From the NCBI GenBank assembly GCA_028532985.1, contig JANCIK010000010.1, positions 372,001-436,000 of the forward strand: DNA of 64,000 bases, read 5' to 3'. The notes beneath the pieces are model-generated. The model was not told the origin of the DNA. It worked only from the letters and a program-made list of their open reading frames with translations, and searched no databases. This document shows, in pieces, positions 1 to 64,000 of this stretch (position 1 is the stretch's first letter; every line of letters begins with the position of its first letter). A program made the translations under genes and the position numbers. The DNA comes from Stropharia rugosoannulata. Its lineage: Eukaryota > Basidiomycota > Agaricomycetes > Agaricales > Strophariaceae.

Positions 1-3000
1 GGGTTACACGCGCCGACTCCCCCAGATGATGCAGGTAAAGCCGAGGCGAATACGTCAAGAATAGAGAGTGGGGACGGGTCGAGCAATTCGTGGTGGGACT
101 ACGTGGGCTGGGCGGCGGGTCGCGGTTCAAGTACTTTGCAGTCCCAGACCCAGTCGCTTTCGTCTAAATCGCCGCACAAACCTACGAGCGAAATTTCTGC
201 TCAGCCACAAGCTGGAATGCTTCCCGGAGCGGAGGGTCGTGGCGAATCATCGGGCAACGCGGACGAAGGCCAAGGCACTGCGAGGGTGGATAAATCGGAC
301 ATTAAGGCTGAGGTTGTATGCGAGGCGAATGTTGAGGTTGAAGTTAATATCGAAGCAAAGCCGGAGAAGGAACACGAGCCTAAAGAGGAGAAGACACAAC
401 AAGTGGCGGTGTGGTATTCACCTTGGGCTTGGTATGCCCCTGCTGCTTCCGCCTCGTCTGCAGGGGGTACAGATATCGAATCACAGACACGCCATACGCC
501 GCATGAAGACCACAATAGCAGTCAGGACGTAGTGCCGCCTGAATCTCGGCAAGGACAAAGCGACGAAAGCGCCGCGAGCGAATTGCTTTCCATTTCGCCG
601 CACGACGCTGTACCCGTTTCCTCCAGCCCTCCTTCCTCTCCGCATGTGGACCCGCTCACGCCCGCGCAGCTACTCGCTCCCGAGCACACAATCACTTCGA
701 GCCTCTCCGAGTGGGCGGCATATTTTACTTCAAGAGCACGCGTAAATATGCTCATTGGCACTGCCAAGGGTGTAGAGGGTGCCGATACAGTGGAGAGGGA
801 TGAGGATGGGTGCGAGGTTATGCACCTTGATTTTGATGATGAGGATGGGAGCGGCGATAAGAGCATGGAGGACGGCGCGCGTGGACGGACTAATGGAGGG
901 ACTGGAGGCGGTCGTAATGCGCTCGCCGTTGTTGGTACCGGTAATCGGCTAATCAATGACCGAAGCAGCAGTGCGTCACGCGGGCGCGGGCGGAGTCCGG
1001 CTCCTTCACCCGGTGGCAGTGCGCAAACGACAACTATGACGAGTACGACGACCAGCAAAATTACAGGGGCGACCTCGACTACGACCACAACGACGACGAA
1101 GTCGACTTTGCGTAATTCCTCCCCTGCGTCTGCCGCCGGATCTGTAATCAGTAACGCGGCAGACGCCGGTACTGGCACAACCTCCGCTACGCGCACATCC
1201 TCTCCCGCTCCTGCATACCCAAAGAAGGCCCCGGCGCCTCCTGCCCCGCCGAACCTCGTTTTACCAACATGGGCGGACACATTTTTTGTTCCTCCCCGCA
1301 GCGTACTCCCGCCCCGGCCACCCTCACCCTCACCTCCTCCTTCGCCCTCTCCCCCCACCTCGCCAAAGGAAACAGAGGGAGGAGTTTTCGGGAAAACGAT
1401 CAGATTTGTCGGAAATGTCCTATTTGCGGGCGCTGGGGCTCTCACTGAACCAAGCGGGAAAGGCAGCGATAAGACCAAGGGAAAGGATGCACAGACGCGC
1501 AGAGGCTCCACAAGCAGTTCGCGAAACCCCCGCAGAGAAAAGCAACATACCACCCGCCCACGCGCTGCCCGCGTCGCTAGCGCATCATCCGGAGTGAGCG
1601 TGCAGGTTGACAGCGATAGCTCAGACGGATCGGACAGTGAAGGAAACGGGAACGGGCATGAACGCTCAACAATTCGGGAGTGGGGCCAGGAACTGCCCAA
1701 GGCATGGCGTGTTTTGGAGGAAGGCCGCGAGCGGGAAGCTAAACGATCAATTTCGGCACCCAGGGTGCAGAGGCAAGGGTCATGGCTTGCGTCGGGACCG
1801 ACATCGGATGAGGGTGGAACGAGCGAAGCACGAAAGATGAATGATGGCCCGGAGCGCACGGAGGTGGTCGACGCAGGCGAGGAGAGCTTGGGAATGGGCG
1901 ACGCGCTGCGAGGTGCGAAGAGGGTCGTGGTAATTGGCATACATGGCTGGTTTCCTGGTAAGTTCACTCGAAATCAAGGAGCTTTGTCCAAATCTTGATA
2001 TCAATATGCAGGTGCAATGATTCGTACTGTACTTGGGGAGGTGCGATATTTGCCAATTTTGTCATGATACATCCTCGTTGACTGTTTTTATCTATAAACG
2101 CCATCATTGTAGCCGACCGGGACGAGTATCAAGTTTGCGAGTATGACGGAGCAAGCACTGCACCTCTTCGAGCATGAACATGGTGTCGCGTTTGATAAAA
2201 TCACTCAGATCCCACTCGAGGGAGACGGTACCATTGAGCGAAGAGTGGAAAAGTGCGTCCTAATTCCTTTAATTTTACGTCTTCACCTATTTCATAAACT
2301 AATGCGTATGAAAAGGCACTATGCGACCCTCCTTGCGTCCAGCGAATGGCTTTCTGACCTGCGTGCGGCGAACGCTGTCATTGTTGCGACGCACTCGCAG
2401 GGTTCAGTAGTCTCCACCCATCTAATCGACCGGCTTATCAAAGATGGACATATCACAACACATAGAAACTCTTCCGTGTCTTCCGGTACCGACTGGGAAA
2501 ACAAAACCAATGCACTAAAAGACTTAACAATGCGTATAGGGGAAGGTGGTATAGGCGGTGCTGTCGGTATTGGAGGTGAAACTCACGGACAATGCAGAAA
2601 AGTACAGCGAGTGTGCCTGCTAGCTTTATGTGGGATCCACCTTGGCCCTCTGAGGTATCTGAGCAGTAGCACCCTCGTTGGCCCGTATCTCCAGGTGCGG
2701 TATTTCTTTGCCCTATTACAGCCCAATCTTTCCCCTGTCTCGTACCGGTTTGCTGACTACAACTCTGGGAAACAGTATTTTGAATCGACGGCGGCTCGCG
2801 AGCTGTTCGAGTTCCAGGTGAGCCAGTCTACTTCGTGACAAGATGGATTAATGCTCATTCACTTGACTGCGTCTTATGTAAATTTCCCTTGTCTCGACGC
2901 AACTTCGCCGCTACTCTATCCTACTGGGACCGTCCTTGTACCTTCCTTATCCCCGTTTTCTCTCCGGTATTCATCACACTTGCAATCCACTTACGGCTAC

Positions 3001-4595
3001 ATTCATGGCATGTCTTGTTCGATCTCTTTGCTTGTCCTCGTCGGTGACCGGCGATCCATCCTACCTTCCATTGGGCTTTTCCTTTCATTACACCACTTAT
3101 TTCCCGGTACTATGACACGCGTTTCGTAACTCCTAACTGTAGAACACCGAGAGCGCAGTCTCAAAGGCGTACATCGCGGCTCTGGAAAACGTCGTGGACC
3201 ATGGGGTGAGTCAGATGCTACCTAACTTTCGGCTTCCTTTCCTTTGGCTTCTTCATCTTCCATTCCCTGCCTTATATCTTTTTCTTTCTTTTCCTCTTAC
3301 CATTCACCCCCTATTTCCTACTCGATCACGCATGTTTGTACATACCCATGCGCCGAGCCAAACAAGGTGTGCACCTGTGCACCTGCCTGTCTCTCTCCAC
3401 CTGTCTCCGCCCGTCTGCTTGTGAGCTCCCACCTCGCAGTGAGATCTATTTCTCCGCGTGACACGCAGCTACGTTGTTCTTCGGTCTCTTATTTTCTTGC
3501 CCGCACTCCATACGGAGAGTATGCTTCCCTCCCTTTCTCCATTTATTTCAATTAATCTTCAAACAAGCATAGTATCTGCTCTTCATTATGCCACATGATC
3601 CTTCCTTTTTTCCCTCCGTCTCATGGCGTGCGTGGATGTACCCACCTCATTTCCGAAGACATCTCACTGGGACTGGACCTCGTGTCCGACCTATGTTCAC
3701 TGTCCTATGTTTCATTTGACGTGCGCCGACCGGCCACAAATTTCACTCTCCGCTCGCTACGCATGTCGATTGGTGCTGATTACTTTCTATTCCTATTTAG
3801 ATCAAGGTTTTATATGTAGCCTCGTTAAATGATCAAGTCGTGCCGATCTACTCAGGTGTCTTCGCTGCTGTGTCACATCCCGCTATTCTACGCGCGCTTT
3901 ATATTGATGGTGATGCCTACCAGTAAGCAAATCACCATTTGTGTCCTGCTAAATCGTTTTGCCTTATGATTTGTTTCACAGTTCGTCCGACTTCCTGTCG
4001 AACCTCCTTATTCTGCTTCTCCGTATACGCAACGCGGGTATTCCTGACTCGGGCCTGCTTGCTCACCTCTCCGAAGCAACCGCAGGCTCGCTAAATGGTG
4101 TTGGTCACTCAACAGCGTACGAAGAGATAGCTACGTACTCGTAAGTTGTTACCCTACCCTATTTTTGTTCACAGACGTGCTTACCAAACGCGACGAAAAG
4201 ACTGGCCGTAAAATACTTGTTCCTCGTAAACGACGGACAGACAGAGGGGTGTAAGCTACTCGTAGAACCCTTCAATGCTCTACAAGAGCAGAACGATTAT
4301 GAGGTTTGTCAGCCTGTACATAAAATCTTCAAGCCTAATTCCACTTACCGATGCACTCTAGATTCCATGGGCACTTCGTGATATCATTGCCGATGCTCGC
4401 GTTGCACACTACTTCGCACACGAGATTGCTGCTCTGCGAGACGCGTTTAAGGAGTGGCACCCGAAGACCACAATCCTACGCGACTTGAAGCGCAAGTTGC
4501 AACCGATCACGCGATTACCCACCGGTTTTGAGCGTGGGCTCACCACGACTGGGGCGGGAACACCTATCGGAACGTGGCAGGGGAGCAAGCTTTGA
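1..4595 (+). CDS. YMC020W-like alpha/beta hydrolase, 5'-truncated by window edge
   Basis: Fungal protein of the YMC020W-like alpha/beta-hydrolase family; substrate unknown. The frame is open from base 1, so the start lies upstream. The first 600 residues are disordered Ser/Pro/Thr-rich sequence. The hydrolase part starts at VVVIGIHGWFPG (exon 1 end), followed by GEPTGTSIKFAS, the nucleophile elbow THSQGS near 2390, FESTAARELFEFQ, VASLNDQVVP, LRALYIDGDAYQ and IPWALRDIIADAR. Exons by frame and GT/AG: <1-1957, 2012-2040, 2113-2252, 2316-2694, 2776-2817, 3143-3205, 3801-3922, 3982-4140, 4201-4303, 4362-4595; the sum is a multiple of three (1075 aa seen). Introns 2818-3142 and 3206-3800 are long and CT-rich, unlike the others. 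The last three residues are Ser-Lys-Leu, a canonical PTS1 peroxisomal signal. Family assignment is from recognised motifs. Confidence 0.85.
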
Positions 4596-5172
4596 CTTGA
4601 TATATGCTTCAGCACACCAATCATTGCTGAAGAAGTGAGAGCTTGAATTTTTTGGTGAACGGGAGGATGGGAACATACAATATGCCTAATGCATAATTAT
4701 ACGAAACACGGGTCAGTGGGTCTCTAGCTGTGTCTTTTTAATCTGTAGGAGAAAGTTGTTAAATGTACCCATTACATATTCATGATTATTTGTACAATAT
4801 ACACGACGTTTCCATTCGCGATTGGGAATGCATAGGAACTGTGATAAGTGCAAAGAATTTCAACAGAGGCTTCTAACGGACATTTCGGCTGTAAGCCTGC
4901 GGAGCTTATGCTGCGTATGGTTTCTCTCTGTGTGTATTCCCTACGCTTTCTAGGCTGCGTATACTAGTACGTGTACTCTTCGTGCATCATGTAAATACAG
5001 TCAAATTCATTCAAGTTAATGTTGGTTCGTATACATTTGACTCTCACACATATATTTACAGTATTACAGTTTGTTTTTCAGGGAAATTGCTATTCACTAT
5101 CGGAGAAGGTGAATAAGTTGCTGTGATGATGTCGTGTACAGCTTAGCCACATAAGAACTGCCGTCTCTGACG
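4596..5172. other. intergenic region between converging genes
   Basis: This AT-rich spacer lies between the 3' ends of two convergent genes. I see no ORF or RNA gene that I can support in it. Confidence 0.6.
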
Positions 5173-7202
5173 CTAAAGACCAACGTTGTCCAGCAGGACT
5201 TGCTCAACGGCATGAACGAAGTCGACCACCTTCTGGTAGCGAACTTGGTCAGTTTGGCCAGACTTGGGCAGCTCAATCGCGTGCGTGAAGTTGAACACAT
5301 TGCTCGGATCCACCTTCAGCTTTAACTTCTGTAGTCTGGAGTAATTATCACCGAAGTATTTCTGTTGCCCTGTGACATACGGCCTTAATAATCTGACAAT
5401 CCTCGAGTATTTTAGCTACTTACAGCCCTCCAGTCTCGGATCTGGATAGTTTGAAAACGTTCTGCAAATTACGAATTGAAATAAATCATGGGAGGGTAAA
5501 GTGTGTAATAAGGCCTACCCGTATCCCTGAGGCCACGGACCAGCACTATTGACGAAGAGACTATTAACCATACCTATCCGTAATAAATTGTAAGCATTGC
5601 TGTTTTAGAAATGAGTAGCAATGGTAAGCTCTCACCATCAAGAAGCGTAAAGCCATCATGTGGGAAAGGTGTATTATGCGGAGCAGAAGTGTAGAACTGG
5701 ATGGCAAACAGAGATTTGCGATTTGCGAATGCCGTTTCGCTGCTGTCAACCTCGTTGATCTTGGAATTGTTTCCCCAAAGCTCAACGCCCACAAACCAGT
5801 TCTATTCAATAATTTTTTTAAGTCAGATCACTGCACCTCAGAATTAAGAGCCGTGCATACCGTATCTGCGTTGAACCCCTGATTAGCCAGGTACGTTATA
5901 AACGTTTGCACAGCGGCGGTTGACAAATGCGCATTGTCGGGTGTCATCAAGGACTTGGCGTAGAAAGTGTCTGGCCTGTCTGGGCCACTGATATCCAGGC
6001 CTCCTAGCTCCCCAAAGTATATGACGCTATCAAGGTATGTGCCGCGGATTATCTCTTCTTTGTTTGGAAGCGGTAAATTTGCAAGGAATGGCTTAATAAC
6101 GTCAGCGAAGCTCCCTTCAGGTCCGTACCATGCTCCGAATATACGGAACATAACTTTCCCCATAGCGGAGCCTCGTTCGAGCCGAATTTCACCACCAAGT
6201 GCTTTATTGAGACTCTTAGACGAGCCAGCATCTTGGAAGTTGAGGAATCCTTTGACAGCCTGTTGAATATCCAGGTCCCACGTATAGTTGAAAACAGTAA
6301 CTGATGGAGGAGCATCGAACGCGGTTGCAGAGATGCGAGTGACAATTCCAAAGGAACTAGATGCGCCGCGCAAACCCTGTAAATAACCGTGCCGTCAAAA
6401 GAACAATTCTGTTAGAATCATTGCTGTTCTTACCCAGAATAATTCACTTTCATTTGATTTACTGACGGTGACAACATCGCCATTGGCAAGAACGGCTTCC
6501 AGCTCAGTGATGGGGTCTAGCGCCAGTCCCCACTGCCTCGAAGTAAATCCATATCCTCCATATCCTGGGAATATCGAACGTCAAACATAGGAACAATTAG
6601 TGAGGGAGTGCAGAGTTTGCTTTAATGCCACATACCTGTATGACCTCCGATCCCGACGTATGGGCACGTTCCGTGTGGTAAAGCAAGTTTTGCATGGTAC
6701 AGAGCTTCGACGACTTTTCCAAGGCGGTTTCCTGCGCCAATATGAACCTTTTTCTCAGCGACTTCGACCAGAATGGACTTGATGTTCCTCATGTCAATGG
6801 CCACAGCGCCGTCTGTGGCACCCAAGCCATTCGCCACATAGCTGTGGCCCCCGCTACGCGCGACGACCCTGACTGAATGACCTGCGCCGATTTTGACTAT
6901 CTGGGAGATGTCGCTGACAGACTTTGGAACGACGACTGCTGCAGGGTGCACTGTAATTCTCTGGTTGACTGACCGCAAGGGTTGAACGTTGAGTCCTTAC
7001 ACAACAATAAATGCAATTACATACATGCGGCACTTATTGCTGAATAACCGGAGTCGGTGGGCCCATAAACCTCTAGACAGTCGCCATATTGGTCGCATAT
7101 TCCTCTTAAGTCGTCGAGGAGGTCTGCCCCAATGGCAAAGGCTGCGAAGAGCAAGACTATGGCTAGTCTATGCGAGATTGCTCTGTAAGAGAGGATGGTC
7201 AT
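5173..7202 (-). CDS. Secreted FAD-dependent oxidase, berberine-bridge-enzyme (BBE-like) family
   Basis: Eight exons: 7202-7025, 6968-6636, 6564-6434, 6376-5861, 5801-5636, 5573-5519, 5461-5424, 5369-5173. They total 1614 nt (537 aa) in one frame, with all introns 54-71 nt. The first Met is followed by a hydrophobic stretch (LAIVLLFAAFAIGA) typical of a signal peptide, which favours this start over an upstream Met in the same ORF. The PCMH-type FAD domain holds ARSGGHSY, whose His is the usual 8-alpha attachment site, and GTCPYVGIGGHTG, whose Cys is the usual 6-S-cysteinyl site, so bicovalent FAD is expected. Then come GGYGFTSRQWGLALD, LRGASSSFGIVTR, and the C-terminal BBE motif YFGDNYSRLQKLKLKVDPSNVF. 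Such enzymes oxidise alcohols, sugars or secondary metabolites; the substrate cannot be read here. No other pathway genes are adjacent. Confidence 0.92.
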
Positions 7203-9106
7203 TCTAAGGGAACGTTTCTTGGTTGGGGACTCAAAGGTATCTCTAGTTGTATTTATACGCAGTGTAATGATTATTCTAAGACTACCTTTCATCTTCCCGA
7301 CCGTAAAAAAGTACAGTATGCGTTATGGAGAGTTAATTTTGGTTTTGAAAGGAAGATTGCACACAACACCATGACCAGTGGAGCCCCAGTGGCCCATGAC
7401 CTTCGGCATAATGGTTCACTCGGACTAACCGTACAACTTGAATAACAATCCATCACCACCTAGTGCATATTACCTATTGAAACAGTCATGGAGAAAGCCG
7501 ACGGCGGCGGCGCCATTTTTCTTTGGGGGGAATTCGATCGAAATAAAGGGCTTAGGAGCCGAATAATACAGGAGAAGACTACTACGCACTGCAGTGCGTG
7601 TATCAATTCATCTTCCTACGAAAGGTATAGAAAGATGTCCTATTACCTTCCTTTCTTCAGACTGACAGTCACTTGACAGTTTTTCAACAGATTATATGTT
7701 CCGCACACCGAAATGCCACTTTAAAAATTCATGGAGCTCTGAAGAATATTCGATCACAGGATATTATAATACCCACTGGCACATCAATGCGCACTTCAAG
7801 TTGAGACGCGTTACATTGAGGGATGATGGGAAAAGCGAACAACAGAGGAAGTCTTTGCCCATGTGTGTACACTCAGATGCATGACATACACTAGCTACAT
7901 CTACAGTGGTCATACACGGCTCTGGTTACCGCTTCGGTTAGTATGTGTGCTCGTTTCCTGAACCAGAGCATAATACAGATATTAACTTGAAGCTGCGTGC
8001 TGCGTGCTTCGGGTCGTCGGGCCCCGAAGTCTACATCAGCATTGCGCCCAGTCAGGTTGATGAGTATATGCTTACTCGGGTGGGGAGATCATTCTGTAAC
8101 GAAGTGTTGACGTACCTCTGTGTTCTAGATCTGCTTCACATTTTTGGTGCGCAATGCTTCGATTATGGGTGCCATACGGGCCTCTGTTACGTTAGGAATC
8201 ACACGAATCATATTATCTCTGTGGTAATTACATATACAAAGTTTACTCCAAACGAGTCACTACGGTACTCAAAGGATCACCTTGTTACTCCGATCCTAAT
8301 TTGTGTATGTTATTTGCACGAAAGTGGTACTAAGCGGTGTAAAAAAGATCGCACAAAATGCCATGACAATTGAACTCTGCATACAGGAAGTGCATCTTCT
8401 GATTGGAAGCCGCACACAAGTAGTCAAAGGTGAGACGTTCTCATGTTTGACTTAAAACTCCCAACGACAGACTGAATATTACACAAGTGATGCTGCATTA
8501 CATATTCTAACGATAAAAATAGACCTTTGCATATCTATAATTTATAAATAGAACAAATGCTAAAATTAGATTACAAAGTTCGGTTCTTCACGCACCATGC
8601 ATCATGCATCATGGGTTAACGGAGAGACAGACTATCCTCGCTCGCTGGAATATTCTAGATGCTCCAAGGGCCCTCCACTCGTGTATAGACCTCTTCATAT
8701 ACGGTTGTGATATATGTAGCTTCAATGTATGTAGTTGCTTAACCTATCCGTTACACAGCCTATCCGTTACACAGGTCTGTTCAGACATCACTACTCGCGG
8801 TTCTTTTGTTGTTCGTTTCCTTACCCCATGTGTTCTTCGTGTAAATTTTTTTTAACTGCATCATGCATGAGATTGCTTGGTAGAATTGTCCTAGCATGCT
8901 CACGATCATGCCTGCATCCTCAAAATTATCATTAATGTATGATATCTACTCATGCATTCTCACGAGGTGCATTGCTATTTATGTACAATTTTAATCCCAT
9001 ACACTCAAAAGATAGATAAAATAGTAGCGGCATAGAGCAGTGTTTTACAAAAGAGTCAAACAATGTAGCGAAGTAGGTTTTATAATTCAAAAGTTCACAT
9101 TTGGTT
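7203..9106. other. intergenic, no supported gene
   Basis: AT-rich sequence with only short ORFs. The longest (7945-8373) shows no recognisable motif, no splice logic and AT-driven composition. A short run of ATGCATC-type repeats sits near 8598. Nothing else can be supported. Confidence 0.5.
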
Positions 9107-11200
9107 TCAATAGAGATTTCCAGAGAATATTTTAATGCCATACTGCATTGCATCAGCAGTTGATAGCACAGAAACATGGTAATTAGGATCTTCATTGTAA
9201 AACGGAAGGTCAATTATGGTGGGTCCAAGGCCACATATAGTACTAATAGGTCTTATATCTTGAAGTGTCAAGCTTGTGGTGGTATCTAGTGCATTATTTT
9301 GCAATAATGGACTAGGTTGCAATGGTACACAGAGCTGCTTTCCTGGAAGCACCTGATGCATGTTGTGATCATGATCTACAGAAGACGACAACAATCCCAA
9401 ATAAAAGATGGGTGGAATCAAATCTTCTCTCCACCCTGTAGGACCAGCAGGTGACAGAGAATCATAGGGAACTTCAACACTCTGATACCATGCAATAGAG
9501 TTTGGGCTACTGTCTAACATTATATAATCCACGCCCACATGATCTATTTTCATTCTATGTTTTTCCTTTTTCCCAATCAGAAGTTGTATAGTTACAGTAT
9601 CTGCAATAGAGCCCTGTGGCATATGGTCTTTGAATAAGCTCTTTCTAAAGGCTGGAATTGCAAGAACAGTGCAATGAATACTGAAGTGTGACTGTACCAG
9701 TGATTCTTTAGAATAGAAATAGGTGCTATAGTCCAAGACTCTGCTATTGAGGTAGTCATTGACATTTTGAGGGAATATGCTCCACTTGTTTGTGTGATTA
9801 AAAAGATCGACAAAATGACTTCTTGATAGCATAATCTCCCTTATCAATCGATTGAATGCACGCTCTAGGCCTTCGCCATAAGCTGTATGTATTGAAATGT
9901 TAAGAAGACCCATTAGAGAGTATATCTTGTCCTCTGCACGGGTCACATTGCGATGGCAGATTAATTGAAATACTCTGTATATTGGAAGAGCTTCTTGACC
10001 CCTAGTTTCATTAAGGCTAAGCTCAAGCGGAGTAATAATTGTAGCTTGTTGAATTTGGCCTTTCACTTCAGAAGAAATGGCAAGTTGATCACTTTGCTTT
10101 GAGTCCTCATTACTAGCATTGCTTTCTGCTATAGGACTCCAGTTTTTCCCATAAAACTTAATTCTATAACCAGGAGCCAAAAGTTCCTGTAGTGTCCAAC
10201 CTCAAGTAAACCACGGATCCTTATGCATTTCATCCAATGTGTTTGTCTCAGCAAGATAGATAATGCATATATGAGCAGTTTTATACCATTTATACATCGA
10301 TCGGATGGATTCATCGAGTTCGGTACTGCTGTCTTTATTGATACACGCCGTATCCATCCATCCAAACTTGACTTTATGCTCGCGTGCTGCTATTTGACAA
10401 AAGTTGACAATTTTTGAGTATCCAGGCGAGATCATATCATGCTCTCGAGTGCTCCATTCTTTGAAAAGGACTTCTCCATGTGTACCACGAATCCAGGTGT
10501 GCGATAGTATAGCATACTTTGCAAACATTTCAATCAATTTGCTTGGGTCTCTGCTGTCTTTGGTAGAAAGGCCATAGTATCCATCTGGATATGCTTTGAC
10601 AACATCTGAAGTAATGATTGAGACCATCTCACTTCGTTCAATCAAACGAGGATGAGCTCCGTCCTCGTTGAACAATATCACCCGAATAGGCATATCGTTG
10701 AACACATGTTCCGCCACTGCCCTTGTGATATCGGACTGAAAATGGTTGTCTAGAGTTGTGTATACCAATGTCATGTTGGTCATAAGCTTAAATTCATCCA
10801 TGTTTGCGTCTTTTTCCTGTTCGCCTGTTGAAACTACATGTTGGTATCAGCCACCTGAGCATTCATATAATACATATTAACGCTTTACCTTCTTCTATCA
10901 CAATGGTGTAATCTTTTCCAGTGACAATGTCACGGTTAGGAACTTGATCTAGAAACTAGGCATCGATATGCTAGAAATATTTCGATTAGATAAATAATCA
11001 CCTCTTTCCAGTGACTTGCTACCGAACTCGGTACGGGTTATTAAGTTGACGAAGTTGTTAAGAGCAGTCAAGAGCTCTTGACCCTCGGCTGAGGCACAGT
11101 GACTGCCTACGTTGCTTGGAACAGCTGGACACAACTTGGATCGGTATATAAAACTCAAGACAGTGTCAAAAATGCTCACTGATGGCGGGCGCTTGGTTGT
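9107..11200 (-). pseudogene. HET-domain (heterokaryon incompatibility-like) protein, interrupted by one in-frame stop
   Basis: HET-domain proteins act in self/non-self recognition in filamentous fungi. In order, the translation shows MPIRVILFNEDG, YAILSHTW, GEVLFKEW, GYSKIVNFCQIA, FGWMDTACINK, ELDESIRSMYKWY, DPWFT, then a TGA at 10204-10202, then GWTLQELLAPGYRIKFY in the same frame, and downstream EDKIYSLMGLLNISIHTAYGEG. Relatives normally carry Arg or Lys at the stop position (CGA to TGA would be one C-to-T change). The rest is open to the natural stop at 9107. Upstream exons 10889-10948 and about 11002-11200 join in frame through 64-nt and 53-nt introns; the true start was not resolved. No NTPase partner domain is attached. 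Alternatives are a sequencing error or stop readthrough. Confidence 0.8.
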
Positions 11201-12459
11201 CCCGTGAGAAAGCTCCAGGACGAAGAAAGTTCACAAGGCTGGCGAGGAACTGATATCCCGGTGACGTGACTTGGTTTCAGTCTTTAATGAGTGACGGGGC
11301 TCGGTTCATAGAGGCTGGAAGCGTCTTACCGCCTGGATCTCCCATGCTCACGGGGCTGGTGGGGGCTTGCAAGAAATGTGCATACTTAGGATAAGCGTCA
11401 ACGGCCTCAAATTGCGTCCTTACCTGACTGGGGTGTCGTTAAAGGACATGCTGGTGGAGATAAGCTCTGATGTTATGCCTATGGAGCGATAGTAGGTGGT
11501 GGTGGTTAGAGGAAGGGTTCGTGTAATCGCTCAAGATCACCGTGCAGAGCACATGTCATTATCCTGTATACTGATAGATACACGATAGAGTGACTAAATT
11601 TAGTTTTATTCCCAGAAGTTGGTACCCATCGTGTGCATTTGTCTGTTGTCCAGTATCAGTATATTGTGCCTAGGCAAGGAGCCAATGGACGTGTCGGTAG
11701 TACCTATCATTCCAGGTCGACTCATGAGATTCTCACCAAAAGGATGCGGGCTTTGCTCTGCTGCATGCAATTCTTGCCATTCTCTCGCGGCCGTTCGACA
11801 AGATAACAAGTATAGAACACATGTAGATTAGGCCACATATGCTCCTGTCATAAAAAGCTGTCCTTCAGATCTTCGGACCGTTTCTAATACAGAATTAGAC
11901 CACTGTTCAGACACTTTATCAAGTTGCCGGTCAGCTCCAGATACCAAGCCCAGCGGCCCATGAACAACGCGGACCAGAGCACTCGGGCTGCCACTGGCAC
12001 GACACCATGCAGCGCTTGCATATCCGAAGAACGATGAACATGAACATAGAGCCGGGACAGTCAGAGCAGCATCACAGGTATAAACGAACAAAAAGGGACG
12101 ACTCAAGAGCGTAGATTAACTGGATGAGTTTGGACGAGTCGTAACAGAGACGCTGAAAAGACGGCATGGAGACCTTGTGTCGCCAGTCACCCATCATATA
12201 GCTCCAGTTCGTCGCTTCAGCAGTGGTGTGACGTATGCAATAGTTCCAGGTCCGGCTAGTTGTATGACAGTCGGAATACTTTGAGGCAGGAGAAAGTGCA
12301 GGGGGTGCCGAGAAGAAACGGGGAGTGAGCATGAGTTCGAAAAAAACCAGATTTCCGAAAGAGAACAACGAGACCGGCGTTAATAAGTAAAATAAATAAA
12401 AAGTACAAATTACGGCTGGGGTATTCTCCAATACGTATTAGAATCTTCATTTCAGCTAA
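11201..12459. other. intergenic / unresolved 5' region of HET gene
   Basis: This holds the unresolved upstream part of the HET gene and a spacer. Minus-strand ORFs at 11828-12106 and 12072-12431 are Cys/Ser- or Phe-rich without motifs, and I do not support them as genes. Confidence 0.4.
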
Positions 12460-13880
12460 TCAGTCGCTCAGCGCAGCGAGGTAGCTCTAGAAGCAGAAAA
12501 GAAAAGAAAAACATCAGCAGCTGTCCATCAACCATACTGGTCCGCATAGAGCAACAATCCCCAATACTTTCTGCGTCCAATAAAATTTGAAAAGCTCACC
12601 TCACGCTCCTCCAAGAACTCCAAGTACGCCAACGCCACAGCGATCCAGAAACTCGTCGCCACTCCGAGCGCTCCCTCCTGTACGCCGTCCACCTCCAGGA
12701 CTCCACTGAGTGAGCGAACAGTAAGCAGCGGCGTGGTGTCGTGAAACGTAAGCAGGGGCTTGTTGTGGTGAGGCGCCTGGTAGAGCTGCGGTTGCGTGTG
12801 CGCCTGGGGTTGAGGCTGGGACGACTGGGACGCAGGGAGAAATGCCAGCGTCGATGCACCGGGCTGGATAGTGGCTAAAGAAGCATTCGACGCGTACGGC
12901 GGGGGTGGGGTTGCCGTCCCGTTCGCCTGTGAGTGATGGGAGGATACCACGCCAGAGAGGGTGAACGAGTTATCTGGTACGGGTGTCTGTGCGTGAATAA
13001 ACTGCAGGGCGCGTGAGAGCAGCGACCAGGAAGATTTTGGCTGGTTAGTGAGATCTGTATGCTGTGTAAAGCTGGGAGCGAGGACGAATTGCGTGAGTTG
13101 GGTCCGCGCACTGAGCGGTGTTGACTGAGAAGGCGGGAATACAGGTAACGCAGGCGTAGGCGAGGCCTGAGAGTCCGTTTTAGAAACTCCCGTCGAAGTG
13201 GAGGTAAGCGTGGGGGTAGGTGGGTACGAGTGAGTGCTTGCACTTGTGCTCGAGGACATAGACGTTGACGTGGATAACGACTCGGAAAGTGGACCAGGTT
13301 CATAAGAAGACAAAGGCACCGCAGTCCTCACAGTAAATTCCATGGCTGCCTCTACATGTAATGGCGAGGTAGATAGAACTGGGACTAGCGGAATGAAGAC
13401 ACCACGGGGGAAAGTAGGCGCGCGCAACCGGAGGTACCACCCGCGCAAAGGGCGATGGATCGACCATTCGATGCGCCCTGTCGCGTTGTGCTTTTGATAC
13501 GATGGGTGTAAAACGAAAGATAAATACGAAGATCAGAACGGAAGAGAGACAGATGCGCACCACAAGGTTTTCTACGATTTCGTCGTCGGCAAGAAACCGT
13601 TCCTAGCAGAATATGAGTTTACACATTACTCAGATCCACAGCCATATCTCGGCACGCATGCTCGGAAAAGCTAACTTACCTTATACCAAACAACCTTGCC
13701 TGAGTGTTCCTCAGCAACCGTTACGCGCATATCCTGCAGCACGTCTGTCCTAGCCACTTTTCTGTCAGCTCGCCCGTGAGCCAACATGGGCATAAGGGAG
13801 ACTCACGTTTGAACGACATAGCGAGCTAACATTGTAGCCGACTTTGATGGACCTGCCTGGCTCGGATTTGGTGTATTCAT
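12460..13880 (-). CDS. Conserved fungal protein of unknown function
   Basis: Exons read as 13880-13807, 13749-13680, 13602-~13560, ~13485-12600 and 12486-12460. The short last exon adds SYLAALSD and the stop; it is reached through a 113-nt intron whose acceptor follows a long pyrimidine tract. The protein begins MNTPNPSQAGPSK. It has an N-terminal conserved-looking block (VTVAEEHSGKVVWYKERFLADDEIVENL, then RPLRGWYLRLRAPTFPRGVFIPL), a long Ser/Thr/Pro-rich disordered middle, and a C-terminal helix-like block (GVATSFWIAVALAYLEFLEERE). The third intron near 13485-13560 is the weak point: a plain GT donor does not keep frame, so a GC donor is possible. I recognise no domain and assign no function. 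Confidence 0.65.
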
Positions 13881-14155
13881 AGTCAGTTGGAGAGTACAGT
13901 GAGCGGAGTCTGTCGTTGTCTGTGGCAGTAAGAATCAAGCGCGTACGACATTCACAATGATGCCAAGCCGTATGTTATTTGTCTACATTGTGAAAACCAA
14001 ACAACGCGCTCCCGGCCCCTGAATGAACCTGCTATGATCACCACTGTCGTTGACCAAGCGTTGTATGACTCATTTTCTGGAAAGCTTTGAACAAGCTTTG
14101 AACAATAAATCCATCAATGGTAGGACAGCGACGAGAGCACGATTTCCCCGTACTA

Positions 14156-14909
14156 TGGTGCAACAGGCCTAGTCACCACATATTTAGAACAAGAAATATC
14201 CCACGCGGGGAATTTACCCTTTTCCTTAGTTACTTGGCCAAAATGATCCTTTTGTAATTACCTACCAAACCCCCAGAGCATTTGTTGATTGGTCAAAAAC
14301 TGGGCAAGCTATAAAATTTGACCAACCCGAATTTGGCCAGATAAGATTATCTGGCCAAATATAGTAATATCGGCTAGATTATGATTATCTAATCATACGC
14401 ACATGACATGTAATAGTTATCTCGAGGCTATCTACAAGCTATCTACTGGTCGAAACGACGTGCAAGAGACTCTGGAACACGTCTATGAGACTTGTACTTC
14501 TTTGAACTGAATTTCTGCACTTCAAACTGTGCATCCTTTGCATTTAATCCACTGCGATAGACCCCCATCCACCTGATCATATGGTGCTCCTATTTTCGGA
14601 TAGTATCAATGTTGACAGATTCAAGTGCTTTTGGAAGATTTTCTTTCAGTGTTGAGAAGGTGTAATCACAGTTGTTGCGAAGATATTTCTTTGTTGCACC
14701 CCGGAGTCTATAGGCTGTAGCCGCAATCTAATCTTATCTATGTAATCTCTCATTATTGCTCCCTTCTTACACATCTGGCAGTGTCGCAATTTAGCGCAAA
14801 ATGCCAGCCTTTGCATTTCTAACAAAACTAACAACTTTCTACAATTTTTTTTTTTTGGCCACCAATTTGGCCACTGTCCAAACATGTGGTGACTAGGCCT
14901 GTTGCACCA
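14156..14909. mobile_element. Tc1/mariner-type deletion derivative with 26-bp perfect TIRs
   Basis: Bases 14156-14181 and 14884-14909 are perfect inverted repeats of 26 bp, beginning TGGTGCAACAGGCC. Both sides are flanked by TA (14154-14155 and 14910-14911), the target duplication of Tc1/mariner elements. The interior (702 bp) keeps only the 3' end of a transposase gene, so the element is non-autonomous. Confidence 0.88.
14443..14703 (-). pseudogene. Transposase C-terminal remnant inside the Tc1/mariner-type element
   Basis: The reverse strand reads GATKKYLRNNCDYTFSTLKE..., then an in-frame TAG after DTIRK, then EHHMIRWMGVYRSGLN and KYKSHRRVPESLARRFD to a stop. This is the usual C-terminal tail of DDE transposases common in Agaricomycetes. 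The catalytic part is missing and the remnant is disrupted. Confidence 0.75.
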
Positions 14910-15206
14910 TACAAGGTTGAACAAGAGGTCCGCTTGGCGTTCTGACGGTATACTAGACTCTATGCGGACGCTAGAAAGCTGTTGATAGGTATGACGCGCT
15001 TTATGCGCGCGTGGAACTGCTCATCATAGAGTATGTATATGAGTACTTGTGTGGTTGGTCAGATCGATTCAGGTTGGACTCTGGAGCAAGTCGGAGATTT
15101 GTTTGGTCTTCCGGCCCCTGCAAAGCAGCCGGGCTGATCCGCGCCGTACGCGTTGCGTGACGTTCCGCTGTTCCTGAACACGGTCATACCATTTGCTCAT
15201 CTCTCT

Positions 15207-17994
15207 ATGCCGCCAGGCCCTGCCTACAACTGGCTGTGCGTCCTCACATCAACCGCGGAAATCATATCCCTTGCAGCGCAATACAAAGCAGCACAGGTAG
15301 CACCAAAAGTTGTCGGCGCGTACCTTCATCCAAGGAAACGGCGACGGGTGGAAGACTTGGGGGCGTACAGCGGATGGGACAGTACCCTCGCGAGTACGCG
15401 ACCAAGGGCTAGTCAGACTGCCTCTAGCCAGGGAGCCTTCCTACCACCAGGCGAACTTCATGAGAATACCCAGCAGGAGTCCAAACATATTTACGTGGAC
15501 GTTGCTTCAGGAGGCCAGAGTGTGAACAGGAACATTGTGAGTTTTCGGTCGCAGTGCTACCCGTTATGTCTTGAACATTGATTTGTGAAGCTATCCTCAA
15601 ACGAAAAGGCTTATAACAATGAGCCGCCGACACCTTCAGTGATAGAAAGCTATACGACGAAAGAAGTGGGTGGAATCCAATAATGCACTTGTGTATGCGT
15701 TCACATTTGTTCCCAGACCTTTCACGCTTCCGACCTAAACACCAAATACGATAACCCTATCCCAGCGGATGCACGCTTGACCGTGAGCTTCGTTCAAACC
15801 AAATCCCCGTGCAAATTCTGAAGGTTCCGAAGGATCATGACGTTCAGTCGCTTCCAATCGCAGAAAACGTCGGACCGCTTGCTGGTGCACCGACGGAGAA
15901 ACCTACTGAGCTTGCTTCTGTCGCAGAAGTAACCCTGCCCAAAGATGTCAACATGGTAAGCGTCATGATTAGTGTCTACATTACTTGTGAGTGTTCCAGC
16001 AGTTCTGAACTGCCAATTTCTATCCAGGTTCACGAGGAAGATTATCAGCCCATTAAGCGCAGCCTTCAGTCTTCTAAGGTCCCGTCCTCACGAATCGGAC
16101 GTCTATTCCACTACGGAGGTTTGTACTTTATACGCTATAAGGCTGTAATCATGTCCGCTAATCTTTCATTTTTAGGACTTGCTGCCTCACTTGGCTATGG
16201 CGCAGCATCCGAAGTTCTACGGAGGACAGGAGCAGGCGGGGACACTTCGTCTTCAGTGATGATGACTGAAGCGAATGTAAAGCGCCTGGTTTCGAAGCTT
16301 TCACAGATGCGTGGGGCGGCGTTGAAGCTCGGCCAGTTCATGAGCATCCAGGGTAATCTCCCTTTGCTCGCGAATTTGTATCAGCATAGCTAAGAGATTG
16401 ACGGGACTCGTGTAACAGATACGCACGTTCTTCCCCCGGAAATTGACAAGATATTCCGTCGCGTGCAAGACAGTGCGCATTACATGCCTGATTGGCAACT
16501 GGAGGTGAGCATATCCGTCTCTGTTTTCTGTTCTTCCACCAGTTTCTTACCATCCCCTGCTGCACTCTCGCTACTAGCAAGCCATGTCCGCTGCGCTCGG
16601 TCCATATTGGCAGAATAATTTTGTCTCGTTTGACCGTATCCCTTTTGCCGCGGCGTCTATCGGGCAAGTCCATACAGCTGTCCTCTCAGCCACAGTATCC
16701 GCGACGGGGAAAGACGAACGGGTAGCGGTGAAAGTCCAGTTCCCGAATATCGTTAATTCTATCGAAAGCGACCTCGGGTACATCAAGATTCTTCTGACTG
16801 CGGGGAAGTTGTTACCCAAGGGACTGTTCTTAGACAAGACTATACAGGTATATTCTATTCGATATCTTTTAGTGGCGTCACGTTTATTCATTTTTTCAAT
16901 GTAAACACTGCAGGCAATGAAGACGGAGCTCGCAGATGAATGTAATTATGTTCGGGAAGCCGAATTTCTCCGACGTTTTGGGTCGCCAGAATACTTGGGC
17001 AATGACCCCCGGTTTAAGGTTCCCTGGGTGTGGGACGGGAGCACCAAGACAGTCCTTGTCATGGAACGCGTTGATGGGGTGAGCGTCGGGGAGGCAAATG
17101 CAATGCGGATCAGTGAGCGGGATCGTGTAGACGTATGTCAATCTTCATCCCTGCGAGAACTACGCATGTGCTGACGGCCCTCCACAGATAGCCACACGGG
17201 TTATTGAACTGTGTCTCAAGGAGCTGTTCGAATTCCGTACCATGCAGACGGACCCGAATTGGACCAACTTTCTGTGGAATGCAAAGACACGGCAGGTTCG
17301 TGGATCTTCCCTCATTCCAACCCAATCGGCGAACTTATATATGTGTAGATTGAATTGGTGGACTTTGGTGCGACTCGCACGTATTCAAAGGAATTCATGG
17401 ATAGTTGGTATACCATCCTCCAAGCGGCGACGCAAGGAAATCGGGAGGCTTGTATTGAGGCGAGCCTGAAGATAGGATACCTAACCGGTGAGGAAAATGA
17501 AGTGAGTTCTTTGAGTGATTTGAAACTATCATTTTCCGTTCGGTTCTCCTAGTCTATATGCTGATATTCTATTTCCTTTCAGATAATGCTCGACGCTCAT
17601 GTTCAGTCATTGACACTCCTTGCTACACCTTTCAAATACGATACGCCTCAGCCCTTCTCATTTGGGGAGAGGAGCCAATGGACTGAGATTACAGCAGCAA
17701 TCCGCGACCAGATTCCGGTAATGCTCCAGCACCGGTTGACACCGCCCCCAAAAGAGACTTATAGTCTGAATCGGTGAGTCTCGAGTTCCGTTCCTTCATT
17801 TTATGACCTTTCTCGCCCGATGGGCTATGTTTTTTGGAATCATGAAATGCCTTGAATCGGACTGACAACATGGTTTTCACTCTCACAGTAAACTAAGCGG
17901 TTCATTCCTTCTTGCTTCGAGACTTGGGGCAAGCGTCGAAACGAAGACGATATGGGACAAGATCGTGGGCAAATACAGCTTAGGAACTGTTTAG
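15207..17994 (+). CDS. COQ8: Atypical kinase COQ8 (ABC1/UbiB/ADCK family), coenzyme Q biosynthesis
   Basis: Mitochondrial ATPase/kinase-like protein that supports assembly of the coenzyme Q synthesis complex. Exons: 15207-15536, 15609-15665, 15717-15782, 15824-15955, 16028-16118, 16176-16352, 16419-16504, 16578-16847, 16914-17132, 17188-17295, 17349-17501, 17583-17773, 17889-17994. The sum is 1986 nt (661 aa), frame-consistent. Diagnostic motifs: the KxGQ signature in GAALKLGQFMSIQ, the Ala-rich loop FAAASIGQVH, the beta-strand Lys in VAVKVQFP, ECNYVREAEF, the catalytic-loop Asn in QTDPNWTNFLWN, and the metal-binding motif in ELVDFGATRTY. The first in-frame ATG follows an upstream stop-free stretch lacking Met. 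The 41-nt intron 15783-15823 is short; an acceptor at 15832 also keeps frame. The residues before KxGQ are poorly conserved and act as a mitochondrial targeting and linker region in this family. Confidence 0.95.
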
Positions 17995-18113
17995 TTCTAT
18001 CTGCTACTCGACAGACTCAACTCGGTGAGTAATCGGATTATAAATATGACCGATAGGCATGTAACTTATGTTGGTAATAAAGATAGTAGACTAACGAAGC
18101 AATAACCATTAAA

Positions 18114-18857
18114 TCAGGAACTTTTTGAGACTAGGCACCCTGCAGCGACGTTTTGCGACTCTTGCGATTCCCGAAGAGCACAAACAGCAGCCAGGATATG
18201 CAGCCCGACGTTAGCAGGGGGACGCCCAGGACCCAGCAGTATTGCTGGGTGCGATTGGGCTACTGGTTCTGATAGTCTCGGTTTTTTCATGTTTAAATCA
18301 GTCCTAACGATATCTGCGACGCTGGCCAGCCATTTCAAGGCATACGGGGACTCTGGGATTTGGCCATCGGCGAATGGACTGGGAAGAATTATTCGATATG
18401 TGCCGTTACTTTTGCTGTCGGTCCGCACAGTCTCCTCTGGCTCACTCTTATGCCTTTGAATCGAACTCGTTGGCTCATCAAGAGGCTTCGATAGGACGTC
18501 TTTAACGGTCCTCTTACGTGGTTTTGTTACTTTGGGTGCCACTGGCTCGATGGCGTTGGCTTTCCGGTTTGTCGCGGATCGCAGGATGCGCTGGCTATGG
18601 TCCACAGTGGTGACCCGTGAGCGCTTTTTAACGCGGCCATTATCAGTGGCCTCATGTGAAGTTGAACTGTTTGGCAGATCATTCTCTTCTTCGTTGCAAC
18701 CCCGTTTGAGTGGCGAACGTTTTTTAGAGGTGCCGCTCTCTGACGCCTCGGGTGGCACAGGTGTTTTGCACTTGGATGCTGCAGTCGAAGACTCAGCGAC
18801 TACCGTCGTCGGGCGGGGTGCGATAGAACGGTCTGTACTCGACGCATCAGGATACAC
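18114..18857 (-). CDS. Hypothetical basic, Ser/Lys-rich protein (possible exon of a larger gene)
   Basis: Open frame of 247 codons ending just downstream of COQ8 on the opposite strand. It has several basic clusters resembling nuclear localisation signals (KKRSPLKR, VKKRSR, KPRKRTVK) and a C-terminal segment ESPYALKWLASVADIV followed by a helix-rich end. The ORF opens on GTG with an upstream in-frame stop, so an upstream exon is needed or the gene is partial. No domain is recognised. The coding call rests on frame length and composition only. Confidence 0.4.
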   Translation of the reverse strand: MYPDASSTDRSIAPRPTTVVAESSTAASKCKTPVPPEASESGTSKKRSPLKRGCNEEENDLPNSSTSHEATDNGRVKKRSRVTTVDHSQRILRSATNRKANAIEPVAPKVTKPRKRTVKDVLSKPLDEPTSSIQRHKSEPEETVRTDSKSNGTYRIILPSPFADGQIPESPYALKWLASVADIVRTDLNMKKPRLSEPVAQSHPAILLGPGRPPANVGLHILAAVCALRESQESQNVAAGCLVSKSS

Positions 18858-20311
18858 ATCTCAAGACGAAAGTTTCGTTTGAGACGTACACGTTCGGACA
18901 GGTACCGCCTCGTTTAACTGAGTTGCACCAATGTAAGCGCTCATGATGTTCAAGTTTATAGTATATGAGATATTAGTGAGGAAGAAGTAACTGATGTTAC
19001 TCGAGCTAATGTGAGCATCGCTTTTATACAGAAAGTCTCGATACTAACAGTAGTTCGTTCTGAGAAAGATGTGGCCTTGCGACAGGGTCCATTTGGGGCA
19101 ACGTTTTCCATAATTAGTAATGGGTTGCCAAGTACGCCTGAAAATGTGGCCCTGTGTAATGTGGGGGCCAAATGGCAGGCGGTGCCTGCAAGTGGCCCGG
19201 GTACAATTTCAATTTATGTTCAAACAAAAGACATCCCGGCAGTTCTCAACCTGTTTAAACTTGCAAAGTGCTTGGCGGCTTGGTGGTGCAGAGACATAAC
19301 CGTGAGCAAAGATAGGCTGAAAGACAACAATGTTGATGAAATGTCATACTCTATCATATGCCAGTGTATGTCCAGGTCTATTTCTACATCACACTGGCAC
19401 ACGGCCTGTAGATATCCCTGGGTTCCTTATCGCAACTCGTACTAAGTTGAACGACCGTCTCTAGTGTTATACAGTTTTAATTGCTTTTCGGAAAATAAAT
19501 ATTAGCGTTATACCCATTCAATCATACTTGAAGATCTTGAAGCTACGAGACCACAAACCTGAGTAAAGATGCCGTTAGAGTCTGCTTGTTAATTTTGTGG
19601 TTGATGTTATTATTGGCCGTTCGCAAGAAAGAGCGCACATGAACTTGACGTGAACGCAATGCGTTCGTCAACCTTTAACTTCACCCTTCGCGCGTTGGCA
19701 CGACGAGTTTTTTCAGGGAAAGTTAAGGGACACTTCTTCTCGCATGCCCTATTATGGAAAGCTCACGCTCCTCCAACCGACCCCAGGTTATATCAAGATG
19801 TTTGTACTAATGCCCAATAAAAGTATTAATAAAACATAGACGGACAAAACAATGTCACATACAGCGTACATACAATGTACTAGCTAGCACTAGTACTACA
19901 ATAATCAGGGGGAAAATAAAGTAGTTAACACAGGGTATAGAAGAGAAGATGCATATAATAAATCAGCAAAGTAATCTCCCCGACGACGTGAGTACGAATG
20001 TTTTGTTTTTTAGATTCACACTCAAGTCAGTGAAGTTAGTCATTGGCCTGCAGGGTGGAATATGAATATGAGTACGGCATTCACCTAGAGTCTGGACCAT
20101 ATTCAGCGTTCATGGGATACTCGAATACTTCGTCAGAACCCATTGTCTATCTATAGCTTTGTTGCATTTGCACATCCGCTTCAACATTTTGAACTTCACG
20201 TAATTGAGGTCTTGCGAAATCTACCTGCAGCCATGCGCGTGCAGTAGCGTCGGCCAGCGGGTTGCTACCGACGTTTACAGCTTTGAATGCAACACACTTC
20301 GACTCCGAGTG
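18858..20311. other. intergenic, contains one copy of an 89-bp dispersed repeat
   Basis: No gene supported. The ORF at 19011-19445 spans the repeat at 19230-19318 and shows no family motif. The stretch 19700-20200 is AT-rich with no recognised feature. Confidence 0.5.
19230..19318 (+). repeat. dispersed repeat, copy 1 (pair with 57241-57329)
   Basis: Near-identical over about 89 bp to 57241-57329 on the same strand, including CTTGCAAAGTGCTTGGCGGC and CAGAGACATAACCGTGAGCA. Flanks are unrelated. Confidence 0.8.
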
Positions 20312-21598
20312 CTATGTCTTGCGTCGACGCTTGGTCTTCGGTTTTCTGGATGGACCCTCGTACGACGCCTTCCAGTTTACTTCTTTGGGCAGGGAAGCTG
20401 CTAACCGTAACGGTGAGGTGCTGCTCTCCGCGGAGATGGTCGCGTCTTGGTGCTGCTGATCAAAATAGAGGTGCTGGGGTAGCTGTGGCTTTTCTGCCAT
20501 CGACGCGCTCGAATCGAAGACGTGCGTGTTGGGCACGGTCGGCAGGGACTTGGGCGCAGGGCGGATGACAAACTGGGCACCCTCAGCGCTAGAATTCACG
20601 ACGGACTTGGGACCGAACTTCGTTTTGAGCGTTGTTGGGTCGACAATTACCGTGGGCTGCTCCAGCGGTGGTATTTGCAGCGGGATATCTTGTGGGCGGC
20701 TGTAGTTGGAACTACTCAACGCATCGCTGGCCTCGATATCCAGTTCAAACGTGCGTACCTTCCGTTTCCCTAGCGATACCTCGCTGGGAAACTCTCCACC
20801 TTGTACACCTATCTTTTCTCCTCGTTCTGGACCGCTTAATTGGAGGTGATACGCACCCGATGCGCCTTCGACAGCCAATTCCTCAGCTGGCTCTCTCTTC
20901 GCGTCTTGTGGCGAGTGCCAGGCTGGCTGTTGACTGCACGAGTCCGGTAGGGGAGAGCTCCAGTTGTGTGGCGGTAGTGGCGGGAGTTCTACATCTTCCT
21001 CAAAAGGGGAATGAACCACGTCCAACGAGCAGTAACTGTCTGTGGGACGGTTTAAACTCTCAGGACACGAGTCTGTCATAAAAAGGCCACTTGGACCTGG
21101 GGTCGAAGGCGAAGATTCTTTCTGAAATCTCTTATCGGGGCGCTCAGTGTCGTTAGACGCTGCCGTAGCGCACGTCTGGTGTTGTTGAAAATCCCTTTTC
21201 TCTTCAAGGTCGTTGTTGACGCCGTTGCTGAGGTTGTTTATAGTCAGCGGCTTGCAAAACTTCTTCCTTCGGATGCGGGGCCAACTCGAATGAAAAAGCG
21301 GACGCAGTGCTTGAGGATGTTCTGTACTGCTAGAACCTTGACTTGAACCCAGGGGGGCTGGGTTAGATGGCGCAGTTTTCACTGGTCTGTCTTTCAGGAA
21401 AGGTGGCTCAACACCCATCTCGCTCTCTGCAGACGCGCATGCGTCGCCTTGCAATGTCCCATACCCGTCTGGGTGTTCAACAGATTTGGATTTTGCGATG
21501 CGCATGAGCTTTCTCGGATGATTCTTGCCCAATGTTGAAGCGGAATTTGGAGTTGAAGCGGAACTGGCAGAGTGTGGAGACGAGGAGCGCTGCGGCAT
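20312..21598 (-). CDS. Hypothetical disordered protein P1 (duplicated gene, intact copy)
   Basis: Single open exon of 428 codons from the ATG at 21598 (MPQRSSSPHSASS) to a stop at 20312. The frame stays open to about 21790 but without an earlier ATG, and a likely acceptor (CATCGCAG) lies just upstream of the Met, so a 5' exon or UTR intron is probable. The protein is Ser/Pro-rich and acidic in the middle (VELPPLPPHNWSSPLPDSC). It contains KRKVRTFELDIEASDALSSSNYSRPQD and ends in a strongly basic tail (RKPKTKRRRKT). No domain is recognised. A decayed paralogue lies at 49375-51785; comparison shows that blocks around YCSLDVVHSP and PQDIPLQIP survive in both. Confidence 0.65.
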   Translation of the reverse strand: MPQRSSSPHSASSASTPNSASTLGKNHPRKLMRIAKSKSVEHPDGYGTLQGDACASAESEMGVEPPFLKDRPVKTAPSNPAPLGSSQGSSSTEHPQALRPLFHSSWPRIRRKKFCKPLTINNLSNGVNNDLEEKRDFQQHQTCATAASNDTERPDKRFQKESSPSTPGPSGLFMTDSCPESLNRPTDSYCSLDVVHSPFEEDVELPPLPPHNWSSPLPDSCSQQPAWHSPQDAKREPAEELAVEGASGAYHLQLSGPERGEKIGVQGGEFPSEVSLGKRKVRTFELDIEASDALSSSNYSRPQDIPLQIPPLEQPTVIVDPTTLKTKFGPKSVVNSSAEGAQFVIRPAPKSLPTVPNTHVFDSSASMAEKPQLPQHLYFDQQHQDATISAESSTSPLRLAASLPKEVNWKASYEGPSRKPKTKRRRKT

Positions 21599-22674
21599 AC
21601 TTGTAATATCTGCGATGAGTGCGTTGTTCAAGAGTGGCAAGAGCGCAGTAGAGGGACAAGGGTTCGCAACGCCTCCTGGCTTTGTTTTTCCGCGAAAGCG
21701 CTCTCTTCCACAACAAGAAGGATTGTTCCCAAGATCACTGATGTTCCCATGTGCGTATATGTCAACTAATGCCGGAAGGGGAAAGAGCAAAACACGAGCT
21801 TGATGAAAATTTTTAGTTGGTTCTTTCCCAACTTCTTTCCTTCCATATGAAAGTCTTTACAGTTCAATTTTTTACCATATCCCACTGCGCCGCGTTATCC
21901 TAACTGAAGCCGTTTCTGCGTGCGCCTCGGTGGCTCAAGCGCACGGTCTATTCCTGTCTTTATTCTGGCCTTTAACGGCAGCTATCACGGGCCCTGCATG
22001 TTAGAGGGTAGATTAATCTATCATCAGCGAGCAACAGGCAGCAGGCAGCCTCGTAAGTAACAGCTTTTAACATATCAACAACAAGACTGCCCGAGAAAGA
22101 AGAACTCCCACACAGCTCTCAATTAGGCAAGTGCGTAGATACGCGTGGGATATTGATACCGCCCTACCGGCTGTCCTTTTGTCAGCGCAACATTCAAAAT
22201 GGACGAAAGACCCATTCTAAAAGCTACATTAAGACTAGACAACCCATCTCTGCGTGGAGTCTTCTTCCTTTCGAGACGTCAAGCGCAGTGCGCGTTGAGA
22301 AATACAAATCGGATGGCGGGAGAGGCACGCAGCGGGACGCAATCAAGTAAATACCGGCATGACAACGGCAGGGTGTTGCTCTTTGCTTAGACTTACTAGT
22401 ATAGCGACTATGTATGCATCTGAAATAAAAATAGGTGTTTGACCCAACCCTATGAAAACGGCTATAATCCCAAACTCTACACTCATTCTTCGTGATCCTT
22501 TCGTACTCGGACAACTAATACAACAATCTGTACGTACGTATGTAAGTAATAAAAATACAGAAGTATACTCTACAATATATACCATCACCGACTCATCCTA
22601 CAGCCCCGAGCCCCGAGCCCCTACAATTACCTAGTCACCCTACTGAAGTCAATTAATTACATGGTCACAGCAAT
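21599..22674. other. upstream region of P1 plus intergenic spacer
   Basis: About 21800-22085 is shared with 51490-51785, so the P1 duplication included upstream DNA. From 22086 to 22674 nothing is supported; a TACGTACGTATG run lies near 22530. Confidence 0.6.
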
Positions 22675-25222
22675 TCACAGCATACTAGCATCGCTATCAT
22701 ACGATTGGCCGCTCAACCCATTCACGAGGTCCTCGACCGCCGCCTCGTCCCGTGTGTCGTCGTTTTCGTGCCCTGGTGCGGCGCTCCCGTCCCTGTTCCT
22801 AGATGGGTCCCCGGTCCTAGGCATATTCTCATTCCTCGCTTGACGTGCGCCGTATTCGTCATCGTGATCGTCTGCAAGCTCATCAACCTCTTCCTCCCCC
22901 TCCCCCTCTTCCGCCTCAGCCTGCACCTGCACCTGCACTCGCAATGTTACCTCCCCGCGCCCCATAGAAAGACCTACTGGCTCGGTCCTGATAGACGCGG
23001 GGCGGGTGTGCATATTCGAACTCGAAGGCCTGGGCTCCGTACGTTCTGGTTCATGTCCACGTTCAGCTTCACGTTCATGTTTATGTCCATGTTCAAATTC
23101 AGGCATAGAATTCGGGCGAACCGGTGCAGGCAAAAGAAAAATCGGTTCAGGCGTACTCAACCGCATACCAAGCCCCTGCGCGCGTGTCGGTGTCGGTTTC
23201 GGTGTCTTAGTTGTTGTGGTTTTAGCTGTAGTTTTAGCTGGCGTATTAGGTGCAGATAAACCAGCGGCAGCGGCAGTTCTGGACGCAGGCGTCTTACGTG
23301 CCCTCGGGGTACGCGGGGTACGCGGAGAGGGTGAAGGCATGCTCATCCCCTTCCTCTTTCGTGTCAGCGTCGCAGCAGCAGCAGCAGAAACAGAAGGGTC
23401 GGCCTCCGGCCGTTCTGTGATAAACACATACGAGCTCGGCGCCGGCGCGCTGGTCCCGACTGGTGTTGTTGGCGGATGCAGCGGTGTTGGTGGGTGCGCG
23501 AGGGAATTTGCCTGTGGTGGCCCTGTACCGTGATCGTGCAGCTGGAAGAGCTGCTGGTCCACCGGAACCACTACGCCCGTCTGCTGAGCCTGCACTTGCT
23601 GCTGCGATCGCTGCACCTGCCTAAGCCCCCGCATACGCATCCGGTGCTGCTCCCGTCTCCAATCATCCCTGCCTGGCCCGCCTCCACCATCATCCTCATC
23701 GCCATCGCCATCGCCACCTCCAACCTCGCCATCACCATCCTCCTCCTCCTCCTCCTCCTCTTCCCCCTCTTCCCCATCTTCACCAACCAGACTCTCCCCA
23801 CTCTCCTCCTCCTCCTCCCTCCTCAGCGCCCTCTCCCTCTCCGTCGCCTTCTCGAATGCGCGTATCTCATTTTCCCTCCTGAGCTTCGACAGCACTGCCT
23901 CCTCCCTCTTTGAAGCAGCGACTACCTGTTTCCAATGGCGCGGCAGGTGTGCGACCGGAACCAAAGGCAAACCACCCGAACCCAACGCACCCGGACCCAT
24001 CGTATCCGCCGTGAGCGACCCGCCGCCAATATCCATTCCAGTGAACACCTCGTGTGCAGGGGCAGGGCGCACAGAAGTAACATTGATGAACCCAAAGTAG
24101 TTCGTCCCCGCTAGCGCGCTCGGTTTATGCATATGCCGGGACACCTTCAGCTTCTCACGCATATCGGGAATCTTGCGCTCGCCCAGCAGGGACTCGGTCA
24201 CGACGGACTTGGGCGGCTGTTTGTGCCGCGCTGGCGTGGTCGCGGTCGCGGTCGTGGGCGGGGTCGTGGAGGCTGGGCCGCTGGCACGGGTGGGGACAGG
24301 GGCTGAAGAGGAGGAGGAAGAGAAGATGCTAACTGGAGGTTCAATCTGTGTGCGAGCGGGGCTGCCTGATGAGTGACGCGTACCGGGGTTTGGGGGTGCC
24401 TCAATCTGCGGATTGGGTTTGTTCCTAGGGGCGGCCGTGCCCACTCTCTGCCGCCCTAGATTTGCTGTTTCCTCGTGTTGTGGTTCTTGACGGGGTGCGG
24501 CACTCGCCCCTCCACGTGCGTTCTGCGCTTGCGGCTGCGGCTGCGCTGTCCGTGGTTCCTGCGACGACGACGGTGCTGGTGGCAGCGCGCCCCTCAACTG
24601 ACGATGCCACTCTGCATACCTCGCGCGTTCGCCCTCCACCTGCACCCTCTGCTTCGCCTCGCGCTCCTCCCTCTTCTTCGCACGCTCCCGCCTCTTACGT
24701 TCCTTATCCTTCATCTTATGCTCAGCCTCCCACTCATCCCACGCCGCAATCCGCTGTCGCTCGCTCTCCTCGTGCGCACGCGCCTCTTCTTCTGCCCTTT
24801 TGCGCTCCTCCTCCGCACTTTTCTGCTCCTTCAGCACCTCCACAAGCCGCGCGCGCAAGCGCTCTGCATGGGTGCCCCCGCGCAGGGGCGGTGAGGGAGT
24901 GTACCTAAGGCGCTGCGATCCCACGGGCTGGGCGGGGTACACCGGCGACACGCTCGCGTATCTCCAGTTGGCACCCTCCGAAGTCGAAGCGGATTGCGGC
25001 GGAGGCGGCGACGTGGTCAGATCGATTACAGCGTCAGTATCGGGTACCGGGCTAGGATCGGTGTACGGGTAAGGGCTCGTGCTAGTCATCGACATCCCGC
25101 GCGACTCGGTGTGCTCTATATTGTCAGCGTCGCGCACGCGCATTTTACCCTTCGCGCGGCGCAAGCGTTCGCGTTCGCGTTCGCCGTCTTTCATTACGTC
25201 AGCGTTGATGTCGTCCGGGTCT
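22675..25222 (-). pseudogene. 3' part of large low-complexity host gene, copy A (split by the KDZ transposon)
   Basis: Reads in one frame from about 25222 (DPDDINADV, then Met at 25194) to a stop at 22675. There is only about 28 bp between its first Met and the putative transposon end, so it lacks a promoter of its own. The sequence has a long charged coiled-coil-like stretch (EEERKRAEEEARAHEESERQRIAAWDEWEAEHKMKDKERKRRERAKK), a conserved-looking core (SLLGERKIPDMREKLKVSRHMHKPSALAGTNYFGFINVTS), a Glu/Asp/Gly-rich acidic run near 23700-23800, and basic Pro-rich segments. It is the apparent continuation of 44718-40171 across the insertion. No enzymatic domain is recognised. Possible alternative: an independent gene using a transposon-borne promoter. 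Confidence 0.7.
25214..25222 (+). repeat. putative target-site duplication, left copy
   Basis: TCCGGGTCT here is identical to 40162-40170. Joining the host sequence across the two copies gives a continuous frame (DNVVDPDDINADVMK). Element class (KDZ) is reported to make 8-9-bp duplications. Confidence 0.55.
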
Positions 25223-25246
25223 GTGGGTTATAGACAGGCAGTAATG

Positions 25247-25264
25247 CCCGGATAAAGTACCGGG
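25247..25264 (+). repeat. terminal/subterminal inverted repeat, left (CCCGGATAAAGTACCGGG)
   Basis: Inverted match (17/18) to 40150-40167. It is itself a partial palindrome (CCCGG...CCGGG). Confidence 0.7.
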
Positions 25265-25559
25265 TGTTACCTACAATTGACACCCGAGCATGCCAGCCAT
25301 TTTACCCCCGGTTTGATGCGGACTGTTACATAATCACGGTGTATCACATTGCCCTGTATCCAATGTAGTATTGCAATACATAACTCGTTATCTAGTATTA
25401 CCAATGATGCTGTTTTTCAATTTTCGTTGCAGAATTCCACCACATATTAATTTGTACGAGATGATGCTGTATCCTGTGTATATGGCGGATTTTTACCACG
25501 GGCGCCTGTTACCAAACTAATGGCAGAGTCCATCCAATTTCACCCCCCCATTGTCTTGC

Positions 25560-26140
25560 AGAATTCTACCACAATAACTGTACTCTGCATTTATGGTAGA
25601 AGAATACCACTGCGCGCAGCGCGTGTCAGCGTGGTGAAAATATCCAGCTGCATGGTGTATGCGTCGCGGTGGTAGAAATATACCACTGCGTGCCGCGTGT
25701 GTTAGCGTGGTAGATTTCACAGCTGCATGGCGTGCGCGTTGCAGTAGTAGAATTATACCACTGTGCGCCGCATGTGTCGCAGTGTATAATTCTACCAGTG
25801 CACGGCGTGCGCGACGCTGTGGTAGAAATATACCACTGCGCGCCGCGTATGTCAGCGTGGTGAAAATATCCAGCTGCACGGCGTGCGCAACGCAGTAGTA
25901 GAATTGTACTACTGTGTGCCGCGTGTGTCAGCGTGGTTGATTTCACTGCTGCACGGCGTGCGCGTCGCGGTAGTAGAATTATACCACTGTGCGCCGCGTG
26001 TGTCGCAGTGTATAATTCTACCACTGCACGGCGTGCGCGACGCTCTGGTAGAATTATACCACGGCGCGCCGCATGTGTCAGCGTGGTAAATTTCACAGCT
26101 GCACGGCGTGCGCGCGTGTGTATCACAGTGGTAGAATTCT
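25560..26140. repeat. left subterminal palindrome array
   Basis: Tandem array of imperfect palindromes of type GTGGTAGAAATATACCAC / GTAGAATTATACCAC, separated by GC-rich linkers such as GCGCGCCGCGTGTGTCAGCG and CACGGCGTGCGCGACGC. A higher-order period of about 223 bp is visible: blocks at 25745 and 25968 match closely. No coding potential; the ORFs across it are repeat artefacts. Confidence 0.9.
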
Positions 26141-26202
26141 GTGCGCTGTTGCCCACCCCCCCTTCCTCGAACCACGCTGATCTCAACTGTAACAGGTGCC
26201 CC

Positions 26203-26796
26203 ATGTACCCTCGTCCACTGCCTCATCCCAATACCCCTCCGCAGAAAACTGATAGCATAGAAGATGTTACACTGTCCTGCTTAATGTCGCAAAGTGAACA
26301 GCATAACCAACTATTCTACTATGGTGAAGAACTGGATAGTTTCAACATGTACTTCAATTATCGATGTACTGTTGAGGATGACACGGCTGCATCTCAGACG
26401 GAAGATGACTTTGACATCGAAGGGCTGACTGTACTTGCACAAATTGCTCGGTATATTGTAAGTGTGTTATGGTCTAAGTTCAATGTAGATGTTCATTATA
26501 GCTTTTATATTGAGCAGAGGCGTCTTGGTCTGGATGTGCTCTCAGTCGCTGCGACCCGAGTGGCATATAATCTGCTGGTACAGTTGTGGCAATCACAGGA
26601 AGTCATACTTTCTCGATATCACGAGCGACACCCTTCAAAACAGGATTGGGAACTATATGGGCGGAACGAGGACATTGAGTTCTTGTTTTTGATGTCTCAA
26701 AACGCACTGCACTTCCCTCAGTGCAAATATCGGTTCACAGTCCCCAATGTGCGTATCATAATGCACTTACTGGTGATTAATATTAATAGGTACTGA
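26203..26796 (+). CDS. Transposon accessory gene 1, unknown function
   Basis: First ATG after the left array opens a frame of 197 codons (MYPRPLPHPNTPPQK...). The N-terminal 45 residues are Pro/Gln-rich. The rest is helical-looking and acidic, with DDFDIEGLTVLAQIARYIVSVLWSKF and RVAYNLLVQLWQSQEVILSRYHERHPSKQDWELY. A GTGCGT donor directly after FTVPN could end the exon earlier, leaving a second exon unidentified before 27153. It lies between the subterminal array and the transposase gene, reading in the same direction. No domain is recognised; it might be a 5' exon of the transposase gene instead. Confidence 0.55.
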   Translation: MYPRPLPHPNTPPQKTDSIEDVTLSCLMSQSEQHNQLFYYGEELDSFNMYFNYRCTVEDDTAASQTEDDFDIEGLTVLAQIARYIVSVLWSKFNVDVHYSFYIEQRRLGLDVLSVAATRVAYNLLVQLWQSQEVILSRYHERHPSKQDWELYGRNEDIEFLFLMSQNALHFPQCKYRFTVPNVRIIMHLLVININRY

Positions 26797-27152
26797 CTTG
26801 TTTAAAGGTAACTAAATTAACTTTAGATTAATTGCTCAGGAGGCGACATCAATAGCTTGTAGTCACTGTGTATTTACATACAATCTATTCCATACTATGG
26901 AGATTTTATGCGATACAGCGACGAATATTCCATGAGCAAATTTGACTACACATTAACAGAAATATGTTGAATTTGCGGCACAACCTTGTAGACGTGGTAG
27001 ACTTCTACCATAGAATCAGATATGTGAACTCGTCATAGTAATGATAGTGGTAGAATTGGGCTAGGATGGGATTACATCCAAGAGCTGTATAGAGCGAGCA
27101 AACATCCAACGAACATCTCATAAATCTACTTGCTGTTAGCAGTTTCTAAGTC

Positions 27153-30100
27153 ATGGCATCACATACTGTCCGCCTGCAATACGACCGCCCCAAGTCAACG
27201 AAACAGCATGTGGTGTATGAATCTTCTTCTATCAGTATTACTACACCACGGCGCAAACAGTCTCGTCGCTCGAAGAAAGCAGCTGGTGAAGCCCAGAGGC
27301 ACACGCACGCACCATATCCCAAGCCTTTGTCTACTCCCTCCCCGCCCATCCATGCCACACTACCTTCCAATAGTCCTCAGCAGTTTAATCTAGGCGGCGA
27401 AGACTTACTGCTGTATAGCATGGACAGTTCTATGCCATTTCAAGAGACCTCCATGCCCGCTGCACCTACTGGCGGTCCTCCTGATATTTCTATGGATGGA
27501 GAGAGTGAGATCAATGTACAAAACGATGAAGAAAACTATGCCTTGTTTATTGAAGCTGTTCTATCCGATCAATGTTCATTTCTTCGACTCACTGAAGACT
27601 TGTTTGTGGCCAATGAATGGAATGCAGACAGGAATGAGGCGCTTCTAGTATGTCTTATGTTTTACATACAACTAAATATCTACTCAATCCAATCCAGTCG
27701 CGATGGGTCCATGTACAGAGTATCCAACACGGTGAAGAATTCCGAATCGGTTGCCAGTGTCCTCAAGGAAAACGACATTCAAAATGCTTTCACATCTCTT
27801 ATCTCTCTGAGTTCCAATCCGTACACTTTCCACCTTTTCAGTGCTTTCCTGGTACGCCTTTTCATATCTTGGACAATAGGTATTTAATAGAGAGATTAGA
27901 TGACAATAGACGCACCTTTCTATGTGCAAAGGATGAAACACCTCGGGATGGGATATACGACTCTGTCTTCTCTGTACCGGGTGCTCCACATGAGCTGTCT
28001 ATGACAGTCAAACAGCGCGCGCAATTGTCAAGCACCGTGGAGACGAGAAGGGTGGTGGTACATGGAAATGTACAAGAGACCAGGGCGCTTCAAGCTGCTG
28101 GCATATTGTGCAAGCACGTCATACACTCCAACAGCATGTACACTTCAGTTCTAATGCCTTCGACGAGGAGGCGGGATCTGGGGCATTGGAGTATTCACAC
28201 GGTATGCGAGATATGACTCAATTTAATGGCTTTCTACTCACATGTACACCTCTGCTATAGATTTTACTCCAGCTCAGCATGTTAAGGCAAGCGCAAGCGC
28301 CGTTTCATACATGCCCTTGCCACCACCTGCATGGGCTAAAATCTCTACAGATCCAGTCGTTGTACAGCCTCCTCTATTTGAGACATCACGTCCCCTCGAT
28401 TTAATCCCCCTTGATGAGCAGTCGACTTGCTGCTGTCAATCCCCAAGAGTAACATATAATCCTTTTGCTGCCTCATTGCATATGGAATGTACAATATATG
28501 GACTCACTGGCGCTGTTCAAACAACTATAGATGTGCAGCGTTGCGGAATGTGTAAACGTCGTTTTATTGGACCTGACTGTCAACAACTAGGTCTGTTTAA
28601 CTTTAACAATAAAACACTGTTGACGCACGAGCTCCTGGACGACTATACCAACCAATTCACAACCTCTGAGACACCATTTATAGCGTGGGTCACCGTGATA
28701 TCTAGGAGATATGAAGCCAGAAATTCAAGTATTCCTTTTGTCAGTGACCGCTTATTCCGAGCTGCTTGGTTTGCATACATCCAACTGGTTCAATTCAATC
28801 AAGACATGATCTGTCCAGAGTGTGGTCCCAATCCCGAAGCCATCATTGTCGACGGTGTTACACTTGCATTTAACCGCCGTAACCTCAGGCCCACTCTGCG
28901 TCCGCCCACCACAATCCATTCCGACTCTCCCAACAAGAACAACGTCAAGCAAATGTCAGGACTCCAGTTTATTCCGAGCCTACAATTACGAGACGCCATT
29001 CGCAGTGTTCTTAATGGGCCTCCGCTGCTACTGTCTTTACCAGAAAATCCCAGCTCATCAATTGTCAATCCAAATGTTATGAGTGACTCTGAATTGAGCT
29101 CTGATAGTGATGCATCTTCCACTCAAGCACATTCTACTCGAAAGGGTCAGAAGGCTCAGAAGAAGGCTCAAAAACTCTTAAAGGCAATGCAGGACAGGAT
29201 CAAGCTCATTCCCTCCGTTATATTAATGTTAGATGAGGTAGATGCCTCACTATCACAGCTTTTTAGCCGTTGCTACGGCACCGGTGCTATCCTGAGAGGT
29301 GCACCCGCTCCAACAGTATACAAAAAATTGTTTCTTCAGGTTGGTGTATATAAAGCGGTCATTTTACCGGAGCTCCACTGATTTATTTCAATAGATAGCA
29401 GCGGAGGAAACCTGTCTCCAGATGGTGAATGGATCCGCGTTAGAAGATCTGCGCTATTTTTGTGCTTCATCGGCGGTTCCTGGCATGGAACATGACTTGT
29501 CCAAGCTTGTGTCGCATTTGACGTCTATTCCAGCCTTGTACCACACTGTTAACCATGAGCTGAAAGAAGGAACTGTCAAACCTGATACTATTAAGCTGTG
29601 TTTGTGGCTTTATGTGCGCGCATCAACAGTGCTTCGTCAACTCGAAAAATATCCCGCTCCACCAGCTGAAATTGATCCCACCTTATATTCAACCACGGAT
29701 CGATGGCAAGAGGTACTTTTATTTATTTTTCTCCTGTAGTACTATGGCTTACAATTGTTATACAGACTGGATCGTTCTACGGAATGCCTCAAGTACGACA
29801 TCGCCCAAGATATCCAAATATGAAGTATGAAAATCTTCCAGACTCTGCCAAGAAAGAGAGTCGAGGCAAAGGATGCAACAAATTCTACGCAAAGTACGGT
29901 CAGTCACGACTTACTGGTGGAATTATGTGCATATGGTGTACCCATAGCATCTGCTATGGGTTCCATTGTATTCCTTCTGCTGAAGGGAGAAATGATGTGT
30001 TCTCGGCTGTGTACACAAGATGGAAAACTGCACCAAAAATCATTGTATATGATTTTGCGTGCGCTCTACAGCCCTATTGCATGATACGCGAACCGGCATT

Positions 30101-30356
30101 CTTTTCTAAAACCCTATTTGTTATCGATGTCTTCCATGCCACAGGGCATACAAAGTGTGGCCATGCCTCGTTTTTGAATACTTACTGCTCGACTAATCCT
30201 ACTCTTCTGTACATTAATTCCAGTGCGGCCGAATGCGGAAACGGAGGTATATTACGAATTCGAAAACCGGTGGTTTATATGTCACAGGAGCGGGCTATTA
30301 TTTATACCAAGACGTTTCTTTCTGTGTGGAACCGTCAAAGAATTAGATCATTGTAG
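27153..30356 (+). CDS. KDZ (Kyakuja-Dileera-Zisupton) transposase with SWIM-like and cysteine-cluster zinc motifs
   Basis: Catalyses movement of the surrounding element. Exon 1 is 27153-27647; a 50-nt intron leads to exon 2 at 27698 with a CxC...CxH motif (GCQCPQGKRHSKCFH). A second motif, KCTRDQGASSCWHI, lies in another frame near 28060, so at least one more intron is present there; its boundaries are unresolved. From 28261 the cysteine cluster reads CCCQSPR...RCGMCKRRFIGPDC...LGLFNFNN, followed by LLDDYTNQF, ETPFIAWVTVISRRYE, FRAAWFAYIQLVQF, CPECGPNPEAIIVDGVTLAF. The catalytic part (29765-30356) has LTGGIMCIWCTHSICYGFHCI, KIIVYDFACALQPYC, TLFVIDVFHATGHTKCG, YINSSAAECGN and AIIYTKTFLSVWNR; the Asp residues of YDFAC and VID and the Glu of AAECG fit an RNase H-fold triad. 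No stop interrupts the conserved blocks, so the gene may be intact. Confidence 0.9.
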
Positions 30357-30602
30357 ACTTGGTTAGACTAGTACTTAGTGCATGTATTAGAACCATAAAG
30401 AAGTCACTCAATTGACGCCTGTGGCAGAGACAAGTTAAATGGATATAGTTGATCAATGGTAGAATTTCCCCGCAAGGCAAAAGGTTTCTGGTTGTGAAAT
30501 TTCGGTGCAGTGATATTTTGATGGTCCGATCCTGCTTTGCCACGGCGCAATTCACTGCGACTCTCACTTTGATTTTATCCCGTCTGCCTTCGATATTGCG
30601 GA

Positions 30603-32339
30603 ATGACCGAGACAGTAAGTAGTAGAAGATTGACTCGTGCCACAACGGCATCACCAGCTAAAGCAAAGGTAAGTTTATCTATAGACAGTCTCTTAAACTG
30701 CTTTCTGATTCTGAATGTGATACTTAGACCGCAAGTCGACAACCCAGCCGCTGCACAAAGTGCGAGAAAAGGCCATTGAAAAGCCAGTGTGTCCATTCCA
30801 AGGCGGGAAGAGTATACTTAGAGCAACAGTCCCAGGTATATTTCTACTTCATGTCTATCAATAATAACATTCTTGAAAGGCAAATCTTTAGACAGATAAA
30901 GACATATCCTCACATAGAACATCAACTCGAGTGGTCGCGGAACCTGCAGAACCTAGTCTTACTACGGGCGTGCCGTTTCTGCAGCCTCTGCCATCAAGCA
31001 CGGCGTTACACTTCCTACCGGTATGTCTGTTGTTATTATAAATGCTTTTACATGTTTCAGTCCTGACAAACCTGTCAGCCCGATTTCCTACAGAATGCAA
31101 TGCATACTGAGGAGCCACAAACGACTGCGACTCTTGGACCTATGACTTTGGATCCAATGCTAGTCACCCAGAACTCAGCAGCGTCAAGCATGATTGGCAC
31201 CAACCAGATGGTAGATGCTAGTCCCACGGCCTCAAGAGCACCTCCACGCTGCAGCATATGTCCTGGTCGCCCAATTAGAGATCAATGTAGTCACACGAAG
31301 AAAGGATCGGCATTTCTGATTCAACAAAATATCTTACAGGTGTGACTAGATCATTATCCGATGACATACGATTTTACTCATGATGGCAGGAATTAAATCT
31401 GCACACTCAACATCTCGCCAGCTTGAGCACTCACGCGCCGGATATACGCAGCGATTCCATGTCTCTTCCGTCTGCGATACCTCGTGGTTTGTTTGATTTA
31501 CCAACAAGAGATTCAGGATCAGGGGCAAATGACAGGTGAGATGAGTCAATTTCTCACATAAAATTCCTATAGTGGAACTAAACCGATGCTCATAGCAGCC
31601 CAATGCGCGAGGAGGTCGCCTCAAACGCCGACTCAGCATTTACCACACCAATTCGAGGTGAACCGCACACTGGCAAATCTGACAAATCAAAGAAAGACCG
31701 TCTTCGTGCCACAGCATCGAACCCTATATACGGCCATGTTGACGGACTATACCGTGGTACAAGCAAGCATTGTATGTATGCTCTAATTATCTCAATCCAA
31801 AATCAGACCAGCCTCATTTTGTTTCATTCTAGCATTACACCGTGGCCACCAACTTCCCAACGAGATTATGGATAGTGATAAGTGTCATAGGTACTTCACG
31901 GAGATGGTTAACAGCTTGATAGTTCGTGTAAGTAATCCGTTTATTCATTCAATTACATTGACAAATATTGTCGTATGTACAGTGCGAGGATTTGTCCGTG
32001 CAAACCGGCTGCTGGCTCTTTTTTGGTGCCCAGAATCCAACATCCCGCGTTCCGCCTCTGCATTATGCGTCTCCCAGGATCCGCAACGAATCAGAGGAGA
32101 TCTCTGAATTTGGTTCCTACTTTTGCACAGTCTTGCATGAACTAATGGACGCTCGCCGTAAAGACACACTCAAGGTTCAACGTCACCTCCAAGAGGTGAA
32201 GAAACAAAAGGAGCTCTTGGAGAGCGAGTTGGAAACACTTCGGCTGCAGGGTAGCAGTAAAGACGCACTCATTGCTAAGTATCAGGAAACATTTGGTAGC
32301 ATACAGCATGGGGATGTGGGGTCAACTTCTACTGTCTGA
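30603..32339 (+). CDS. Transposon accessory gene 2: tandem Cys/His motifs plus C-terminal coiled coil
   Basis: Multi-exon model starting MTETVSSRRLTRATTASPAKAK (30603), then exons near 30727-30835, 30895-31020, 31095-31338, 31389-31530, 31600-31775, 31830-31929 and 31981-32339. Two related short motifs occur: RCTKCEKRPLKSQCVHSKAG and RCSICPGRPIRDQCSHTKKG, both C-x2-C-x8-C-x-H followed by a hydrophilic linker and (Y/F)L.QQ.(I/S)Q. This implies duplication of a small zinc-binding unit. The last exon contains ALHYASPRIRNESEEIS-like sequence, a short acidic segment and a heptad-rich helix (KVQRHLQEVKKQKELLESELETLRLQ). A DNA- or RNA-binding role is an inference from the motifs. It has no assigned family and no counterpart elsewhere in the window. 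Confidence 0.65.
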
Positions 32340-33043
32340 TCTAAATTACTGTAGTCGAGACCGTCATGTAGGCATATAAGACTATTATATATTTTTTGAC
32401 ACTAAGAAACTCAGATAACATGAGTGATAGAGACGGTGTTAATGGTAAAGTGGATATAGAATGCAGCGTAAAGGCAAGTCGCAACCGTCGCAACCGTCGC
32501 AAATGCGTTTGTGGATGATTTCGTATGCTCTGTACCTCATTAAATATCAATGCAAGGGCCACAAAACATGGTATACTTCATATCAAGCAATAAACACGCC
32601 TACAGATACCAATTTGGCATAGAAAAAACATGGTTGAGAAAGGGCTGTAAATTGAGGGTATAGGACATCAAACTCAGTACGAAACTATGGTTCTCAACTC
32701 GGTGAAATATACAACAATCATAAACCACCTCACTTCTAAGTGTTCATCTCTAATTCTGGCCTATGTCTATATTATACATCTCACATGGTATAAATCCAGT
32801 TAGAAATACGAGAAAAAACACTGTACATATGTAAGAAGACGAGGAGAATAGCCCGTCGCAAACACTGTCTTGGTGTTTGCGATTGAGTTACGATACATAT
32901 ATATGTCTCGAGCTCATACTCTAGGCGGTTGATTTCACACTTCTGATGTTATTATTATACAGATAGAAATTGGGTAGAAAGGATAATGAATTTAAATTGA
33001 GTATGGATACACAATTGTATGCATAGGCTACGTTACAGGGATG
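32340..33043. other. central spacer between convergent gene halves of the transposon
   Basis: AT-rich DNA where rightward and leftward genes converge. It contains a short GTCGCAACC duplication near 32478. No gene supported. Confidence 0.5.
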
Positions 33044-33974
33044 TTATTCAACGGAACGTGTTACCCTGGTCGAACTGGGGGCTTTTTCGCAGTCTGCAAG
33101 CACCTTTAGAAACTCTGCGTACCCTAAATCACCCAATCCAAGCATTTCTCGATGAATCAGTTGGAGGCGGCAGTCCAACACTGTTACTCCACAGGATAAC
33201 GCATTTGCCATCTCGATATGGTACCTGTAAAGGAGGGAGATAGCAAGAGGATCCGAAGGTAGGCGGCCTTGTATCGTATCTACCCGGCCGTGTATGTCTT
33301 TCCCTTCTTGAGAATGTTCGTAGATCTGTTTCACAAGATCTCTACAAGCAATGTGACCCTCTCTCCTGGCGTCGTAGAAAAGGATATCCAGAGTATCATT
33401 CCAGTTCCGCCAACCTCCCCAAACAGATGACCAGTCATAAACCCGATGTCTGAGGGAGATGAAGTGGTCATACTGCTCGAATGACGCGGACATGTTGTCA
33501 AAGTCTGGAGGTAAGTCCACCAAGGGCGGATACTTGGGTTTACGGCTACCATTCATGACTGCTTGCAGAACGCGAGATGATTTGTGGCGGCGTGGCAAAG
33601 ACGAAACATAGCATCCGTCAGGGCAGGTGTGATCTCCACCAGCTTGAATACTTGCATTGCTATACGCTGGTGTTAGTATTTATACTAGAAGAACATCAGA
33701 TATACAATACTTTACCTATAGGTTTTTAGCGGTATTTCTGCAAGAACGGTCTGAGATTCTTTCTTTTCTCTGATTAAAAATGTAATTAGCAAGATAATTC
33801 ATTTCACTGGAGGTTCACATACTTCTGTTTGAGACGGTTCAATCTATTCCGTTCCGCATTTTTCTTTTTGATAACATCCTTGTTTCTGTAGTATGTTAGT
33901 AAAAATTGAGGTGCTAAACAGTGATGCATATACCTTTCATAGTACCGTTGATCCTTTGATAGCTCATCGCTCAT
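33044..33974 (-). CDS. Transposon accessory gene 3, unknown function, basic N-terminus
   Basis: Starts MSDELSKDQRYYER at 33974, continues after a short intron as NKDVIKKKNAERNRLNRLKQK, then small exons, and a main exon from about 33650 to the stop at 33044. The N-terminal basic helix (YYERNKDVIKKKNAERNRLNRL) resembles the K/N/E-rich helices seen in various mobile-element nuclease or DNA-binding proteins. The main exon is helical with DWSSVWGGWRNWNDTLDILFYDARREGHIACRDLVKQIY. No catalytic motif is recognised. It reads toward the element centre. Confidence 0.6.
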
Positions 33975-34084
33975 TGGTAGGTAGATAATTGAACATTTGA
34001 CTTGAGCTTGTTAGGCAATGTGGGAGGAAGAAAGGAAGGTAAGCAACACATAATGACTTGGTGAAGCTCCCCTTGATGTCACAT

Positions 34085-35000
34085 GTGGCCGCACGGAACA
34101 GTGGGAGTGCGTCAGCCGACTGTGCGCAGTGCGCATCACTGTGGGAGAATTATCCCAGTTGTATGCAGGCGCATGAGCATAGCAAAATTCTCCCAGGCGT
34201 GCGTTGTGGGAGAATACCATGTTGTGCGCCATTTGTGTCAGTGTGGGCACCTGGTCTCCGTGTGAATTATTGTGCTATATAACGGACGCATCACTCTGGA
34301 GATATTCTACCAGCTGTGTGTTGGGAGAATACCCTGCCGTGCTGTGCTCATCAGCGTGGGATTTTATTACTTATGCACCGTGCGCGTTGGTTGTGGGAGA
34401 ATGCAACATAGTGCGCCGTGTATGTTAGTGTGGGAGAATTCTCCCATCTGTTTTCCGTGTGAATTAGTTAGCTGTATAGCGGGTGCATCTCCCTGGTGAG
34501 ATTCTACCAGCTGTGTGTTGGGAGAATACCCTGCCGTACTGTGTTCATCAGCGTGGGATTTTATTACTTATGCACCGTGCGCGCTGGTTGTGGGAGAATG
34601 CAACATAGTGCGCCGTGTATGTTAGTGTGGGAGAATTCTCCCATCTGTTTTCCGTGTGAATTAGTGAGCTGTATAGCGGGTACATCTCCCTGGTGAGATT
34701 CTACTAGCTGTGTGTTGGGAGGCCCTGCCGTGGCGTGCTCATTAGCGTGGGATTTTCTTACATATGAACTGTGTGCGTTGGCTGTGGGAGAATACGACAT
34801 TGTGTGCCGTGTGTGTCAGTGAGGGAGAATTCTCCCACTTGTTCTCTGTGTGAACTAGTATACTATATAGCGGGCGCATCTCCCTGGTGAAATTCTACCA
34901 GCTGTGTGTTGCGCGCACTTGTTTGGGAGAATACCCTGCTGTGCCGTGCTCGTCAGCTGTACACACCATGTGTCTTTGTGGTGGAATTATACTAGCTGTA
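34085..35000. repeat. central palindrome array (GTGGGAGAATTCTCCCAC type)
   Basis: Tandem blocks carrying GTGGGAGAATTCTCCCA(C/T) and half sites (TTGGGAGAATACCCTGC, GATTCTACCAGCTGTGTG). The higher-order period is about 198 bp: matching blocks begin near 34298, 34497 and 34695. The core differs from the outer arrays at one base per half-site (GGGAG versus GGTAG). No coding potential. Confidence 0.88.
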
Positions 35001-35130
35001 GGATTATACCTCTTTCTGTAGCCAAATTCCGTCATGGACGTCAGTCAATCGCACAAATGCTTAATAAATGTAAATGATAAAGTCAATGCAATTCACAAGG
35101 TAGCTAACACAACTACGGCATTTAAAAAAA

Positions 35131-37825
35131 TTAAAATGAACTAGAACGACGTCGAGGACGTTTAACCTCCATATTCTCGCTGTTTGCAACCTCGAATTTC
35201 GTCTGCCTGAACTGAAACCAAGGTCCGTCGGCGGCTCTCATCCTGTTGAGCACAAAGACAAGATAATTGGCCTGTTTGAGTCGCATGCTGCGATTGTTGC
35301 CATTAACAGTTGAGATATTGTCCTCTGAGTATATGTCATCGATACTGAGCCCCGTAAGTTCGTTGAAAGCCTGTACAACAAAGGTGCGAATGCGAGGGTC
35401 CATGTGCATTGAACCTAGGCCCTCTTGCCGTCCCTCGTAGGTCGGATTCCGAGAGGTTGCTTTCCATGTCTTCCAAAAGTAGAAGTCGAAAAGAACGTCG
35501 TCGACTGGGCATCCACAGTCCATGAACTTGTTAAGGTCCCGTGGAACGTGGTCGCCTGACTTTTTGGACCCAATTTGTGGGGGATATGCGACACCTTGAA
35601 CCAAATAAGATAAAACTGCGCGCCCATCCCAGTAGCGTTTCATCTTCGTCTTCTCGTGATATCTGCATTGAATGTTACCGTTTTTGTTCGTATGAATATG
35701 AATGGCTAGATCTCGTGAGATCATAGAGACCTGGGGCAGGAAGTTTTGAACCGAACGCAGGGTACGACGCATGCTAAAGTCAATATAACACGTTGGATCA
35801 AGAATGAACTTCTTGACGGCATATAGAACATTCTCTAAGGCAGGGGTCAGTATAAAATACTCAGAGGAAGCGATAACTCACTTTCATACTGCTCCTTTTC
35901 TACAGTAGACATTGACAAGTACTCCAGAGGCTCGCTCTCAATGTACATATCAGGGCGGAATAACATTCTCTTAGACCGTGTATGCATGCCCTCACTGTCC
36001 ACCTCGGCGTCGCTAAGTTCATCCGCGTCATTGTCGGAATGCAGCTCAAGCTCAAACGCTTCCTGTCTGGTGAGATTTCGGACAGATTCAGCCTTGACGG
36101 CGGCTATTCGGGCTTCATCAGTCTTGAATGGACCTCCAGGCAGGTATTTGTCGATCGCGGAAATGATGACAGGATCAGAGAGGTTGATCTTGCTACTTGT
36201 ATTTGTCAAAAGCAGCGTGAGCTGTGCAAGTCCGAGGTCTGGCTGCTTCTTGGAGACTCACGCAGATGCAGCAGGCTTACTTGTCGTTGCTCGAATAGCC
36301 TTCTTGATCTCCCTCTGCACTGCTCGCAGCGAGAGCAACGCGTCCTCGTGGGCGTTGACCTTAGCTACCAAAGCCTTTCTCTCCTTCTCGATTGACGCAT
36401 TTCCTGGATCTTTAGGTTCTCGATGCACAATGATTCTGCGAAGTTCGTTGCTATCCTTAGTCTTAGCCTTCGCGCGAGCAGCAATGCGAGCTTCTATATC
36501 CAGCAGTTTCGCATTAGAATCTTCGGCTGTGCCCTGGTTCTTGAACTCTTCATTGTGAACAACGGTGCTTTCGTTCCTAGCCTGTTCAACTGACGCAAGA
36601 AGTGTTTCGGCCGTCTGAGGATTGATAGCGGAGAAATCGGCGTTGGTATCCATACTGACATCGGTAATCGCCCTGTGCTGTGCCAAGGTATTACTCTCCG
36701 GCAGAGGTTCAGCCGCACGGATATGAATAGGAGTAAGATCGGTCCCGTCGCCTTCAGGTATAATATTACTGCGGCTAGGGGATGGCGACGTTGACAAGGG
36801 TTTAGGGGTGCCCGATGAATTTGACGTGCAAGTGGTCGGAGTCTTGTGAGAATCAGAGTTAGCAGTAGGGCGTTTCCTGGCAGGGGTTGTAGGGGGATTG
36901 TTGAAGTGAGGGAAGGAAATATTGCCGTGGTCGAAGTTAAGGAAGTCAAAGGGCCCAGTTTCCGCCTGGCTTGCATTTAACATATGTGAGAGCGAGTCAT
37001 CGAATCCAATGGGCCTTGAGTCCATTATAGCAGAAAGGCTCAGCTGCGCTGGGGATACAATCTGAATCATTTCATTGACCTTGATAATTTCGTTTGAAAT
37101 GGCGTGAAATTGGTTTGGTTCGATTTGTGAGTGTAACATCTGGTGCTGTAGGCCGCGGAGCGTAGCTTTAAGCTCAAGAGACTTGTTCGTCTTCTCTTCC
37201 CCAGAGAGACTAGAGAGCTGAGACATGTTCTGTAATTAGTATAGTTAACAATAATAGAACTGATTTCATACCGATGAAAGCTCAGGATTATTGGTTTGAC
37301 TAGGACCGGATTCAGCCAATATACGATCGTATTCCATCAGACCGGGATTTTGATTATCATAACGATCAGAGTTTGTCTCCAGCCACAAGTCAACTGGGCC
37401 TCCTATTGCAACACCTGTGCCTTCGTCTTCAAGCTCTGTAAGCGGAGAGCTAGGGGGAATCGACGGCTTTTTGTTGGGAATATCAGGATTACTGGAGCGC
37501 AGAATGGCAACCTGTTCTGTAGCCATTTCCAGACATTTCCTCAAACTCGTCTCTTTCACTGTAATATACCATAGTAAACTTAGTATATGACAATTTCCTA
37601 GGACAAGTACACGCACCTGTTACTTTGTTTAGTTTTCGCTTGCTTTTCGAGCGCGTTTCAAGGAATGCTTCAAGCTTCGCTTGAGCAGCTGCCTGAGCAT
37701 CGATCGCCGACTGTAGATCTTGTGCTGCATTATGTACCACCCCAATAAGTCAGGAGCGCATACAAGAGAGCGTAGAAATAGAAAGACTCACGCTGACACT
37801 TTTCAAGCAATCTTTTCGCAGGCAT
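35131..37825 (-). CDS. Transposon accessory gene 4: large multi-exon protein of unknown function
   Basis: Model begins MPAKRLLEKCQ at 37825. Exons follow near 37727-37619 (DLQSAIDAQAAAQAKLEAFLETRSKSKRKLNK), 37560-37275, 37226-36260, 36209-35880 and 35830-35131. The N-terminal half is a coiled-coil-like and disordered region with ATLRGLQHQMLHSQIEPNQF and a long Arg/Lys/Glu helix (ARIAARAKAKTKDSNELRRI). The C-terminal globular part reads NVLYAVKKFILDPTCYIDFSMRRTLRSVQNF, RYWDGRAVLSYLVQGVAYPPQIGSKKSGDHVPRDLNKFMDCGCPVDDVLFDFYFWKTWKAT and ends with basic KRPRRRSSS. It is the second-largest gene of the element. I recognise no family. Intron edges other than the first were not all verified. Confidence 0.6.
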
Positions 37826-38028
37826 TGTACTGAACACTAGCAAAGTTTGGGCAAAGTAGGTGGAAGTTGAGAATAGGTGTTGAAGAATTTTACCGCTGGG
37901 GAAAAATATTTATGTCGTATCAATCAGCTACTATACTATTTTATCGATCATATGTGTATATCAAATTGATGGAAATTATGGTTACGAGCTAAGGAATAGA
38001 TTCACTGTATATGATATACCGTAGAATT

Positions 38029-38971
38029 CTACAACAATACTATCTCGCCAGTTTTGTTATTTCTTCCATAAGTACAACTATTCTTGAAGCCATCGTCAGA
38101 TTCGTCAGTAGATATTTCAGTAGTATCTTGACCACTGTCGGAGTTACTGTTTTTCTTCGTGACCTTGGATCCAGGCAAACGATAGCGTGGTGGAACAGGC
38201 GGAGGGGGTTTGGAAGGTTGTGCAACAGCCAGAGAGTGGTGAAGTCGCCGAATTTCGCGATCGAGGCCACCACACTCGTAGTCGACTCTGTATGCAGACC
38301 TGTATAAGAGACAGCCACCAGGCTCAACCAAGTCTCCAAGCTGGAAGTCGGCTAAGCGCCAATGCGGACGAGCTCTTGCGTTATAAACCATGTAAACTGA
38401 GACATGTAGTTGGCCCAAATGATACAGTCGGTAATTATGGGAAAGATTGTGTCGACCATTCATAATAGGACCATAAGATATTAATGGTGCGTCTGTTATG
38501 GACTTTTGTACATGTGGTTAGTGAAGTAAACTCGGAATCAAATACTGTTTATACAAAACTTACTGGTAACCAAAATTTGATTCTGACCTGAGGTTGAGCT
38601 TTTGCGTCAATGCATCTTGGTCTTTGGCATACAGGGTCGACACAAACTGAGAGATGATTGTAATACACGTAAGGGAGAGTTTTGGGAGAGTTCAAGACAT
38701 TGAACATACATTTGCGCGCATCAACACAGTATGCATCGTGCCACGAGGGAATTGCATTAGAATCCGAGTCGTCTATTAAGAAATAGTAAAATGAGATTAA
38801 TTGTGAACATACATGTATGCCAGTATGTTTTCTACTTACATTCTGAATCCGAAATTTCGTCGAGCAGCATACATTCCACAATGTCCTCTACTTCACTTTT
38901 AGTGAATGTAAATGAGTGAATATAAGTGGCCACTCACCGTCAATTTCCATTTCAGTAATGATCTGTGCCAT
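38029..38971 (-). CDS. Transposon accessory gene 5: small Cys-containing protein of unknown function
   Basis: Starts MAQIITEMEID at 38971, outermost gene before the right array. Two short exons (around DIVECMLLDEISDSE) lead to an exon with SWHDAYCVDARKCMFNVLNSPKTLPYVYYNHLSVCVDPVCQRPRCIDAK. The final exon (to 38029) holds NYRLYHLGQLHVSVYMVYNARARPHWRLADFQLGDLVEPGGCLLYRSAYRVDYECGGLDREIRRLHHSL and an acidic Ser-rich tail. The CVDPVCQRPRCID spacing could bind zinc. No family recognised. Leftward transcription starts right beside the subterminal array. Confidence 0.55.
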
Positions 38972-39164
38972 TGTGAGCCGGATGTGTAGTGCAGAAGAAG
39001 AGAGAAGGAAGAGAGGAAAGAATCAAGAAAGATGGGTACTTGGATTATCCTATATTCACCACGTTGACAAGATGGGATAGACGTGATAGCCCCGTCCTGG
39101 AGTAAAAATATACTATGTATTCAACTGAAGTTTTATTCAACAATTTGTGGGCAATTAGACCTCA

Positions 39165-39780
39165 TGGTAGAATACCACCACGCCAGCCGGACGCGCCGTG
39201 CAGCGCACGAGCTTTGTCCTGTGGTAGAAAAAGATCACAGATACTATATACTTTACTGACACCTCATTCTACAGTTCTCAACCCAATAACACATGTGGTA
39301 GAATGCCACCACTACAGACCAGCTGCATGACGCGCCGTGTGGAACATCTGCACTGTCCTGTGGTAGAATAATACCGCACCGGAGCGCCATAGCACGAGAG
39401 CTTTCTCCTGTGGTAGAAATACACCACACCAGATGTGGCTTCAAGACGCGCTGTGCGTAGCGTGGGACAACTGTGGTAGAATACTACCACAGCAGACTCG
39501 GCAGCAAGACGCGCCGTGCGGAGCGTCGGCGCTGTCCTGTGGTAGAATACTACCGCACCGGAACCCCGTATCCCCTAGCTTTGTCCTGTGGTAGAAATAC
39601 ACCACACCAGAAAGACGCGCTGTGCATAGCGTGGGACAACTGTGGTAGAATGCTACCACAGCAGACTCGGCAGCAAGACGCGCCGTGCGGAGCATCTGCG
39701 CTGTCCTGTGGTAGAATACTACCGCACCGGAGCGCTGTAGCACCCGAGCTTTGTCATGTGGTAGAAACACACCACACATG
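39165..39780. repeat. right subterminal palindrome array
   Basis: Tandem units containing GTGGTAGAATACTACCAC, GTGGTAGAATACTACCGCAC and GTGGTAGAAATACACCAC, with linkers GACGCGCCGTGCGGAGCG. The higher-order period is about 176 bp: the block at 39472 recurs at 39648. The core sequence matches the left array, supporting a paired terminal function. Confidence 0.9.
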
Positions 39781-40149
39781 CTTCATCTTTTTACTGACAT
39801 TTTAATTTTATAGTTCTCGAGCGAATAATACCCATAATTGATTACTACCATACCGGACGTGGCTGCCAGGCGCATCGTGCGGCACGGCTACAACAACAAC
39901 TACTTGTGCTACTGTATAAGAGTTACAGTATCCATTGTATTGTCTACTACATTTTGAATGCAGTCTTGCATTAATTGGATGGCCCTATTTAAATTGAAAC
40001 TAAAATTATATCCATACTAGTAGCATGGCAAAGACACAGAAGTGGCAGGCGTACATCACAGGAGAGAAGAGAGAGTAGACATCATGTGACAAGTAAGCAA
40101 ACCCGGGAAAAGTTACGGTGAGGCGCGGGGCTGTGATATTGCGGGCATG

Positions 40150-40167
40150 CCCGGTGCTTTATCCGGG
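40150..40167 (-). repeat. terminal/subterminal inverted repeat, right (CCCGGATAAAGCACCGGG on the minus strand)
   Basis: Inverted counterpart of 25247-25264 with one mismatch. Confidence 0.7.
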
Positions 40168-43100
40168 TCTACAACGTTGTCGATATCTGGGGTCTGTGTC
40201 CATTGCATTCGCTCCGTCCTCGTCATTGTCGTCTGGGCCAGGCAGCACGAAGTCGTCGTCGAATGCACCACCTGGACCACCCCGGTCGAAAACGCTCATA
40301 GCCGTAAACGGTGCCGGACCCGCACTATTATGTGGCACAGGGTTAGCACGACCAAAGGAGGAGGAGGGGACACGGCGATCCCGCTCCTCAGCATACCGCT
40401 GCCTATTAACCCGACCGCGTTCCGCAAGCTCCTGCTCCAGCCGCTCCCGTGTCGCTCGCTCGCTCTCCTGCCGTAATCGAATCTCCCACTCCTCGCCTTT
40501 GCTGCGCACCCCCTCACCGCGCACCTCACGCATGCGGATCGCAGCCTCCTGCTGTATCTGTACCATGTCCGCCTCGTTCTGCATCCTATCCCCCGCCTCG
40601 TTCTGCACCCGCCTTTCCCTATCCGCCACCTGCTGAGCGACGAGCGCATCCTGCATTGACCGCGCGCGCGCGAGCACGTCGCGGGCAGCCGCCTCGCGCG
40701 TTTGGTTCTGCGTCTGCGTCTGCGTCTGGCTTTGCGTCTGTACCCCATCCCCGTCCCCATTCCGCGCCCCATCTGCAGCCTGCCGAACACCCAACCCCCC
40801 CAGCTGACCCCGCTCCCTCTCCTGCGCCACGCGGAGCTCGAGCAGCTGCATCCTCTCCGTGCACGCCTGCTTGAGCCCCGTGTTTAGTTGCACACGATTC
40901 GTATGTGTAGCTGGATACATGGGATGCATGGCTGGAAACTGATTCATGGGCGGTGGATGATTCGAGGTCGGATGTTGATACGCTTGCTGATACGCCTGCT
41001 GCTGCACATGCATTGTAGGCGGGGGCGTAGCCGTATACGCCACCCGTGCAAGCGCCGTGTATCCATGCGCACCAGCAGAACCGGGACCGCGCAGAGTGAC
41101 CGGGACCGAAACAGGGCCTTGTACACGCTCGGGCTCGATGGGTATCCCTGCACCCGCGCCGCCGAGGCCCCCCACCTGTACATGTACAGGAGCTTGCACT
41201 TGCAACTGAGATTGACCGTCTTGGGGGTGCACGAGCACCGGCGGGACGCCAGAGCGCACGTAGGCAGGTTTCGTCGCGCTGGTACTATGCTGCATAATGT
41301 GTGGTTGCGGTTGCGGTACCTCTTGTGCCTGCGCCTGCCCACCCGCATTCGTTTTCTCCCTAAACTCCCTAGCGAGCGCCTCGTACCCCTGCGGGCCTTG
41401 CGCAGGAGGCAGGCGGTGCCCTGTGAACGGCCCAGTCTCTGAGACCAACACCGGCACCGGAGGCGGGCGCGCCTGAATAGGCACAGGTGCGTGTGGGTGT
41501 GGGTGTGCAGACTCGAGCACAGGCGCCGGACGGGGTGGTTGTATAGACTCGGAGGATGGAGGAGGTTGCATGCGCTCGCCGTACAGTGGGATACGCCCAC
41601 CTCCGACTGCAACTATGGGCCGCGAGCGGACGCACTGTTGGTCTTGCTGCAGTACTGCTCGGTCTTGTTGTCGTTTTTGCGATTGAAGTGATTGCTCGCG
41701 ATGCACCCCGCCCGTTGCAGACGCTGCGCTCGCGCTCCTGCTAGACTGCCCGGAACTAGACCTATCAGAGTCCTCTTTCTTCCTTCCACTTCCACTATCA
41801 CCAGAACTCGCACCCGGATCTGGACTGGCACTCACACTCCCGCGCGCCTCTCTGTCCATCGACATCGCGCTCTCCACGCCCATCGCATCGCCCATCCTAC
41901 CTCCCATTACATCGGAGCTCGATTTACCTCTCGCCCTCTCTGCCTCCAGCTCCATCTCCATCGCGCGCTCGAGCGCCTTGACACGGTGCCGCGGGCGCTG
42001 GGGGCCAGGTCCACCGGCAGACGTGGACGCCGATACAGAGGACACCGATGCAGACGCTGATACGGATGCGGATGCAGACAGTGGCACTGACATTGATACG
42101 GGTACGGACGCGGATGTAGCCGAAGACGCTGATACGACCGCAGGAGGGGAGCCTGCAGGAACTACTGCAACTACAGGCTTCTCGGCGCCCGCAGACACGA
42201 CAACAGACGCAGGCGCAGACGAACCAGCCGCAAGCCCCGCAACCGCCGCCTCAGCCTCAGCGCGTGCAACGGTCGTGCTCGACACTGGCCTGCCTGCTTT
42301 ACGGAAGCGTGGTGGGAGCGAGGGGCCGTCGACGTGTGGTATCGGAGGAGGGCTAGGCTGGGGTGCATCAGTGTCAGACGAACGTCCAGCTGCAACTGCA
42401 ACTCCAGCGCCAGGTCCGGGTCCAGATCCAAATTCAGCTGCAGCGCTAGGTCCAGTGCCAGAACCAGCGTCAGGTCCAGCGCCAGAACCAGAATCAGGCA
42501 TTATCGCCGGCGTCGTGTATGATACAGATTCTACGGAAGGTTCCGTTCGTGCATTCTGTGTATTCAGGGGCTGCAATCCAAATCAGGGGGAAGATAGTAC
42601 CAATCAAGGAAAGGCAGCAATCCAAAATCAAGGAAAGACAGTTCAAAGTCAAGAATCAAGGTACAAAGTCAAGAAAAGACAATACAAAATCAATAATAAA
42701 GGAAAGACTCCATTAGACATACACATCTCGCGCTGCGGAATAGGGGAGTACGTACCTGTACCTGTGCAGGACCTGGAGGTGAACGCGTGCGAGTGTAACC
42801 TGGTGGGATATATGGGCCAGGGCCGTACAGCGCCTCAGCAGAGTCCGGGCTCCGGTTCGCACTCGCGCTCGCACTCGCACTGGCCTGTCGTCGGCCCGAT
42901 ATTGCGCTCGCCTGGCGAATTACGGTGTCTGTCTCACCGCGCTGGTGCTGCTGTCATCCGAGTCAGCACGTCTGTATGCGTATGCATATAATGGGTCCAC
43001 TTACCACCTGATGGCTGTCAATCCCACTCGGACGTCCTAAAAGCTGAGGACTGATGCTCGGACGTCCTACCACCTGAGGACTGAAGCTCTGCGCAGAGGC

Positions 43101-44718
43101 AGAGCGCGACGACGGCCCTGATCCTGATCCGGACCTGGACCTGGACCTGGACGCTGAACCAGAGCCAGAGCCAGAGCCAGAGTCGGAGGCGTTGCGCGCA
43201 TACACAGACAAGCGCTGTGTCGCTGAAGCTGGGAATGGTTCTACAAAAGATTAATAGAGAAACAGGGTCAGTATCACTCGAATCTGAGAGAGAGTAGATG
43301 AAAGGGGAACGCGTACCGGGTCTGACGAGGGTAGTATTAGATGGCGCGTATTGGGGGGCATCACCTACTTGCGTGTGCGGTTGCGGTTGCGGTGGTATTG
43401 CAGCGCCTGCGATATACGAATGGCCCTGTAACAAGATGACATCCATGTCAATACAGATCGCGTAAGTAACGTTAGTGCTTATATGCGCACCTGGGATGAT
43501 ATTGCATAGGCATGCCGTTGCTATTTGGTTTGGGTTACGTTAGCGCATACATTCAGGGCGCATATCGATGTCAGTAAAAGGGCGTACCTGGATATGCGCG
43601 CTGGGGTATGGTCCTGGTCCTGGTGTTGGTCCTGGTGTTGGTGTACTGAAGCCAGGGGTTGGTGGGACGTGGGTGTATGGTCCGACAGAGATTGGCGGCA
43701 GATGACCTGGTGAAGCCCCATAAAGCAGTGGATGTGGATGTGAATGGAGTGTAGTATTCGGCAGCGAAGTGTTAGTGCCCTGATACTCCATTTGTCCCAG
43801 TCCGGATCCGGGCGGTCGTTCACGGTCCCGGTCAGCACGCGCACGGAAAAGTGCGGTACGGGCGACGACGCTGTCTGTCGCGCTGACGCTCCGACTTTGG
43901 CTCGCAGTGGCTGGGCTAGGAACAGCATGGGCATGAGCGTGCTGCGCTGCGGATTTGCGGGCCAGGGTGCGCTCGCGCTCAGCAACGACCCACGGTGGGT
44001 CCGGGATGGGCTGCAACTGCGCGTCAGGCGGGCTCGGCAGCGCCTGCACGCGTGCATAGGGCGATAAAGACGGAGCTGGGGACGGGTGTGGGGGAGGATT
44101 GTTACGTGACGGGGTCACTGACGAGGAGCTTGAGCCTGCACGCGCACGAGGCCGAGCCGGCGACGGCGACGGAGTCTTGTGTTCCTGATGGTAGTCTACG
44201 CCGCCCTGCCGTGCGCTGGCTCGGCGTGCCAGAGGTGGGCCCATGAGGAAGCTAGCGTGCGGGGACGGAGGGACATGGACATGATCGTCCGACGCAGAAA
44301 GCGAACTTGCGCGGCTGGCGGCCCGTAAAGGGGTGGTTTTAGCAGGAGTGGGCGTGGGCGTGGGAGACCCAGCCATGCTGGCGGAAAAATCACCGGCCGG
44401 CTCGGCCCCCGCGACAATGCCCGCGCCTCCTCTGCCCAGCGGCGACACGTGCACGTTCTCGTTGTGCACCAGCGCAGAAAGCGCCATCGACATCGAAGTG
44501 CGCTGCGGCACTGGGCCGGCTTGCGCGGGTGTGCGTGTCTGCTGGGCAGATCGGAAAGTGGATGAGGGGGTGGAGGTAGATGTGGGTGCGGATGCTTGTG
44601 CATCCGTGAGTGTAGTAATAGGGTGGGTGCCCTTTCGAGCGCGCTTCGGGGCCGGAGGGGGCGGGGGAGAGGGAGGTTCGTGCAGGGGCGGCACGGCGGG
44701 AAACAGGTGGAAGGACAT
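40159..44718 (-). pseudogene. 5' part of large low-complexity host gene, copy A
   Basis: Exon 1 44718-43588 (MSFHLFPAVPPLHEPPSPPPPP...), 30-nt exon 43520-43491 (QRHAYAISSQ), exon 43425-43317, exon 43240 to about 43005, then a long exon 42576-40159 preceded by unresolved splicing near 42960-42750. The protein is almost entirely Ser/Pro/Gln/Ala-rich disordered sequence with a charged helical stretch (VADRERRVQNEAGDRMQNEADMVQIQQEAAIRMREVRGEGVRSK). The coding frame runs straight into the transposon end and stops at a TAA inside the inverted motif. At 40190-40193 the frame that would continue into 25222 differs by one base in a run of four C, a probable frameshift. Copies B (47080-49045) and C (62715 onward) show the same start and exon structure. 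Confidence 0.7.
40162..40170 (+). repeat. putative target-site duplication, right copy
   Basis: TCCGGGTCT, identical to 25214-25222. It overlaps the outer six bases of the right inverted motif. Confidence 0.55.
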
Positions 44719-47071
44719 GACCCAGGTGTCCGAGGGCGGGGCGCAGGAATACGAATAGGAATATGACGGCGGACGAGGCGGGAGATAGATGGGATGCGAG
44801 AACAGAGCCGTGTCAACCGTGACCCGTCCATAACATGCGGTTCGCTTTCGCAGCGTTTGTGTATGCCAGCATCAAAAATGCAGTAGCGTGCGACCGTGAA
44901 AGCAATTCTATTTTCGCTATCCCCATGTTAACACTTCTATTTGGGTTACGACATATAGCCTGCTCTCACGCCCGCTATGTATCCCCCGTACAACTCCCGT
45001 TATCGATGGATATCTATTGCGCTGTCCAATTGAGTCGCCAGCCTCGCACTCTTGCCACCGTGTGTCGTTCCTTCCTCTCTTGAGCCTGAGGCCTTATGGG
45101 TTTGTGTCGTCCTCGGTGTCATTAAACATGCAATCATTCACTAATTACCATCCCAACTTATCTCCATCCGGTTATCATAGTACAAGGACACTGACTCATC
45201 GATCATCTGCTGATCCGTTTGTTTGTCGTCTCCCTTGGCTATGTATGTATTCGTTTCAAGTTGTTTTATGTCCCTTTCGATGCCACCACCTCGAGAACAC
45301 ACATATGGGCCGCTCGGTGTACATACACTGTCCTGTCAATTGTGTAACCACGACGCTCGCTCCTCGGTAGTATTAAACCCCATCTGCAAACACTTATGAT
45401 GGACGGCAAAATTACCACGCATGGTACGCACAGTCCTGTGCATTTTTTTTTTACATAGCGCACTTATTCTGGTATGCAAGTCCATTCTACACTGATAGTC
45501 ACCTCACGTACACATGCACTTATAACAATTATGTACTCACAACGGTTTATGTTAGATACCTCACCGTAATTACCATCGTCATCTCTTACGCGCGTACAGT
45601 ACGTACGTAAGTACCACCTTCATGTCGTAACCCATCAGCGTGCGAAAGCGGCGTGTGATAGAATAACACGCCACCTCCTCGCGCTAAAACTGCGCAAATC
45701 CCTATATGTAGAGTACATGCCCTTCTAATGATTCGGTACGTCCTACTTCACACTATGTACATACTTCGTCCGATAGAAAATCACTGCGTAACTTGCCTCC
45801 GTACTACCATATACATCATTCTCCCAGAGTTGTAGAGTAGAGTCTACTACTACAAGTACTATAACTCCCAAGGAAAAGGAGCTATGTACCTACGTACTCA
45901 TGCCGTACGTGACACCCACGCTCGCCTACCGCGTTTGTAGCGGCAGGTGCACAAATATGAAATGCTTATCCAGAAGCGGGTGAAGGTAGTACATATCATC
46001 TTTAATACCGTTTTCGGTCTGACACCAGGTGTACCAGGTATACATATAGCAAGGCTGATAGTCACAAACACAACTTGTCATATGGGCTGGTTTATGATCT
46101 CAGCACGTCTGAATTGTCCAGTTAATTACAGTCCCATGACGTTATTTCCCCGGCGCCCACTGTCAAGGCTGAGGTCGAGACCGGCGCTGATTAATCCGTA
46201 TTTGGGAGTATTAGCAAACCGTCATATAGATGCAGAAGTAAGTAGTATGTGTACTAATCAATGCAGCCATTCACCATACCTTCGTGTAGTCAAGTACATT
46301 CGATTTCAGTGCGCCGACCTACGATCTTTCAGATGCCATACAACAACTTCTCAGCAGTGCGACTAGTAAGTGCTCTCCACCACCATAATCACCTACTCCG
46401 TCAATATAATGATATAGATGTGCCGACAGAAACTGTATCTCTTTCCTCCGGAGACAGTGATATGATATACCGTTTCTTCGTAGCCACATAGGGAGTTTCA
46501 TCGTAGCCAAAGAGGGAGCTTCATCGATTGTAGCCCACAAGTGAAGGTATCTATCTCTATATATTCTGTGAATACCGGCTGGTATTGTTATAAGTAACCC
46601 ATATTCTATTATAAGTAAAGCCTATTCTGATCCAGTCGTTCAAAAAGAGCCCTCCATCTACCTCCGAAATGCCGAGTTGGTCAGACGTACCATATTGCAG
46701 AAGGAGAAGAATCAACAATATATGTCTGGTAATGTACTTCGAGTTCGAGCCTTGCCATAAACCGTGACAGCTAGCATAAACCGTGCCATACAAGAAGCGT
46801 GCCATACTTACACCAAACTGTGGGCACAGATCAAGCTCACATACAGAAGCACACCATTAGAGATATATACATACATAGATGTATGATAACACTTCAAGCT
46901 TCAAGCTTCATACGCATTCATATATCGTGCCACACCCTCTGTTTTCCTAGGCTCTGAGATGTGTAGTACACACGCCCTTGAAGAAAGAAGGGACCTAAGG
47001 TGTCGGTATTCGACGGCAGAGTCATACGTTGCTCGAGTCATACGATGCACTGTACCTACGCCGGTTGATAA
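43432..47071 (+). repeat. left arm of large inverted segmental duplication
   Basis: This arm matches 58998-64000 in reverse orientation: the end at CGGTTGATAACC (47060-47071) corresponds to 58998-59010, and homology continues to the window edge at 64000. It includes the start, first exons and upstream region of copy A plus about 2.3 kb of non-coding DNA. In 44830-47071 no supported gene is seen. The best conserved frame, shared by both arms, is FQMPYNNFSAVRLVSALHHHN... ending RFFVAT (about 46330-46490). Confidence 0.9.
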
Positions 47072-47079
47072 CCACCATC

Positions 47080-49045
47080 TCGCTCCCTCCGTCCACCACC
47101 ACCACCGTGCTCTCCATTTCCACCAGGATCGCACTCCCTACCCCCATCGCATCTCCCGCCGCATCTCCCATCATGTTCTCACTCGAGCTCGAGCTCCGGT
47201 TCCCAGTCGCCCTCGCCCTCGCCCTCTCCACCTCCGCCTCCATCTCCATCTCCATCTCGCGCTGGTGGCATACACGGGCCAGTGTAGCCTGCCTGGTGGT
47301 ATATACTTATGTACCACCTTCCCGTCGTTACCAAACTTCCCGCCATTGCAACTTACCGCCGTTGCTCAACCTCCCGCCATCGCTCAACATTCCGCCATCG
47401 CCCAACTTCCCACTACCATCCTCCAAGTCAGCACCTCCATACGCGGACGCATGAACTCGCAGCGGGCAGGTAAGACTCCCACTTGGGCGCTCGAGGCAGA
47501 GCGCGACGACGGCCTCGGTCCCGACTCTGACACCGATCCCGACCCGACCCGGACCTGGAGCCGGAGCCGGATGCGGTAGCGGAAGCAGAAGCGGACGCAG
47601 AGTCGGATGCAGAGCCGGATGCAGAGGCAGATGAAAAGGCAGAGGCAGAGGCGTTACGCGCATACACAGACATGCGCTGTGTCCCTGAAGCCGGGAATGG
47701 TTCTGCAAAAGGTCAAATAGTTTTAGGTATTACGGGCGGAGTGCTGGGTAGCGCGTATTGCGGGGCATCACCTGGTTTCTGGCGCGTGTGCAGGTACGGG
47801 TGCGGTGCGTTCGTGGGGCAGAGTCTGCGATATACACATGGCATTGTACCAAGATGACATGATATTCATGTCTAGGAGTGCCGTTTCTGTAGGGTTTGGT
47901 TTACATTAACGCGTACTTTAGGTGCATATGATAATGATGTAAGTAAGAGGGGACGTACCTGGGTACATCTGCGCGGTGGGGTGGGGTGTTATGTTACTGG
48001 TGCTGGTGCTGACGTTGATGCTGGTGTTGGGGTACTGAAGCCAAGCGCGGGCGGGCGTGGGTGTAAGGTGGGATAGAGATATGCGGCCGATGGCCTGGTG
48101 TGGCTCCATACAGCAGTGGATGTGGATGTGAATGGAGTGTAGCATTCAACAGCGAAGTCCTAGTGCCCTGTGTCCGAGTTAATCCGAGCGGTCGTTCACA
48201 TTCCTGGTCAGTATCCGCTGCGCGGCCCTGCACGACACCCGCACCCGTACGGGCAAGTGCAAGTGCAAGTGCAAGTGCGGAATGGGCGACGACACTGTGT
48301 GCTGCGCTGACGCCCCGACTTTGGAATGCAGTGGCTGGGTCCGAGACCGTGGCGTGGGCGTGGGCGTGGGCGTGCTGCGCGGCGGATTCACGAGCGCGGG
48401 CATAGCGACAACCCACGGCGGGTCCGGGATGGGCTGTAACTGCGCATCAGGCGGGCTCGGCGGCACCCGCACGCTGGCGTGAGGCGGTAAATACGGAAGC
48501 AGAGACGGGTGTGGGGGAGGATCGTTACGTGACGGGGTCACTGACGAGGGGCTTCAGCTTCAGCTCGAAACTGCATGCATGAGGCCGAGGCCAAGGCAGC
48601 GACGGCGTCTTGCGTTTGTGCTGGTGTTCCATAACTCCATTCCGCCCTGCCGTATGCTGGGTCTGCGGGAAAGAGGCGGGCCCATGATGACGCTCGCGTG
48701 CGGGGACGGAGGGACAGGGACATGACTGTCCAATGCAAAAAGCGAACTTGCATGGCTGGCGGGCCGCAAAGGGGTGGAAGTGGTGGGCGTGGGCGTGGGA
48801 GATCCAGCCGGCTCGGCGCGCCTGCCCCTCGTTGTGCACCAGCGCAGAGAGCGCCATCGACATCGAAGTGCGCATTTAGTTGGCCTGTGCGGGTGTGCGT
48901 GTGCGCTGGGCAGATCACAAAGTGGAGGTGGGTGTGGGTGTGGGTGTAGGTGCTATGGAGGTACGGATGCGGATGCGGATGCCTCGTGGGTGTAATAGGG
49001 CGACTCGTGCGGGTGCGGCTCGGCGGGTAATAGGTGGAAGGACAT
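47080..49045 (-). pseudogene. Decayed copy B of the low-complexity host gene
   Basis: Begins MSFHLLPAEPHPHESP at 49045 like copies A and C, but frameshifts follow within 30 codons. Later recognisable blocks sit in different frames: SALVHNE near 48830, TPSRNDPPPHPS near 48540, SVYARNASAS near 47670 and MEMEMEAEVERARARATGN near 47255. It ends abruptly where the left duplication arm begins (47071), so the 3' two-thirds is missing. Upstream DNA to about 49370 resembles that of copy A. Confidence 0.8.
47330..47420 (+). repeat. 18-bp minisatellite in copy B
   Basis: About five units of the type ACCTCCCGCCATCGCTCA with one- to three-base variation. On the minus strand this encodes repeated Leu/Ser-Asn/Asp-Gly-Gly. 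Confidence 0.75.
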
Positions 49046-49374
49046 GACCCAAGCGTCTGAGGGTGGGGCACAGGAATCAGAATAGGCATACGAATATGAT
49101 GGCTGACGAGGGCCCGGCGGCCGCGCGCCGGGAGATAGGTCTGAGGGTGACCGGTCCATATGTAACCACTTTACTTTCACACACCGCAGGCTAACTAGTC
49201 TACTTTCCCCGTGGGCCCGTTCGCCTTCGCAGCGTTTATATGTGTCAGCCTCAAAAAACAGTATGTAGCGTGCAACGTCAACCTCGGACAATGCAAAAGC
49301 AATTATATTTTCGCTATCCCCATGTTAAGACTTCTATTTAGGTTACGACATATATCCTACTCCCATGCGCGCCC

Positions 49375-51785
49375 TGCGCTTGAGCTCGGGTTTGCTGGAT
49401 GGACCCTCATAAGACGCCCCCAGTCAACTTCTGTGGGCATAGCTAAGTTCTAACAATGACAGTACTGTGCTGCTCTCCACGGACATATTCACGTCTTGGT
49501 ACTGCTCACCAAAATAGAGGTGCTGAGGCAGCTGTAGCTTCTCCGCCGCTCGAATCAAAAACGCACATGTTGGGGACGGTCGGCAGCGACTTGAGCGCCG
49601 GGCGGTTGACTAACTGGGCACCCTCAGCGCTGGATATCACGGCGGACTTGGGACCGATACTGGTTCTGAGCGTTGTAGGGCAGCCGACAATTGCCTTGGG
49701 CTGCTCCAGCTGGGTGACTCGTTGGGGTACTGGCAGCAGGATATCTTGTGGGCGGCTGTAGTTGGAACCACTCAACGCATCGCTGGCCTAGACATCCAGT
49801 CCAAACGGGCGTACCTTCCGCTTCCCTAGCGATACCTCACTTCTAAATCCTATACCCTCGAGCAGCCTAAGGGGGCGTGATACGCACCAGACGCGCCTTC
49901 AACAGTCAATTCCTGAGCCTACCCTCCGTTCGCTGGGCGGCGGCCTGTTGATTGCACGAGTCCGGTAAGGGAGAGCTCCAGTTGTACGGCGGTAATGGCG
50001 GGAGTTCTACAGCTCCCTCAACAGGATAATGAACCACGTCCAAAGAGCAGTACCTGTCTGTGGGACGGTCTAACCCCTCAGGACATAGCGAGTCTGCCAT
50101 AAAAAGACCACTCGTCGGACTTGGTGTCAAAGGCGAACATTCCTCCCGAAATCTCGTATCGGGGCGTTCAGTGTCGTTGGACGCTGTCTTAGCGCACGTC
50201 TGGTGTGGATAAAAGTCCCTTTTCTCTTCAAGGTCGTCGTTGACGCCGTTGATGAGGTTGTTTATAGTCCGCGGCTTGTAATACTTCTTCCTCCGGACGC
50301 GGCCAACTCGAATGGAAAATCAGACGTGGCAGTGCTTGAGGATGTTCGACGCGAACTACCCTGGTCTGTCTTTCATGATTCGAACGGTGGCTCGACACCC
50401 ATCCCACTCTCTGTAGACCCACATGTATCGTCTCGCCACGTCCCATTCCCGGCCGGGTGTTCAACGGATTTGGATTTCACGAATCACGATGCGCCTGAGA
50501 GGCTCTCTAGGCCAACTCTCGCCCGATGTTGAAGCTGAACTTGGAGCTGAAGCAAAACTGGGCGAGTCTGGAGAAGACAGGTTTAGAGGCTATAACGAAG
50601 GGTTCGTACTAACGTCTCTCTGAACTGCCGTGGACTATCTGTAGCCTGGGACTATCCGTGGCCCGTTAAAGCTGAAGCTGAGGCCTAGGGTTCAGTCCAT
50701 CTAAACCTAAATTTTCTGCCGTATGAACTTAAGCGCCAGCGCCAGCAAAGGGTCTACACACCGCCTGCATCTCCCCATCTGAGTAGGTCCTCCGTCCGCT
50801 ATCCTGATTCCTGAATTTTGAGGTGGACGCACGACATCGTCTGGAGATGAGGGTGGGGATATTCCAGGACTCGTTGACGGCCATGACAGCCGCGAGCGCG
50901 CGAGGCAGGAAGGCGGCGGCGGCGGCGGCGATGGCGATGGCGAGGGCGAGGGCGAGGGCGAGGGCGAGGGAGGCTGACTCTAGGCCAACTGGAATTGAAT
51001 ATTGAATATTGGACGCAGTGGTTGGTATAATCATAATCCGCCCCTCCATCATCTCGAATGAAAAGGGGGCGAGCTGGGCCATAGGACGCAGACTGCCCTG
51101 GTCCTGGTCCGTCTCTAAGGAGGGGTCTCCCAAAATCGAAATCCATCTCGAGCATAACGTGCGCTGCACATCTGCATGGGACATCTTGCTTCCTATAGCC
51201 TGCTGGCTGGAGTATGGGGAGAAGTGCGGCGGCGGAGGCGGCGGCGGCATGCATGTAATATCTCCGATGCGTGCGCTATTCAAGAGTCGCGAGAGCGCAG
51301 CCTGCAGGACAGGGGACAGGTTTATATGCGAAGGAGTCGAAGGGCTTATATTCCCTCTGACTTACCCCTTGCCCTATGTGTTGTCACCAAAGCGCTCTAT
51401 TATACAAAAACAACAAGAACTGTTCCCGAGCCCACTGACGTTCCGGGCCCCGGCCCATGTGCATATTACTGGAAAGAGCTTGAAAACACAAGCTTGATGA
51501 AGCTTTTGCAATGTAAATTGGTTCTTTCCCAAACTTCTTTCCTTCCGCAGGGAGGCCATATGATCAATCTAAAGCTTGACCGTAGCCCACTGCGACGCGT
51601 TATCCTAACTGAAGCCGTTTCTACGTGCTGGGCCCGAGTCGGTGGCTCAAGCACACGGTTTGTTCTAATTTTTTTTCTGGTCTTTAACATTGGCCATCCC
51701 GAGCTCTGTAAATGAATCCATCCACGTCGAGCAGCAGGCAGTAGGCAGCCTCATAAGTAACGGCTTTTAACATATAAACAAACTG
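49375..51785 (-). pseudogene. Decayed duplicate P2 of gene P1
   Basis: Collinear with 20330-22085 on the same strand. Preserved pieces include RPTDRYCSLDVVHYPVEGAVELPPLPPYNWSSPLPDSC (near 50100-49950) and SGSNYSRPQDILLPVP followed by SSAEGAQLVNRPALKSLPTVPN (near 49770-49590), in different frames and separated by stops. Between about 50585 and 51240 it holds roughly 650 bp absent from P1, including a GCG/GGCGAG microsatellite. Flanking homology ends at about 51785 (GGCTTTTAACATATAAACAA). Confidence 0.85.
50912..50970 (+). repeat. GGC/GGCGAG microsatellite
   Basis: Runs of GGC, then GATGGC, then GAGGGC units. It lies within the extra segment of P2. Confidence 0.9.
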
Positions 51786-52001
51786 GAAAACCGCATGCCA
51801 TATACCGACGTGCCCCAGTGAATAGTAGAGGTGAGTAGGACTACTATATCCGACATACCTCAATTTCTCTGAAAGTTTCTGTAGCAGATTCATTGACATT
51901 TCCTCCGCTCTACTATATATACGGCAGATCTAGCCACACCATCTGCCTCCGGCCAGCTAATTCCGCATCACGTAAATCGTTCAACGTACACCATTCCGTC
52001 T

Positions 52002-52391
52002 ATGCGTGATTTAATAACAGAGTCTCAATCGTCTCCTCGCACCGAGGAGGGAAAATTGCACATAGCGAGAGCTAGTGAGGCTCTTCCTCAGGCAAACAAA
52101 GGCTTACACAAACGGGCACTCAAAAGGCTTCTACCCCGTCAGAAAAGTGGTGTGCAACATGTTGAGCCACACAGTCACATATATTTCCAGTGGGAAACCA
52201 TGTCGACCCGTAGTGAAGCACCACAAGGTCGTCAGTACATGGCACATTTAAGCGACTCCTCCTCTACTTCGTCTATACGTCACGTCAGCAAAGTTATTCA
52301 TACAGGGGAAGCGAGTCCTTCCACAAATTTGTCAGATCAGGGTGCGCCTCCTGAACCTACCTTACAATTTGTTCCCTATTCGTCGCATTAG
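52002..52391 (+). CDS. Hypothetical protein, probably first exon of a longer gene
   Basis: ATG-initiated frame of 129 codons (MRDLITESQSSPRTEEGKLH...), Ser- and Lys-rich, without recognised domain. Further coding-like sequence follows in another frame at about 52530-52680 (TDDCSSKRLKRREVKHGEVEGKGYESNPVCLSEDDGNSVDGGTKK) and breaks off at the first GTCCGTGC repeat cluster. A candidate last exon (GPVDGELQYPSNADFGRALSTSFIYSKRRKE) follows the third cluster at 54324-54419. The idea that these belong to one gene with repeat-filled introns is inference. Confidence 0.35.
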   Translation: MRDLITESQSSPRTEEGKLHIARASEALPQANKGLHKRALKRLLPRQKSGVQHVEPHSHIYFQWETMSTRSEAPQGRQYMAHLSDSSSTSSIRHVSKVIHTGEASPSTNLSDQGAPPEPTLQFVPYSSH

Positions 52392-52673
52392 GAAAACCAG
52401 AAGACTGCGGATTCAACGAGTATGCTCTAGCAAACATGGCCGTAACGTAAACGCTAATCCTCGCTCTGACTCTTCCATTAGGGGGAAGGAAAGCCAAGTG
52501 GTGTCATGTCTTCATTGGGAAAGGGTGTTGTACGCAGACCGATGATTGTTCTTCAAAACGTCTCAAAAGACGAGAAGTTAAACACGGGGAGGTTGAAGGG
52601 AAAGGATATGAAAGTAATCCAGTGTGTCTGTCTGAGGACGATGGCAACTCCGTGGATGGGGGCACCAAGAAAA

Positions 52674-52821
52674 GTCCGTGGCAACGTCCGTGGCACGTCC
52701 GTGCATCCGTGCAAGGTCCGTGCAAACAGGTGTAAGTCCGTGCAAAGTCCGTGTAAATTAGCTGTAAGTCCGTGCAAATTAGTCGCAAGTCCGTGCACAC
52801 ATCCGTGATGCGTCCGTGCAA
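52674..52821 (+). repeat. GTCCGTGC repeat cluster 1
   Basis: About a dozen GTCCGTG(C/G/T) or ATCCGTG units at irregular 10-18-bp spacing. Confidence 0.85.
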
Positions 52822-53464
52822 GACAAGAATTCATATGTGCAGCTAGGATTAATAGAAATATATGAACAGATATATGTATCTACTACTTCAACAAATTATT
52901 GCAATGGCTTTGCTTTTAAGTATATTTTATGATTAGGTATTTGGTAGTTTCCTATACCAACATATATCGTTTATCTATTTAGACGTAATTTAGGGCGCGA
53001 TTTTACTTCCACTGATGCTCCCAGAGTACGCGAAGTGTGATAATGGAAATGAATGACATGGCAGATTACAATGTCCAGTTAAGGTACTTACCTCATTGTC
53101 ACCGTAATCTCAATGTTTTAGTATGACATTGGATGGACCGTTTCCAGTCTCCAGTACTTGTAGTGACAGCCAAGTGTCTTGAAGGTTTTTTAGTAGCTCT
53201 GAGCTCTCAATAACTGCAATTACTTTTCACTTCAGGCATACTATTCTGTCATCTTAAACTCATCAGTGAAATACTAGATAAAATATCTACTTGTTATCCG
53301 TAAATAATCAAAACTATCATTGCAATAAATGACTATGTGGCGATTTTCTTAAAATACGACTGCCCTCTTTAAGTTGATTGAAGACTTAAGAGCATGTATT
53401 TGGTTATTAACCATTCCAATATGTTGAATTACGACTTTGTACTTGGTTTCAGAACCTCGTAGTG

Positions 53465-53656
53465 TGTGTGTGTCTGTACATTATCCGTGCAAGTGTATGT
53501 GCGTCCATGCAACATCCGTGTGCATCCGTGCAGCGTGCATGTCTGTGCAGCGTCCGTGCGCGTCCGTGAGGCGTCTGTGCGCATCCGTGCAGCGTCCGTG
53601 TACGTCCGTGCGATGTCCGTGCGCGTCTGTGCAAAGTCTGTGCATGTCCGTGCAGG
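53465..53656 (+). repeat. GTCCGTGC repeat cluster 2
   Basis: Starts with GTGTGTGTGTCTG and continues with about 15 units of GT(C/T)CGTGC/ATCCGTGC spaced 10-12 bp. Confidence 0.85.
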
Positions 53657-54175
53657 GGCCTGAGAGTGACCCAGGGCTTTGTTCAAATAATAAATGTCAT
53701 TGCTGATTCCATTGGGTTGAAGTACCTCCAAATGTAGCGCTCAAGTTCTAGCCCTACACTGACCCGGCAGCAGCTAGCCGTGCTGGCATTCCGTGGAGAA
53801 AACAATGCCGAGCCAACGCCGTAGTCATTTTATACGTGCCGGGTCACGGCACGTCTGTTGCAGATTGTGCCAATACATTTATAAATTATATGTAAACCGC
53901 ACTCGTACTAAGTAGGGAATTAATACGCTCGGTTGATGTCAAGTCAATTTACTAACATCTCCGTTATATTGATGGTCCGAGTTGATACTATATAATTAAT
54001 ACTGGTTGAATTGTTGACTCCCCAATTTTGAATCATGGGGGATTAAGCAGATATAGCGATGATTGCCTCACTGAACCTTGTGTCCCACATACAGAGAAAT
54101 GAAGTAAGACTATTGACACTAGTAAACAACAGTATTTATCCAGTTCCTCTGCTTCTAAACAAGCTTTGTTGCTTT

Positions 54176-54312
54176 CGTGCAATCCGTGTTTGTCCGTGCA
54201 GTCCGTGTGCATCCGTGCAATCCATGCAAAGTCCGTGCGGAGTCCGTGCAAATAAAGCTAAATCCGTGCAGTGTCCGTGCAACACCGCACGGACGCGCAC
54301 GGACGTGCACGG
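54176..54312 (+). repeat. GTCCGTGC repeat cluster 3, ending in inverted units
   Basis: Units in forward orientation to about 54285, then GCACGGACGCGCACGGACGTGCACGG, i.e. the same unit inverted, giving a foldback end. Confidence 0.85.
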
Positions 54313-55920
54313 ACTTTTCTGTAGGCCCCGTGGATGGTGAACTTCAATATCCGAGTAATGCAGACTTTGGACGCGCACTCTCAACATCGTTTATTTATTC
54401 CAAGAGGCGCAAGGAGTGAGTGACGCTGATTAGTATATAGTATTTGCTTCACGTACGAGCTGTACGGTGTGAGGAGCTTAGATATGGGCTGTGATGTACT
54501 AGATATAAGATTTCCGAGCCGTAGTGAACGCAAAATGTTAACTCATACTCTATATTTTATGTTCAATTTCTGAATGTACTCCAGCGTAGTGCATGAAACC
54601 GCAGTAAGGCACGAGTAGGCACGAGACTATGATTACCCTGGCAACCGATAAAGCCGGAACGTATTCAATTATGCAGATTTTGGCATACATATGGAATAAA
54701 GAAGGCATAAATAATGTATGCATATATGTCCGAGGCCGAGAACTGGGCATTGCAAAGGTACTACTATAGCATCAGTTCACAGAGTATGGTCTCCTGTCAG
54801 CATGGCCGAGGCCGTTGTGACGTTGGAGGCTACACCTCCTATGGCCGATGCCCGCTCTCGGGCTTCTATTCACGAAGATGAGCGAAAAGCATATTCTATC
54901 ATGTCACCTCTAATATAACACAATCATAGCGTCCGGCTGTGATCGGTACCTCACCAGCATGCTCTTCAGGAAAGCTTGATGGGCAGTATGTGAATGTACC
55001 TTCCAAGGACTTCATTCTTTTCTGAATAATGGAAATGTAACAACAATTTTTCAGGAAGCCTTGAAGGACGAAGTACTGTTAACAGTACTATACTTACCGT
55101 GGCATACGGAGCACTGAAGGAAGAGAAGTTCTTATCAAGCTAATTAATTGAGGTCAGCTGTGTTTCCTGAGAACACGGAGGATACCATTTACATATGGAC
55201 ATCACTAACTTCATGATTCATAAAGGCCCAGAGTAGACTTGACGAAACTATTTTAGCACAGCATGCTGTTCGCCTAAAATTGGATGTCACTTGACGTCGA
55301 TTATGTTGAAGTTCCACCTCAACCATGGCAAGACGGAATACTTGTATTGTCAGAATACTAAGTCTTGTTTCTGCATGGAGAGGTATAACACGACGATGCT
55401 CACTCTCAATAAATGAGTCTCCATAGAGTAGATTCACCCTAACCATTTGCATACAGTATGGAGAGGCACCGGGTTTCTGTCTCAGAACGCCGTTTTTTTT
55501 GTTTTTTCTTTCATGGAAACAATGAAATAAAATCTCAACTCTATCAAATTGATACAAGTGTAGCTAGGTGCAGTTTGATCAATATTTGACCAATATACTT
55601 GAGAATCGACCTGAAGTACGCAGTTCTTCAATGATCTTGTTACCCGGACCCGTACCATGACCGATTTTCGCGCTAATAGTCGTGTCAACTTGCGGTCATA
55701 AATGGCAATACCGACCGGATCAATTTTTCGAAAATAGACACGAGTGGAATATTTACATGTTTAGAACACCCATCAGCGGAGCGGGCAGGCATACAGCACT
55801 GGCCGATTCGGTGGACATACGATGCCCACCATACTGGTTCATTATAAAAGAGGTTGTGGAATATTGTTGTTCCTCAGCACTCAGCAGTCACTTAGCCTTC
55901 ACTCATCCGTCACCAGTCAA

Positions 55921-56810
55921 CATGCCTTCCTTCGATTCTTTCAACAACCAATCTACTTCAATTAGCGTATGTTTTCTTTTATAGTTTCCATCGTAGGTCT
56001 GACATGCTTTGTATGACGCAGTACCCATTCCCAGCAGAAGTAAACGGCGTTGAACGGATAGCACTTTCAGCTACTGGAAATTTGCAAAGAGTACTTAGGT
56101 ATTTCCCTGACCATTCCTACAATCCGTTGACATAAGGAACTAACCGATTAATTTACAGTGCCTTCTTTGCTCGTCCTATATCAATCCAACTCGTATACTC
56201 TCAAGCATCAAGACACACTTCTCCTGGATCATCGTTGGAACCCATTTCTCAGATCACACCTGCCATTATTGCAGCCGCATCACCTGAGACTCCCATCATA
56301 CAAACCCGGCAAGTACACCTACAATGCAACGGTCGCATCGTCTGTACCGCAACTTCGACCGTGCGGATCACGTCTCCGCAGACAGCACACCTGTTCCTGG
56401 TCGAAAAATATGCAATTGGACAGATGTTTAGGGTCCTCGAGAAGGTGCCTGCATTCGAGCTACTCCGGGTCGGTCTCGGCGCCGTCCGAGATAACGAGAA
56501 GAGCGGCTTTCAGATCGCCGAGGAGGACAGAAACTCGAGTCAGCTGTGGCGGACGTATACCCTCATCGTTCCTCATTTCGAGTGCGAGATTTTAGAAGTG
56601 TTCCCGCACAGAGAGATGTTCCTGGGAGCGGAGCGATGGCTAACTGGGAACAGCGGAACAGGATTCGTCCCCGAGCTGGCTGTGGCCACGAAGCCGTCAA
56701 GTGGGTTCACACTACGCCAGACACTGCAATTTGTTATGGCCACAGGCCTACTACTTGTTTTCTTTTTTGAGGTCTCTCTTTTTTTCAGAGGGCAATCAAG
56801 CAATTGCTGA
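55921..56810 (+). CDS. Conserved-looking small protein of unknown function (possible chorismate-lyase-like fold)
   Basis: Exons about 55921-55965, 56023-56099 and 56159-56810, joined in frame (MPSFDSFNNQSTSIS, then YPFPAEVNGVERIALSATGNLQRVLS, then AFFARPISIQLVYSQ...). Blocks: LSATGNLQRVLSAFFARPISIQLVYS, VHLQCNGRIVCTATSTVRI, FLVEKYAIGQMFRVLEKVPAFELLRVG, LWRTYTLIVPHFECEILEVFP. The order of a sheet-forming N-terminal segment, a Cys-bearing strand and an (I/V)GQ(M/L)F(R) motif is reminiscent of chorismate-lyase/UTRA-like folds in fungal proteins. This is a weak similarity from memory of family shape, not a proven match. The last 40 residues (MATGLLLVFFFEVSLFF) may be read-through of an intron ending at CTTTTTTTCAG (56787). 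Confidence 0.6.
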
Positions 56811-58997
56811 GTGGCGCTGTGTTAGGAGGGAGAAGTTAGTACGTCGCGAGGAACTCGTTGGATGTCAAAGTATTTTACATGTCAGAGTATTTTACATTGT
56901 ATTACTATTATCGCAATAATTTAGACGGCATATACCCACATAATTGACCTTCCAACGCTGAGGACTTAAATTGACACCCAAAACAAAACAAAAAACAAAA
57001 AAAACAAAAAAATGACCTTCCAATCAGTTCATAGAGGTTCTATTGCGTGCAGTTGCGTGAGACCTCAGACGTTGGATGTACTATATTCACCGGATCACCT
57101 ATTTTCGAATATTGATCAAATGCCACGTCGAAAGCAAAGCATGGGCCCAATGTCAATTCGTATTTAAGCAAAAAGAAGTGTATATTTATTGAGGGTTTGT
57201 CACTCCCTCATCTGAGTTCGACGCTCTGAGGCTCGAGCTGGACATCCCCACAGTTCTCAACTTGTTTTAGACTTGCAAAGTGCTTGGCGGCTTGGTGGTG
57301 CAGAGACATAACCGTGAGCAGAGATAGGCCTCGCCGCGACACTCATCAAGGTGATCGCAAGCTATATAAAAAAAGGAAACATGCTAATCATAGTGGGCTA
57401 GTAAAAGGGCGCTCGGGAACTGTTACTTTTTGAGTGCAAAGTCATTACTTACTTACAAGTTGCTAGTCGAGGAACCTCAAGTGTATGTGTTCCTCGTAAC
57501 ACTTGATCTCGGTTATATACCTTTTCATTGTTTGCACACAAGAGCATGCTCTACTAGGATGGATGCATATTCTAATCACGGTAAAATAGGCATGCTCATG
57601 TGCTCATGTCATGAGCAGAGGTGTAGTTGTGTACTAACTATTGGGCCAATATCTCTCGATGCGGGATAATTCATTTCTAGAATTAACTTCGCTTACCAGT
57701 ATGTACCCGGATTGCTCTGGAAGAAGTTCGTTTCGGTCATCCTCAAGCTTATATGTACATGTTCCGGCATCTTATTTCTTAGTCATTTGATACAGCCACT
57801 ACCCATAACTTGTCCTTAGACAAAAGAAGATTGTATACTATGGTTTTGAGGACTGCAAATGTTTCGGGTATCTGAGTGAGGTAGACCTCTAATTTGGGCC
57901 GATCTCTCATTAAGGATGTTAGTGACCTAGAAGCCTCAGTCATACACTGTACCACACCGTTATACGTACTATGTAGGCTAACATAGCCGTAGAAACGTAC
58001 CCATCTATTCGAAATTTAATCGCTTCCCAAAGGCACGCTTCATGTCAATCACAGCGGGATGTAGATTTGCGTCATTTGACATGTCATATGTACAGAAGAC
58101 TATTTCTATCACAACACTACTAGCAGACTTGCGTAGTCGTGAAAGTCTATAACATACAAAGTCAGAGGAAGACATCCACACTGTAATTATGTACTAAGTA
58201 GCTTACTAACTAACCAATGCCGCATCCCCTTTCTTTACCAGCATAAGGCTGAACTGTCGGATTGCATTTTCCATTTCCATTCCAACAAAAATATACTGCC
58301 CATACATGATCTGGGAATACAGCAGAATATGAATAGAGAAGAAATCTCACAGTCATTTCGTCCACGGCGTGGCAATATGTAACTTATTTATCCGAGTCCA
58401 CACTCGAAGCACTCATGAGCTAGCACAGTGGAGTCAGAGTGTGGCAAAGACCTTAAGCAGCGTAAAATGGGATACTCAAAGTCTCCGTCCACGTCCACAG
58501 TGTCAGAGTCAAAGAGCGGACTACTACAGCTCTTTGTTGTATTAAGTGACTTGCATATGCTATCTTGACGTAATCCAGGTGAGTCTTACTACGTACGGTA
58601 AATGGCAGGCAAAGCTAAATTTGGACTCCGGCCTCATGTCGACTGACCCTTACCCACACTGCATCAGCTGGTATTGCGTATATACATAGTGAGTAATAAC
58701 CTCCAGCGAGGTGTGAGGTTAAAAACCGACATGAATAAAAGAAATTTAACATGCCATGTCTATCTGAACTTCTACATAAACATAACTGCAAAGTGGCATG
58801 ACAGTGAACTGGCACTGCCTTACAAAAACGAGATAGCGCCGCTATTCGTCCGTAAAGATACTGTTTCTAAACATAGAGAACTTGATAGGGCTCTCCCACA
58901 CAGATCGCAAGTATATACGTAATGGTACACGAGTGATTGCTCCAGACCAGATATGAGCGCATATGTCGGATGATTGGTGATGTTCACACAAGCCCTA
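56811..58997. other. intergenic, contains second copy of an 89-bp repeat
   Basis: No supported gene. An A-rich AAACAAAA stretch lies at 56980-57010. The dispersed repeat at 57241-57329 is listed separately. Confidence 0.55.
57241..57329 (+). repeat. dispersed repeat, copy 2 (pair with 19230-19318)
   Basis: See copy 1. On the minus strand this copy keeps an open frame ending LLTVMSLHHQAAKHFASLKQVENCG and a stop at about 57210, so it may be a gene fragment. Confidence 0.75.
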
Positions 58998-60529
58998 CAA
59001 CTCTCGGTTATCAACCGGCGTAGGTACAGTGCATCGTATGACTCGAGCAATGTATGACTCTGCCGTCGAACATCGACACCTTAGGTCCCTTCTTTCTTCA
59101 AGGGGGTGTGTACTACACATCTCGGAGCCTCACCTGGGAAAACAGAGGGTGTGGCACGATATACGACTGCGTATGAAGCTTGAAGCTTGAAGTATTACCA
59201 CACATCTATGTATGTATATATCTGTAATGGTGTGCTTCTGTATGTGAGCTTGATCTGTCCCCACAGTTTGGTGTAAGTATGGCACGCTTCTTGTATGCCA
59301 CGGTTTATACTACTAGCTGTCACATGTCACCGTTTACGGCAAGGCTCGAACTCGAAGTGTATTACCAGACATATATTTTTGTTCCTTCTTCTTCTGCAGT
59401 ATAGTACGCTTGACCAAATCGGCATTTCGGAGGTAGATGGAGGGCTCTTTTTGAACGACTGGATCAGAATAGGCTTTACTTATAATAGCTGAGAATAGGG
59501 GTTACTTATAACAGTACCAGCCCGTATTCACAGAACATATACAGATAGATACCTTCGCTCGTGGGCTACAATCGATGAAACTCCCTATGTTGCTACGAAG
59601 AAACGGTATATCGTATCACTATCTCCGGAGGAAAGAGATACAGTTTCTGTCGGCACATCCATATCATTATGTTGACGGAGTAGTTGATTATGGTGGTGGA
59701 GAGCACTTACTAGTCGAACTGCTGAGAACTTGTTGTATGGCATTTGAAAGACTGTAGGTCCGCGCACTGAAATCGAGTGTACTTGACTACACGAGGGTAC
59801 GGTGAATGGCTACATATATCGATTAGTACACATACTACTTACCTTTGCATCTATATGACGGTTTTAATTACTAGTACTCCCAAATACGGATTAATCTGCG
59901 CCGGTCTCGACCTCAGCCTTGACAGTGGGCGCCGGGAAAATAACGTTATGGGACCGTAATTAACTGGACAATTCAGATGTGCTGAGATCATAAACCAGCC
60001 CATATGACTTGTGTTTGTGACTATCAGTCTTACGGTATGTATACCTGATACACCCTTTGTCAGAACGAGAGCGTTATTAAAGATGATATGTACTATCTGC
60101 ACCTGCACCTAGACAAACATCTCATAACTGGGCACCTGCCGTTGCCGCTAATCGCGGTGTACTAGGCGAGGATGGGTGTACGGCATGAGTACGTACGTAC
60201 GTAGCTCCTTTTCCTTCGGACCTGTAGTCTACTTACTTGCAAGTCTACGAGAAAGGAGCAATACTGCGTAGCGTCCTTTTAGACAAAGTACATTGTGCAA
60301 AGGGACATTCGTGGGTAGGAACGAGTTAAATTCAAAGGTCACGTACAAATAGCTATTTGCGCAGTTTTGGCGAGAGAAGGTGGCGTGTTATTCTATCACA
60401 CCCCGCTTTCGCACGCCGATGCGTTACGACATGAAGGTGGTACGTACATACGTACTGTACGCGCGTAAGAGATGACGATGGTAATTACGGTGAGGTATCT
60501 ATCTATTCACCCCGCGAGTCCGAGGTTGT

Positions 60530-60605
60530 CAGGTGACCTGAAACTACAATAAAAACTTCAATATAGGAGTTTCAGTCAAGGCTTACGAAAATTTCAGGTC
60601 ACCTG
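60530..60605. repeat. hairpin-forming inverted repeat inside the Helitron-like element
   Basis: CAGGTGACCTGAAA (60530-60543) is inverted at 60592-60605 (TTTCAGGTCACCTG). Confidence 0.8.
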
Positions 60606-60648
60606 TAAACCTCAGGTTCCTGGGGTGATTATAATAAAATTCAGTATA

Positions 60649-61280
60649 CTCGTGGTCACAAAAAGTAACGGTCACATACCATTTTTCCACGGGTTGACCT
60701 CCTCCTACTTCCGACATTTTACAAGTATATTTCATTTTAACATCAATTTCGAGCCATAAAAACTTGTAATTAAATAGATTAATCTAATCTCTACATAGAA
60801 CAAAAATTAAAATTGTGTATGACTATTTTTTGCTTCCAAAACAGCCTGCACACGCTGAGGCATTTGTAGAATGTACTTGTTGATCCTTTTGATTGGTAAT
60901 TCTTCCCATGTGGCTTGGACTGCGTGTTTGAGTGCATTAACTGAGTTTACCGAAGGTTGAGAGAAAAAAATAGCCTTGAAGTCATGCCAAACTGGCTTAA
61001 TTGGCATTTAAATTGAGTTTACTTTGCAATAATCTTCCTTGCAGTTACAATTGGAATGTTTGTTGCTTCAGCTGCGGGTTTTGCTGTTTAGTTGACCAAA
61101 ACACGTCTGATTAATTGGTTCTTTTTGGGAGTATCATGCTCAATATGTATAGTAATTACAGAGGACATTTTGTAGTATAGGAGTATGTAGTTGTAGAGAT
61201 ACGAAGTGGATTGTGCGTCGTGAATCCGAGTGAAAACGCAATGATGAAATCATGTGACCGTTACTTTTTGTGACCACGAG
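60649..61280. mobile_element. Tc1/mariner-type deletion derivative nested in the Helitron-like element
   Basis: Perfect 29-bp inverted repeats (60649-60677 and 61252-61280, starting CTCGTGGTCACAAAAAGTAA), flanked by TA at 60647-60648 and 61281-61282. Length 632 bp. Confidence 0.92.
60807..61007 (-). pseudogene. Tc1-type transposase C-terminal remnant
   Basis: Reads MPIKPVWHDFKAIFF, then NSVNALKHAVQATWEELPIKRINKYILQMPQRVQAVLEAKNSHT and a stop. This corresponds to the C-terminal end of Tc1-family transposases (the N-P-I-E-x-V-W region, with I/K in place of the catalytic-context Glu). The catalytic core is absent. Confidence 0.85.
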
Positions 61281-62714
61281 TAAAGAGACAAAGAACGCCT
61301 ATGATTGGCTAGACAAATCTGAAATCCGATTGGCTTGCAAAGCATCTTGCATCAACCAAGTCACTGCGTCCGGGTGGCGTGGAAAAGCATCTCCTGCAAG
61401 TACGACGGTAGAGCGGATGCTCTTAATTTAACAAGGCTTTCCAGTATGCTTGACAGATCAGGAAATTTTGATTAGATATCTTGCCCGAGTTGCAAACAGC
61501 TTCAAAGTGGTTGAAGCCTACGATGCATCAGTACAAAGATGCATCAACCCTCAAAAATCATGCCTTGATTACGTCTATTCAATTTCAAGCTTCAAAGATG
61601 ATCAAATAACCATTTTAATATTGCAAGCATTTGAATTTTGGATAGTATGCCTTCACGCAGCTCACAAGAAAATGCTAACACACCTGGGGGTCAGCTTACA
61701 TATGACAGCAATATAATAGGACTCGGATGTAAGGCTATTACTAGGAGTTACTTGACCGGGGACATAGTTGAGTTTGACTACTGCATGCACTTAGTTACCC
61801 CGTGCGCAGCACGGGTGAATGTCTAGTCTAACATAAACCGTTGTAAGTACATAATTGTTATAAGTGCATGTGTACGTGAGGTGACTATCAGTGTAGAACG
61901 GACTTGCATACCAGAATAAGTGCGCTATGTAAAAAAAAAATTGCACAGGACTGTGCGTACCATGCGTGGTAATTTTGCCGTCCATCATAAGTGTTGGCAG
62001 ATGGGGTTTAATACTACCGAGGAGCGAGCGTCGTGATTACACAATTGACAGGACAGTTTATGTACACCGAGCGGCCCATATGTGTGTTCTCGAGGTGGTG
62101 GCATCGAAAGGCACATAAAACCACTTGAAACGAATACATACATAGCCAAGGGAGACGACAAACAAACGGATCAGCAGATGATCGATGAGTCAGTGTCCTT
62201 GTACTATGATAACCGGATGGAGATAAGTTGGGATGGTAATTAGTGAATGATTACATGTTTAATGACACCGAGGACGACACAAACCCATCAGACTTCAGGC
62301 GCAAGAAAGGAAGGAACGACACACGGTGGCAAAAGTGCGAGGCTGGCGACTCAATTGCACAGCGCAATAGATATCCATCGATAACGGGAGTTGTACGGGG
62401 GATACATAGCGGGCGTGAGAGCAGGCTATACGTATGTCGTAACCCAAATAGAAGTGTTAACATGGGGATAGCGAAAATAGAATTGCTTTCACGGTCGCAC
62501 GCTACTGCATTTTTGATGCTGGCATACACAAACGCTGCGAAGGTAAACCCCATGCGGAAAGTGAATTAGTTAGCGCAGGGGTGTGTGAAAGTGAAGTAGT
62601 TATGGACGGGTCACGGTTGACACGGCTCTGTTCTCGCATCCCATCTATCTCCCGCCTCGTCCGCCGTCGTATTCCTATTCCTGTTTCTGCGCCCCGCCCT
62701 CGGACGCCTGGGCT

Positions 62715-64000
62715 ATGTCCTTCCACCTATTTCCCGCCGTGCCGCACCTGCACGAACCTCCCTCTCCCCCGCCCCCTCCGGCCCCGAAGCGCGCTCGAAA
62801 GGGCACCCACCCTATTACTACTACACCCACGGCTGCACAAGCATCCGCACCCACATCTACCTCCACCCCCTCATCCACTTTCCGATCTGCCCAGCAGACA
62901 CGCACACCCGCGGAAGCCGGCCCAGTGCCGCAGCGCACTTCGATGTCGATGGCGCTCTCAGCGCTGGTGCACGACGAGAACGTGCACGTGTCGCCGCTGG
63001 GCAGAGGAGGCGCGGGCATAGGCGCGGAGGCCGAGCCGGCCGGTGATTTTTTCGCCGGCATGGCTGGGTCTCCCACGCACACGCCCACTCCTGCTAAAAC
63101 CACCCCTTTACGGGCCGCCAGCCGCGCAAGTTCGCTTTCTGCGTTCGACGATCATGTCCCTCCGTCCCCGTACCCGAACGTCCTCATGGGCCCGCCTCTG
63201 TCCCGCCGACCCAGTACACGGCAGGGCGGGGTGGACAACCAGCACGCACTCATGACGCTGTCGCCGTCGACGCCTCGTGCGCGTGCAGGTTCAAGCTCCT
63301 CGTCAGTGACCCCGTCACGTAACAATCCTCCCCCACACCCGTCCCCGGCTCCGTCTTTATCGCCTTACGCCCGCGTGCAGGCGCCACCGAGCCCGCCTGA
63401 CGCGCAGCTGCAGCCCATCCCGGACCCGCCGTGGGTCGTTGCTGAGCGCGAGCGCACCCGCGCTCGTGAATCCGCCGCGCAGCATGCCCATGCCCATGCC
63501 GTCCCTGCCCCAGTCACCACGAGTCGGAACGTCAGCGCGGCGGACAGCGTCGTCGCCCGTACCGCACTTTTCCGTGCGCGTGCTGACCGGGACCGTGAAC
63601 GACCGCTCGGATTCGGACAAGGACAAATGGGGTATCAGGGCACTAACACTTCGCTGCCGAATACTACACTCCATTCATATCCACATCCACTGCTTTATGG
63701 GGCTGCACCAGGTCATCTGCCACCAATCTCTGTTCCACCATATACACACATCCCACCCACTCCTGGCTTGAGCACCCCAACACCAGGACCAACACCAGGA
63801 CCAGGACCAAACCCCAGCGCGCATACCCAGGTACGCCCTTTTACTGACATCGATATGCGCCCTGAATGTATGCGCTAACGTAATCCAAACCCCACAGCAA
63901 CGGCACGCCTATGCAACATCATCCCAGGTGCGCATATATGCATACTAACTAACGTTACTTGGTACTTACGCGATTTGTATTGACGTGGATGTCATCCTGT
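62715..64000 (+). CDS. Copy C of the low-complexity host gene, 5' part, runs off the window
   Basis: Exon 1 62715-63830 (372 codons, MSFHLFPAVPHLHEPPSPPPPP...), intron, 30-nt exon 63898-63927 (QRHAYATSSQ), then a GTGCGC donor; the next exon lies past the window. The structure equals copy A, and the protein differs mainly by small indels in Ser/Pro-rich stretches. No stops or frameshifts are seen. With copies A and B broken, this may be the functional gene. Function unknown: it is disordered throughout the visible part. Confidence 0.75.

Follow-up and report, generated by a model that had tools for sequence, protein, structure and literature searches.

The window (the whole 64,000-nucleotide stretch of Stropharia rugosoannulata DNA that was analysed) contains a transposon that is best explained as a multi-protein, cut-and-paste DNA element from the KDZ superfamily, CxC4 branch. 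The element probably encodes its own family-private DNA recognition, which would co-regulate its genes and mark its ends in the manner of the plant VANC and TNPA systems. A DNA signature shared by the regions upstream of its genes suggests that it brings its own private control system.

The original prediction placed a KDZ element at 25223-40161. The element itself is borne out; its coordinates are corrected to 25225-40189 by the target-site duplications and by five copies with the same ends, namely the window copy (W), C9a, C5a, C5b and C6. The boundary features of W are as follows.

25225..40189: whole element, 14,965 bp; begins GGGTTATAGACAGG, and the reverse complement of its end is CAGATATCGACAAC
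25217..25224: target-site duplication, left copy, GGGTCTGT, 8 bp
40190..40197: target-site duplication, right copy, GGGTCTGT, 8 bp
25247..25264, + strand: left terminal inverted repeat, inner part, 94% complementary to the right motif
40150..40167, - strand: right terminal inverted repeat, inner part

Removal of the element and one duplication copy from W restores a host frame of 1,644 codons. All five copies with both ends have 8-bp target-site duplications, each with its own sequence: TTGTAACC on C9, CTGTTGCG on C6, and GGAAGCTA and ATGATTGC for the two C5 copies. Copies ending elsewhere were sought as evidence against the prediction; copies with both ends stop at the same place, and the one partial copy found in the genome is a 185-bp left end on C1. 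The predicted inverted 18-bp motifs are present at both ends and form the inner part of longer, imperfect terminal inverted repeats, which reach ~120 bp in C5b; in W, C9a and C5a they have decayed or are shorter. Over 2,135 aligned columns, W and C6 show a single substitution and 8 small gaps; near-identity over these columns indicates recent movement of the element. C5a may be in decay, with its CxC4 region interrupted by a 1.1-kb insertion.

The element in the window has six genes, with G1-G3 oriented to the right and G4-G6 to the left. The models were built from conservation among copies and are comparative predictions made without transcripts, with approximate start codons.

26203..26796, + strand: G1, small protein with no Pfam match; 3' end of the model uncertain
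27153..30356, + strand: G2, transposase, modelled at 860 aa, with a SWIM-like CxCPx7CxH motif, a CxC4 domain (PF18717) and a KDZ core
30603..32379, + strand: G3, ~386 aa; two CxxCx8CxH motifs and a conserved last exon
33044..33974, - strand: G4, ~257-273 aa; basic N terminus by inspection
35131..37836, - strand: G5, modelled at ~722 aa from an approximate start; CxxH and CxC within a conserved C-terminal domain
38029..38950, - strand: G6, no Pfam match in the fused G5/G6 model

The CxC4 domain of G2 is recognised with an E value of 3.6e-47 (159.9 bits against a cut-off of 26.9). The KDZ core (PF18758) scores below its Pfam cut-off, at 17.2-19.5 against 26.6 bits (E 8.7e-4 at 19.5). By inspection, the D, D and E of the D..D..E pattern, which we take to be the catalytic residues of the KDZ core, are identical in seven sequences. 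Judged from sequence, the features that define KDZ membership all appear to be present: a D..D..E core, a CxC domain before the core and a mobile unit with a target-site duplication. Among the best 120 of 217 transposase matches, 119 have CxC4 and five have PF18758 and PF18717 together. A homologue from Pholiota conissans is 60% identical over the part that was searched; the CxC4-type KDZ transposases that other mushrooms have among these matches are mostly named hypothetical proteins. No viral contig matched the six peptide patterns of the KDZ exon.

The prediction of a KDZ transposase with five genes of no recognised family also holds in the six models: CxC4 is above its cut-off, and the five accessory proteins have no Pfam match above the curated cut-offs. 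The Pfam scan took five protein models, G5 and G6 then being one fused model. A single G5/G6 gene was rejected, because G6 ends in a stop and a palindrome then precedes G5. Matches below cut-off were to KDZ, Octopine_DH, Fer4_20, Med28, DDE_Tnp_1_6 and PARM.

A recurrent palindrome, TGGTAGAATTCTACCA, is found in three tandem arrays and at single sites in front of genes.

25427..26140 (about): left array, 11 palindrome matches at <=3 mismatches, upstream of G1
26995..27010: single palindrome TGGTAGACTTCTACCA, upstream of G2; half-site near 27048
30457..30464: half-site TGGTAGAA, upstream of G3
34122..35000 (about): central array of 197-bp units, variant TGGGAGAATTCTCCCA, 7 palindrome matches, upstream of G4
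38019..38034: single palindrome with 3 mismatches, CCGTAGAATTCTACAA, upstream of G5
39158..39791 (about): right array of 169-bp units, 9 palindrome matches, upstream of G6

At <=3 mismatches, TGGTAGAATTCTACCA has 30 matches in the window, of which 29 are inside the element: 11 in the left array, 7 in the central and 9 in the right, plus one before G2 and one before G5. When the window is shuffled with its dinucleotides kept, the mean is 0.22 matches and the maximum 2. The excess emerges once mismatches are allowed: palindromes with perfect 8-bp arms number 2-4 per copy against 0-2 in shuffles, a slight excess, and exact GGTAGAA-N0-5-TTCTACC has two sites only, both in C5b. The three arrays lie at the same places in all four copies read whole. 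Their repeat units and periods vary between copies; the palindrome core TGGTAGAATTCTACCA is shared.

All six W genes have a palindrome or half-site upstream, and no palindrome lies inside a gene (0/23, 0/20 and 0/16 in three diverged copies). The distance from site to start is 71-218 bp for every gene in W and 82-213 bp in C5b. C5b has two half-sites inside genes. C9a has no strict site upstream of G6, the nearest being 1,402 bp away, and its right array contains the related GTGGAATTATTCCAC.

A second CxC4 family in the same genome has arrays of another palindrome, GTAC-N5-GTAC. This motif occurs 31, 31 and 31 times per 10 kb in three near-identical loci and 23 times in a cousin, against an expectation of 0.15 per 10 kb at base frequencies of 1/4; no TGGTAGAATTCTACCA-type palindrome occurs in the second-family loci. 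The right array of this family is placed after the transposase exon and not before any recognised gene. Neither motif is found in 30 of the 86 non-CxC4 KDZ loci, in ~3.7 kb each, a span from which farther arrays would escape.

We propose that a DNA-binding protein made by the element would read its family-private palindrome, probably as a dimer, given the symmetry of the site. The leading candidate binder is G3, on account of its zinc motifs and, in the last exon, a coiled-coil-like end (weak matches); G5 is the second. Bound at every promoter, the protein would switch on all six genes, or keep them unsilenced, together. In the arrays close to the two ends it would also help the transposase to tell the element's own ends. 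Accessory proteins and transposase may act jointly on the arrays. Since the second CxC4 family has a like layout and another palindrome, each family would control only itself.

The strongest alternative, itself doubtful, is that the arrays are end-recognition sites only, at which a TNPA-like accessory protein unites the ends, and that the sites upstream of genes are incidental. The original prediction had arrays 300-400 bp inside both ends and one in the centre; all three are confirmed, and the measured distance from the ends of W is about 200-1,000 bp. In the second family, the right array is about 320-730 bp inside the right end, and the subterminal repeats bound by TNPA are described as variable from one CACTA element to another (PMC2613891, available text). 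Against this, the central array of W is separated from the left end by ~9 kb and from the right end by ~5 kb, with counterparts in the three other copies read, and sites stand upstream of G2, G3 and G5, the palindromes being absent from genes. With sites upstream of every gene, a role in gene control seems at least as well indicated as one in end processing.

It is improbable that the binder is an autorepressor which turns off all six genes once copies are numerous, thereby limiting transposition. Operator-like palindromes near every start in W would fit such a role, as would the finding of only five copies with both ends; the long many-site arrays would exceed the needs of simple repression.

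Captured host transcription-factor sites are more improbable still. Upstream positions are compatible with host drive, and host heat-shock motifs are described in some transposons (TCN3; PMC12810828, available text). However, the genome has 16 sites at <=1 mismatch from TGGTAGAATTCTACCA, all of them inside the five copies, so that there is no host regulon on this palindrome at that level of match, and the other CxC4 family uses another palindrome. The same count answers a further objection to the prediction, namely arrays widespread in the genome without the transposase. Passive minisatellite growth without function is very unlikely: slippage can expand tandem arrays, and units differ freely between copies, but the palindrome is kept across unrelated units, at single sites outside arrays and in diverged copies.

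The preferred reading of a multi-protein element with its own recognition system also concerns the accessory genes, which were compared between 27 CxC4-type and 86 non-CxC4 KDZ loci of this one genome. Within 20 kb of CxC4 loci, G3 is found at 24/27, G5 at 23/27 and G4 is detected at 17/27; identity of G3 and G5 at these loci is mostly 28-42%. By contrast, G3 or G5 lies within 15 kb of only two of the 86 non-CxC4 loci, each of which is <=10 kb from a CxC4 locus that accounts for it. G4 was not detected in the second CxC4 family. G1 has matches in all five copies of this family (5/5) and nowhere else in the genome; G6 is present in the five copies, with one weak match elsewhere.

Comparison of diverged copies shows purifying selection on all six genes, with pS 0.57-0.92 and pN 0.05-0.30 over nine exon stretches. 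In the young pair C9a-C5a, dN/dS is 1.02 for the KDZ exon (9 differences), 0.46 for the G5 C-terminus (8 differences) and 0.10-0.29 for the other seven stretches. The "multi-protein" half of the prediction is upheld, since genes and arrays recur together in other copies, the genes are under purifying selection, and G3 and G5 track the CxC4-KDZ class in this genome. The "giant cargo-bearing" half is not: the genes behave as element components, and no passenger gene was recognised by Pfam. That the accessory genes are passengers or serve the host is the least probable reading of all, for the 15-kb size and the greater number of accessory genes than transposase are set against G3 and G5 that track the transposase across families at mostly 28-42% identity, and against the absence of metabolic, resistance or other host-type domains above cut-off in the five scanned models.

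Searches with accessory proteins brought up no relative whose function is known. Among 5.8 billion proteins at E 1e-3, G3 has no relative and G5 has one, in Pholiota conissans (42% identity). Sequence searches of the PDB were unproductive (best E 0.51 for G5, 3 for G4 and 0.45 for the G3 last exon). AlphaFold gave a mean pLDDT of 38 for the G5 C-terminal exon (4 sequences) and 42 for the main G4 exon (3 sequences); models this poor offer no fold in support of DNA binding.

TET/JBP genes (PF12851) differ in distribution between the two groups of loci. Of the 86 non-CxC4 KDZ loci, 27 have one within 10 kb; of the 27 CxC4 loci, none has one within 20 kb, in a genome with 32 PF12851 matches, as if the CxC4 class had another countermeasure. 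Tentatively, and with somewhat less confidence than we hold for the single element, the CxC4-KDZ class as a whole may have an obligatory core (G3, G5 and usually G4) that provides sequence-specific anti-silencing and control, arose independently of plant VANC and replaces the TET/JBP of other KDZ elements in this genome; each family's private palindromic code at promoters and arrays would co-diverge with its reader.

KDZ elements are common in mushrooms and, in the available text of the literature examined, are described as a transposase, sometimes with TET/JBP. If the proposal is correct, one KDZ branch consists of multi-component machines with an accessory core of uncharacterised protein families and a private cis-code. 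It would be a second, independent case of sequence-specific self-recognition by a transposon. Fungal transposon escape from silencing would become directly testable in culturable mushrooms, and one genome would supply natural protein-site pairs of different specificities.

Among known KDZ elements, Cryptococcus KDZ1, KDZ2 and KDZ3 share with this element the KDZ transposase, a CxC-type zinc domain, terminal inverted repeats and duplications; they are about 9-11 kb long, with duplications of 8 bp, or 4-8 bp for KDZ2 and KDZ3 (PMC12810828, available text). They have CxC1 rather than CxC4, and the same text describes a transposase without mention of accessory genes or palindrome arrays. No accessory genes or palindromic arrays of KDZ elements were named among the matches listed in the open-licence literature. 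Zisupton, of the same superfamily, has inverted repeats and 8-bp duplications (PMC12730594, available text), both of which are found here. In the same available text, two Laccaria Kyakuja families have 7-bp duplications, CA..TG ends and no inverted repeats; the element differs in all three, with 8-bp duplications, a GGG.. left end and inverted repeats. The TET-carrying Kyakuja and Zisupton elements of mushrooms differ from the CxC4 loci in having TET/JBP.

Starship-like elements have a tyrosine-recombinase captain and host-type cargo. A giant cargo element of this kind was rejected; the five scanned models gave no recombinase match in Pfam, and only CxC4 was above cut-off. The En/Spm transposase is not known to be related to the KDZ transposase. 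En/Spm resembles the present proposal in that its DNA-binding accessory protein, TNPA, which binds the variable subterminal repeats, is separate from TNPD (PMC2613891, available text); it differs in its CACTA ends and in repeats described there at the ends and not at each gene.

No VANC homologue (DUF1985/DUF287) was matched by Pfam up to E 5 in five models, and the element is a KDZ element, not a MULE. VANDAL21 is a Mutator-like plant element. In the available text on the VANDAL21/VANC anti-silencing system of Arabidopsis, short family-specific motifs amass in noncoding tandem repeats, and related VANDAL families use different motifs (PMC5735166, PMC10398659). Binding and hypomethylation are demonstrated there for VANC, while for the present element a binder is proposed; the word "palindrome" is absent from PMC5735166. 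The two systems share a transposase with accessory proteins and a family-specific motif in noncoding tandem repeats, and the element in the window would work in the mode of VANC, and of TNPA, without being related to either.

W, the window copy of a CxC4-type KDZ transposon, lies in a 48 Mb assembly of 20 contigs, where the window is C10:372001-436000. Its ends and target are as follows:

25225-40189: whole element
25217-25224 and 40190-40197: 8-bp target-site duplication (TSD) GGGTCTGT, flanking the element
22675-25227 and 40159-42582, (-): interrupted host open frame, low-complexity, 1,644 codons

Removal in silico of the element and one duplication yields a single 1,644-codon open frame spanning the junction, compared with only 857 and 881 codons when the join is moved by 1 or 2 bases. 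Restoration of the frame at the exact join indicates that the ends are exact and that a host reading frame has been interrupted; a Pfam search of this frame gave no match. KDZ membership rests on the CxC4 domain, a D..D..E core, homologues with both domains and the 8-bp duplications; the KDZ domain by itself scores under Pfam's cut-off. CxC4 transposases occur widely, with 217 proteins, and the best of them, from Pholiota conissans, has 60% identity. In its ends and duplication W resembles what is reported for Zisupton and differs from what is reported for the Laccaria Kyakuja families.

Two other features occur in the window:

10205-10846, (-): HET (heterokaryon incompatibility) domain, PF06985, E 9.2e-10
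52671-54314: three clusters of GTCCGTGC inside 1.65 kb, 14 on one strand followed by 3 inverted

The whole window contains 18 copies of GTCCGTGC (2.0 expected); the clusters could be binding-site arrays belonging to another element.

DNA search and comparison reveal three more collinear copies (C9a, C5a and C5b, named by contig; about 65-81% identity in aligned pieces) and a fifth, on C6, whose sequence was compared in pieces.

Other copies of the element
C9a: 16,258 bp; TSD TTGTAACC
C5a: 16,306 bp; TSD GGAAGCTA
C5b: 22,577 bp (C5:371.8-394.3 kb); TSD ATGATTGC
C6 copy: about 946.7-962.5 kb; TSD CTGTTGCG

The excess length of C5b is explained by a nested LTR-like insertion with two direct repeats of 463 bp; these are identical, so the insertion is young. 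C9a and C5a are 90-98% alike, and C5a has a 1.1-kb insertion within its CxC4 region. The C6 copy differs from W by one substitution and 8 gaps (11 bases in total) over 2,135 aligned columns in four pieces, and the protein of its G1, G4 and G5 C-terminal exons is identical to that of W. All 8 gaps are bases absent from C6; they appear to shift the predicted frames of G3 and G6, and could stem from errors in the assembly. A solitary left end of 185 bp (C1:194717-194901, 98% identical to that of the window) is the sole partial copy found by left-end search; neither a right end nor a second duplication was found in the 10 kb examined on the corresponding side.

What is conserved between W, C9a and C5b defines a consistent gene set, in which G1-G3 are on the (+) strand and G4-G6 on the (-) strand. 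The transposase is G2, in which the KDZ core occurs together with CxC4 and a SWIM-like motif.

Identity of W proteins with those of C9a and C5b, respectively
KDZ core: 90%, 89%
G3 last exon: 82%, 74%
G5 C-terminus: 68%, 68%
G6: 67%, 69%
G1: 62%, 53%
G4: 56%, 59%

Among these diverged copies, pS is saturated or nearly so (0.57-0.92) but pN, across the full set of nine exon stretches, stays at 0.05-0.30; selection has thus kept all six genes. For C9a-C5a, a young pair, eight stretches have a dN/dS of 0.10-0.46 and the KDZ exon, with 9 differences, has 1.02; C5a, an interrupted copy, may be decaying. G5 retains its CxxH and CxC residues in Pholiota, in three copies of W's family and at three further CxC4 loci. 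The G3 motif CxxCx8CxH is kept in six other sequences compared, taking the form CxxxCx8CxH in a second CxC4 family.

Three arrays occupy matching positions in the four copies read whole (W, C9a, C5a and C5b). Array units are unrelated between copies, yet are built round one shared palindromic core; many of the palindromes of C9a and C5a have a spacer of 3.

Array units, and nearest site upstream of the starts of G1-G6 (C9a and C5b starts transferred from W by alignment)
W: units 75, 197, 169 bp; sites at 71, 102, 143, 175, 190, 218 bp
C9a: units 71, 71-88, 75 bp; sites at 228, 100, 126, 140, 163, 1,402 bp
C5b: units 76, 86, 140 bp; sites at 130, 82, 141, 213, 131, 151 bp

At three or fewer mismatches there are 23 palindromes in W, 20 in C9a, 14 in C5a and 16 in C5b; 20 base shuffles of each copy give means of 0.05-0.35, and sites in one array are not independent. 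Genes cover roughly 10.1 kb and contain none of the palindromes of W (0/23), C9a (0/20) or C5b (0/16). Exact half-sites within genes number 0/25, 2/33 and 2/27 respectively; in C9a both are at the G6 stop, ahead of G5. Genome-wide, all 16 palindrome sites at one or fewer mismatches fall inside the five copies; at two or fewer there are 82, versus 9 for the reversed pattern, and among the matches listed 2-mismatch sites also occur outside the copies. One such site, TGGTAGAATTCTTCGA, is found among these matches at at least eight places on six contigs (C1:84544, C1:240592, C2:3382493, C3:20402, C4:2068208, C6:3122436, C7:354519 and C7:2478669) and is probably a piece of an unrelated dispersed repeat.

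CxC4 matches in the genome number 28 and are counted as 27 loci. G3 is present within 20 kb at 24 of these, G5 at 23 and G4 at 17, as scored from the best candidates of searches with one window exon per gene (E 1e-3), in which absences are not proof. The three loci with none of these genes are C6:688116, C12:27 (a contig end) and C6:447132 (a fragment). G1 and G6 are restricted to W's family, save one weak G6 match. Beyond this family, G5 identity is 28-41% and G3 identity 34-42% (except one 44-residue G3 match at 50%), and gene order and strand differ among loci carrying accessory genes; the association with CxC4 is therefore old and not the result of simple copying. CxC4 is missing from within 20 kb of one G3 match and of three of the 26 G5 matches. 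G3 with G5, or G5 alone, is found in this state at C6:870-874 kb, C9:213878 and C9:245703; these are possible deletion derivatives. The last lies 22.5 kb from the CxC4 at C9:268216, a locus without a nearer G5.

Only 2 of 86 non-CxC4 KDZ loci have G3 or G5 inside 15 kb, both adjoining a CxC4 element. TET/JBP has 32 matches: 27 are no farther than 10 kb from a non-CxC4 KDZ locus, and no match comes within 20 kb of any CxC4 locus. By locus this is 27/86 versus 0/27 (Fisher p 0.0002, family copies not being independent), so the CxC4 and non-CxC4 branches carry different helpers here; TET/JBP beside non-CxC4 exons is in line with published TET-carrying KDZ elements.

The second CxC4 family has its own motif. 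Three of its loci, at C6 (2.50 Mb), C8 (0.59 Mb) and C1 (4.05 Mb), are 99.9% alike and have 31 GTAC-N5-GTAC per 10 kb each; a related locus on C12, with 74-78% identity over long pieces, has 23 (0.15 expected in each case). The first palindrome is absent from all four. One array separates the G3 last exon (-) from the CxC4 exon (+), and another is set back about 320-730 bp from the right end, whose sequence, read inward, is GGGACAACCG. In a third family (C13), a single locus holds four CTGTACA-like palindromes, too few to judge. Neither motif was found in 30 of the 86 non-CxC4 KDZ loci, covering 109,881 bp (about 3.7 kb each), a span that would miss arrays lying farther out.

Sites lie upstream of all genes, and arrays near each end and at the centre, a layout that fits a factor encoded by the element that would read its private palindrome. 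Such a reader might activate, unsilence, repress or build an end complex. G3 is the favoured candidate binder, because it has zinc motifs and a coiled-coil-like end (weak matches) and is almost always present; an alternative is G5, and the SWIM and CxC4 domains of the transposase could also bind. VANC, the anti-silencing protein of Arabidopsis VANDAL elements, binds short motifs that have built up as tandem repeats in the noncoding sequence of its own family and removes methylation, with related families using other motifs (PMC5735166, PMC10398659). Variable subterminal repeats are bound by TNPA, the En/Spm accessory protein (PMC2613891). The layout of W combines the VANC and TNPA types.
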